NCBI RefSeq assembly: GCF_012641515.1
Contig: NZ_JABAHY010000020.1
Span: 1 to 42,237, forward strand
DNA from: Nesterenkonia sedimenti
GTDB lineage: Bacteria > Actinomycetota > Actinomycetes > Actinomycetales > Micrococcaceae
Length of the DNA stretch: 42,237 nucleotides
Reading direction: 5' to 3'
Shown here: positions 1-42,237 of the stretch, piece after piece
How positions within the stretch are numbered: position 1 is the stretch's first letter
Layout of the letters: each line of letters begins with the position of its first letter
The notes under the pieces: model-generated
What the model was told of the DNA's origin: nothing
Database searches by the model: none
Seen by the model: only the letters and a program-made list of their open reading frames with translations
Translations under genes and position numbers: made by a program

Positions 1-2
1 CT

Positions 3-1028
3 GGGCTGCTGGAACTTATCGACTACGCCGACCGTGAGGGCGATTGGTCTCTGCGTCGGGCCGCGGCGGTGCTGGGTCTGGATCATGTGCGGGTGATCCG
101 CTGGCAGCACCGGGCCCAGGCTGGTCGGCTTGATGATGCCCCGCCCGGGCCGGATGAGGCGGCCCACGCGCTGCTGGCCGCTGAGCGGGAAGCGATCCTG
201 CAGATCGCAGAAGGCTGGGCTGAGATTGACCGGTCGCACCGAAAGCTGGCCCACCGTGGCTCCCGGCTTCAGGCCTTCTACGCTTCCGAGTCCACCGTGC
301 TGCGGGTCCTACGGGAAGCTGGCCTGCGACTTCCCGGACCCGCAGCCCGGGAACCGCTGGAGCCCCGCGCTTGGCCCGAATGGGCTGAACTGGTGCCAGG
401 GGTGATCATGATCTATGACTTCACCCATTTCACCCGCGCACACCGCTGCGTGGTCGCGGTGATCGACGTGATCTCCAAATATTGGCTAGCGACTGTGGTC
501 TCGGCTGAGGAGTCCTCCACCCAGGTCGAGGTCGCCTTCACCCGCGCGCTGGTCGCTGAGGGCAAAGAGCACCTGCTCGATGCCGACCTGCTCCAGGAGC
601 TGGCTACCGGGACTGTGCCAGATAATGATGAGCGGATCCCAGTACTGCTGGCGATCTCCGATAACGGACCCCAGATGACTTCGAAGGCCACTGCCTCGTT
701 CATGGCAGGTGCCCGGATCGCTCAGCACTTCGGCAGACCCGGAACCCCGAACGATCAATCCTGGGTCGAGTCCTTCTTCGGACACCTCAAAGCCGAGAAC
801 CCGCACCTTGAGAAGATCACCGAGCCCGGTGTACTTGAGTCCGAGCTGGACCGACTGCGGATTCACTACAACGCGGTGAGGTTGCACGAGGGCGTGGGCT
901 ACGTCACCCCAGAAGACGAACACTACGGCCGAGGCGAAGCAATCCGCGCCGCCCGCAGGGCCGGCCTGGTCAACGCTCGAGCCACTCGAATTGCTACAAG
1001 AAGGAGAACCCGGAAAGATCAATCATGA
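3..1028 (+). CDS. DDE-type transposase, 5' end cut by window edge
   Basis: This is the catalytic subunit of an insertion sequence of the IS3/IS481 type. The frame is open from base 3, so the true start lies before the window; a GTG at 69 is only the first start-like codon. An N-terminal helix-turn-helix-like part (DWSLRRAAAVLGLD) is followed by an rve/integrase core. The DDE triad is visible: Asp in IYDFTHF (417-419), Asp in ISDNGPQ (660-662) and Glu in SWVESFFGHLKAE (768-770). The last two are 35 residues apart, as is usual in these families. The stop at 1026-1028 is followed by about 55 bases that may hold the right end of the element (around 1066-1085, near ctctgacacacc); the left end is outside the window, so the exact family and boundary are unproven. 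Confidence 0.85.
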   Translation, partial: GLLELIDYADREGDWSLRRAAAVLGLDHVRVIRWQHRAQAGRLDDAPPGPDEAAHALLAAEREAILQIAEGWAEIDRSHRKLAHRGSRLQAFYASESTVLRVLREAGLRLPGPAAREPLEPRAWPEWAELVPGVIMIYDFTHFTRAHRCVVAVIDVISKYWLATVVSAEESSTQVEVAFTRALVAEGKEHLLDADLLQELATGTVPDNDERIPVLLAISDNGPQMTSKATASFMAGARIAQHFGRPGTPNDQSWVESFFGHLKAENPHLEKITEPGVLESELDRLRIHYNAVRLHEGVGYVTPEDEHYGRGEAIRAARRAGLVNARATRIATRRRTRKDQS

Positions 1029-1156
1029 GGCCCACTCGCTGGTTGGGTATTAAACCCGCTCACTGGTGCATTATCTCTGACACACCTCGGTCTACTTCCC
1101 CGGCCTGCACTCCTACGCAGGCCTTCCAGAATGATCCCTCGACGAGGAGAAAGGCT

Positions 1157-2476
1157 TTGGCAGACATGCGAAGTCGTATCACGAGCAAGAAGACGCTCTT
1201 GCTGCGCCATCTGGGCATGGCGAGCGTTTCGGGGCTGTTGGTCTATCTGTTCTACCTGTCGTATTCGGCTTGGGGGGTCCAGCCAGCACTGTGGCCGGAC
1301 TGGGGAGAGGACCATCCCTTCTGGCGAGCATGGGCACATGCTGCGTTCGTCCTGTTGTTCCTGACGTTGAGTCTCTCGCCCGCGTCGGCCTTCTGGAAGC
1401 CCGTCCAACGGTTGTTGCCGTGGCGGCGGGAACTCGGAATATGGTTCGCGGTACTGGCAGTAGGGCACGCCTACGCCATATGGGACCGTTGGGCGCGCGG
1501 GGACTTCGCAACGCTCTTCGGCTTCCAGTACGTGGAGGAGTTGGACAGATTCGTCCTGGCACGCGCCGAAGTCGGCATCATGAACATGATGGGGATGGTA
1601 ATGCTGCCCATGATCATCTTGCTGGCGGTGACCTCCTCCGACCGAGCTGTGAACTTCCTTGGAGCGTCGTCGTGGAAATGGATCCACCGGAGCCTGGTGC
1701 ACGTCATCTTCTACCTCGCCATGCTGCGTGGGACCCTATACTTCTTCTACTTCTTCCAGACGACCCCGCCCCAGTGGCAGGTCTACCCCTCGATCTGGTT
1801 CATGTACGTCTTCCTCGGCATGGGGGTCTTCGCGGTCTCGCTTCAAGCAGCCGCGTTCGCCAAGACCGTGCTCGGGCGGAAGCGCCAGCGGCGCGAGAGC
1901 GGGATGCTGACCGTTGCCGCAATCTCGGGTGTGGTCGCATTGATGGTCGCGCCTCTAGTGCTCATGCTGGGGACCGTAGCGTACTTCGACAGTCGCCTCC
2001 TCAAGGAGAACCCGCAGCTCACCGGCCAGGCGCAGACCCCACGAGAGGATGCCCAAACCCAAGTCCCTGACGAGTACGCACAGAGCTTCGAGATGGTCAT
2101 CGAGGTTGATGGCCAGCAGGACCGACTCTGGGTGAGGGACCTGGACGATGCACCCTCGTTCCGGCTCACCACCCAGATCGAAGGAACACCGGTCGCGGAC
2201 CAGATCTACCGGGTCGAGGAGCGAACCTTGTATGTCGCTGAGCAGGGCCCGGACTCGGAACTGACCTGGTCACGGACCGAGAACGTGGAGCCAGAAGACA
2301 TCGACCTCCCAGAGATGGTCTTGGAGCCAGGCGCGTGGGCCGCACAGTTCGGCCCGGGGGAACACCGGGTCCCGGGGCCGGAAGGTGAGCTGCAGGTCAC
2401 CATCCACAGCGTGGATGAGCCCATCGCCGAGGAGGTCTTCGAGATCCCCGAGGACGCAGACCCGGTATTGAGGTGA
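1157..2476 (+). CDS. Ferric reductase-like transmembrane protein
   Basis: This is a multi-pass membrane protein with a ferric-reductase-like (YedZ/MsrQ-type) heme-binding domain. Counting from the TTG at 1157, candidate heme-ligand histidines are H61, H104, H177 and H182, in WAHAAF, AVGHAY and IHRSLVHVIFY. Six or so hydrophobic segments cover residues 20-245. A further transmembrane segment near residues 255-280 leads into a soluble tail of about 150 residues rich in Asp and Glu, which I do not recognise. The frame is open back to an ATG at 1025 that overlaps the transposase stop, but a GAGGAG ribosome site at 1144-1149 fits TTG 1157 best; ATG 1166 is the alternative. No flavin- or NAD-binding domain is present, so an electron donor must be supplied by another protein. 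It sits between an insertion sequence and the metS gene. Confidence 0.7.
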   Translation: MADMRSRITSKKTLLLRHLGMASVSGLLVYLFYLSYSAWGVQPALWPDWGEDHPFWRAWAHAAFVLLFLTLSLSPASAFWKPVQRLLPWRRELGIWFAVLAVGHAYAIWDRWARGDFATLFGFQYVEELDRFVLARAEVGIMNMMGMVMLPMIILLAVTSSDRAVNFLGASSWKWIHRSLVHVIFYLAMLRGTLYFFYFFQTTPPQWQVYPSIWFMYVFLGMGVFAVSLQAAAFAKTVLGRKRQRRESGMLTVAAISGVVALMVAPLVLMLGTVAYFDSRLLKENPQLTGQAQTPREDAQTQVPDEYAQSFEMVIEVDGQQDRLWVRDLDDAPSFRLTTQIEGTPVADQIYRVEERTLYVAEQGPDSELTWSRTENVEPEDIDLPEMVLEPGAWAAQFGPGEHRVPGPEGELQVTIHSVDEPIAEEVFEIPEDADPVLR

Positions 2477-2483
2477 TTCATCG

Positions 2484-2588
2484 ATGACTACCGCAGCGAT
2501 TGTGATGATGATCGTGGCTGTGGTGACGGTGTGGGGCGGCACGGTCGCCTCGATCATCCACCTCTCCCGGAACCCCGAAGAACCCTAA
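2484..2588 (+). CDS. metS: MetS-like small subunit of methionine/alanine NSS transporter
   Basis: This 34-residue single-span membrane peptide (MTTAAIVMMIVAVVTVWGG at its start, ending HLSRNPEEP) matches the MetS small subunit of sodium-dependent methionine/alanine importers (NSS family). In those systems MetS is encoded next to the large subunit MetP and is needed for transport. A strong GAGGTGA ribosome site at 2470-2476 overlaps the upstream stop codon, seven bases before the ATG. The gene ends 19 bases before lgt. No MetP is present between the transposase and this gene, so it is an orphan here unless MetP lies before base 1 or elsewhere in the genome. Confidence 0.75.
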   Translation: MTTAAIVMMIVAVVTVWGGTVASIIHLSRNPEEP

Positions 2589-2607
2589 GCAAGGAGACGC
2601 ACCCGAT

Positions 2608-3630
2608 ATGTTTGCCGCCATGATTTCTGCCGGATTCCCCTCCCCGCCGATGAACCACATCGACCTACCCGGCCCCTTCTCCATCGCCTTCTATTCCCTG
2701 GCAATCCTGCTGGGCATCGCCCTGGCAGTGGTGGTCGCCACCCGGCTGTGGAAGTCCCGCGGAGGCGACGGCGACGACATTCTCTCCGCCGCACTCTGGG
2801 CAGTGGTCTTCGGTATCATTGGCGCCCGGATCTACCACGTCATCAGCTCTCCCGACGCCTACTTCGGCGAAGGCGGAGACCTGCTGCGCACCGTCCAGAT
2901 CTGGCAGGGCGGCCTCAGCATCATCGGTGCCGTGGCCGCCGGCTCGGTGGCCGTGTGGATCTTCTGCCGGCGCAACGGCATCAAATTCGGCGCCTTCGCT
3001 GACGCGATCGTGCCCGGAGTCATCCTGGCTCAGGCGATCGGCCGCTGGGGAAACTGGTTCAACCAGGAGCTCTACGGCGGCCCCACCACCCTGCCCTGGG
3101 GCCTGCAGATCGACACCGACCAGCCGCACCAAGCGCTGCCTCCCGGCGCCAGCGAATTCACCACATTCCACCCCACCTTCCTCTACGAATCACTGTGGAA
3201 CCTGCTGGGATTCATTGCACTGGTCTGGCTCTATAAGCGCTTCCAGTTCAAACAGGGCCTGCTGGCCTGGACCTATGTGGCCTACTACATGATGGGTCGT
3301 TTCTGGATCGAATCGATGCGCCGCGACGAGCCCGATAAGAGCACCCAGTTCCCCTTGGAGTTCATCGGCCTGGACTGGAGGCTGAACCAGATCGTCGCCT
3401 TCGTCGTCTTCCTGATCGCCATCGCCGCTCTGATCTGGCTCTTCAGCCGCCGCCCGCGGACTGATGAGGCGTTGGCCGAGGAGCTGGAGATCCACACCCC
3501 GGCCTCTGAGCAGCGCAACCCTGTTGCGGGGCACAAAGTCGACCAGGACGCCCTGAAGGGGACGCCCGAAACCGACCCCAGTGGATCAGATTCTGAGACG
3601 GGGGGCGGTCAATTCCGGTCCAAGAAATGA
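2608..3630 (+). CDS. lgt: Prolipoprotein diacylglyceryl transferase
   Basis: Lgt attaches diacylglycerol from phosphatidylglycerol to the lipobox cysteine of prolipoproteins in the plasma membrane. The 340-residue protein has about seven transmembrane segments and the family signature GRWGNWFNQELYGG at residues 145-158, plus IGARIYHVI and the C-terminal segment MMGRFWIESMRRDEP with the conserved arginines. The acidic tail after residue 290 is variable and typical of actinobacterial versions. An AAGGAG site at 2591-2596 supports ATG 2608. Its stop overlaps the ATG of a gltB remnant (ATGA), which preserves the lgt-gltB order that I recall from related genomes. Confidence 0.95.
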   Translation: MFAAMISAGFPSPPMNHIDLPGPFSIAFYSLAILLGIALAVVVATRLWKSRGGDGDDILSAALWAVVFGIIGARIYHVISSPDAYFGEGGDLLRTVQIWQGGLSIIGAVAAGSVAVWIFCRRNGIKFGAFADAIVPGVILAQAIGRWGNWFNQELYGGPTTLPWGLQIDTDQPHQALPPGASEFTTFHPTFLYESLWNLLGFIALVWLYKRFQFKQGLLAWTYVAYYMMGRFWIESMRRDEPDKSTQFPLEFIGLDWRLNQIVAFVVFLIAIAALIWLFSRRPRTDEALAEELEIHTPASEQRNPVAGHKVDQDALKGTPETDPSGSDSETGGGQFRSKK

Positions 3631-3706
3631 GACGTGAACCGACGAAATCTGCACCCGGTTCGCCGCGTTCCCGGAGAAGGCTGGTCTCTACGACCCGCTC
3701 AATGAG
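3627..3706 (+). pseudogene. gltB: 5' remnant of glutamate synthase large subunit
   Basis: The ATG at 3627 overlaps the lgt stop. About 15 codons on, in a shifted frame, the sequence reads FAAFPEKAGLYDPLNE, the characteristic start of the GltB glutaminase domain, where HDACGV should follow. Adding one G in the run at 3657-3658 joins the two frames into MRREPTKSAPG followed by FAAFPEKAG. The similarity stops at 3706 and a TAG follows at once. The rest of gltB and gltD are absent from this place, so this is the edge of a deletion or replacement. The identification rests on recognising a short but distinctive motif. Confidence 0.6.
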
Positions 3707-4124
3707 TAGGCACACCCGCCCGTCGCCGCAGCCCGGATAGACTGTGGGAAGTCTCTTCCAGGCTCCCCAGCACGAGGAAACTGAGCAGGACACCGTACAA
3801 CGGCAGGTGTCCCAGAAACTCGGTCGCCCCAAAGAGCGCCAGCGTCGCGGTGAACGGCACGGCCATCAGGATCGCAACCACCTGCGGCAGAGCGCCGGAG
3901 ATGACGAGCAGCCCCAACAAAAGCTCGACGGACCCGGCAACCACCGCGAAGGCGTCGGCGCTTACCCCGAACGGGGCAAGGAGATTGAGGAGCGGTTCCT
4001 GCTCGAGCATAGCCCGCGCCATCTCTGGATTCGCCAGCTTCTCCACGATGGCCAGGGAAATGAGGGTTACGCCCGCGCCAAGCTTGAGACCGAACGTCGC
4101 CCGGCTAAGGTGGTCGTATTCATG
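3699..4124 (-). pseudogene. C-terminal fragment of a DoxX-type membrane protein
   Basis: The translated fragment (HEYDHLSRATFGLKLG at its start, then EKLANPEMARAMLEQEP, GSVELLLGLLVISGALPQ and ATEFLGHLPLYG) resembles the C-terminal third of a long DoxX-family membrane protein found in actinobacteria. Four hydrophobic segments remain. The frame is open to 4172, where an in-frame stop lies upstream, but has no ATG; a GTG at 4046 in the middle of a conserved helix is the only usable start. I therefore read it as 5'-truncated. Its 3' end overlaps the gltB remnant, and its broken 5' end faces the broken end of a metallopeptidase gene. Confidence 0.6.
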
Positions 4125-4177
4125 AGTGCATGTGTGCGCGAACCATCCAGTGATTTCGAACCTGGAGGCTTCTCAGG

Positions 4178-4282
4178 CCCGGCGAGGAGGTCGTCGAGCA
4201 GGTGATGGTCACTGTGGTCCACGAAGTCGCACACTTCTTCGGCATCGATTATCCGACCCTGCACCGGCTGGGATGGGGCTGA
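4178..4282 (+). pseudogene. C-terminal fragment of a zincin-like metallopeptidase
   Basis: From 4178 the plus strand encodes PGEEVVEQVMVTVVHEVAHF, then FGIDYPTLHRLGWG and a stop. This is the C-terminal end of the small (about 120-150 residue) zincin-like metallopeptidase family of actinobacteria, including the zinc-binding HExxH motif (HEVAH). An in-frame stop at 4151-4153 and loss of similarity before 4178 show that the first two thirds of the gene are missing. The fragment is too short to fold as an enzyme. Confidence 0.65.
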
Positions 4283-4335
4283 GAGGGCCCCACAGCAGGG
4301 CTTAGCACAGACCTGTGACGAAGTTGTGGAGGTAC

Positions 4336-4358
4336 AACCTTCAACCTACTTGAAGGTT
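4336..4358. promoter_or_regulatory. Inverted repeat resembling a MerR-family operator
   Basis: The arms AACCTTCAA (4336-4344) and TTGAAGGTT (4350-4358) match perfectly around a five-base centre. This is the form and near-sequence of operators used by MerR-family activators, which bind inside a promoter with an over-long spacer. The flanking -35 and -10 hexamers are weak on both strands, and no merR-type gene is in the window. Confidence 0.45.
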
Positions 4359-4370
4359 TGAAGTATACCG

Positions 4371-4430
4371 TTCTGTGACCCTTCTCCCCCGGCATCACGC
4401 GGATCCAAGCCTCACAGTTAAGTCACAGAA
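4371..4430. promoter_or_regulatory. TGTGAC/GTCACA repeat cluster upstream of NlpC/P60 gene
   Basis: TTCTGTGAC (4371-4379) and GTCACAGAA (4422-4430) are a perfect nine-base inverted pair. Within the right side, CTCACAG (4411-4417) and GTCACAG (4422-4428) form a direct repeat with an 11-base period, one helical turn. Tandem GTCACA-like repeats are the known target of the actinobacterial response regulator MtrA, which controls cell-wall hydrolase genes. Assignment to MtrA is an inference; a Crp/GlxR-type site is the other option, but the spacing does not fit TGTGA-N6-TCACA. Confidence 0.4.
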
Positions 4431-4451
4431 ACGACACGGCCTATTGCCACC

Positions 4452-4499
4452 GTGACCTTCTCGCAATTACTGTGAACCTCGTAGCGCCGCGAGGGTCAC
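4452..4499 (+). other. Stem-loop in the leader before the NlpC/P60 gene
   Basis: GTGACC-TT-CTCGC (4452-4464) pairs with GCGAG-GGTCAC (4489-4499) as an 11-base-pair stem with a TT bulge and a 24-base loop. It lies 158 bases before the start codon. From 4500 to 4640 I see no gene and no recognisable riboswitch. The stretch could be a structured 5' leader or part of the promoter. Confidence 0.35.
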
Positions 4500-4656
4500 T
4501 AAGCAGACACAATTCCCAAGGCAGCGCCTGAACCGGGACTCCCATCGCATCCCCCGGGCCGGGCGCTCCAAACGTCAGCTCCCCGATCCGAGAGGCTCCT
4601 CACCAGGAGGGGCATCTGCGCTGTGTTGCACCAGTGAGGAAAAGTGAGGAACTACC

Positions 4657-6882
4657 GTGAAACACCGTCGCAATCTCGCGGTGGCGGCCGTGACCGCCGT
4701 CGTGGTGACTACAGCGCTTGTCGGGACGACTCTGCCCGACCTGGTCGCTGACCGGACAGGTGACGCCGTCGCCGAACAGTCCGAGAGCGAGCAGAACCTC
4801 GCCGACAACTTCGTTGTCACCGAGCTGCCGGACACCCCCTCTGCCAAAGAGATCGCCACTGCCAAAGAGTCCGATCAGGCACGGGAGAAGCTGATGGCAG
4901 ATATTGCCGGACGCATCAACCAAGCCAGTGAGCGCGCCAATGAGCTTGAGTCCGAGCTGCAGCGCCAGCAGTCCCTGGCCGCCTCCCGCATGGCAGAAGC
5001 CGCAGAGGCCGCCGAAGCCGCCGAGCAGGCCACGCTGGAAGCAGAGGCCGCTCTGGCCATGGACGCCTACGATGACTATCAGGAGGAGGACTCCTCCGCG
5101 GCCGATGTGCTGCTGGGCGATGAGGGCACCCTCGCCGAGGATGCGACAGACCAGCAGCGCGAGGAGCAGGCTGAGCAGGCCGCCGTCGAGGCCGAACAGG
5201 CCGCACGAGAGGCCGAGGCCGAGCGTGAGCGCGCCGAAGCCGCCGCCCAGGAGACCGCCGAGGACCTAGAGAACCTTGGTGAGGGCACTGCAGAGACCCG
5301 CGCCTCCCAGCAGGAGGTCGGTGCGAACCTGCGCGAGCAGCTGGAAGCACTGCGGGACCTTGAGGGTTGGGAGGGAAGCTTCGAAAGCTTCCTGGAGAAC
5401 TTCCTGGGCAATGCTGACTTCCTCGATGAGGACGGTGAGATCGACGAAGAGCAGCTGGCCTACCGGATCCAGCAGCTGCGCGCCGACGCCGAGCAGACTC
5501 AGGTGACCGCAGCAGCCGCTGAAGCTGCCGACTTCGACTCACTGACTGAAGAGCAGCGCGAGCTGCTGGCCGCCGGCGCAGAGGTGGACGGCGTTGACAG
5601 CGTGCGCGACTACTACGAGTTGGTGCTGGACAACTCCAACTTCACCAGCTCCACCGGAGCCGTCAACTGGGATGCTGTCGCCGCCCATGTGGACCACCTG
5701 GAGTCGCAGGCCGAAGCGGACGAGACGGAACAGGAAGAGCCCAGTGCGGCGCCATCCCCGTCATCGACTCCAAGTCCCAGCGCGACCCCAAGCCCCACCG
5801 AGACTCCGAGCCCCAGCGCCACACCGACACGGAGCGCCACTTCCAGCACCGCCTCGAACCAGAGTTCACCGGCGAGCTTCGACTCCCTCAGCTCAGCACA
5901 GCGCGAGCTGCTGGCTGAGGCCGGTGAGCTGGAGAGCGGCAGCAACGCCGAGGACTACTACCGGATGGTGCTGGACAACTCCAACTTCACCACCAGCGGC
6001 GGCTCCGTCAACTGGACCGTGCTGGAGGGCCACCTCTCCTACCTGCAGGCCCAGGAAGAAGCAGAGGAGCAAGCCGAGGAGGAGGCCGAGGCTGCTCCGA
6101 GCCTCTCACCGACTCCCTCGCCGTCGCAGTCGTCCTCTCCTTCACGGGCTGCCACGCAGCAGTCCTCCACCCCGTCGATTCCGTCCTGGGGAAACCTCTC
6201 CAGCTCCATGCAGAGCCTGCTGAGCACCGGCGCGGAGCTGGAGCCGGGCTTCAGCGGCAGCGGCGGTGACTATTACCGGGCAGTGCTGAACAACCCAGAC
6301 CTGACCACCGGTGACGGTCGAGTCTCGCAGAACGCTCTGCAGTGGCACGTGAACTACTTGGAGAGCCAGAACACCTCAAGCTCCAGGTCAAGCTCCGGCT
6401 CGAGCTCCTCTTCTTCACCGAGCCCGACCCAGTCGGCCACTCCCACCCCGACTCAGACCCCGACGCCGACCCCCACTCCGACCCAGACGCAGACTCAGAC
6501 TGCTAACCCGCAGCCTGCCAGCGGCGGTGGGAGTAATGCCGCGCAGATCGCAATGGACTGGGCGGTCAACACCGCCAACCGTTCGGACACTTATTACCGG
6601 CTGGGCGGCAATGGCCCTAACGCTTGGGACTGCTCCAGCTTTACTCAGGCAGCCTATGCTGCGGCTGGAGTGAGCCTTGGGCGGACTACCTATGATCAGA
6701 TCACCCAGGGACGCCAGGTGCCTTGGGATGAGCGTCAGCCCGGTGACCTGATCTTCTGGGGCGACTACCACATGGCTATCTACCTGGGCGACGGACGAAT
6801 CGCCGATGCCGGCTCCCCCTCCTCCGGTGTGACCGTGCGCAGCATCTTCGGCTCGCCCACCAGCGTGCGAAGGGTGACCTGA
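4657..6882 (+). CDS. Secreted NlpC/P60 peptidoglycan endopeptidase with triple repeat
   Basis: This 741-residue exported cell-wall hydrolase is expected to cut peptidoglycan stem peptides. A signal peptide or anchor covers residues 1-40. An Ala/Glu-rich coiled coil follows (about 45-235). Three copies of a 60-residue module lie at about 293-351, 408-466 and 511-571, with the pattern F-x-S-L-x3-Q-x2-L, then DYY-x2-VL-x-N and W-x3-x2-H-x2-YLESQ. They are joined by Ser/Pro/Thr linkers. The C-terminal NlpC/P60 domain (628-741) has Cys659 in WDCSSFTQAAY and His705 in YHMAIYLGDG. A GTG start is preceded by a GAGGAA site. The coiled coil plus C-terminal NlpC/P60 plan resembles RipA-type daughter-cell separation enzymes. 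The middle modules may bind wall polymers or partners; this is unproven. Confidence 0.88.
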   Translation: MKHRRNLAVAAVTAVVVTTALVGTTLPDLVADRTGDAVAEQSESEQNLADNFVVTELPDTPSAKEIATAKESDQAREKLMADIAGRINQASERANELESELQRQQSLAASRMAEAAEAAEAAEQATLEAEAALAMDAYDDYQEEDSSAADVLLGDEGTLAEDATDQQREEQAEQAAVEAEQAAREAEAERERAEAAAQETAEDLENLGEGTAETRASQQEVGANLREQLEALRDLEGWEGSFESFLENFLGNADFLDEDGEIDEEQLAYRIQQLRADAEQTQVTAAAAEAADFDSLTEEQRELLAAGAEVDGVDSVRDYYELVLDNSNFTSSTGAVNWDAVAAHVDHLESQAEADETEQEEPSAAPSPSSTPSPSATPSPTETPSPSATPTRSATSSTASNQSSPASFDSLSSAQRELLAEAGELESGSNAEDYYRMVLDNSNFTTSGGSVNWTVLEGHLSYLQAQEEAEEQAEEEAEAAPSLSPTPSPSQSSSPSRAATQQSSTPSIPSWGNLSSSMQSLLSTGAELEPGFSGSGGDYYRAVLNNPDLTTGDGRVSQNALQWHVNYLESQNTSSSRSSSGSSSSSSPSPTQSATPTPTQTPTPTPTPTQTQTQTANPQPASGGGSNAAQIAMDWAVNTANRSDTYYRLGGNGPNAWDCSSFTQAAYAAAGVSLGRTTYDQITQGRQVPWDERQPGDLIFWGDYHMAIYLGDGRIADAGSPSSGVTVRSIFGSPTSVRRVT

Positions 6883-6950
6883 CCCTGAGCCATCCGGCTA
6901 CGCTCCAGCGGTAGGGAGCCCAGCCTGAATAACTGAATATCTCACTGGTT

Positions 6951-6981
6951 GATGCCCCCGGTTTCGGACGCCGGGGGCATC
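6951..6981 (+). terminator. Hairpin terminator after NlpC/P60 gene
   Basis: GATGCCCCCGG (6951-6961) pairs perfectly with CCGGGGGCATC (6971-6981) around a nine-base loop, 69 bases after the stop codon. There is no T-tract, as is common for terminators of high-GC bacteria. Confidence 0.7.
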
Positions 6982-7356
6982 ACTCGTTGACGTAAACTTC
7001 TGTCGATGGTTCGAATTTTCGTGGGCGGCTACATCGGCGTTCTGGCCATCAAGTTTTACGCCGACTACCAACGCTAAGGCGAGCAGGTCCCGTCACGTGG
7101 GACGCCAACATCGTGACCATCTGATGGCAATGAACCTCGTGGTGGCCACGACCATAGCGATGGTCAGCGTCAACACATGGACCTGGTCCAGGAGAACTTG
7201 GGAGGCCCCAGCCCGACGTCGCCCTGATGCTCGCCGCATGCGGATGCGGGTCCGTGATCGTCTCCATGGATACACCGGCGCTGTTGGAGCGCATACCGGA
7301 TCGTCGTCATGCTCACCAGGCCTGCCCGTATCGCTTCTTCCTGACGTCGTTGACGT
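6982..7356. other. Stretch without a recognisable gene
   Basis: No open frame here looks like a real protein. A 23-codon frame at 7006-7077 is too short to judge. The arms CCATAGCG/CGATGG around 7150-7165 give only weak structure. I see no tRNA and no inverted repeat that would mark an insertion-sequence end. Together with the low-confidence frame that follows, it separates the cell-wall gene from the metal island. Confidence 0.5.
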
Positions 7357-7713
7357 GTGAGTCGCCGGGACACGACAGTGGGCAGCACTACTCGCGGCAA
7401 GGCTCCTCACCGGCGCGACTCCCTCACCGATCCTCATCCCGCCAGCGCGACCGCTGCCTCGCAACAGCATCGAGCTGAGCAGACTTTGCTGCTCGTCGCG
7501 CAGTCCTCGCTGGTACAGGCCTGTTTTCTTCTGACCTGCCCGCTGGCCGGCGCTTTCGGTGCCGCCATCGGCTTACCAGTAGTCGCTCTTCTCAGCTGCG
7601 CTTGGCGCGACCGACGCCGGGCAAGCCGCATTATTTGGGGGAGACGCTCCCACGCTGAACATTCTGCGAGGCGAAAGACTCCCCGGCACTCCAGAGGTTC
7701 ACGCTCCTCATGA
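7357..7713 (+). CDS. Possible hypothetical membrane protein
   Basis: This 118-residue frame opens with a GTG. It has a hydrophilic Arg/Ser/Thr-rich first half, then two hydrophobic stretches (LLLVAQSSLVQACFLL and AGAFGAAIGLPVVALLSC, about residues 44-82), then a strongly basic tail. That layout would suit a small membrane protein with cytoplasmic ends. I do not recognise it, see no clear ribosome site, and the basic, Arg/Ser-rich composition is what random high-GC frames look like. Confidence 0.25.
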   Translation: MSRRDTTVGSTTRGKAPHRRDSLTDPHPASATAASQQHRAEQTLLLVAQSSLVQACFLLTCPLAGAFGAAIGLPVVALLSCAWRDRRRASRIIWGRRSHAEHSARRKTPRHSRGSRSS

Positions 7714-7844
7714 TCTACATGCGGAGGTGAACTGCCATAACCATCCCTTCGACAGAGGGGGGACCCGAGGGCAGAGACAAATTACCGCGAGGGACAGTAG
7801 GCTCAAGAATCACAGCAGCAGTTCGAGTACACCGAGGGGGAGCC

Positions 7845-8728
7845 ATGGACTCAGCCAAACAGGACAGGGTCAAGAACGAGGTCGGTTCATCGCAGCGTTA
7901 GATCAAAGCGGGGGCAGCACACCGAAAGATTTGAAACTCTACGGAATCGAGGCGGAGGCCTATCCCAACCAGGAAGTGATGCTCGACCTAGTGCACGAGA
8001 TGCGGACCCGGATCATCACAAGCCCAAGCTTCGATGGTGCCCGCATCCTCGGGGCTATCCTGTTCGAAGACACGATGAACCGTTACATCGAAGGAACCCC
8101 CACGGGGGATTACCTCTGGGACGTCAAGGGCATCGTGCCGTTCCTTAAGATCGACAAGGGCCTGGCTGAAGAATCACACGGAGCTCAGGTGATGAAGCCC
8201 ATCCCTGACCTAAACAACCTGCTCAAGAGTGCGATCAGCAAAGGAATGTTCGGCACCAAAATGCGTTCGCTCATCAAAGAGCCAGGGGAGGGGCTCCACG
8301 CTGTGGTCGCGCAGCAATTCGCGATCGCTCAACAGATCCTCCAGTTCGGTTTGGTTCCTATTGTTGAGCCGGAGGTCGATATCCATAGCCCCCGAAAGGC
8401 TGAGACGGAGAAGCAGCTCAAAGCGGCACTCCAAAGCGAATTGGACCATCTCGGCGAGGACCAGTCAGTCATCCTCAAACTGACGCTTCCCGAAGTCGAG
8501 AACCTCTACCACGAGCTCGTAGAGCACCCACGGGTGCTCCGGGTGCTGGCATTATCCGGCGGCTACTCCCGAGCCGAAGCCACTGCTCGCTTGGCACGCC
8601 ACCAGGGAGTCATTGCCAGTTTCTCACGCGCTCTGACCGAGGGACTCACCGTCACCCAGAGCGACGACGACTTCGACGTTGCCCTGGGTGAAGCAGCTGA
8701 AACAATTACGGACGCCTCGCGCACCTGA
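7845..8728 (+). CDS. fda: Class I fructose-bisphosphate aldolase, frameshifted near N-terminus
   Basis: This is a Schiff-base (metal-independent) aldolase of the Staphylococcus type, splitting fructose-1,6-bisphosphate into two triose phosphates. The ATG at 7845 follows a GAGGGGGAG site and reads MDSAKQDRVKNE. The rest (FIAALDQSGGSTPKDLK onward) is in another frame from about 7880. Adding one G at 7880-7881 joins them as VKNEGRFIAALDQSGG and gives 294 residues, the family's usual size. It also places the catalytic Glu of IVEPEVD at 175 and the Schiff-base Lys of ILKLTLPE at 212, the positions used in the staphylococcal enzyme. The downstream frame runs back to a GTG at 7727, but that extension has no similarity. 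The gene converges on a type II GAPDH gene. As written it would make no full-length enzyme from the natural start. Confidence 0.85.
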
Positions 8729-8784
8729 CCTCGAAGTCTGGGATCAATCTCGTCCTGCCCGTGTGGTGAGGTTTGTTGTTTGAG

Positions 8785-9828
8785 CTAATCGGTGGCCGTA
8801 AAGTCGGCGCGCACCCCTAGAGCACGATCGGTGCGCCGGATGGATTCTGCGCCGTCCTCCACGGTCCCAGCTAATGCGCGGATGGCGTCGATGTTCTCGG
8901 GGGTCACGATGGCCTGGTTATCGATTGTGTACGTCCAGAACAGTTCATTGCCCTGCACGGTCAAGATGTCTTCCCAGATGGCGACCTCGTACATGTCGCC
9001 GCGGGGCCTGCCCAGATCCTGCATCAGCTCCACGGTGCTGTTGACCGCAACAACCCCGTCCGAACGTTTCACGAAAGCGATCCGCGGCATCGCCTTTAAC
9101 GCCGCGAGGACCTCTTCTGCCTCTGCCGCACGGGTAAGCTCCACCGTCCAGAAGTGCAGATGATTCTGTGTGTGCGCTCCCTTGGCCGCCATCGTCACCA
9201 CGTCCAGATTGGGGACCACTGACTGGGCGTCCGGGCCCTGATGGCTGGGGATGCGGCCTTCGGGGACAACTGTGTTCATGATTCCCGAGTGATCGGATTC
9301 CCACGGGTCCGTGGCCCTCCGCACCAGCACGCCCCGGGCTTTGGACAGCAATTCGGCGTCCTGGAGCGCAGTCAGCGTGCGGACGGTAGCGGTGGTGTTG
9401 CACGAGACCACGCGAGTCGTATCCCGGCCCAACGTGGATTTGTAATTGGCGTGAGCGACGAAAGAGTGACCGGTGAGACTGTGCTTTTCCCCACCCTGGA
9501 AGACCGACTTGACGCCGAGGCTGCGATAGAGGTCTACGTTTGCGGCTCCGATGCCAGCCGGAGTGCAGTCGACGACGACGTCGACCTTGCCCAGCAGGTC
9601 CGACAGCCCGCCGACGAGGGGGTATCCCGCAGCCCGCATCTGCTGCCGGGCCTCGTCGGTTGAGGCATAGACCGGGATGCCTTTCGCAACCGCTGAGGCG
9701 ACCCGATAATCGGCGGTGACGTCGCTGACCCCGACCAGCTCCATGTCTTCCTGGGCTTCCACCGCGTCAGCTACACGCTTACCGATAACCCCGTAACCAT
9801 TGACAGCGACTTTGATCTTGTGTTCCAT
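8785..9828 (-). CDS. Type II (archaeal-type) glyceraldehyde-3-phosphate dehydrogenase
   Basis: This 347-residue oxidoreductase belongs to the archaeal-type GAPDH family, distinct from the usual bacterial GapA. It should oxidise glyceraldehyde-3-phosphate to 1,3-bisphosphoglycerate, often using either NAD or NADP. The N-terminal Rossmann motif is VNGYGVIGKRVADAV (residues 9-23). The catalytic Cys143 lies in VVSCNTTATVR. Further family segments are FQGGEKH, RATDPWESDHSGIMN and HFWTVEL. An AAAGGAAA site six bases before the ATG supports the start. It lies 246 bases downstream of csoR on the same strand, so it may be read from the copper promoter or have its own. The family is unusual in Actinobacteria, which suggests transfer. 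Confidence 0.88.
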   Translation of the reverse strand: MEHKIKVAVNGYGVIGKRVADAVEAQEDMELVGVSDVTADYRVASAVAKGIPVYASTDEARQQMRAAGYPLVGGLSDLLGKVDVVVDCTPAGIGAANVDLYRSLGVKSVFQGGEKHSLTGHSFVAHANYKSTLGRDTTRVVSCNTTATVRTLTALQDAELLSKARGVLVRRATDPWESDHSGIMNTVVPEGRIPSHQGPDAQSVVPNLDVVTMAAKGAHTQNHLHFWTVELTRAAEAEEVLAALKAMPRIAFVKRSDGVVAVNSTVELMQDLGRPRGDMYEVAIWEDILTVQGNELFWTYTIDNQAIVTPENIDAIRALAGTVEDGAESIRRTDRALGVRADFTATD

Positions 9829-10074
9829 AATCGATTTCCTTTCGAGAAAGTGGGCAGGGCGGTCGTGTCCCGGAACCGAGTGTCAGGTAGCGGGCCCTGT
9901 AGTCATGTCTAGCTTGCTTCTGGGCGGCCTAAGGTGACACCGCCAGGGATCGGTGCGCACTTGCAGGACAGGCTCCGAACTTTCCTAGCATGGTTGTCTG
10001 CAAGCCTGAAGTCTAAGGTCGAGATTTCGTTGGGCTTGATGGACGCTTTGAAGTTGGGCGACACAACAGTCGTT

Positions 10075-10386
10075 CTAGGATCGTACGAGGCGGGCGATGG
10101 CGTCGGAGGCTTCTTTGATCTTGGCTTCGGCTTCATCGCCATCATCCTGTACCGCTGAGACAACACAGTGTTTGAGGTGGTCATCGAGCAGGCCTAAGGC
10201 CACCTTCTCCAGCGCGGAGTTGATCGCACTGATCTGGGTGAGGATGTCTATGCAGTAGGTGTCCTCGTCGACCATCCGGTGGATGCCGCGGACTTGGCCT
10301 TCGATGCGCTTGAGGCGGGCGAGGTAGCGGTCCTTGTCGCTGATGTAACCGTGGCCTGCGGTGGGCGAGTCGGTCGTAGTGGTCAT
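10075..10386 (-). CDS. csoR: Copper-sensing transcriptional repressor CsoR
   Basis: CsoR is a four-helix repressor that leaves DNA when it binds Cu(I). The 103-residue protein carries the copper ligands Cys45, His70 and Cys74 in TYCIDIL and DDHLKHC. The C-x24-H-x3-C spacing is identical to that of the copper sensors, which separates it from formaldehyde (FrmR) and nickel (RcnR) relatives. The N-terminal segment RYLARLKRIEGQVRGIHRM is the conserved DNA-facing helix. It starts 41 bases after the CopB ATPase gene on the same strand and probably shares its transcript, giving autoregulation. Confidence 0.92.
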   Translation of the reverse strand: MTTTTDSPTAGHGYISDKDRYLARLKRIEGQVRGIHRMVDEDTYCIDILTQISAINSALEKVALGLLDDHLKHCVVSAVQDDGDEAEAKIKEASDAIARLVRS

Positions 10387-10427
10387 TCTGGTTTTCTCCT
10401 GCTTTGGTGTGGGCTTTTTCTCCGGCG

Positions 10428-12623
10428 CTAGACCCGGTCGAGGATTCGGTCGGTGCTGGCCTGCGGAGTGAGGTCAAGGCGGCGCAGCAGCTGAGCATTC
10501 AGGGCCACCACGACGGTGGAGGCCGACATCAGGATCGCGCCGACGCTCATCGGCAGCACGAACCCGATCGGAGCCAACACGCCGGCGGCCAGCGGCACCG
10601 CAGCGATGTTGTAGCCGGCAGCCCACCACAGGTTCTGCTTCATCTTCCGGTAGCTGGCCCGGGAGAGCTCGAAGATTGAGAGCACCGAGCGCGGATCGGA
10701 ACTGGCCAGGATCACCCCGGCTGAGCCGATGGCCACATCGGTGCCGGCACCGATGGCGATACCCACGTCAGCTTGCGCCAGAGCCGGGGCATCGTTGACG
10801 CCGTCGCCGACCATGGCCACCTTCTTGCCCTCGTCCTGCAGTTCAGCAACCTTGGCGGCCTTGTCCTCCGGCCGGACTCCGGCGAAGACCCGGTCGATGC
10901 CAAGGTCCTTGGCCACGGTCTCTGCCACCGCCTGGGCGTCTCCGGTGATCATCACCACCTGCACCCCGCGGGCATGCAGGGCGTCGACCGCATCGCGGGA
11001 CTCGGGACGGATCTCATCGGCCAGCCGCAGCGCGCCGATGACCTCACCATCAGCCAGGACGTGCAGAATGATCGCGCCCTGCTCGCGCCACTGCTCGGCG
11101 ACCGAGAGCTCCTTCTGGTCATGGGTCTCCAGCAGGTAGGGGCCGCCGACCTCCACCACTGTTCCATCAACGGTGGCTTTGACGCCCACCGCTGGGGAGG
11201 AGGAGAAGTCGGTGGCTTTGGGCACGTCCAGGCCGCGGGTACCGGCAGCTGCCACGATGGCCCAGGCCAAGGGGTGCTCACTGTCAGACTCAGCGGCTGC
11301 GGCCAGGGCCAGCACGTCGTCGTCGTGATGGCTTCCCACCGGGTGAACACCGGTGACGGTGGGCTCCCCCTTGGTCAGGGTGCCGGTCTTGTCGAAGAGG
11401 ACCGAGTCCACGGTGCGCATGGATTCCAGCGCCAGGCGGTCCTTGACCAGCACCCCTCCGCGAGCGGCACGTTCGGTGGCGATGGAGACCACCAGCGGGA
11501 TCGCCAGGCCCAAGGCGTGGGGGCAGGCGATGACCAGCACTGTGATGGTGCGCACCACTGCGGCATCGGGCATGCCGAGGAGAGCCCAGACCAGCGCGGT
11601 GATCAGGGCCGCGCCCAAGGCGAACCAGAACAGCCAGCCCGCAGCAGTGTCGGCGATGCGCTGGGCGCGGGAGGAGGAAGCCTGCGCATCGGCAACGAGC
11701 TTCTGGATACCTGCCAGGGCGGTGTCGTCGCCGGTGGCGGTGACTTCTACCCGCAGCCCGGAGTCGGTGGCCACAGTGCCTGCCACGACCTGGTCGCCGG
11801 TTCCGCGGCGCACCGTCTTGGACTCGCCGGTGACCATTGATTCATCCATCGACGCGCTGCCGTCGACGATTCTGCCGTCGGCCGGCACCGAGGAGCCGGG
11901 GCGCACGATCACCACGTCGCCGAGGACCAGATCGGCCGGAGCCACCTTAACGACGTCGTCGCCGTCGACCTTCTCGGCCTCATCAGGCAGCAGGGCCGCC
12001 AGGGAGTCCAGGGCGGAGGTGGTCTGAGCCAGGGATCTCATCTCAATCCAGTGGCCCAGCAGCATGATGACCACCAGCAGCGCCATCTCCCACCAGAAGT
12101 TCAGTTCATGGTCCAAGATGCCGAGGGTCGCGCCCCAGGAGGCGATGAACGCCACCGTGATAGCCAACCCGATCAGCAGCATCATGCCAGGGTTGCGGTC
12201 TCGTATTTCGCTGACCGCCCCGGTCAGGAACGGCTGGCCGCCCCAGATGTAAACGATCGTGCCCAGGATCGGGGATACCCACCACACCCACGCCGCATCG
12301 GGCAGCTGGTAGCCCAGCAGGTCGGCGAACATGGGGTTGAACGCCACCACCGGGGCCCCAAGGGCCAGCATGATCCAGAACAGCCGCCGGAACTGACCCA
12401 CATGATCGCCATGATCACCGTGACCGTGTCCTGAGTGTCCGCCATGTCCGGCGTGTCCACCATGTGCTTCATGACCAGCGTGATGCTCGCCTTCGTGCCC
12501 GTGGCCCTCATGGTCGTGCCCGTCGTGGCGGCTGTGTTCGTTGTGGTGGCCGTGGTGCCCACTGTGCTCGTGGTGCGCATCGTGGTCAGTTGCTTGCTGC
12601 GATCCTGTTGGGGGCTGACTCAT
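10428..12623 (-). CDS. copB: CopB-type P1B copper-exporting ATPase with His-rich N-terminus
   Basis: This 731-residue heavy-metal P-type ATPase pumps copper (or silver) out of the cytoplasm. In place of a CxxC metal-binding domain, the first 75 residues are almost half His with Gly, Asp and Glu. The transmembrane metal site is CPH (Cys367-His369 in VIACPHALGLAIPL), which marks the CopB (P1B-3, Cu2+/Ag+) group, not CopA with CPC. Other motifs are TGES, the phosphorylated Asp411 in DKTGTLTKG, SEHPLAWA, and GDGVNDAPALAQADVG. Eight transmembrane segments fit. A GAGGAGAAAG site precedes the ATG. It is the first gene of the copB-csoR-GAPDH series. Confidence 0.93.
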   Translation of the reverse strand: MSQPPTGSQQATDHDAHHEHSGHHGHHNEHSRHDGHDHEGHGHEGEHHAGHEAHGGHAGHGGHSGHGHGDHGDHVGQFRRLFWIMLALGAPVVAFNPMFADLLGYQLPDAAWVWWVSPILGTIVYIWGGQPFLTGAVSEIRDRNPGMMLLIGLAITVAFIASWGATLGILDHELNFWWEMALLVVIMLLGHWIEMRSLAQTTSALDSLAALLPDEAEKVDGDDVVKVAPADLVLGDVVIVRPGSSVPADGRIVDGSASMDESMVTGESKTVRRGTGDQVVAGTVATDSGLRVEVTATGDDTALAGIQKLVADAQASSSRAQRIADTAAGWLFWFALGAALITALVWALLGMPDAAVVRTITVLVIACPHALGLAIPLVVSIATERAARGGVLVKDRLALESMRTVDSVLFDKTGTLTKGEPTVTGVHPVGSHHDDDVLALAAAAESDSEHPLAWAIVAAAGTRGLDVPKATDFSSSPAVGVKATVDGTVVEVGGPYLLETHDQKELSVAEQWREQGAIILHVLADGEVIGALRLADEIRPESRDAVDALHARGVQVVMITGDAQAVAETVAKDLGIDRVFAGVRPEDKAAKVAELQDEGKKVAMVGDGVNDAPALAQADVGIAIGAGTDVAIGSAGVILASSDPRSVLSIFELSRASYRKMKQNLWWAAGYNIAAVPLAAGVLAPIGFVLPMSVGAILMSASTVVVALNAQLLRRLDLTPQASTDRILDRV

Positions 12624-12785
12624 ACTGCTTTCTCCTCACTCTTTCTCTCCTTAGCAGCTCTCGAACTTTGCCCAGTGGGCTGGTCTGAGAGTGTCCGGCG
12701 GAGAGGCCTTCAGCAGTCACGTTTCCCGATGAAAAGTGGGAATAGAGTGGGGCGAAGCCTCGATAGAGGCCGCATCCTCTGAACC

Positions 12786-12821
12786 TGCATAGCCTTACAT
12801 CCCCTTCAAATCAAGGGATGT
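12786..12821 (-). promoter_or_regulatory. Probable promoter and operator of copB-csoR
   Basis: On the minus strand, TTGATT (12814-12809) and TATGCA (12791-12786) are 17 bases apart, a fair vegetative promoter pointing at copB. The inverted repeat ACATCCC (12797-12803) / GGGATGT (12815-12821) brackets the -35 box, where a repressor such as CsoR would block polymerase. The sequence is G/C-tract-flanked like CsoR sites but does not match any one consensus closely. The leader to the copB ATG would be about 160 bases and contains no gene. Confidence 0.45.
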
Positions 12822-12904
12822 CTGACCCCAGACATGGAAGACGCGCGCAGAAGCAGTGAGGAGGGCTTCTGCAGGAGCCACGCTTCCCATCGCGCACTTT
12901 CCAT

Positions 12905-12920
12905 TAGAACACGTATTCTA
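12905..12920. promoter_or_regulatory. LexA-like palindrome upstream of pheS
   Basis: TAGAACACGTATTCTA is a 16-base near-palindrome with one mismatched pair. It resembles the Gram-positive SOS box (GAAC-N4-GTTC) with one departure (ATTC). It lies 141 bases before pheS, in the 437-base region between pheS and the divergent copB. Nothing else in 12,834-13,060 is recognisable. A role in SOS control of either gene is speculative. Confidence 0.25.
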
Positions 12921-13060
12921 GGGGGTGGCAAGGGTTCGTCCAGCGAAAATCAAAGATGTGTTCGAGTCTCTGTGCAGGGGAATCGGCTCCCAGAACGGAG
13001 GTTCGAAGGGCTGTGTCATGGAGTCGGCATCCACGCCCGCAACGGCATAAACTGAGCATC

Positions 13061-14116
13061 ATGTCTGAGCCGGATTCCCCCGTTCCCCATCCATTGGACG
13101 AGGCTGCCATTGAGCAATGTGTTGCCACAGCCTTAGCCGATTTCGAGGCCGCAAGCGATCTCGAAGAGATCAAAACAGCGCGGCTGTCCCACACCGGGGA
13201 GAAAGCCCCCATCGTGCTGGCCAATCGGCAGATCAAGGACCTCGAGAAGGACCAGAAGAAAGAGGCCGGTAAGCTGCTCGGTGCTGCCCGCGGCCGCATC
13301 CAGAAGGCCCTGGCTGCCCGCACTGAGGTGCTGGAAGCCGAACATGCCGAGCGGATCCTGGTCGAGGAGACAGTCGATGTCACCGCGAGCCCGCGGCGTC
13401 GTCGTCTCGGCTCCCGGCACCCGCTGAATCTCCTGCAGGAACGTGTGGCCGATGTCTTCACCGCCATGGGCTGGGAAATCGCCGAAGGTCCTGAACTGGA
13501 ATCCGAATGGTTCAACTTCGATGCTCTGAACTTCGATCCCGATCACCCCGCCCGGGAGATGCAGGACACCTTCTATGTGGAGCCACGGGAATCGAACCTC
13601 GTGCTGCGTACCCACACCTCTCCGGTACAGGTCCGTTCCCTGCTGGAGCGCGAACTGCCCGTCTACGTGCTCTGTCCCGGAAAGACATTCCGCACCGACG
13701 AACTGGATGCCACCCACACCCCGGTCTTCCACCAGTTCGAAGGCCTCGCCGTGGACAAAGGCCTCACTATGGCCGATCTCAAAGGCACCCTGGAGCACTT
13801 CGCCCGGGCGATGTTCGGGCCCGAAGCAGCCATCCGGCTGCGCCCCAGCTATTTCCCCTTCACCGAACCCAGTGCAGAGATGGACGTCTGGGACCCCGGG
13901 GCCAAAGGTGGCCCCCGATGGGTGGAATGGGGCGGCTGCGGCATGGTCCACCCCAATGTGCTGGCCGCTGCCGGCATCAAAGACCCCGAATACACCGGAT
14001 TCGCCTTCGGTATGGGGGTCGAGCGCACTCTGATGTTCCGCAACTCCGTACCGGATATGCGGGACATGATCGAGGGCGATATCCGGTTCAGCCAGCGATT
14101 CGGACAGGAGGTCTGA
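13061..14116 (+). CDS. pheS: Phenylalanyl-tRNA synthetase alpha subunit
   Basis: The alpha subunit of the (alpha-beta)2 class II enzyme makes Phe-AMP and charges tRNA-Phe. The 351-residue protein has the N-terminal coiled arm (to about residue 90), then the catalytic core with HPLNLLQERVADVF, the motif-2 segment LRTHTSPVQVR, FRTDELDATHTPVFHQFEGL and the C-terminal motif-3 segment GFAFGMGVERTLMFR. ATG 13061 is chosen because the upstream frame back to 12956 shows no family similarity, although the ribosome site is weak. It sits three bases before pheT. Confidence 0.95.
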   Translation: MSEPDSPVPHPLDEAAIEQCVATALADFEAASDLEEIKTARLSHTGEKAPIVLANRQIKDLEKDQKKEAGKLLGAARGRIQKALAARTEVLEAEHAERILVEETVDVTASPRRRRLGSRHPLNLLQERVADVFTAMGWEIAEGPELESEWFNFDALNFDPDHPAREMQDTFYVEPRESNLVLRTHTSPVQVRSLLERELPVYVLCPGKTFRTDELDATHTPVFHQFEGLAVDKGLTMADLKGTLEHFARAMFGPEAAIRLRPSYFPFTEPSAEMDVWDPGAKGGPRWVEWGGCGMVHPNVLAAAGIKDPEYTGFAFGMGVERTLMFRNSVPDMRDMIEGDIRFSQRFGQEV

Positions 14117-14119
14117 GGC

Positions 14120-16657
14120 ATGCGTATCCCATTGTCATGGATCCGGGAGTACACCCAGTTCCCCGCAGAGGCCACCGCCGAGGACCTTATGGCCGAACTG
14201 GTCAAAGTAGGCCTGGAGGAAGAAGACGTCCACGCCCCGGAACTCTCCGGGCCCATCGTCGTCGGCCAGGTTCTGGAGAAGACTCCGGAGCCCCAGTCCA
14301 ACGGCAAGACCATCAACTGGTGCCAGGTCCGCGTGGTGCCCCAAGGCCAACAGCAGACTCTCACCGGTGACGGCATTGACCCTGAAGGAGTGCAGGGAAT
14401 CGTCTGCGGGGCGCATAACTTCGAGGTCGGAGACAAAGTCGTGGTCACCCTGCCCGGCTCTGTGCTGCCCGGAGACTTCCGCATCTCAGCCCGTAAGACC
14501 TACGGCCACCTCTCCGCCGGCATGATCGCCTCGGTCAAAGAACTGGGCATCGGCGAGGACCACGACGGAATCCTGGTGCTCTCCACCATCGGCCTGGACC
14601 CCGAGCCCGGCACCGACGCCATGGAACTGCTGGGTCTCTACGACACAGCCGCCGAAATCAACGTCACCCCTGACCGCGGTTACGCCTTCAGCATCCGCGG
14701 TGTGGCCCGCGAATACAGCCACGCCACCGGAACAGGCTTCACCGACCCCGTCGCACAGGTGACCCTGCCGGAGAACACCACCGAGGGACAGCCGGTAGAG
14801 ATCGACGACGCCGCCCCCATCTACTCGGTGCCAGGCTGCAGCCGGTTTGTCACCCGTACTGTCACCGGAGTCGATGCCACCGCCCCAACACCGGCATGGA
14901 TGGCCTCCCGGCTCCGTCTGGCCGGGATGCGCCCGATCAGCCTGGCAGTCGACATCTCCAACTACGTAATGCTCGAACTGGGTCAGCCGCTGCACTTCTA
15001 CGACGCCGATAAGCTCAGCGGAACTATCCGGGTCCGCCGGGCCGCCCCGGCCGAGAAGTTGGTCACCCTGGATGAGAAGGAGCGGGAGCTTCACCCCGAG
15101 GACCTCCTGATCACCGATGATTCCGGGCCTATCGGTATTGCCGGTGTTATGGGCGGAGCCACCACCGAGGTCAGCTCCGAAACCAGCACCATCGTGATCG
15201 AAGCCGCTAATTTCGACCCCATCACTGTCGCGCGGTCCAAGCGCCGCCATAAGTTGCCCTCAGAGGCCTCCAAACGGTTCGAACGCGGAGTGGACACCCA
15301 GCTGCAGGCAGTGGCCGCCCAACGTGCGGTGGACCTCCTGGTCGAATTGGCCGGCGGCACCGACACCGGGGCAGCCACCGAGGTCGGAGAGACCACCGCT
15401 GTGGAGCCCATCGCCTTGGACCCCCAGCTGCCGGAGCGTCTCACCGGTGTCCCCTACAGCATCGATCAGATCACCAAGACACTGACTGATATCGGTGCCG
15501 AGATTCAGGAGCAGAACGGTTCGCTGCTGGTGACCCCGCCGAGCTGGCGACCCGATATCACCATCCCCGAGGCGCTGGTGGAGGAGATCGCCCGGCTCAT
15601 CGGCTACGACAAGATCCCCTCCCGACTGCCGGTAGCACCTGCAGGCCGTGGTCTGACGGCACAGCAGCGTCGTCGTCGTGCTGTTGCCTCCGGTCTCTCC
15701 GGGGCTGGATTCACTGAGGTGCTGAACTACCCGTTCTACTCGGTGGAGGCCAATGGGCTCTTCGGCCGGGCGGATGCCTCCCAGCCGCTGTCGCTGGTGC
15801 GATTGGCGAACCCCATCGCCTCCCAGTACCCGACCCTGCGCACCACCCTGCTGCCGGGTCTGCTCGATGCGGTCCGCCGCAACGTCTCCCGTGGCTTCAA
15901 GGACCTCGCGTTGTTCGAGACCGGCTCGGTCTTCCTGCCCGGGGATCAGCTGGGTTCCAAGGAGATCCCCGGACTCGGCGCCTACCCGGGTGACACGGTC
16001 ATCCAAGGGCTTGAGGCCGGAATCCCCGACCAGCCGCTGCATATCGCCGCCGCCCTGGCCGGGGCTGAGCCCGCCGCCGAACTTGGCGGTGAAGCCCGCC
16101 AACGGGACTGGGCCGATGCCGTGGCCGCAGCCCAGGACGTGGCCGCACTGCTGAACGTGGAACTGGAAATCGCCCAGGGGCAGCACCAGGCCTTCCACCC
16201 CGGCCGCACCGCCCAGCTGCGGCTGGCCGGCGAACTCATCGGCTACGCCGGTGAGCTGCACCCCAAACTGGTCGAGGAACAGGACCTCCCGGCGCGCACC
16301 AGTGTCATGGAGTTGAACTTCAGCGCACTGCTCGCTGCAGCCCCCGATCAGGTCACCGCCGAGCCGATCAGCACCTTCCCGCCCACCACCCAGGATGTCG
16401 CCCTGGTGGTGGATGAGAAGACCACTGCCGGTGAGCTGAAATCGACCCTCGCCGAGGGCGCCGGTGAGCTGCTGGAGGATATTGAGCTCTTCGACGTCTA
16501 CTCCGGGACCGGAATCGAACCGGGAAAGAAATCCCTGGCCTTCGCCCTGCGGTTCCGGGCTGAGGACCGAACCCTGACTGCCGAGGAAGCCTCCGAGGCC
16601 CGTGAGGCTGCCGTAGCCCTTGCCGCATCACGGCACGGGGCACTGCAGCGCAGCTGA
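14120..16657 (+). CDS. pheT: Phenylalanyl-tRNA synthetase beta subunit
   Basis: The 845-residue beta subunit carries tRNA recognition and editing. In order it has a tRNA-binding OB-fold domain (about residues 40-160, with GKTINWCQVRV), the B3/B4 editing domain (about 215-390, with PLHFYDADKL and AGVMGGATTEVS), B5 (about 415-485), a catalytic-like domain (about 495-740) and a C-terminal ferredoxin-fold anticodon-binding domain (FPPTTQDVALVVDEKT). An AGGAGG site at the end of pheS supports ATG 14120. Length and domain order are normal. Confidence 0.95.
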   Translation: MRIPLSWIREYTQFPAEATAEDLMAELVKVGLEEEDVHAPELSGPIVVGQVLEKTPEPQSNGKTINWCQVRVVPQGQQQTLTGDGIDPEGVQGIVCGAHNFEVGDKVVVTLPGSVLPGDFRISARKTYGHLSAGMIASVKELGIGEDHDGILVLSTIGLDPEPGTDAMELLGLYDTAAEINVTPDRGYAFSIRGVAREYSHATGTGFTDPVAQVTLPENTTEGQPVEIDDAAPIYSVPGCSRFVTRTVTGVDATAPTPAWMASRLRLAGMRPISLAVDISNYVMLELGQPLHFYDADKLSGTIRVRRAAPAEKLVTLDEKERELHPEDLLITDDSGPIGIAGVMGGATTEVSSETSTIVIEAANFDPITVARSKRRHKLPSEASKRFERGVDTQLQAVAAQRAVDLLVELAGGTDTGAATEVGETTAVEPIALDPQLPERLTGVPYSIDQITKTLTDIGAEIQEQNGSLLVTPPSWRPDITIPEALVEEIARLIGYDKIPSRLPVAPAGRGLTAQQRRRRAVASGLSGAGFTEVLNYPFYSVEANGLFGRADASQPLSLVRLANPIASQYPTLRTTLLPGLLDAVRRNVSRGFKDLALFETGSVFLPGDQLGSKEIPGLGAYPGDTVIQGLEAGIPDQPLHIAAALAGAEPAAELGGEARQRDWADAVAAAQDVAALLNVELEIAQGQHQAFHPGRTAQLRLAGELIGYAGELHPKLVEEQDLPARTSVMELNFSALLAAAPDQVTAEPISTFPPTTQDVALVVDEKTTAGELKSTLAEGAGELLEDIELFDVYSGTGIEPGKKSLAFALRFRAEDRTLTAEEASEAREAAVALAASRHGALQRS

Positions 16658-16690
16658 CCGGCAGGTCCACTCACGAAGAACGGCTGATCA

Positions 16691-16723
16691 GCCCACCGCT
16701 CAGGCAATCCCTGCGCGGTGGGC
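16691..16723. terminator. Possible bidirectional terminator between pheT and regulator gene
   Basis: GCCCACCGC (16691-16699) pairs with GCGGTGGGC (16715-16723) around a 15-base loop, where the two transcripts converge. The right arm overlaps the last codons of the response regulator gene. Confidence 0.35.
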
Positions 16724-17338
16724 CATGATCGCCAATTCGGTGCGGTCACGGGCCCCCAATTTCGCCAGGATCCGGCTGACATAGGTCCGGGCAGTGGCTG
16801 GGCTGAGATACATCTCCACAGCGATCTCCGCATTGGTCCGGCCCTGTCCGATAGCAGTGAGCACCTCGAGCTCGCGTTCGGTGAGTTCTGAGAAGTCTGG
16901 CGGCAGCTCGCGGGGAGCATCATCGGCAACCCGGTCCATCAGTTTGCGCATGATTCTGGGGGAGAGCTGAGTGTCCCCGGCAGCCACGGCATGCACAGCC
17001 TCTCGAAGTCGAGCCCCCGGAGTATCTTTCAGGAGATAGCCGGCGGCACCGGCATGAATGGCCCGGGTGACCTCATCGTCGTCGTCGAATGTGGTCAGAA
17101 TCAACACCTGAGGCGGATGATGCCACTCGTTGATTCGACGAGTCGCCTCCACGCCGTCCATACCCGGCATGCGAATGTCCATTAAGACCACATCTGGATC
17201 AGAACTGCGTGCAGCCTCCAGCGCAGCCTGACCGTCCTCGGCCTCACCGACCACCTCAATCTCAGGGTCATTCTCCAATAGGGCGCGCAGACCAGCGCGC
17301 ACCAGATGCTGATCATCTGTGAGCAGAACCCGGATCAT
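16700..17338 (-). CDS. NarL/LuxR-type response regulator
   Basis: This 212-residue DNA-binding response regulator has a receiver domain (1-120) with the acidic pocket DDQ (8-10), phosphorylated Asp54 in VLMDIRMPGMDG, Thr in LILTTFDDD and Lys in YLLKDTPG. A LuxR-type helix-turn-helix follows (about 145-210, ELTERELEVLTAIGQGRTNAE onward to the recognition helix SPATARTYVSRILAKL). It is preceded by, and overlaps by four bases (ATGA), the histidine kinase gene on the same strand, so the two form a pair. The signal and targets cannot be told from sequence. Confidence 0.92.
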   Translation of the reverse strand: MIRVLLTDDQHLVRAGLRALLENDPEIEVVGEAEDGQAALEAARSSDPDVVLMDIRMPGMDGVEATRRINEWHHPPQVLILTTFDDDDEVTRAIHAGAAGYLLKDTPGARLREAVHAVAAGDTQLSPRIMRKLMDRVADDAPRELPPDFSELTERELEVLTAIGQGRTNAEIAVEMYLSPATARTYVSRILAKLGARDRTELAIMAHRAGIA

Positions 17339-18558
17339 GCCAGCGCCTCTTCCTGATGCCGATCAGAGGACAGCGGGATGTGGGCCCGAACCTGAAACCC
17401 CTTATGCCACGGCCCTGCCTCCAGGGTCCCACCCAGGGCCGAGACCCGTTCCTTCATGCCCAATATCCCCATCCCGGAGCTGATGGACTGTGCTGAGCCC
17501 TTGCGGGGGCCTTCATCGCGGACACAGATCTCCAAAGCGCCCTCCTGCTCGGTAATGCTGACCGCCACAGTCTCGGTGGCCGAATGCTTGGCAGTATTGG
17601 TCATCGCCTCCTGCACAATCCGGTAGGCGGTGGCCTCAACTTTATGCTCGTACTGATCCGCCACCTCGATCTGGGCATTGACCTCCAGCGGCGAGGTCAC
17701 GAAGACAGTGGAGTCCAAGGCCCGGATAGACAGCAGCGGCGGGCTGACCTCGTATTCGCGCAGGGTCTGAACTGTATCCCGGAGCTGACGCATCATCTCC
17801 CGGCTGGTGGAGCCGACAACCCCCAGGGCACGCTGGGCAGCCTGTGGGTCCTCCGGGATGGCCTCAGCGGCGACATCAGTATGCATGGAGATCACCGTGG
17901 TCTGATGGCCCAGGGTGTCATGCAGTTCGCGGGCGATATCAGCGCGTTCGGTGGCCGCCACAGCCTGGGCCAATGCCCGCTCCTGCTGCGCGGTGGCTTC
18001 GATGACCCGGGCAGAACGCTCCGCAAGCTCACGCCGAGAACGGATAGTGTCCCCCAGGGCGATCACTGCGGCCATCAGCGCGATATCCGGGGCCAAGGTG
18101 TAGACGAAGAGTGAGAGCAGATGAGTATCGGTCTCCCGCACGAATGAGGCCGCCAGTGCAGCAGCGAAGATCATGAACAGCAGAGCACCCACAATGGTCA
18201 CCGGCCACCGGAGACGATGACGTTCCGCCGCTGAGTACAGGGCCGGGGCCAGGGGGATGCCCAAACCGATATTGGGGTAGCCCAGCAAGATATAGCCCAG
18301 CAGGATCAACAGGCTCAGGCACAGCACCAGCAGTGGGAAAGTTCTGCGCAGAAGCATCAGCGCGCCCAGTGCAACCGCGCAGATATAGGCCAATGTATCC
18401 GGCATCCGGAACCCGCCCTGCTCGGCCTGAATCAACCAGCTCAGCACCAGGATCAGCCCAAGGCCCAGTGCTACATCGGCGACTCGGGGCCGGCGGGTGA
18501 ACCACAGGCGAAGCCTCTCAGAACGGGTCAAGGGGCCGTCCGGCAGTGTTAAAGCCAT
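17335..18558 (-). CDS. Membrane sensor histidine kinase (HisKA_3 type)
   Basis: This 407-residue kinase partners the NarL-type regulator that follows. About six transmembrane segments span residues 28-170, with no large external sensor domain. The dimerisation helix carries the phospho-acceptor His213 in ERADIARELHDTLGHQ. The ATP-binding domain follows, with the N-box YRIVQEAMTNTAKH and the G-box SSGMGILGMKERV. The plan matches the actinobacterial family of cell-envelope-stress and DesK-like kinases. The start ATG lies in an intergenic space of 171 bases shared with a divergent gene. Confidence 0.9.
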   Translation of the reverse strand: MALTLPDGPLTRSERLRLWFTRRPRVADVALGLGLILVLSWLIQAEQGGFRMPDTLAYICAVALGALMLLRRTFPLLVLCLSLLILLGYILLGYPNIGLGIPLAPALYSAAERHRLRWPVTIVGALLFMIFAAALAASFVRETDTHLLSLFVYTLAPDIALMAAVIALGDTIRSRRELAERSARVIEATAQQERALAQAVAATERADIARELHDTLGHQTTVISMHTDVAAEAIPEDPQAAQRALGVVGSTSREMMRQLRDTVQTLREYEVSPPLLSIRALDSTVFVTSPLEVNAQIEVADQYEHKVEATAYRIVQEAMTNTAKHSATETVAVSITEQEGALEICVRDEGPRKGSAQSISSGMGILGMKERVSALGGTLEAGPWHKGFQVRAHIPLSSDRHQEEALA

Positions 18559-18686
18559 GAAATCAGTCTAAGGAACGGTGCTGACTGAGGGCAGTCGCTC
18601 AGAGATGACAACCAGGTGTCGCCTCAGTACGACATCAACTTCCTCCTGTGGGCCGATGTGCAGCCGGAGGCGGCTGCCTAGATTGG

Positions 18687-18713
18687 AGGAACCAGAGAAA
18701 ACCACGGGTTCCT
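18687..18713. promoter_or_regulatory. Inverted repeat before winged-helix regulator gene
   Basis: AGGAACC (18687-18693) and GGTTCCT (18707-18713) are a perfect seven-base inverted pair, directly before the AGGAGG ribosome site of the next gene. It could be an operator for autoregulation or an RNA hairpin affecting translation. Confidence 0.3.
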
Positions 18714-18729
18714 ACCCCAGGAGGTAAAG

Positions 18730-19242
18730 ATGATGGCGATGGACCGAGGAATGAGCATGGCGATGCCGACCGAAGAGCTGCTGCAGCAGTATTTCGATGA
18801 TCGCCTGGCTCTGGCACGTCTGGGTTTCCTGCAGCGGATGGGGAGATTCCCCGACGCCGACCTCACTGTCGGGCAGCTGCGGATCGTGCTGCTGATCGCC
18901 TCTGGCGTCACCAGCTCCCGGGCCCGGCTGTTGGCTCTGCTGGGCCAGCCGGAGGAGGAGCTGGACCAGGACCTCGAGCAGCTGCACCACAAGGGGTACC
19001 TCGAAAGGACTGGTACTGAAGGTATCCAACTGATGCCTACAGAGACGGCTATGGACGTGCTTGATGCGGTTGCTGACCGAAAGGACAGCATAATGGAGCT
19101 TCTGGCCGCCATGGACCCCCAGGACTTGGCAGCCCTGGTGCGCGGAACCCACGCCCTGCGTTCGGCCATGGAACTCGATGCGGCCATGGAGCACAGCGCG
19201 ATGATCCTTGGCGAGCAGATCCTGAAGATGCGCCAGGACTGA
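18730..19242 (+). CDS. MarR-like winged-helix transcriptional regulator
   Basis: The 170-residue protein has a central winged-helix region (about residues 40-105): LTVGQLRIVLLIASGVTSSR, a recognition-helix stretch ending in DQDLEQLHHKGYLER, and a wing leading to GIQLMPTETAMDVLDAV. A Met-rich start and a C-terminal helical part (110-170, with repeated MEL/AAM) would form the dimer surface. This fits the MarR fold, but the similarity is to the fold and not to a named member. A strong AGGAGG site precedes ATG 18730. Its stop overlaps the start of a 36-residue membrane peptide, so the two are probably co-translated. Confidence 0.6.
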   Translation: MMAMDRGMSMAMPTEELLQQYFDDRLALARLGFLQRMGRFPDADLTVGQLRIVLLIASGVTSSRARLLALLGQPEEELDQDLEQLHHKGYLERTGTEGIQLMPTETAMDVLDAVADRKDSIMELLAAMDPQDLAALVRGTHALRSAMELDAAMEHSAMILGEQILKMRQD

Positions 19243-19352
19243 TGGCCGAGCCTGAACCTGGCTGGATCTTCTCCTGGCGTTCGGCCCTGAGACCAATGGC
19301 CGGGGTATGCATGGTCGCCGGTGTGATGCTCTGGCCCGTAGTTCTCGTCTGA
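19242..19352 (+). CDS. Small membrane peptide coupled to the regulator gene
   Basis: A 36-residue frame begins in the stop codon of the winged-helix gene (tgATG), the classic layout of translational coupling. It reads MAEPEPGWIFSWRSALRP followed by a single transmembrane helix (AGVCMVAGVMLWPVVLV) that runs to the C-terminus. I recognise no family. The one-base overlap and the clean helix make it more likely real than chance. Confidence 0.45.
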   Translation: MAEPEPGWIFSWRSALRPMAGVCMVAGVMLWPVVLV

Positions 19353-19442
19353 ACGCTCCCAAGACCGCCGCTGGAAACTAGACGTGGGGCCAGCGGCCGG
19401 TGCCGGCGGCTCCACTCCCGTTCCGTAGCCGCGGAGTCGCCG

Positions 19443-19589
19443 GTGCCATCTCAGCGGGCCGCGTTGGTTTTGCCCCATCCCCTCGCCAACGCGGCCCGCG
19501 CCATCCGCGCCCTGGGGCTGAACATGGAGGAGGAAGACTTCGAGGAGATCCTCGAGGCTCAACTGAGCAAACTCGAGGAAGCCTCCTGA
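19443..19589 (+). CDS. Possible small acidic-tailed protein
   Basis: This is a 48-codon frame starting at GTG 19443 with a GGAG seven bases upstream. The second half, RALGLNMEEEDFEEILEAQL and on to SKLEEAS, is a plausible amphipathic acidic helix, unlike a random high-GC frame. The first half is overlaid by a perfect 14-base inverted repeat. I do not recognise it. It could also be the tail of a lost gene. Confidence 0.3.
   Translation: MPSQRAALVLPHPLANAARAIRALGLNMEEEDFEEILEAQLSKLEEAS
19454..19499. repeat. Perfect 14-base inverted repeat
   Basis: GCGGGCCGCGTTGG (19454-19467) is matched exactly by CCAACGCGGCCCGC (19486-19499) around an 18-base spacer. It could be a strong terminator, a cruciform, or the binding site of a dimeric regulator. 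It lies in the 274 bases between the small membrane peptide and the convergent quinone oxidoreductase gene. Confidence 0.7.
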
Positions 19590-19626
19590 AGTTCAGGCGG
19601 CGAGATGCAGCACCTCGCTGCCTGGA

Positions 19627-20631
19627 TCAGGGAACCAGGATCAGCTTTCCGGTGGTCTTGCGTCCTTCGAGGTCGTCCTGTGCGCGGCCGGCCTCGCTCA
19701 GTGGGTATTTGCCGCCGATGCTCAGCTTGAGGTCTCCTGATGTCAGGGCGGAGAAGAGTTCGGTGAACCGCCAGGTGCGCTCCTCAGCATTACGCAGATA
19801 CCACTGGGTCGAAGGCCGAGTGACGTAGAGGCCGCCGCGCTTATTGAGGTCCTGGAGGTTATAGGGCGGAACCTGACCGGAGGCGCCGCCGAAGAGCACC
19901 ATGGTCCCGCGGATGGCCAGGGAGTCCAGGGAGCCGGTGAAGGTGTCCTTGCCCACGCCGTCGTAGACCACCGAGACGCCTTCACCATTGGTGATCTTGC
20001 GGACCTTCTCGGCAAAGCCCTCGTACTTCAGCACGTAGTCGGCTCCGGCCTCCTCGGCGATCTTCGCCTTCTCCGGAGTGGAGGTCGTGGTGATCACCCG
20101 GGCGCCCTTAGCCTTCAGCAGCTGGGTGAGGATTTGGCCGACCCCACCGGCGCCGGCATGGGTCAGCACAGTCTCACCGGGGGAGACCTTATAGGTGGAG
20201 TTGATCAGATAATGGGCAGTTACACCCTGGATCGGCAGGGCCGCGGCCAGCTCATCAGAGACATCATCGGGTACGACGACGGCCTTGGCCGCATCGACCA
20301 CAAAATACGTGGAGTAGGTGCCCTTGGCCTCTGCAGTGGTGATCCGCTGTCCCACATGGAAATTCTCCACACCCTCGCCCAGGGCGATGATCTCGCCGGT
20401 GCCCTCGGAACCGGGGATGAAGGGATACTCCACGGGATAGGTGCCGCTGCGCTGGTAGGTCTCAATGAAATTGACCCCGGCGGCTGCGGTCTTGACCAGC
20501 AGTTGGCCGGCCTCCGGCTGCGGAGCGGGGACCTCCACGGTTTCGAAGACCTCGGTCCCTCCGGCCTGGGCCGCACGGGTCACAGTTGCGGTGTCCGGAA
20601 GATCCTCTTCGAACATGGTCGGTTCACTCAT
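19627..20631 (-). CDS. NADPH:quinone oxidoreductase, zinc-free MDR family
   Basis: This 334-residue medium-chain dehydrogenase/reductase is of the quinone reductase (Qor) type. The N-terminal GroES-like half contains GVNFIETYQRSGTYP and the FIPGSEGTGEI segment. The Rossmann half has the nucleotide motif HAGAGGVGQIL (about residue 158) and ends KLILVP, as this family does. The zinc-binding cysteines of alcohol dehydrogenases are absent. It should reduce quinones with NADPH, giving one-electron or detoxifying activity. It is divergent from argC with a shared 183-base region and is probably a separate transcript. Confidence 0.88.
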   Translation of the reverse strand: MSEPTMFEEDLPDTATVTRAAQAGGTEVFETVEVPAPQPEAGQLLVKTAAAGVNFIETYQRSGTYPVEYPFIPGSEGTGEIIALGEGVENFHVGQRITTAEAKGTYSTYFVVDAAKAVVVPDDVSDELAAALPIQGVTAHYLINSTYKVSPGETVLTHAGAGGVGQILTQLLKAKGARVITTTSTPEKAKIAEEAGADYVLKYEGFAEKVRKITNGEGVSVVYDGVGKDTFTGSLDSLAIRGTMVLFGGASGQVPPYNLQDLNKRGGLYVTRPSTQWYLRNAEERTWRFTELFSALTSGDLKLSIGGKYPLSEAGRAQDDLEGRKTTGKLILVP

Positions 20632-20711
20632 CGCGGTAGTTCGTCCTCTCGGTGCGGAGACTTGGGCATCGCTTCCGCCAGGTTACCGGAGTCACCGCCT
20701 GACAACCACAA

Positions 20712-20751
20712 TGCATAAATATTGATACCTCTGCATAAAATCGCGTAGTCT
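20712..20751 (+). promoter_or_regulatory. argC promoter with two ArgR-type boxes
   Basis: TTGATA (20722-20727) and TAGTCT (20746-20751) are 18 bases apart and form a good promoter. TGCATAAATATT (20712-20723) overlaps the -35 box and CTGCATA (20731-20737) lies in the spacer. The two boxes sit seven bases apart. The same pair with the same gap occurs, in reverse orientation, before argG, which points to ArgR (encoded downstream) as repressor. Confidence 0.7.
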
Positions 20752-20814
20752 GGTCTCAGTAGAGCGAGCCGGATACCCGGCCCGCGCGCATACGAGTCGG
20801 GAAGGACGCGAATA

Positions 20815-21845
20815 ATGGCATATTCAGTCGCTGTTTCAGGTGCCTCCGGATACGCCGGGGGAGAGGTCCTGCGCCTTCTGTCCCAGCACCCCCAGGTGGA
20901 GATCGGAGTCGTCACCGCGCATTCCAATGCCGGCCAACGGCTCGGCGAACTGCAGCCCCACCTGCTGCCGCTTGCCGATAAAGTCCTCAGCGAGACCACC
21001 GCCGAGAACCTCGCCGGCCACGATGTGGTCTTCCTGGCCCTGCCCCATGGAGCCTCCGGCGAAATCGCCGCCGAACTGGGTGAAGACACTGTGGTCATCG
21101 ACGCCGCAGCAGACCACCGACTGGAATCCGCCCAGGCCTGGGAGAAGTTCTACCGCTCCGAGCACCAGGGCACCTGGCCCTATGGGCTGCCGGAACTGCC
21201 CGATCAGCGCAAGAAGCTCCAGGCCGCACGCCGCATCGCTGTCCCCGGCTGCTACCCCACCACTATCCTGCTCGGTCTGGCACCTGCCTTCGCGGCAGGA
21301 CTGGTGGAACCAGAGGATGTGGTGATCATCGCAGCTACCGGCACCTCAGGTGCCGGCAAATCACTGAAACCCCATCTCCTGGGCAGCGAGGTCATGGGCG
21401 GGATGAGCCCCTATGGTGTCGGCGGCGGCCACCGTCACACCCCCGAGATCGAACAGGGCCTCAGCTGGGTAGCAGGCACCGATGTCCAGGTCTCCTTCAC
21501 TCCCACACTGGCCCCCATGGCCCGCGGCATCCTGGCCACCTCCACCGCGAAACTGGCCCCAGGGACTACGGAGGAGAAACTCCGCGAGGCATTCACCGCC
21601 CAGTACCAGCACGAGCCCTTCGTGCATCTGCTGCCGACCGGACAGTGGCCGGCCACCAAACAGGTCATCGGCTCCAACCATGTGACCGTTCAGCTTGCCG
21701 TGGATCCCCACGCCGGGCGAGCGATCGTCGTCTCGGCCAGTGACAACCTCACCAAAGGGACCGCCGGGGAGCCGTGCAGTCCATGAACCTCGCCCTCGGA
21801 CTGGATGAAACCCTGGGCCTGAACCAGCTGGGAGTCACCCCATGA
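20815..21845 (+). CDS. argC: N-acetyl-gamma-glutamyl-phosphate reductase, 3' frameshift
   Basis: ArgC reduces N-acetylglutamyl phosphate to the semialdehyde, the third step of arginine synthesis. The protein has the NAD(P)-binding start VAVSGASGYAGGEV, catalytic Cys146 in AVPGCYPTT, and GGGHRHTPEIEQ. The uninterrupted frame ends at 21786 with GTAGEPCSP. In the next frame the expected ending AVQSMNLALGLDETLGLNQL and a short tail continues to a stop at 21845 that overlaps the argJ ATG (ATGA). Adding one G to the run at about 21765-21768 restores a 343-residue protein of normal length. Without it, about 25 residues near the active-site interface are lost. It is first in the arginine operon. Confidence 0.9.
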
Positions 21846-23008
21846 GCGTCACCGCAGCAGCCGGCTTCCAAGCCGCCGGCACCGCAGCCGGACTCAAAAC
21901 TGAAGGCAAGGACCTCGCCCTGGTGGTCAACACCGGGCCCACCCGACATGCCGCCGCGGTGTTCACCACCAATAAAGTCGCCGCCGCACCGGTGCTCTGG
22001 TCCCGCCAGGCGATCAGCGACGCCCGGGCCGATGCCGTGGTCATCAACTCCGGCGGAGCCAACGCCTGCACCGGCACCGAAGGCTTCCAGGACGCCCATG
22101 CCACCGCTGAACACGCCGCCCAGACCCTCGGCATCTCCGCAGTGGACGTGCTGCTGGCCTCCACCGGACTGATCGGTGAACGGCTCAATATGCAGGCAGT
22201 GCTCTCCGGCACCACAACCTGCGCTGAAGAACTCAACGACGACGACGCCGCCGGTGCCGCAGCAGCCGAAGCAATTCTGACCACCGATACCGTCACCAAA
22301 ACAGCGGTGGCCCACGGCAGCGGCTTCACCATCGGCGGGATGGCCAAAGGGGCGGGCATGCTGGCTCCGGGAATGGCCACCATGCTCTCAGTGCTCACCA
22401 CCGACGCCGTCATTGACCCCCAGGACCTCGACGCCGCCCTGCGTGAGGCCACCCGGGTCAGCTTCAACCGAGCCGATTCCGATGGTTGCATGTCGACCAA
22501 TGACACTGTCTTCGCCCTGGCCTCCGGAGCGCACCCGGAGGCCGACCCCGCCGGAGTGGACCTCACCGAGTTCCAGACCGCGCTGACCGAACTCTGCCAG
22601 GACCTGGCACGGCAGCTGATCGCCGATGCCGAAGGGGCCCACCACCAGATCGCCATCCGCACGGTCAATGCTGCCACCGAGGAGGAGGCCGAAACCGCCG
22701 GACGTGCGGTGGCCCGTTCCAATCTGTTCAAAACGGCGATCTTCGGTCAGGACCCCAACTGGGGCCGGATCCTCTCGGCAGTGGGCACCACCGATGTCCA
22801 ATTCGACCCCATGACCATCGACGTCGCGGTCAACGGCATCTGGGTCTGCCGTGCCGGCGGCATCGGCGAGGACCGCTCCCTGGTGGACCTCAGCGGCCGG
22901 GAGGTGGAGGTCGTCATCGACCTCAAATCAGGCCAGGCCGAGGCCACCATCCTGACCAATGACCTCACCCACGACTACGTGCACGAAAACAGCGCGTACT
23001 CCTCCTAG
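21842..23008 (+). CDS. argJ: Bifunctional ornithine acetyltransferase/N-acetylglutamate synthase
   Basis: ArgJ moves the acetyl group from N-acetylornithine to glutamate, recycling it within the pathway. The 388-residue precursor cleaves itself before Thr180 in [11 protein letters not shown] to give the alpha and beta chains. Other family segments are [41 protein letters not shown] and [11 protein letters not shown]. No argA is needed when this enzyme is bifunctional. Its ATG overlaps the natural argC stop, and argB follows after 23 bases. Confidence 0.95.
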
Positions 23009-23031
23009 ACCAGACCCAGAGAACCCCGAAA

Positions 23032-23985
23032 ATGAGCACATCATCCTCAGCCACCAGCCTGAAACCCCGCGATGAATCCACCCTGGCCGCCGCCGGGCAG
23101 AAGGCCGCCGTCCTGGTCGAAGCCCTGCCCTGGATCCAGAAGTTCGCCGGGGAGACCATCGTGATCAAATACGGCGGCAACGCCATGATCAATGATGAAC
23201 TGCGCCGAGCCTTCGCCGAGGATGTGGTTTTCCTCAAACACGTCGGGGTCAATCCAGTGGTCGTCCACGGCGGCGGACCCCAGATCAACCACATGCTGGA
23301 ACGGCTGGGCATCCAGTCCGAATTCCGCGCCGGACTGCGGGTCACCACCCCGGAGACCCTGGAGGCAGTCCGGATGGTGCTCACCGGCCAGGTCGGCCGA
23401 GAGCTGATCGGCCTCATCAACTCCCACGGCCCCTATGCCGTGGGCCTCTCCGGGGAAGACGCCGCCCTGCTGCGCTCCCGGCGGAAGAAGGCCACCGGCC
23501 CCGATGGTGAGGAGATCGACCTCGGCCTGGTCGGCGAGGTCACCGGGGTGAACCCCGAGGCAGTCCAGGACCTCATCGCCGCCGGACGGATCCCAGTGAT
23601 CTCCACGATCTCCCCGGAATTCACCGAGGAGGGAAGCCCCACCGGCGAGGTGCTCAATATCAACGCCGACCTCGCCGCCGGAGCAGTCGCCTCCGCCCTG
23701 GGCGCGGCCAAACTGGTGATGCTCACCGATGTCGAAGGCCTCTACGCCGACTGGCCGGATAAATCCTCACTGATCTCATCCCTGGCCGCCGCGGATCTTC
23801 GCCAAATGCTGCCGAGCCTGGAATCAGGCATGATCCCCAAAATGGAGGCAGCCCTGGCCGCAGTCGATGCCGGAGTCCCGCGAGCCGCCATCGTCGATGG
23901 CCGCCGTCCCCATTCGATGCTGCTGGAGATCGTCACCAGCGCGGGTATCGGCACCCAAGTCGTCCCCGATCAGGAGGCCCTATGA
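23032..23985 (+). CDS. argB: Acetylglutamate kinase
   Basis: ArgB phosphorylates N-acetylglutamate, the second step and usual point of arginine feedback inhibition. The 317-residue amino-acid kinase has [50 protein letters not shown] and the C-terminal [17 protein letters not shown]. The N-terminal extension (about 30 residues, [15 protein letters not shown]) is the helix that mediates hexamer formation in arginine-sensitive enzymes. Its stop overlaps the argD ATG by four bases. Confidence 0.95.
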
Positions 23986-25217
23986 GCACCGAAACAGTCA
24001 CCGACCTCCTGCAGCGGTACCAGCAGAGGCTCACCGGGGTCTTCGGTTCCCCACAGACCGTGCTCCAGCGCGGGGAGGGGACCCGGGTCTGGGATGCCGA
24101 CGGCAATGAGTACCTCGATATGCTCGGCGGGATCGCGGTCAACGCCCTAGGCCACGCCCACCCCGAGCACGCGGCTGCGCTGAATGCCCAGCAGAACCGG
24201 CTGGGTCATATCTCCAACCTCTTCACCTCAGAACCACAGATCGCCCTGGCGGAGAAACTCCTAGAGCTCTCCGGCGCTCCTGAGGGATCCACCGTCTTCT
24301 TCGCCAACTCCGGCTCCGAGGCCAATGAGGCCGGGCTCAAAGCGGTGCTTCGCCACCGGAAGGACACCGGCAAACAGCGAATCCTCGCCCTGGAGAACGG
24401 GTTCCACGGCCGAACTATCGGCGCACTGAGCCTCACCCATAAGCCTGCCTACCGGGAGCCCTTCGGTGAGCTCATCGGCCCCGTGGAGTTCCTTGCCCCC
24501 AATGACCTCCAGGCACTGGAAGCATCCTTTGAGCACGACGACGTCGCCGGTCTCTTCCTCGAACCCGTCCAGGGCGAGGCCGGTGTTCACGCCCTGGATG
24601 ACCAATACCTGCTCAAAGCCCGGGAACTGACCCGCAGCCACGGGGCACTGCTGGTCTTCGATGAGGTTCAGACCGGCATCGGCCGGACCGGGGAATGGTT
24701 CAACCACCTCCGGGTCCCCGGACTGCAGCCTGATCTGATGACCCTGGCCAAGGGGCTGGGCTCGGGATTCCCGATCGGTGGCCTGATCAGCTACGGGCCC
24801 CAGGTAAGTGCCCTGCTGAGCCCCGGTCAGCACGGGACAACCTTCGGCGGCAACCCACCGGCCACAGTGGCGGGCCTGACCACTCTGGCAGTTATCGAAT
24901 CCGAATCCCTGCTGCAGAATGCCCGAGAGGTCGGATCCCAGCTGGCTGAGGCACTCAACGCGCTGGATGAGGTCACCGCAGTTCGGCAGTACGGACTGCA
25001 TCTCGGTGTGGACCTGCAGGTGCCCGGCTGCACCGAACCGGCCAAGCAGCTGGCCGGTACGGCACTGTCGAAGCATGGGCTGATCATCAACGCCACCGGC
25101 GAGCACACGCTGCGTCTGGCACCACCGCTGAACATCAGCCCCGAAGAGGCCGCCGAGGCTGTGCAGAGGCTCACGGCAGCCCTGGCTGATCTCACCGAGA
25201 AGGAGCACACCCCGTGA
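23982..25217 (+). CDS. argD: Acetylornithine aminotransferase
   Basis: This PLP enzyme converts N-acetylglutamate semialdehyde to N-acetylornithine. The 411-residue class III aminotransferase shows [34 protein letters not shown], the PLP-ring Asp in [17 protein letters not shown] and the Schiff-base Lys257 in [13 protein letters not shown], followed by HGTTFGGNP. The start overlaps argB (ATGA), and the stop overlaps the argF start (GTGA). Confidence 0.95.
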
Positions 25218-26203
25218 CGGAATCCACCCGCACCCGGCACTTCCTGAGCGACCTCGACCTCAGTGCCGCTGAGCTGGACGAGGTGCTCAACCTCGCCGAG
25301 AACCTCAAAGCCGATCCCTATGGACTCACCCCACTGGCCGGCCCCCAGACTGCTGCGGTGATATTCGATAAGACCTCCACCCGCACCCGGGTCTCCTTCG
25401 CCGCCGGAATCTCAGCCCTGGGCGGGGCGCCGCTGATCATCAACCCGGGGGAGTCTCAGCTGGGGCATAAGGAGTCGATCGCCGATTCCGCCCGGGTCCT
25501 GGAACGCCAGGTGAGCCTGATCATCTGGCGCACCTATGCCCAGTCCGGGCTTGAGGAGATGGCCCAGTACTCGAGAGTCCCAGTGATCAACGCACTCTCC
25601 GATGACTTCCACCCCTGCCAGCTTCTGGCCGACCTCATGACCATCCGTGAGCATAAGGGCCAGCTGGCCGGACTGAAACTGGCCTATCTCGGGGATGCGG
25701 CCAATAACATGGCCAATTCCTATCTCAGCGCCGGAGTCAACGCCGGTATGGATGTCCGGATCGCCGGACCCCAGGGACACCTGCCTTCAACCCGGGTCAT
25801 CACCGCAGCTGAGGACCGTGCCGCTGAGTCCGGCGGAAAGGTCACCGTCACCACTGATCCGGCCAAGGCATTGGCCGGGGCCGATGTCATCGCCACCGAT
25901 ACCTGGATCTCCATGGGACAGGAGGCTGAGAAAGAGCAGCGGATGACCCTCTTCGGCGACTATCAGGTCAACCAGACCTCCCTGCAGGCAGCAGCCGATG
26001 ACGCCATCGTGCTGCACTGCCTGCCGGCCTACCGGGGCGCAGAGATCAGCGCAGAGGTGCTCGACGGCCCCCAATCGGTGATCTGGGATGAGGCCGAGAA
26101 CCGTCTGCACGCACAGAAAGCCCTGATGACCTGGTTGCTGGTGGAATCCGGGCTGACCGATCAGAGCGCTGCCACAGCAGTGCGGGAGGCCTGCCGAGGA
26201 TGA
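25214..26203 (+). CDS. argF: Ornithine carbamoyltransferase
   Basis: This enzyme makes citrulline from ornithine and carbamoyl phosphate. The 329-residue protein has the carbamoyl-phosphate motif STRTR (residues 55-59), the HPCQLLADLMT segment, the ornithine-binding DTWISMGQE, and the HCLPAYRG loop. A GTG start overlaps the argD stop, and the stop overlaps argR (ATGA). These overlaps make argBDFR one tightly coupled unit. Confidence 0.95.
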   Translation: MTESTRTRHFLSDLDLSAAELDEVLNLAENLKADPYGLTPLAGPQTAAVIFDKTSTRTRVSFAAGISALGGAPLIINPGESQLGHKESIADSARVLERQVSLIIWRTYAQSGLEEMAQYSRVPVINALSDDFHPCQLLADLMTIREHKGQLAGLKLAYLGDAANNMANSYLSAGVNAGMDVRIAGPQGHLPSTRVITAAEDRAAESGGKVTVTTDPAKALAGADVIATDTWISMGQEAEKEQRMTLFGDYQVNQTSLQAAADDAIVLHCLPAYRGAEISAEVLDGPQSVIWDEAENRLHAQKALMTWLLVESGLTDQSAATAVREACRG

Positions 26204-26697
26204 CCCCGACAACCAAGACTGCCCGCCACGCCAAGATCCGGGAACTGATCTCCCGATCCTCCATCCGCTCCCAGGCCGAACTGGCCGCCAGACTAAGCGA
26301 AGAAGGGGTCAAGGTCACCCAGGGCACCCTCTCGCGTGATCTGGTGGAGCTGGGGGCGGCCCGGGTGCGCTCAGCAGAGGGCGGACTCATCTACGCAGTC
26401 CCCGCCGAAGGGCATGAACGGGAGTTCCAGGCAGATATCTCAGAGACCACGACAGCGAAGCTCAGTTCACTGTGCCGGGACCTGCTGATATCGGCCGAGG
26501 CCAGCGCGAATCTGGTCGTACTGCGCACCCCACCAGGAGCAGCCCAATTCCTGGCCAGCGCAGTGGATCATGCCGGACTGCAGAGCGTGCTGGGTACTAT
26601 CGCAGGAGATGACACCATCATGCTGATCACCGCCGAACCCGACGGGGGAGCAGCAGTCGCAGAGCGGTTCAACGGATTCGCTGAAGGCAGGGGCTAG
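26200..26697 (+). CDS. argR: Arginine repressor
   Basis: The 165-residue ArgR has an N-terminal winged helix (recognition segment VTQGTLSRDLVELGAARV) and a C-terminal domain for hexamer formation and arginine binding (GAAQFLASAVDHAGL, then GTIAGDDTIMLIT with the two Asp that hold arginine). It is expected to repress the promoters before argC and argG, whose paired boxes match each other. Confidence 0.94.
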   Translation: MTPTTKTARHAKIRELISRSSIRSQAELAARLSEEGVKVTQGTLSRDLVELGAARVRSAEGGLIYAVPAEGHEREFQADISETTTAKLSSLCRDLLISAEASANLVVLRTPPGAAQFLASAVDHAGLQSVLGTIAGDDTIMLITAEPDGGAAVAERFNGFAEGRG

Positions 26698-26704
26698 ACC
26701 ACAG

Positions 26705-27943
26705 GTGAAAAAACCAGGCGCGTCAGTGCTGGCGGTCCTCATCGCAGTGATGGGGGTCGGCCCTCTTTTCACCTACTCGCTGTCCTCACTCTCGCCCCTG
26801 GTCGTCGAACGTATCGGAATCAGCGCCGGCCAGCTGGGTCTGCTGGCCGCAGTGGTCTTCGGCTCCGCCGCCATTTCCGCCCAGGGCCTGGGCCGGATGG
26901 CCGACCGCATCTCCCCGAAACTGCAGCTGATCCTAAACTTCAGCGGCACTGTGGTCGCCCTGACCATTGCCGCCACCACCAGCAGCTTCTGGGCTCTGGT
27001 CGCAGCAGCGGTGCTCTCCGGTATCAGCCAAGCGATTTCCAATCCGACCACCAACCGAGTGATTATGGAGGTCGTGCCCCCGCAGAAGCAGGCCACCTGG
27101 TTGGGGATCAAACAGTCCGGTGTGCCTCTGTCGCAGTTCTTCGCGGGGATGTTCTTCCCCGCCATGGCGATCTGGCTGGGCTGGGTCGGCGCCACACTCA
27201 GCGCGGTGCTGATCGTCATCGCCCTGACAGTCTATGGGGCCTGGATCCTCCACCAGCACTATGCGGGTAACACCCCGCGCAGCCAGGGGCAGCAGACAGA
27301 GCAGAGTCCCACCGATTCAGAGGTGACGGACTCGGAGCCTGCGGGGGAGGGGACAGCGCTCAGCACCCCGGTGAAACTGCCTCATGCTGTGATCATTCTG
27401 ACCCTGGTGGCATTCCTGATGGGCTTCACCGTGCAGACCGTCAATGTCTATCTTCCGCTCTTTGCCGTGGAGCAGGCAGGCTTCAGCCTCGCCCAGGGCG
27501 GGCTGACCCTGACTGTTTGCGGAATCCTGGGGATGATCTCCCGGATCTGGTGGGCCCGCCGCGTGGGGGCCGGAGCCCGGCTCTCCACTCTGCTGCTGGC
27601 GATGTCCGCGGGGGCAGTGGCCGGGGTCGCCCTATTGAGCTGGGTCCAGCTCGGCGGACCAGGGGCCTTGATCTGGGCAGCGGCGGTGATTCATGGGCTC
27701 ACCGCCCTGGGTGGGAATGTAGTGGTCAACGCTGGAGTGATGAAAGTCGCTCCGCCGGGGACCATCGGCAGGGCATCGGGGGTGGCGTCGATGGGAATGT
27801 ACGCCGGTTTCACCGTGGGTCCACTGATCTCCGGGTTGCTGCGTGATATCAGCGGAGACTTCCTGCTGCCCTGGGCAGGGGCCGGTGTGAGTCTGGCGCT
27901 GACAGCGGGGGCCGCACTGTGGCTTCGCAGCCAACAGATGTAG
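26705..27943 (+). CDS. MFS transporter in the arginine operon
   Basis: This 412-residue major facilitator has 12 predicted transmembrane segments, the conserved loop-2 motif GRMADRISPK, and a Glu/Ser-rich central loop (about residues 188-220). A GTG start lies seven bases after the argR stop, so it should be on the arginine transcript. The substrate is unknown. The position suggests uptake or export of arginine or a pathway intermediate, which is an inference from context only; MFS members seldom carry arginine. Confidence 0.8.
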   Translation: MKKPGASVLAVLIAVMGVGPLFTYSLSSLSPLVVERIGISAGQLGLLAAVVFGSAAISAQGLGRMADRISPKLQLILNFSGTVVALTIAATTSSFWALVAAAVLSGISQAISNPTTNRVIMEVVPPQKQATWLGIKQSGVPLSQFFAGMFFPAMAIWLGWVGATLSAVLIVIALTVYGAWILHQHYAGNTPRSQGQQTEQSPTDSEVTDSEPAGEGTALSTPVKLPHAVIILTLVAFLMGFTVQTVNVYLPLFAVEQAGFSLAQGGLTLTVCGILGMISRIWWARRVGAGARLSTLLLAMSAGAVAGVALLSWVQLGGPGALIWAAAVIHGLTALGGNVVVNAGVMKVAPPGTIGRASGVASMGMYAGFTVGPLISGLLRDISGDFLLPWAGAGVSLALTAGAALWLRSQQM

Positions 27944-27980
27944 ACCCCCGCTGATAAAGTCTGCGCCTGCAGAATGGTGA

Positions 27981-28187
27981 TCAGGCCTCGGGGCCCAGTT
28001 CCTTCTGCTTCTTCTTATTCTGGGTGCGGACGGCCATTCCGAGGCCGATGAGTCCGCCTCCGAGACCCACGGAGATCCAGCGCCAAGCGCCTTCATCCGG
28101 GACCACGCCGAACTCAGAACCGAATGCCCATCCGGCGATCACCAGGACACCGAGAAGGATGATGCCGACAGCGGCAGAATTGCTCAA
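27981..28187 (-). CDS. Small two-span membrane protein
   Basis: This 68-residue protein has two hydrophobic helices (VGIILLGVLVIAGWAFG and WISVGLGGGLIGLGMAV) and a short Lys-rich tail. A TTG start with a strong AGAGGAG site gives good evidence that it is translated. I recognise no family. It lies 22 bases downstream of the ankyrin-repeat gene on the same strand, so the two are probably co-transcribed. Confidence 0.6.
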   Translation of the reverse strand: MSNSAAVGIILLGVLVIAGWAFGSEFGVVPDEGAWRWISVGLGGGLIGLGMAVRTQNKKKQKELGPEA

Positions 28188-28209
28188 CGATTTCTCCTCT
28201 TAGTACTAC

Positions 28210-28635
28210 TCAGGGTTGCTGAAGGAGCCTGCGCATCTGCTGCAGGCCGAACATATCGGCAACGGCCACCGCGCTCTGAGCACCCAGGGCGGGATTCGCC
28301 CCGGCCTCCAGCAGCGCTGCGGTGATCTCTTCGTCCTGTTTAAAGACTGAACAGCTCAGCGCGGTCTGACCGCGGTCATTGACCCGGTTGGGATCCGCGC
28401 CCCGTGCCAGCAGGGAGCGTACCAGAGAGGTATGACCGTTATAGGCCGCCAGGATCAACAGGGAATCGCCCTTATCGTTGGCGGTGTCAGCCGGAAAACC
28501 CTGATCGATCAGAGCCAGCAGCTGCTGCTGTTCACCCTGCCGGGCGAGATCGAACATGGAGTCCAGGAACTCCAGCTGCTCCTCGGTCAGCTCCGCCGCG
28601 GAGCCGGTTTGGTCATACGTATCTGACATGCCCAT
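28210..28635 (-). CDS. Ankyrin-repeat protein
   Basis: The 141-residue soluble protein carries ankyrin repeats after an N-terminal helix: DLARQGEQQQLLALIDQGF, then NDKGDSLLILAAYNGHTSLV, ARGADPNRVNDRGQTALSC and AALLEAGANPALG. It should be a protein-binding module; bacterial proteins of this size often sit beside stress enzymes, but here the partner is only a small membrane protein. The start is ATG 28635 or, two codons on, ATG 28629. Its promoter region is shared with divergent argG. Confidence 0.8.
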   Translation of the reverse strand: MGMSDTYDQTGSAAELTEEQLEFLDSMFDLARQGEQQQLLALIDQGFPADTANDKGDSLLILAAYNGHTSLVRSLLARGADPNRVNDRGQTALSCSVFKQDEEITAALLEAGANPALGAQSAVAVADMFGLQQMRRLLQQP

Positions 28636-28664
28636 AGCTTACCGCCGAGCGCCGCAATGATAAG

Positions 28665-28694
28665 TATGCAGTGCAACGAATATTTATGTAGACT
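28665..28694 (+). promoter_or_regulatory. argG promoter with two ArgR-type boxes
   Basis: TATGCAG (28665-28671), a seven-base gap, then AATATTTAT (28679-28687) is the reverse complement of the box pair before argC with identical spacing. TAGACT (28689-28694) is a good -10 box, in the same local context (gtag-ctgg) as the argC -10. No convincing -35 is seen, which may mean weak basal activity. Confidence 0.65.
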
Positions 28695-28742
28695 GGTGGG
28701 GAGGCAAGCGTCTTCGACTTTCAATATCAAGAGGAGCATCTG

Positions 28743-31446
<2,704 letters not shown>

Positions 31447-31469
31447 ACCCAGCAGGTCGGGAGGAGACC

Positions 31470-32276
31470 ATCTCCAACACCAGTTCAGCAAAGCGCCCCA
31501 GCGCCGCCGGCCAGCGTGCTCTGCGACGCCGTCGCCGGCTCTACCCGGCATTGGCGGTGCTGGGCGTCGTCGTACTCTTTCTGCTGATCCGCGGTTGTGG
31601 CGGTGACCAGGAGCCGGAGACCCCGCACCCCACCGAATTGGGCTATCCCGAGGCGCCTGAGCAGCAGCTGCCTGAAACCACTGGTCAAGAGGCAGGGGAC
31701 GTGCCGATTACTGAACTGGTGGAGCCCGAATGGGTCAGTGAGACTGCCCAGCGCACCGGGGTGCCCCAACGGGCCGTTGCCGCCTACGCCGGGGCTGCCG
31801 CCTATATCGAGGAGACTGACTCCGAATGCGGTATCGGCTGGAACACCCTGGCTGGGATCGGACAGGTGGAATCCGTCCACGGCCACCACGGCGGTTCCAG
31901 TATCGAAGCCGATGGTGAGGTCAGCCCGGAGATCATCGGAGTTCCGCTGGATGGCAGCGAGGGAGTTATGGAGATCCCCGATACCGACGGCGGGGAGCTC
32001 GACGGCGATGAGGAATGGGACCGTGCGGTGGGGCCCATGCAGTTCATCCCCGAGACCTGGTACCAATACGCCCAGGACGGCAACCTCAGCGGTGAGGCCG
32101 ATATTCACCAGTACGACGACGCCGCCCTGACCGCCGCGGTCTATCTCTGCGCCAGCGGAGATGACCTCACCGATGACCGGGGCTGGAATGACGCGGTGAC
32201 CACCTATAACCAGTCGGTGGAATACGCCAACGACGTCGCCCGCCACTCGGAGGAGTACGCGGAGGCGGCTTCCTAG
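31470..32276 (+). CDS. Membrane-anchored lytic transglycosylase, unusual start
   Basis: The C-terminal half is a MltB-like lytic transglycosylase domain: WNTLAGIGQVESVHGHHGG with the catalytic Glu134, VGPMQFIPETWYQYAQDGN, and DDAALTAAVYLCASG. It would cut the glycan strands of peptidoglycan outside the membrane. The N-terminus has a basic stretch (RALRRRRRLYP) followed by one transmembrane helix. No ATG, GTG or TTG precedes this basic stretch. An ATC at 31470, five bases after a strong GGAGG, gives SNTSSAKRPSAAG as a natural-looking start. The first ordinary start, TTG 31551, would remove the basic segment that sets topology. Either ATC is used or an ATG has been changed. Confidence 0.75.
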   Translation: MSNTSSAKRPSAAGQRALRRRRRLYPALAVLGVVVLFLLIRGCGGDQEPETPHPTELGYPEAPEQQLPETTGQEAGDVPITELVEPEWVSETAQRTGVPQRAVAAYAGAAAYIEETDSECGIGWNTLAGIGQVESVHGHHGGSSIEADGEVSPEIIGVPLDGSEGVMEIPDTDGGELDGDEEWDRAVGPMQFIPETWYQYAQDGNLSGEADIHQYDDAALTAAVYLCASGDDLTDDRGWNDAVTTYNQSVEYANDVARHSEEYAEAAS

Positions 32277-32280
32277 CCGC
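32265..32280. terminator. Short hairpin between convergent genes
   Basis: GCGGCT (32265-32270) pairs with AGCCGC (32275-32280) around TCCT, at the stop codon of the transglycosylase gene and ten bases from the end of the convergent tetR-type gene. Confidence 0.35.
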
Positions 32281-32289
32281 AGCTCCTCC

Positions 32290-32886
32290 TCAGCTGGTGA
32301 CCAGGCGCAGCAGTGCCTCCACGCAGGTCTCCACATCCCACTGCGGGTGCACCGTCATCCTTTCGATGGTCAGGGTCACCGCGGCGGAAAGCAGGGCGGT
32401 CGCGGCCACCTCCAGCGTCGCGCCGGGAGTGGCCGCCCGTCCCTCTGCTTGTTCGAGGTGCTCGATGCGCTGGGAGAGCAGCCTGACGATGGCCTCCTTC
32501 TCCTCGCGCAGCTGATGACTGTCATCCCCCTGGCGCTGGGCCAGGGCGAACGCCACGAGCCCCGTGAAGGAGGGGTGCTCCTCCAGGAAGCGGCAGGCGG
32601 CCCGAAGCTGCGCGCGGAATGCCTCCCGGGGAGCGGCGGAATCATCCCGCGCGAGCTCGTCCATCAGGGACTGCAGTTCGGCGGCCCCGTGCACCAGCAT
32701 CTCTCGGACCAGGTTCTCTTTGGAGCCGAAGTGGTAGTAGACAGAGCCCTTCGCGACCCCCGCAGAGCGGGCCAGCTCGTCGACCGTATGGTCCTGGACG
32801 CTGCGGTGGTCGTCCAGAGCCATCATGGCATGCAGGATCTTCACCCGGGCGGAAGTCCTGGGCGGGGCTGTGGGGGCGGTGCTCAC
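32290..32886 (-). CDS. TetR-family regulator
   Basis: The 198-residue regulator has the TetR helix-turn-helix (about residues 20-60: TVDELARSAGVAKGSVYYHFGSKENLV split over two helices). The C-terminal ligand domain begins with the helix ending VHGAAELQSLMDEL and is otherwise unspecific. I place the start at GTG 32886, which overlaps the stop of the yhgE-like gene (GTGA) and has an AGGAGG site; an in-frame upstream start would lie inside that gene. It is third in the operon and probably controls the palindrome at 35700-35713. Confidence 0.9.
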   Translation of the reverse strand: MSTAPTAPPRTSARVKILHAMMALDDHRSVQDHTVDELARSAGVAKGSVYYHFGSKENLVREMLVHGAAELQSLMDELARDDSAAPREAFRAQLRAACRFLEEHPSFTGLVAFALAQRQGDDSHQLREEKEAIVRLLSQRIEHLEQAEGRAATPGATLEVAATALLSAAVTLTIERMTVHPQWDVETCVEALLRLVTS

Positions 32887-35102
32887 GCGTCCTCCTGGAT
32901 AGGCGGGTGCAGACGTTTCAGTGTCCACATCCTATTCTTCCGCACAGCCACCAGCAGGATTCCCAGTCCCAGAAGGGTGAACGATCCCAGAGCCCCCAGG
33001 CTGGTGAGCACTGCCGCGGTCTCTGCTCCGTAGATCGCATGGCGCAGCCCTGACACCACATAGGTCAGCGGGAGGATGGGGTGCAGAGTCTCCAGGGGTC
33101 CGGGGAGGGACTGGCTGGGGAAGGTGCCCCCGGCGCCCACAAGCTGCAGCACCAGCAGGACGATCGCTACGAACTTCCCCGGATTCCCCAGCAGCAGCAC
33201 CAATCCATGGATCAGCGCGGAGAAGGCGGCGGAGGCGGCAAGAAGGACCAGCAGGACAAGCCAGGGGTGGGCAGGCTCCAGGCCCAGGCCCAGGGTGATC
33301 GCGCCATAGAGCAGGAGGCTCTGGAGGGCGGAGAGGGCCAGGAAGGGCAGCCAGGATCCCACTGCCACCGCAGGGGTGGAAGCGTTGGAGGCCAGGGCCC
33401 GGGGAGAGGCAGGGCGGAGGACCTGGAGCATCACCAGTGCTCCGATCCACAGAGCCAGCCCCATGAAGAACGGTGCCATCCCGGCGCCGTATGAGCCGGC
33501 CTCCGCCTGCGCCGTCTGGGTGACGTTCAGCGGGTTTCCGATGACGCTGCTGACCTCGTGCCGCTGCCGTTCATCCGGATCCGGCACCTCCTCGGCCCCG
33601 CTGCCGAGCTCGGAGGCGAGCTCCCCGCTTCCCGTGGTGAGGTCCCGGGCGCCGTCCTCCGCCTCAGCGAGCCCGTCCTCGAGGTCCCCGGCCCCCTGAG
33701 TCAGGGCCTCCGCGCCGTCAGCCAGCTCCGCCGCCCCCTCTTGGAGCTCTGCGACCCCGTCGTCGGCGGAGGCTGCGCCCTCGGCCAGGTCTCCTGCACC
33801 TTCTGCGAGGGAATATGCGCCCGAACGGGCCTCACTCAACCCGTCGGTGAGGGCAGGGATCCCGCCTGCGAGTTCGGCAGTTCCCTCGGAGAGCTCAGAA
33901 GCGCCGGAACTGAGCTCCGAGGCACCGTCGGCCACCGAACGTGACCCTTCGGCGAGGACGTCCACGGCCTCCTGCGCCCCTTCGAGCTCGCCGCGGACCT
34001 CCTGCGCCCGCCCCACGAGCTCGCTCTCCTCCAGGATGGGGGCCAGCTCGGCCGCCGCGGCCTCCGCCTGCTCTTCGGTGATGATCCCGGCGTCGACCAG
34101 CTGTTGGACGCTCTGCCCGGTCCGGGTCCCGGCGGCGTCCTCATACTCCTCCAGCACGTCCAGGGCCTCCTGGGAGGCTCCGGCAAGCTGTTCGTTGCCC
34201 TCGGCCACCTCCTCCGCGCCGGAGCTGAGCTCTGCGAGCCCTTCGTCCAGAGCGGAGGCGCCCTCTTGGGCGGCGTCGGCTCCCTCCTGGAGGCTGCCCG
34301 CGCCCTCGTCCAGCTCCACGATCCCGTCGAAGAGCGTCCAGGAGCCGTCGCTGAGGTCCCCTGCGCCCTCTTCGAGGGCCTGGGTCCCCTCACGCAGCGG
34401 AACCATGCCCTCGTCCAGCTCACCGAGTCCGGCGTCCAGGTCGGAGGCCCCCTGATGCAGCTCGCCTGCGCCGTCGTGGAGCTCCCCGATCCCTGACTCC
34501 AGTTCTCCGGCACCGGAGTGCAGCTCGTCTGCGCCGTCGGCGGCCTCGGTGAGCTGCTGGTGGATCTGGCCGAACCCGGTGAGCATCTGGTCGGCGGCCT
34601 CGCGTCCGACCTCCTCTGAGACGGACTCATGGAGCTCTGAGGCCAGTACGTCCAGGATGCTGGAGAGCAGGTAGTTGTTGGCCTCGTTGCTCACGATCTC
34701 GATCTGCGCCTGTTCGGGGTCCTCCAGGTCCGCGGGCGAGGCCAGGGAGGAGGAGAAGTCCTCCGGGATGATCAGGGCGAACTGGTAGTCGCCGCGGGCT
34801 GTCCCCTCCTCTGCCAGCTCACGGCGGGAGACCGTGTGCCAGCCGAAGGATCCGTCCTCCAGGAGGTCATCGGCCACATCGTCGCCGATGACCCGTGCCT
34901 CGCCGTCGAAGTCGGCGCCGGTGTCCAGGTTGACCAGGGCGGCGTCGACCTCGCCCATGTTCCCGTAGGGGTCCCAGTTGGCATAGAGATAGACGGCCGC
35001 GTACAGCAGGGGGATCAGGGAGAGCCCGATGAGCGTCTTGACGGGGTCGAACCCGCTGGTCAGGCGCCTCCACTCCGCGCGGGGCAGCGTCATCAGGCTC
35101 AT
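32883..35102 (-). CDS. YhgE/Pip-family membrane protein
   Basis: This 739-residue membrane protein has one N-terminal transmembrane segment (about residues 22-42) and five or six near the C-terminus (about 545-725), with a large extracellular part between. The first part of that loop is the YhgE/Pip-specific domain (VDAALVNLDTGADFDGEARV, and IIPEDFSSSLASP). Then come some 30 heptad-like repeats of the form x-LxxGAxELxxG, as in phage-infection-protein homologues. The end resembles ABC-2 permeases (MSPFF-like GMAPFFMGLALWIGALVM and TFPSQSLPGPL). Function is not established; relatives act as phage receptors or in export of surface molecules. It overlaps both neighbours. Confidence 0.88.
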   Translation of the reverse strand: MSLMTLPRAEWRRLTSGFDPVKTLIGLSLIPLLYAAVYLYANWDPYGNMGEVDAALVNLDTGADFDGEARVIGDDVADDLLEDGSFGWHTVSRRELAEEGTARGDYQFALIIPEDFSSSLASPADLEDPEQAQIEIVSNEANNYLLSSILDVLASELHESVSEEVGREAADQMLTGFGQIHQQLTEAADGADELHSGAGELESGIGELHDGAGELHQGASDLDAGLGELDEGMVPLREGTQALEEGAGDLSDGSWTLFDGIVELDEGAGSLQEGADAAQEGASALDEGLAELSSGAEEVAEGNEQLAGASQEALDVLEEYEDAAGTRTGQSVQQLVDAGIITEEQAEAAAAELAPILEESELVGRAQEVRGELEGAQEAVDVLAEGSRSVADGASELSSGASELSEGTAELAGGIPALTDGLSEARSGAYSLAEGAGDLAEGAASADDGVAELQEGAAELADGAEALTQGAGDLEDGLAEAEDGARDLTTGSGELASELGSGAEEVPDPDERQRHEVSSVIGNPLNVTQTAQAEAGSYGAGMAPFFMGLALWIGALVMLQVLRPASPRALASNASTPAVAVGSWLPFLALSALQSLLLYGAITLGLGLEPAHPWLVLLVLLAASAAFSALIHGLVLLLGNPGKFVAIVLLVLQLVGAGGTFPSQSLPGPLETLHPILPLTYVVSGLRHAIYGAETAAVLTSLGALGSFTLLGLGILLVAVRKNRMWTLKRLHPPIQEDA

Positions 35103-35683
35103 CGGAGAACCTCCTGGGCGAGGATGGCCAGCACTGTACGCCCGGAGGGCTCTGCGATCAGCTCCAGCGTCTCGGAGAGTCCTTCGGCGGAGATGTCATG
35201 GCGATCGGGTGAGTCCAGGACCACCAGCTCGACCTGCGGGTCTGCGAAGGCCAGTTCGGTCATGAGCCACAGCCTCAGCGCGGCGGGCAGGGCGACGGCA
35301 GGGCTGTCGGCGATGTCGTCCGCATCCTGTTCGGAGATCCACGCCGCGGCCGGCGGGATGCGCTTCCCTGGGCCCCCGGGGATGAGTCCGAGCGACTCTG
35401 CGACGAGGTCACGGACGCTCATGTGGTGCTCCGGGGAGGTGATGCCGGGGGAGTCGACCAATGCAGTGCTGCGGCGCAGCCTCCGGGGATCATCCTCACC
35501 CTGGAAGAGCACCCGGCCGCCGTCGGGGGAGAGCCGTCCGGAGCAGATCAGGGCAAGGGCCGTGCGTGCCTCCGAGGTTGCGGCGACGGTCTGGTCTGTT
35601 GCTCCCTGCGGCAGGATCAGGTTTCTGTCCTGCAGGAGGGGGAGGTGGTGGCCCTGGAAGGAGACATCCTCTAGTTCGAGCAT
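35099..35683 (-). CDS. Degenerate ABC-ATPase-like protein paired with YhgE
   Basis: The 194-residue protein follows the fold order of an ABC ATP-binding subunit: LELEDVSF at the start, LICSGRLSPDGGRVLFQG after the place of the P-loop, a Q-loop-like ALVDSPGITSPEHHMSVRDL, and a Walker-B-like ELVVLDSPDRHD. The nucleotide motifs are gone: where GxxGxGKS/T should stand it reads AATSEARTAL, and the LSGGQ signature is replaced by ALPAALRL. It is therefore unlikely to hydrolyse ATP in the normal way. It may be a structural partner of the YhgE-like permease, with which it overlaps by four bases. Its transcript appears to be leaderless. Confidence 0.6.
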   Translation of the reverse strand: MLELEDVSFQGHHLPLLQDRNLILPQGATDQTVAATSEARTALALICSGRLSPDGGRVLFQGEDDPRRLRRSTALVDSPGITSPEHHMSVRDLVAESLGLIPGGPGKRIPPAAAWISEQDADDIADSPAVALPAALRLWLMTELAFADPQVELVVLDSPDRHDISAEGLSETLELIAEPSGRTVLAILAQEVLR

Positions 35684-35689
35684 GGGTCC

Positions 35690-35736
35690 AGCTTACTAGA
35701 CTGACTGGTCAGTTCAATAGATGGATGATCTAGTCT
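35690..35736. promoter_or_regulatory. Divergent promoters sharing a TetR-type operator
   Basis: ACTGAC-TG-GTCAGT (35700-35713) is a perfect palindrome of the kind bound by TetR regulators. On the minus strand TTGAAC (35717-35712) and TAAGCT (35695-35690) are 16 bases apart and bracket it. The -10 ends six bases before the ATG at 35683. On the plus strand TAGTCT (35731-35736) ends six bases before the GTG at 35743. Both transcripts would thus start at or next to their start codons. Confidence 0.6.
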
Positions 35737-35742
35737 TGTTCC

Positions 35743-36438
35743 GTGAGGACCGCTGTGAATCGACTCCAAGAGCTCTTCGAAGGACACGCCACCGTGCTGG
35801 CACGCGCACTGCTGGGATGTGAGCTCACCGTGACGACGGCGCGCGGGGCGGTCACCGTCAGGCTCACCGAGGTCGAGGCATATGGGGACCAGGGCGAGGA
35901 CCCCGGATCCCACGCCTACCGGGGCAAGACACTGCGCAATGCCACGATGTTCGGCCCACCCCGGCATGTCTATATCTACCGTTCCTATGGAATTCACTTC
36001 TGCCTGAACCTGGTCTCCCATGCCGCCGGGGGCGGTGGTGTTCTGCTCAGGGCCGGTGAGGTCCTGGCCGGCCGAGACCTCGCCGTTGAGCGCCGCGGTG
36101 GTAAGGACACCGGGAAGAAACTGCTCTCCGGGCCGGGAAGACTCGGGCAGGGGCTGGGCGTGCTGCTGCCGATGGACGGCACCCCATTGCAGATCGGTGA
36201 CCAGGACAGTGCAGGCTCCGATGAGGCCCTGGCCAGTTTCTGTCTGCGACCGCCTGAGGAGTCCCTGATGAGCGGGGATGCGGCGTCGTCGTCGATCTCC
36301 TCCGGTCCTAGGGTTGGGGTCTACGGAGTGGGCGGCAGCAGTGACTACCCCTGGCGATTCTGGATCACCGGCGACCCCACGGTCTCCCAATACCGCCCGG
36401 GCAAAGGTGTGATCTCTGCCGGTTCCTCAGGGCAGTGA
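35743..36438 (+). CDS. mpg: DNA-3-methyladenine glycosylase
   Basis: This 231-residue enzyme of the AAG/MPG family removes alkylated purines such as 3-methyladenine from DNA. It shows LARALLGCELTV, the catalytic Glu in LTEVEAYG, HAYRGKTLRNATMFG, VYIYRSYGIHFCLNLV and KLLSGPGRLGQGLG. GTG 35743 has no ribosome site but lies six bases after a -10 box, which suggests a leaderless message. It is divergent from the tetR operon. Its last codons overlap the end of the convergent membrane-protein gene. Confidence 0.92.
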   Translation: MRTAVNRLQELFEGHATVLARALLGCELTVTTARGAVTVRLTEVEAYGDQGEDPGSHAYRGKTLRNATMFGPPRHVYIYRSYGIHFCLNLVSHAAGGGGVLLRAGEVLAGRDLAVERRGGKDTGKKLLSGPGRLGQGLGVLLPMDGTPLQIGDQDSAGSDEALASFCLRPPEESLMSGDAASSSISSGPRVGVYGVGGSSDYPWRFWITGDPTVSQYRPGKGVISAGSSGQ

Positions 36439-37155
36439 GACCCCGGCGGTCAGCGAGGTCAGGTACAGCAGCCCGGCGGCAGCCATGGCCACCGTCCAAC
36501 TGACGAAACTTCCCACCAGGAAGTACTCGGCCTTATTGCCGTTGTTCTGATCTGCCTGGATCTCAGGGAACCGGACAATACCCTTGGCCGCGATCAGACC
36601 GGCAGCCACCGGATAGGCCCCAGTGACCAGCAGCCCAGTCAGGGTGATGCGCTCCAGGGGCCCGATCCACCGGCCGCCTTTGAGCTGAGAGCCCTCGGCG
36701 GGAGCAGGCTGCTCCCCGGGGCCGTCCTGACGCAGTGCGGCCCGGACCAGGCCATTGGCGCTGACGGTCAGGAACAGCAGCAGCCCGGCGGCAAGCAGGG
36801 GCAGAGTGTGATGGTCCACGCCTGCGCCGAGCCGGTAGTCGGCAGCAGTCAGCGCTGCGGTGCTCAGCAGGAAACCGATGATCAGCAGCGACTGGCGGGC
36901 AGAACTTGCCGCCAGAGAGTTGACCGGCAGGGGAGCGCCGATCCGCAGGGCTGCCAGCCAGCACAGCACCGGCAGCAGTCCCCAGGGCAGCAGCCACCAC
37001 GGGACACTGAACACCAGTCCGGCGGCAGTCAGCACGGTCAGGAACAGCACGGCGAGGCTCAGCAGCCGGGCGGAGGCGCCCCAGCGATGGGGCAGCAGCA
37101 CCCGCATAATGTCAGCGGCACCGATGGCGATCAGCAGCACGGATAGGAATGTCAT
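36427..37155 (-). CDS. Multi-pass membrane protein partnered with SatD
   Basis: The 242-residue protein has about seven hydrophobic segments. The C-terminal part reads GLIAAKGIVRFPEIQ and, after a short polar stretch, KAEYFLVGSFVSWTVAMAAAG. The AAK-RF...EYFLVG pattern recalls the membrane proteins commonly encoded beside SatD (DUF3307-like). Its ATG overlaps the satD stop (ATGA), so the two are co-translated. The function is unknown. Confidence 0.65.
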   Translation of the reverse strand: MTFLSVLLIAIGAADIMRVLLPHRWGASARLLSLAVLFLTVLTAAGLVFSVPWWLLPWGLLPVLCWLAALRIGAPLPVNSLAASSARQSLLIIGFLLSTAALTAADYRLGAGVDHHTLPLLAAGLLLFLTVSANGLVRAALRQDGPGEQPAPAEGSQLKGGRWIGPLERITLTGLLVTGAYPVAAGLIAAKGIVRFPEIQADQNNGNKAEYFLVGSFVSWTVAMAAAGLLYLTSLTAGVSLP

Positions 37156-37793
37156 GGCCGGCGCTCTCCCTCTGCGGTGAGTTCCTTGAGTCCATTGAGG
37201 AGGCTGGCCGCCCCAGAGCTGCGCAGCGACTGGGAGACCGCGGACTGGGAAACACCGAGCTCGGCGGCGATCTCCTTCTGGCTGCGTTCCTCCAACACAC
37301 CCCGGGCATAGGCCCGGCTGCGTTCATTCAGCCCGCCCAGCACCTGGTCGCGGGCCAGCAGATAAGCGTTGACCAGAGCGTTCTCTTCAGGCTCGTCGCC
37401 CAGGTATCGCGTGTTGAGCTGAGGGTTCCTCCTCTGCAGCTCGCCGAGTTCCTCAATGGCCTGCCGGGCCCGCCACCACCCGGGGCCGTCCTCGACTCGG
37501 TCAGAGGCGCTGCTGGTCACCGGATAGGTCTCGCCCTGACCCAGGCCGAATCGCAGATGGGGGCCTTCGCCCTGCAGAAGCCCCGCATAGAGCGTGGCCG
37601 CCAAGGCCTGATTCCGCGAGGGGTAGACAGCTTGGAGTTCATCACCCACAGTGGGGGAGAAGCTCTGGGCAGCGGGAAAGGCAGTCTCAACTGCCCGCAG
37701 GAGGTCCTCGACCTGCTGCTGGACGCTGGATCGGTCCTCAAAGGACCGGGACCGGACCACATCGGCGATCACGGCGATATTCTCCGAAGACAT
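37152..37793 (-). CDS. satD: SatD-family protein with C-terminal helix-turn-helix
   Basis: The 213-residue protein begins IAVIADVVRSRSFEDRSSVQ, the characteristic start of SatD, a protein first seen in a streptococcal secretion/acid-tolerance operon, and continues with SPTVGDELQAVYPS and LRFGLGQGE. The C-terminus carries a sigma-factor-like helix-turn-helix (ERSQKEIAAELGVSQSAVSQS), so it may bind DNA. A 21-base inverted repeat lies 16 bases upstream. It forms a pair with the overlapping membrane-protein gene. Confidence 0.8.
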   Translation of the reverse strand: MSSENIAVIADVVRSRSFEDRSSVQQQVEDLLRAVETAFPAAQSFSPTVGDELQAVYPSRNQALAATLYAGLLQGEGPHLRFGLGQGETYPVTSSASDRVEDGPGWWRARQAIEELGELQRRNPQLNTRYLGDEPEENALVNAYLLARDQVLGGLNERSRAYARGVLEERSQKEIAAELGVSQSAVSQSLRSSGAASLLNGLKELTAEGERRP

Positions 37794-37808
37794 GGAATAA
37801 GCCTAACA

Positions 37809-37829
37809 CTTATATTTCTGGTTTATAAG
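37809..37829. promoter_or_regulatory. AT-rich inverted repeat upstream of satD
   Basis: CTTATA (37809-37814) and TATAAG (37824-37829) flank nine bases, in the promoter region of satD and 16 bases before its ATG. SatD has a helix-turn-helix and could bind here, which would be autoregulation; this is a guess from position. The rest of the 166 bases before the helicase gene shows only a TTGACT at 37921. Confidence 0.3.
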
Positions 37830-37959
37830 GTCCTGGCTAATATTCATCAAGCGGCTCGCCAGCCCTGCGTTCGTACCCTATCGGCTTGGCAACCTTCCGT
37901 TTACCTCAAGGCGAGTAGTATTGACTGATCATTTTCGCGACTGAAAGCTCTGCTGCTTG

Positions 37960-40290
37960 ATGAGTGATACGAATACCACGGCATCGCCCGGGGCGAGCCT
38001 CAATGGCCATAGCGCCGAGAACGACGGCGCAGGCACCTCCGTGCCCTTACCTCCGCTGGAGGCTGGGATCGAGGAGGAGCGCGAATATGTCGCTGCCCTC
38101 TACCAGCGCCTCGACGAGCTGCGGGAGGAGAACCAGAGCCAGCTCTCCAAGGTCCGAGCCACCGGGGCGGTGGGGACCATGCAGAACATCTCCGAACGTG
38201 ACGCCTTCGCCACGATGTACGAGGACCGGCTGGCCCAGCTCAATGCCGTCGATGACCGACTGGTCTTCGGCCGGCTGGATCTGGACAACGGCGAGTCCCG
38301 CTATATCGGCCGAATCGGTCTGAGCTCGGCGGCCCGGCAGCGGCTGATGCTCGACTGGCGTGCCCCCGAGGCCGGAGTCTTCTATCAGGCAACAGCATTC
38401 GAACGTCATGGGGTGCGTCGTCGTCGTCATCTGCTGCTCAAACGCCGTGCAGTCCAAGGTTTGGAGGATGAGGTCCTCGATGCCTCGGTGCTGGAAGAAG
38501 GCACCGAGAATCACGGCGATGGCGCCCTGCTGGCGGCGCTGACTGCCCGGCGCACCGGGCAGATGGGCGATATTGTCGCCACCATTCAGGCTGAACAGGA
38601 CCGGATCATCCGCGCCGACCGCTCCGGGATCCTCGTGGTCCAAGGCGGGCCGGGCACCGGTAAGACTGCTGTGGCCCTGCACCGGGCGGCCTACCTCCTC
38701 TACGCCTACCGGGAGCAGCTGAAATCCGCCGGCGTGCTGATCGTGGGACCCAACTCGACGTTTATGTCTTATATCGACCGCGTGCTGCCCTCGCTGGGGG
38801 AGACCGGGGTGGTGATGTCCTCCCTGGCCGATCTCTATCCCGGCATCCGCGGTGTGGAGGAGACTGACTCTCGGGTCGCCGAGCTCAAGGGCCGCCTGGA
38901 CTGGGTGAAGATCATCGAGCGCGCTGTGGACCACCGCCGGCGCAATATCCCTGAACCACGTGAGGTCTCCGTGGAGGGGGTCAAAGTTCAGGTGACCCCG
39001 AAGATGATCAAACGCGGGATCGAACGCGCCAAGGCCACCGGTAAGCCGTATAACGAGGCGCGGGCGACCTTCGTGAAGGTCATGGTCAAGGAGATCGCCG
39101 ATAAGCTCGAGCGGATCCTGCAGAAGCGCTCGGAGGGCAATGACACCGACCGCAGTTATCTGGTTGAGGACGTCCGGCTCTCCCGGGAGGTCAGGATTCT
39201 GCTGAACCTGTGCTGGATGCCCCGGACCCCGCAGGCCCTCTTGGAGGATCTCTTCAGCCGGCCCAGCTATCTCGCCGCGGTGGCTGAGGAGTTCACCGAC
39301 CAGGAACGCGAACTGCTGACTCGGGAACCCGGATCCCCCTTCACCACAGCCGATGTGCCTCTTCTGGATGAGGCCGCTGAGCTTCTCGGTGAGCTGGATG
39401 AATCCGCCGGACGGGAGGAGGCCCGTCAGCAGGCTGCTCGGGAGAAGGATCTCGAAAACGCGCAGAAGGCCGTGGAGAACGCCGCCCCGCAGCTGGAGGA
39501 GATGGGGATCGAGGGATTCCTCGACGCCGAAAGCGTGGCCGCCCTCAACGCCGAAACTGGCCCGCGGCTCAGCGCTGCCGACCGGGCACTGGTGGATCGC
39601 AGCTGGACCTACGGACATATTGTGGTCGACGAGGCGCAGGAACTCTCCCCAATGCAGTGGCAGATCCTGATGCGCCGCTGCCCGGTGAAATCCTTCACTG
39701 CCGTCGGTGATACCGCACAGGGCTCCTCGCCCTCGGCCGCCTCCGACTGGCAGAAGGCATTCGCGCCCTTCATCGATGACCGGCTGCGGGTCGAGGAGCT
39801 GACCGTCAACTACCGGACCCCGCGAATCATTGTGGAGCTGGCTGAACGGGTGGCTGAGGCCAATGGACTGGCCACAACCTCTCTGCGCACAGTCCGCGAC
39901 GGCGACTACGAACCGGTCATCGAAACCTTCACCGAAGCTGAGGAGTTGGTGGCCGCCGCCGTGGCGGGTGTGGCCGCCGAACAGCAGCGACTGGAGGAGG
40001 GCCTGATCGCGGTGATCACCCCGGAGACGATGATCTCGGAGGTTCGGGACGCCTTGGTGGCCCGCTACGGCAAACGTGTCGGTAAGGGGGCAGGCTCCAT
40101 GACCCAGGATGTGGTGGCCCTGACTGCCGCTGAGGCCAAGGGGCTCGAATTCGACGGTGTGGTCCTGCTGGAACCGGCCGAACTGCTGGAGGAGGCCGAT
40201 GGCAAAGTCGGCAGTCTCTATGTGGCAATGACCCGCTCCACCCAATCACTGCGCATTCTGGCTGCAAGGGATCTTCCGCCCGGGTTCTGA
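37960..40290 (+). CDS. helD: HelD-type UvrD-like helicase (RNA polymerase recycling)
   Basis: The 776-residue superfamily 1 ATPase resembles HelD, which enters RNA polymerase and releases it from nucleic acid, and in some actinobacteria gives rifampicin tolerance. A coiled N-terminal arm (about residues 25-75, EREYVAALYQRLDELREEN) precedes the ATPase. The Walker A segment GGPGTGKTAVALHRAAYL starts near residue 229. Later motifs are DEAQELSPMQW (Walker B), VGDTAQGSSP, VNYRTPRIIVELAERV, AKGLEFDGVVLLEP and LYVAMTRSTQSL. A long coiled insert (about 440-545) sits where HelD has its secondary-channel or pincer domain. ATG 37960 is the likely start; a TTG precedes it directly. Confidence 0.88.
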   Translation: MSDTNTTASPGASLNGHSAENDGAGTSVPLPPLEAGIEEEREYVAALYQRLDELREENQSQLSKVRATGAVGTMQNISERDAFATMYEDRLAQLNAVDDRLVFGRLDLDNGESRYIGRIGLSSAARQRLMLDWRAPEAGVFYQATAFERHGVRRRRHLLLKRRAVQGLEDEVLDASVLEEGTENHGDGALLAALTARRTGQMGDIVATIQAEQDRIIRADRSGILVVQGGPGTGKTAVALHRAAYLLYAYREQLKSAGVLIVGPNSTFMSYIDRVLPSLGETGVVMSSLADLYPGIRGVEETDSRVAELKGRLDWVKIIERAVDHRRRNIPEPREVSVEGVKVQVTPKMIKRGIERAKATGKPYNEARATFVKVMVKEIADKLERILQKRSEGNDTDRSYLVEDVRLSREVRILLNLCWMPRTPQALLEDLFSRPSYLAAVAEEFTDQERELLTREPGSPFTTADVPLLDEAAELLGELDESAGREEARQQAAREKDLENAQKAVENAAPQLEEMGIEGFLDAESVAALNAETGPRLSAADRALVDRSWTYGHIVVDEAQELSPMQWQILMRRCPVKSFTAVGDTAQGSSPSAASDWQKAFAPFIDDRLRVEELTVNYRTPRIIVELAERVAEANGLATTSLRTVRDGDYEPVIETFTEAEELVAAAVAGVAAEQQRLEEGLIAVITPETMISEVRDALVARYGKRVGKGAGSMTQDVVALTAAEAKGLEFDGVVLLEPAELLEEADGKVGSLYVAMTRSTQSLRILAARDLPPGF

Positions 40291-40304
40291 GACCGGTTGT
40301 GTCG

Positions 40305-40323
40305 CCGGCCGTTTCCGGGCCGG
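40305..40323 (+). terminator. Hairpin terminator after helD
   Basis: CCGGCC (40305-40310) pairs with GGCCGG (40318-40323) around a seven-base loop, 15 bases after the helD stop and just before the tyrS promoter. Confidence 0.5.
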
Positions 40324-40350
40324 AGGCAGAATCTGCGGTACCGTATTTTC

Positions 40351-41667
40351 GTGACCGAGATCAGCAAGAACCCAGTGCTCGCAGAGCAGCAGAACGACCC
40401 CAGCTTCGAGAATGTCTTCCAGGAGCTGAAATGGCGGGGGCTCATCCATGTCTCCACGGATGAAGCCGCCCTTGAGGAAGCCCTCTGCGGTGAGCGGCTG
40501 ACCTATTACTGCGGCTTTGACCCCACTGCGGCTTCACTGCATCTGGGACACCTGGTCCAATTGCTGACCATGCGGCGGATCCAGCTGGCCGGACACCGGC
40601 CGCTGGGATTGGTCGGTGGTGCCACCGGTCTGATCGGTGACCCCCGGCAGACCGGTGAGCGTGTGCTGAACTCACCGGAGATCATCTCCGGCTGGGTCCA
40701 GAGCCTGCAGAACCAGGTCAAGCACTACATCTCCTTCGACGGCGAAAACGCCGCCCAGATGGTCAATAACCTCGACTGGTGGCAGGGCGTGGGTGCCCTG
40801 GAGATGCTGCGCGATATCGGCAAATACTTCCGAGTCGGCACGATGACCAAGAAGGAGATCGTGGCCAAGCGGCTGAACTCTGAGGAGGGGATCTCCTACA
40901 CCGAGTTCAGCTACCAGATCCTGCAGGGCTACGACTACCTGCAGCTGCACCGCGACTACGGCTGCACCCTGCAGTTCGGCGGTTCCGATCAGTGGGGCAA
41001 CATCACCTCCGGGACCGAACTGGTGCGACGGGTGGAGAATGCCCATGTCCATGCACTGGGCACTCCGCTGATCACCAACTCCGACGGCACCAAATTCGGC
41101 AAGTCCGAGGGCAATGCCATCTGGATCGATGCTGAACTGACATCCCCCTACGCCTTCTACCAGTTCTGGCTCAACCAGGCCGATGAGGATGTGATCAACC
41201 GACTCAAGGTCTTCACCTTCCGTACCCGGGATGAGATCGAGGCCTTGGAGCAGTCGGTCAAGGATGCACCCTTCAAACGTGAAGCCCAGCGAACCCTGGC
41301 CTGGGATGTGACCCGTCTGGTCCATGGTGAGGAAGCCACCCGGAAGGTGATCGCTGCTGCCGAGGCACTCTTCGGCAAAGGCGAGGTTACCGAGATCGAC
41401 GAGCCGACCCTTCAGGCTGTGGCCCAGGAGGTGCCCACCGCAGAGATTGCCGCGGAAGAGGCGAATCCGATCAATCTCCTGGAGGCCACTGGTCTCTGCA
41501 GCTCCAAGGGGGAGGCTCGCCGAGCAATTTCTCAGGGTGGTGCATCGGTGAACAACACCAAGGTTCAGGATCCCGAAGCACTGCCGGCAGCTGAGGACTG
41601 GCTGCACGGGAAGTACCTCTTGGTCCGTCGCGGTAAGAAGAATCTGGCTCTGGTGAACCGGGCCTAA
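40351..41667 (+). CDS. tyrS: Tyrosyl-tRNA synthetase
   Basis: This class I synthetase charges tRNA-Tyr. The 438-residue protein carries YYCGFDPTAASLHLGHLVQL (the HIGH-like motif is HLGH), GGSDQWGNITSG, the KMSKS-like TKFGKSEGN, and a C-terminal S4-type RNA-binding domain (about residues 370-438, SKGEARRAISQGGASVNN). GTG 40351 is chosen because a TACCGT -10 box (40339-40344) ends six bases before it, which suggests a leaderless transcript; the in-frame region upstream lacks similarity. The rRNA operon follows. Confidence 0.94.
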   Translation: MTEISKNPVLAEQQNDPSFENVFQELKWRGLIHVSTDEAALEEALCGERLTYYCGFDPTAASLHLGHLVQLLTMRRIQLAGHRPLGLVGGATGLIGDPRQTGERVLNSPEIISGWVQSLQNQVKHYISFDGENAAQMVNNLDWWQGVGALEMLRDIGKYFRVGTMTKKEIVAKRLNSEEGISYTEFSYQILQGYDYLQLHRDYGCTLQFGGSDQWGNITSGTELVRRVENAHVHALGTPLITNSDGTKFGKSEGNAIWIDAELTSPYAFYQFWLNQADEDVINRLKVFTFRTRDEIEALEQSVKDAPFKREAQRTLAWDVTRLVHGEEATRKVIAAAEALFGKGEVTEIDEPTLQAVAQEVPTAEIAAEEANPINLLEATGLCSSKGEARRAISQGGASVNNTKVQDPEALPAAEDWLHGKYLLVRRGKKNLALVNRA

Positions 41668-41674
41668 AAGCCCA

Positions 41675-41699
41675 CTTCAGCGTCATTTCGGGGCTGAAG
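41675..41699 (+). terminator. Hairpin terminator after tyrS
   Basis: CTTCAGC (41675-41681) pairs with GCTGAAG (41693-41699) around an 11-base loop, eight bases after the tyrS stop codon. Confidence 0.5.
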
Positions 41700-41730
41700 G
41701 CGGCGTGCTCGAGGTCACACGCGCTCGAGT

Positions 41731-41760
41731 TTGCGAAGCCGCTGAATGTGTGTGTAAAGT
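41731..41760 (+). promoter_or_regulatory. Upstream promoter of the rRNA operon
   Basis: TTGCGA (41731-41736) and TAAAGT (41755-41760) are 18 bases apart. The transcript would begin just before two compact hairpins, CCGGGGC-AATC-GCCCCGG (41773-41790) and GGGGTG-ATT-CACCCC (41800-41814). Confidence 0.5.
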
Positions 41761-41878
41761 ATCTATCCGTGCCCGGGGCAATCGCCCCGGAAACGATCAG
41801 GGGTGATTCACCCCGAACCACTTTTCTAGGATTCCGGTCCTGGTCTGGTGCGCTCGAAAACGAGGCCAGCGAGTCGAG

Positions 41879-41907
41879 TTGACAGCCACCAGGGGGAGCG
41901 GTAAGAT
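41879..41907 (+). promoter_or_regulatory. Main promoter of the rRNA operon
   Basis: TTGACA (41879-41884) and TAAGAT (41902-41907) are exactly 17 bases apart, a near-consensus vegetative promoter as expected for rRNA. It lies about 260 bases before the 16S gene. A weak dyad, ATACCAA/TTGGTAT (42001-42007 and 42016-42022), lies in the leader. Confidence 0.8.
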
Positions 41908-41970
41908 AGAAAAGTTGCTCCGGAGCGATTCAGAAGGAAACTTCTGATGGTGTCGGATGCAGTCGTAGCT

Positions 41971-41990
41971 TGAGAACTCAATAGTGTGCC
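41971..41990 (+). promoter_or_regulatory. rRNA leader antitermination (boxA-type) element
   Basis: The stretch TGAGAACTCAATAGTGTGCC is the segment widely conserved in actinobacterial rRNA leaders and spacers, where it acts in Nus-factor antitermination and processing. It lies 64 bases after the -10 of the main promoter. Confidence 0.55.
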
Positions 41991-42092
41991 AAGTTTGTTG
42001 ATACCAAATTATTAATTGGTATTCGCGAGGCTCATACCCCCGTATGGGACCTTGCGAAAATGCCATGGATTGATCAGCAACTTACGATTTTT

Positions 42093-42130
42093 CCTCCCGT
42101 GAGGCCCTGTTTTTCCGGCAGGGTGGGAGG
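42093..42130 (+). other. Pre-16S leader hairpin
   Basis: CCTCCC (42093-42098) pairs with GGGAGG (42125-42130), and inside it CCCTG (42105-42109) pairs with CAGGG (42119-42123). It lies about 40 bases before mature 16S and may be a processing structure; RNase III action is inferred. Confidence 0.45.
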
Positions 42131-42168
42131 AATTGAGAATGAGTTGTTGCTTCTCTATTGAACAAGTT

Positions 42169-42237
<69 letters not shown>

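Follow-up and report, generated by a model that had tools for sequence, protein, structure and literature searches.

A locus in Nesterenkonia sedimenti that joins a predicted copper exporter to a type II (archaeal-type) glyceraldehyde-3-phosphate dehydrogenase (GAPDH) was found to belong to a wider association, in which a bacterial clade of this GAPDH lies beside CPx metal ATPases in five phyla and on plasmids. We consider the chances to be about even that this locus forms the centre of a Nesterenkonia copper-resistance island acquired by recent transfer and, jointly, that its horizontally moved cargo would back up a carbon metabolism poisoned by copper.

The window, meaning the whole stretch of 42,237 nucleotides that was analysed, carried on its minus strand, in this order, the genes for a CopB-type P1B copper ATPase (10428..12623, 731 aa), a CsoR/RicR-like metal-sensing repressor (10075..10386, 103 aa) and the type II GAPDH (8785..9828, 347 aa), with gaps of 41 bp and 246 bp, respectively. 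A class I fructose-bisphosphate aldolase gene on the plus strand (7845..8728) converges on them. The first-pass annotation had described this arrangement and these families correctly, but it had overlooked that the aldolase frame is broken. CopB matched TIGR01511 (567 bits, cut-off 397) and Pfam E1-E2_ATPase (164 bits). It had a CPH transmembrane motif and a His-rich N terminus, with as many as 24 histidines in a stretch of 60 residues, and a simple pattern search for an HMA-like CxxC found none; this combination points to the CopB group, with copper or silver as the predicted substrate. A second CopB copy with 88% identity was present elsewhere in the genome (G000:C45). For the repressor, the best of three models was NF052430 RicR at 148 bits, below the curated cut-off of 175, and the protein is best assigned to the CsoR superfamily, not formally to RicR. 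The motifs DTYC and HLKHC, seen by eye in its translation, presumably correspond to the Cys, His, Cys copper-ligand fingerprint of CsoR/RicR.

The GAPDH matched NF003251 (452 bits, cut-off 185) and TIGR01546 (348 bits, cut-off 232.9) over its full length, and the archaeal type II enzymes 2czc and 1cf2 in the PDB were near full-length matches. The profiles, together with the catalytic Cys143 in the SCNTT motif, indicate a type II phosphorylating GAPDH, for which NAD(P)-dependent activity is predicted. The catalytic Cys was present in all 55 bacterial sequences of its type, which formed their own clade (support 98/92, in a tree with only six outside rows) with a mostly metal-island context. Because this cysteine is kept, copper tolerance does not follow from the family. 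The second cysteine was missing, as it also was in the second type I GAPDH of the genome (SCTTNA). The genome also encodes a class II aldolase and two GAPDHs of type I, so the type II GAPDH and the class I aldolase are extra isoenzymes. The refuting condition named in the first-pass annotation, a genome with no further GAPDH and aldolase, therefore does not apply. In one genome (G016) the type II GAPDH was split over two frames. Two distant type II GAPDHs, on Bradyrhizobium and Streptomyces plasmids (~36% identity), lacked metal genes in the surrounding 6 kb; the association with copper therefore seems to be a property of the present clade.

The class I aldolase was recognised by NF003784 (433 bits, cut-off 392), with 2iqt as its PDB relative. 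From its natural start at 7845 only 18 residues could be read, up to a stop codon at 7899-7901. The frame that encodes the enzyme was open from 7727 to 8728 and was shifted relative to the intact, near-identical gene of N. salmonea, so that the gene is broken near codon 14 and is not intact from a plausible start. With a single assembly, a genuine mutation is indistinguishable from an assembly error. The frame was broken in 3 of 11 linked copies, namely the one in this genome and those of two Corynebacterium islands, and C. mucifaciens had no such aldolase. Being broken in these places, it is hardly essential to the module; it looks dispensable, and the idea of an essential partner is thereby weakened. 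Class I aldolases did occur within 8 kb of the type II GAPDH in 17 loci, of which four were near-identical copies from Meiothermus/Calidithermus; the enzymes belonged to two families. Genomes with the aldolase of this locus had it beside the GAPDH in only 4 of 21 cases in the order sample, and plasmid records in only 2 of 42. Searches with the proteins of this genome found neither a class II aldolase nor a type I GAPDH near the type II GAPDH.

Evidence for transfer came from N. salmonea. The GAPDH was 100% identical over 347 residues in this species (L017), and ~2.2 kb around the aldolase was 99.7% identical. Window positions 1095-4105 were 99.0% identical to an N. salmonea contig (G781:C119), and the DNA of an NlpC/P60 peptidase gene (4657..6882, plus strand, Pfam NLPC_P60) was 93-99% identical to L017. 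The transferred segment also held an Lgt-type prolipoprotein diacylglyceryl transferase (2608..3630, plus strand, Pfam LGT 233 bits) and a ferric-reductase-like membrane protein (1025..2476, plus strand, Pfam Ferric_reduct 27.5 bits, just under the cut-off of 28). At the left edge there was an IS3/IS481-type transposase (69..1028, plus strand, Pfam rve and rve_3, NF033516 91 bits, below the cut-off of 160). The boundary between the island and pheS was occupied by a junction element (12641..12968, no strand assigned) homologous to the region 5' of an N. salmonea tyrosine integrase, with 83% identity to one copy (L186) and 92% over 164 bp to another (L185). The integrase (PF00589) lies downstream of the homologous element at L186:13869-15095. 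The locus offers a concrete example of recent transfer from one species of Nesterenkonia to another or from a shared source, that is, between species of this genus. Rfam gave no match in the island at gathering scores, and scans for promoters (2 found, 1.0 expected) and terminators (4 found, 3.5 expected) were near chance.

A shared CsoR operator was considered and rejected. Exact copies of the pattern CATCCCTTN6ARGGG stood at just two places in the genome of 3.1 Mb, at 12802..12820 on the minus strand, ~180 bp upstream of CopB, and at 7742-7760 on the plus strand, 85 bp before the ATG of the aldolase; the pattern had been drawn from these same two sites. When two mismatches were allowed, three sites were found in the window and 2.59 were expected. 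The CopB-side box lies within the element that precedes the N. salmonea integrase, where it is altered, and it was intact in a genome (G071) that had no CopB at E <= 1e-150. Both the source of the pattern and the integrase-linked position make a role of the 12802 box doubtful. A palindrome search upstream of the GAPDH gave nothing, and no operator common to CopB and the GAPDH was found.

Linkage to metal ATPases was scored within 9 kb of the type II GAPDH in an evenly drawn genome sample. All 11 loci with full flanks had a CPx metal ATPase, 10 of them by motif and one (L117, with a CPD motif) by tblastn, and in 8 of the 11 the motif was of the copper type, CPH or CPC. As a control, 40 regions of 20 kb were placed arbitrarily in nine carrier genomes and searched by motif and tblastn; only 2 contained such an ATPase. 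One-sided Fisher tests against this control gave 5.4e-8 (motif only), 1.6e-9 (11/11) and 1.0e-5 (CPH/CPC), values that are not strict probabilities since the loci are related. An ATPase was seen in 3 of eight further evenly drawn loci that were cut by contig ends, and in 13 of 16 full-flank loci of the named scan, at 50% identity or more. In the window the CPH motif was 1.7 kb from the GAPDH. The conserved linkage that had been predicted was therefore present, it exceeded chance by these controls, and it was wider than guessed. Some full-flank loci (L108, L115, L117, L056, L058, L059 and L061) had an ATPase of the CPD type only, outside the copper-type motifs, which is a point against the back-up reading.

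The way in which the genes are joined bears on whether the GAPDH and the aldolase are passengers with no role in copper resistance, hitchhiking on an island selected for CopB. GAPDHs of 80-87% identity were found with two lineages of CopB that were themselves only 62-63% alike, which means that the two genes came together more than once; in Nesterenkonia the second lineage had become re-associated with the GAPDH. This re-association, the recurrence across phyla beside CPH, CPC and CPD ATPases, and a dN/dS of about 0.1 (0.08-0.13) for the GAPDH make hitchhiking improbable, although the decay of the aldolase in the three linked copies and the patchy distribution of the GAPDH, in 10 of 396 genomes, would fit it. 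CopB was present in at least 180 of the 396, and the fact that most CopB carriers have no type II GAPDH speaks against a back-up role.

A different explanation is a general energy-stress island, in which the type II GAPDH, phosphoketolase, sugar phosphorylases, pfkA, PRPP synthetase and lipid-modifying genes would serve survival at low energy or low oxygen as a mobile cassette, and copper ATPases ride along as islands accumulate resistance genes. Neighbourhoods in Pseudomonadota, Deinococcota and Bacteroidota were rich in glgP, pfkA, AarF, CFA synthase, cytochromes and patatin, and outside Actinomycetota many neighbours, such as AarF, CFA synthase, patatin and glgP, had no copper link. Also in keeping with it, the full-flank loci L029, L039, L047, L057 and L060 had no CPx ATPase within 9 kb; these loci, and the neighbours unrelated to copper, weigh against the back-up reading as well. 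However, the ATPase was the commonest neighbour family in the scanned sample: among 111 neighbour proteins of 16 loci the Pfam tally was 15 for HAD, 13 for the ATPase domain, the commonest after the HAD that it contains, and up to 4 for Cu-oxidase, and the evenly drawn loci with full flanks all had one. Gene order argues in the same direction. In Corynebacterium, CopB, DUF305 and the GAPDH were on one strand with gaps of 52-91 and 87 bp, and in genus g19 (L099-L101) the same order had a 4-base overlap followed by 55-59 bp, so that CopB and the GAPDH probably share a transcription unit in both. In C. comes, it was found among CueP, a multicopper oxidase and a response regulator/kinase pair. On this evidence we regard the energy-stress explanation as rather unlikely, but as one to be taken seriously.

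Returning to the back-up of poisoned enzymes, the proposed sequence of events is as follows. CopB would export cytosolic copper under the control of the CsoR-type repressor, as their families suggest, and the GAPDH, which follows on the same strand, is probably expressed with them. As cargo, the type II enzyme would stand in for the type I GAPDH of normal metabolism once Cu(I) has inactivated the latter and so maintain lower glycolysis under copper stress. The aldolase would be a former partner without an active-site metal, either non-functional here or affected by a sequencing error, and the window may contain what is a smaller version of a more extensive cassette for carbon metabolism linked to copper. 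Elsewhere the clade travels with copper ATPases, multicopper oxidases, phosphoketolase, disaccharide phosphorylase and PRPP synthetase (the latter in 7 loci); the two aldolase families, phosphoketolase and PRPP synthetase recur near the GAPDH. Phosphoketolase makes acetyl phosphate without GAPDH. None was found in this genome, which therefore lacks the bypass. A mobile cassette in at least five phyla that gives copper tolerance by duplicating poisoned cytosolic enzymes beside a copper pump is a tentative generalisation, which we place somewhat short of an even chance. It would pair the type II GAPDH with GapA, metal-independent class I aldolases of two families with the metal-dependent class II enzyme, and PRPP synthetase with Prs, and would add a route to ATP by way of phosphoketolase. 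Copper resistance is commonly attributed to efflux, oxidation and sequestration; if the generalisation is true, the cassette would be a further arm beside efflux and oxidation, consisting of target replacement and bypass.

Fda of Staphylococcus aureus is a class I aldolase. In one study, Fda was up 2.3-fold under copper in one medium and slightly lower (0.9) in a second, and GapA was inhibited by Cu(I) (PMC6350627), the latter in agreement with the first-pass annotation. Another reports that Prs is also inhibited by Cu(I), that a higher prs dosage allowed better growth in copper, that only copAZ and copBL were shown to answer CsoR, and that CsoR does not directly bring about the changes in the enzymes (PMC10249872). 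The suggestion of a module that protects glycolysis under copper stress thus gained from the linkage and the spare isoenzymes, whereas the retained catalytic cysteine and the lack of an established shared operator count against it. If the islands do carry spares of enzymes inactivated by Cu(I), they would point to growth-limiting targets in nature, independently of laboratory work on S. aureus. Among the matches listed for the open PMC literature, no description of a type II GAPDH in copper islands and no stated role for the bacterial clade were found; the linkage suggests such a function.

Among known systems, the GAPDH-ArsJ arsenate operons are similar in that a GAPDH gene was recruited into a metal-resistance island, a signature that could be taken to mean that 1-arseno-3-phosphoglycerate is formed by the additional GAPDH and then exported. 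The known ArsJ partners are type I GAPDHs, a different family, and the genes here are for copper, not arsenic. ArsJ was named in none of 10 annotated plasmid neighbourhoods, in a gene table that is incomplete, and the island proteins scanned included no MFS protein and no ArsJ. The MFS gene of the window (26705-27943) is ~17 kb away between arginine genes and had no ArsJ-named model among its NCBIfam matches. With no arsJ adjacent to gapdh in these places, membership in this system was rejected, and arsenate detoxification is very improbable. The archaeal type II GAPDHs are of the same family and share the SCNTT motif, but the bacterial sequences stand apart in their clade and its metal-island setting. 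Resistance by target duplication is known from spare drug-insensitive enzymes; the spare-enzyme logic would be the same here, with insensitivity as a conjecture, a metal ion as the poison and central carbon metabolism as the target. We know of no glycolytic isoenzymes in the horizontally transferred copB loci of S. aureus and Listeria, whereas this island has a type II GAPDH and an aldolase gene. As here, those loci have a mobile CopB-type exporter (PMC10233261). The enzyme steps duplicated in the islands include GapA and Prs, the Cu(I) targets reported in S. aureus, but where S. aureus changes the expression of its own enzymes, the islands carry extra copies instead.

The gene set and layout read for the copper island by the first-pass annotation were borne out. 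CopB (10428-12623; His-rich at the N terminus and bearing the CPH motif), a CsoR/RicR-like repressor (10075-10386; RicR was the closest model, with a score below that model's cut-off) and the type II GAPDH, GAPDH-II (8785-9828), lie on the minus strand, and a class I aldolase on the plus strand converges on GAPDH-II. The aldolase half of the claim proved weaker than stated. The gene is present, but its natural start at 7845 meets a stop codon at 7899-7901, and the enzyme-coding frame, open from 7727, lacks the usual N terminus. As read from the window, the frame is broken, by mutation or by an assembly error; the N. salmonea aldolase is intact and lies within 2.2 kb of DNA 99.7% identical to the window. 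The same annotation had proposed that the two enzymes keep glycolysis running under copper stress as replacements, and the 3.11-Mb genome (64 contigs, the window being one entire contig) does hold two further GAPDHs, both type I (C1:153768 and C1:376861), and a class II aldolase (C23:184124). The island GAPDH and aldolase are spare isoenzymes, not sole ones. No ATPase with the CPx motif was found in the 20-kb surroundings of these other genes, and no phosphoketolase was found in the N. sedimenti genome. Elsewhere in the window, an MFS transporter gene (26705-27943) stands between argCJBDF, together with an ORF at 26200-26697, and argG, and the contig stops 68 positions into a 16S rRNA gene (42170-42237), the probable reason for the break.

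The guessed linkage to copper loci holds far beyond N. sedimenti. When genomes were drawn without regard to context, GAPDH-II was found in 10 of 396 genomes from the order and 14 of 396 from the phylum, the window's genome included in each. With three distant homologues (34-36%) from the phylum draw set aside, these draws gave 19 loci besides the window, 11 of them flanked on each side by 9 kb or more and 8 cut by contig ends. A CPx ATPase was detected by motif in 10 of the 11 full-flank loci and by tblastn in the eleventh, L117, where the first expression had missed a CPD motif. All 11 had an ATPase, compared to 2 of 40 regions of 20 kb placed arbitrarily in nine carrier genomes (motif and tblastn picked the same two). 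Around aldolase or type I GAPDH genes, 0 of 18 regions were positive by the same motif; with a looser motif, and likewise with tblastn, 1 of 18 (L118) was. The motif was CPH or CPC in eight full-flank loci and of the CPD type only in L108, L115 and L117. One-sided Fisher tests gave 5.4e-8 (10/11), 1.6e-9 (11/11) and 1.0e-5 (CPH/CPC), values that are optimistic because the loci share kinship. Among the contig-cut loci, the ATPase was of the CPC type in L116 and of the CPD type in L110 and L113; no CPx ATPase was found in the available sequence of L105, L107, L109, L111 and L112. In L107 (G016:C343), on a short contig, GAPDH-II is split over two frames. CopB itself is common: when two candidates per genome were scored at E <= 1e-150, no fewer than 180 of 396 genomes had it. 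Within these samples, having GAPDH-II predicts a metal ATPase, but the ATPase does not predict GAPDH-II.

A scan of named genomes gave 36 GAPDH-II loci. Sixteen of these had full flanks and were 50% or more identical; a CPH or CPC ATPase lay no more than 9 kb away in 13 of them, and L029, L039 and L047 had none in that range. Archaeal L048, 43% identical, likewise had none and was left out of the count. Such ATPases were in reach in Actinomycetota, Acidobacteriota, Bacteroidota and Balneolota, and at 7-8 kb in Deinococcota. CPD-motif P1B-type ATPases (for example CPDALGLATPT or CPDALALATPI) were found near GAPDH-II in L102, L103, L104, L106, L108, L115 and L117, and further in L110, L113, L056, L058, L059, L061 and L062, at 1.2-8.6 kb in the eleven loci measured (L117, L110 and L113 not among them). 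This motif is not known to mark a described metal specificity. GAPDH-II was also present in 36 plasmid records, 25 of them predicted to be conjugative or mobilizable. The neighbourhoods of 10 close and 2 distant plasmid homologues were examined: seven close loci with full flanks had CPC (one), CPD only (four) or no such ATPase (two), and neither distant homologue had metal genes within 6 kb. That GAPDH-II is passenger cargo we consider unlikely.

Two aldolase families accompany GAPDH-II. A PF00274-type aldolase occurs in 11 loci, at 51-145 bp in ten and 3.6 kb in L108; eight are intact and three broken (the window and the Corynebacterium islands L020 and L021), and none was found in the C. mucifaciens locus L018. 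A DeoC-type class I aldolase occurs in six: it is 118 bp away in L046, and the distance is 7-8 kb both in L029 and in the Meiothermus/Calidithermus copies, which are four in number and near-identical. Searches with N. sedimenti's own class II aldolase and type I GAPDH proteins found neither in any GAPDH-II locus. In the order sample, the PF00274-type aldolase adjoins GAPDH-II in only 4 of the 21 genomes having it. Among 42 plasmid records with this aldolase, the pair is side by side on two Corynebacterium plasmids; two Croceicoccus plasmids carry both genes, about 16 and 22 kb apart.

Fuller islands were found in other genomes. In Corynebacterium comes the order is CcdA, TlpA, multicopper oxidase, CueP, response regulator, kinase-like protein, HMA protein, CopB, DUF305, GAPDH-II, class I aldolase, HAD-GH65 fusion, phosphoketolase and a four-helix copper-binding protein. 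Three genomes of the genus g19 share regulator, kinase, CopB, DUF305, GAPDH-II and aldolase. In g19 there is a 4-base overlap between CopB and DUF305, with GAPDH-II 55-59 bp further on, and in Corynebacterium the gaps between the same genes are 52-91 and 87 bp, so that GAPDH-II is probably within the CopB transcription unit in both. In the window, N. salmonea and three other genomes (L102-L104), a CsoR gene lies 118-368 bp before GAPDH-II on the same strand. PRPP synthetase and an archaeal-type thymidine/AMP phosphorylase occur in five Acidobacteriota, one Balneolota and an Acidovorax plasmid locus (L030, L032, L033, L035, L040, L044 and L057); the first five have a CPH CopB, and L044 and L057 another ATPase or none. 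In four such loci the PRPP synthetase match stops 30-67 bp before the CopB match. When 111 proteins neighbouring GAPDH-II at 16 loci were tallied, only the HAD domain (15), itself part of the ATPase, outnumbered the Pfam ATPase domain (13); Cu-oxidase domains were in up to 4. A general stress island is conceivable though doubtful, and a reading based on arsenate seems very improbable. A beta-CASP metallo-hydrolase also recurs near GAPDH-II (L029:15747-17075 and kin), related to aCPSF1- and Cas14-named models with both scores below cut-off.

Recent transfer of the island, either from one species to the other or from a third into both, is most likely, because window 1095-4105 and 6110-11001 are 99.0% and 98.9% identical to N. 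salmonea contigs C119 and L017 (93-94% in the stretch between), yet the adjoining pheS-pheT reaches no more than 77-84% identity in three Nesterenkonia genomes (78-84% for pheS). At the left edge lies an IS3/IS481-type transposase. The right junction (12641-12968), which may be an insertion site, matches sequence that in N. salmonea precedes a tyrosine integrase gene (L186:13545-15095). This gene is about 11 kb from pheS, in a region that also carries UmuC-like and UvrA-like genes. The N. salmonea GAPDH-II is 100% identical to that of the window. All 55 bacterial GAPDH-II sequences formed one clade (support 98/92), and the window's grouped across orders with Corynebacterium (99/94) and then g19 (100/99). 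The dN/dS was 0.08-0.13 for GAPDH and 0.14-0.32 for the aldolase. Compared to the Corynebacterium and g19 islands, the window's CopB is only 62-63% identical and GAPDH-II 80-87%, which indicates that in Nesterenkonia the GAPDH-aldolase pair was united with another copper locus. The nearest relatives of this CopB include CopBs from genomes without GAPDH-II (for example G291, 89%), and a second CopB, 88% identical, lies in the window's own genome (G000:C45:178593-180743) on a contig without GAPDH-II.

We give about even weight to the island being a copper backup of carbon metabolism. If copper inactivated GapA, the spare GAPDH-II would restore flux, and phosphoketolase, where present, would yield acetyl phosphate without GAPDH. 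The catalytic cysteine is kept in all 55 bacterial GAPDH-II rows, and the window's protein has two cysteines in all. A second cysteine four residues on is absent in GAPDH-II and present in the genome's GapA (SCTTNC); the second type I GAPDH also lacks it (SCTTNA). In S. aureus, GapA is bound and inhibited by Cu(I), and Fda rose 2.2-2.3-fold under copper in one medium and was 0.9 in another (PMC6350627). In that species, according to PMC10249872, a CsoR response is known only for copAZ and copBL. The PRPP synthetase of the GAPDH-II loci has a counterpart in S. aureus Prs, a reported target that is inhibited by Cu(I) in vitro and whose activity drops in copper-grown cells (PMC10249872). S. aureus grew better with copper when prs dosage was raised (PMC10249872), a precedent by which a spare copy could help even if it were not insensitive.
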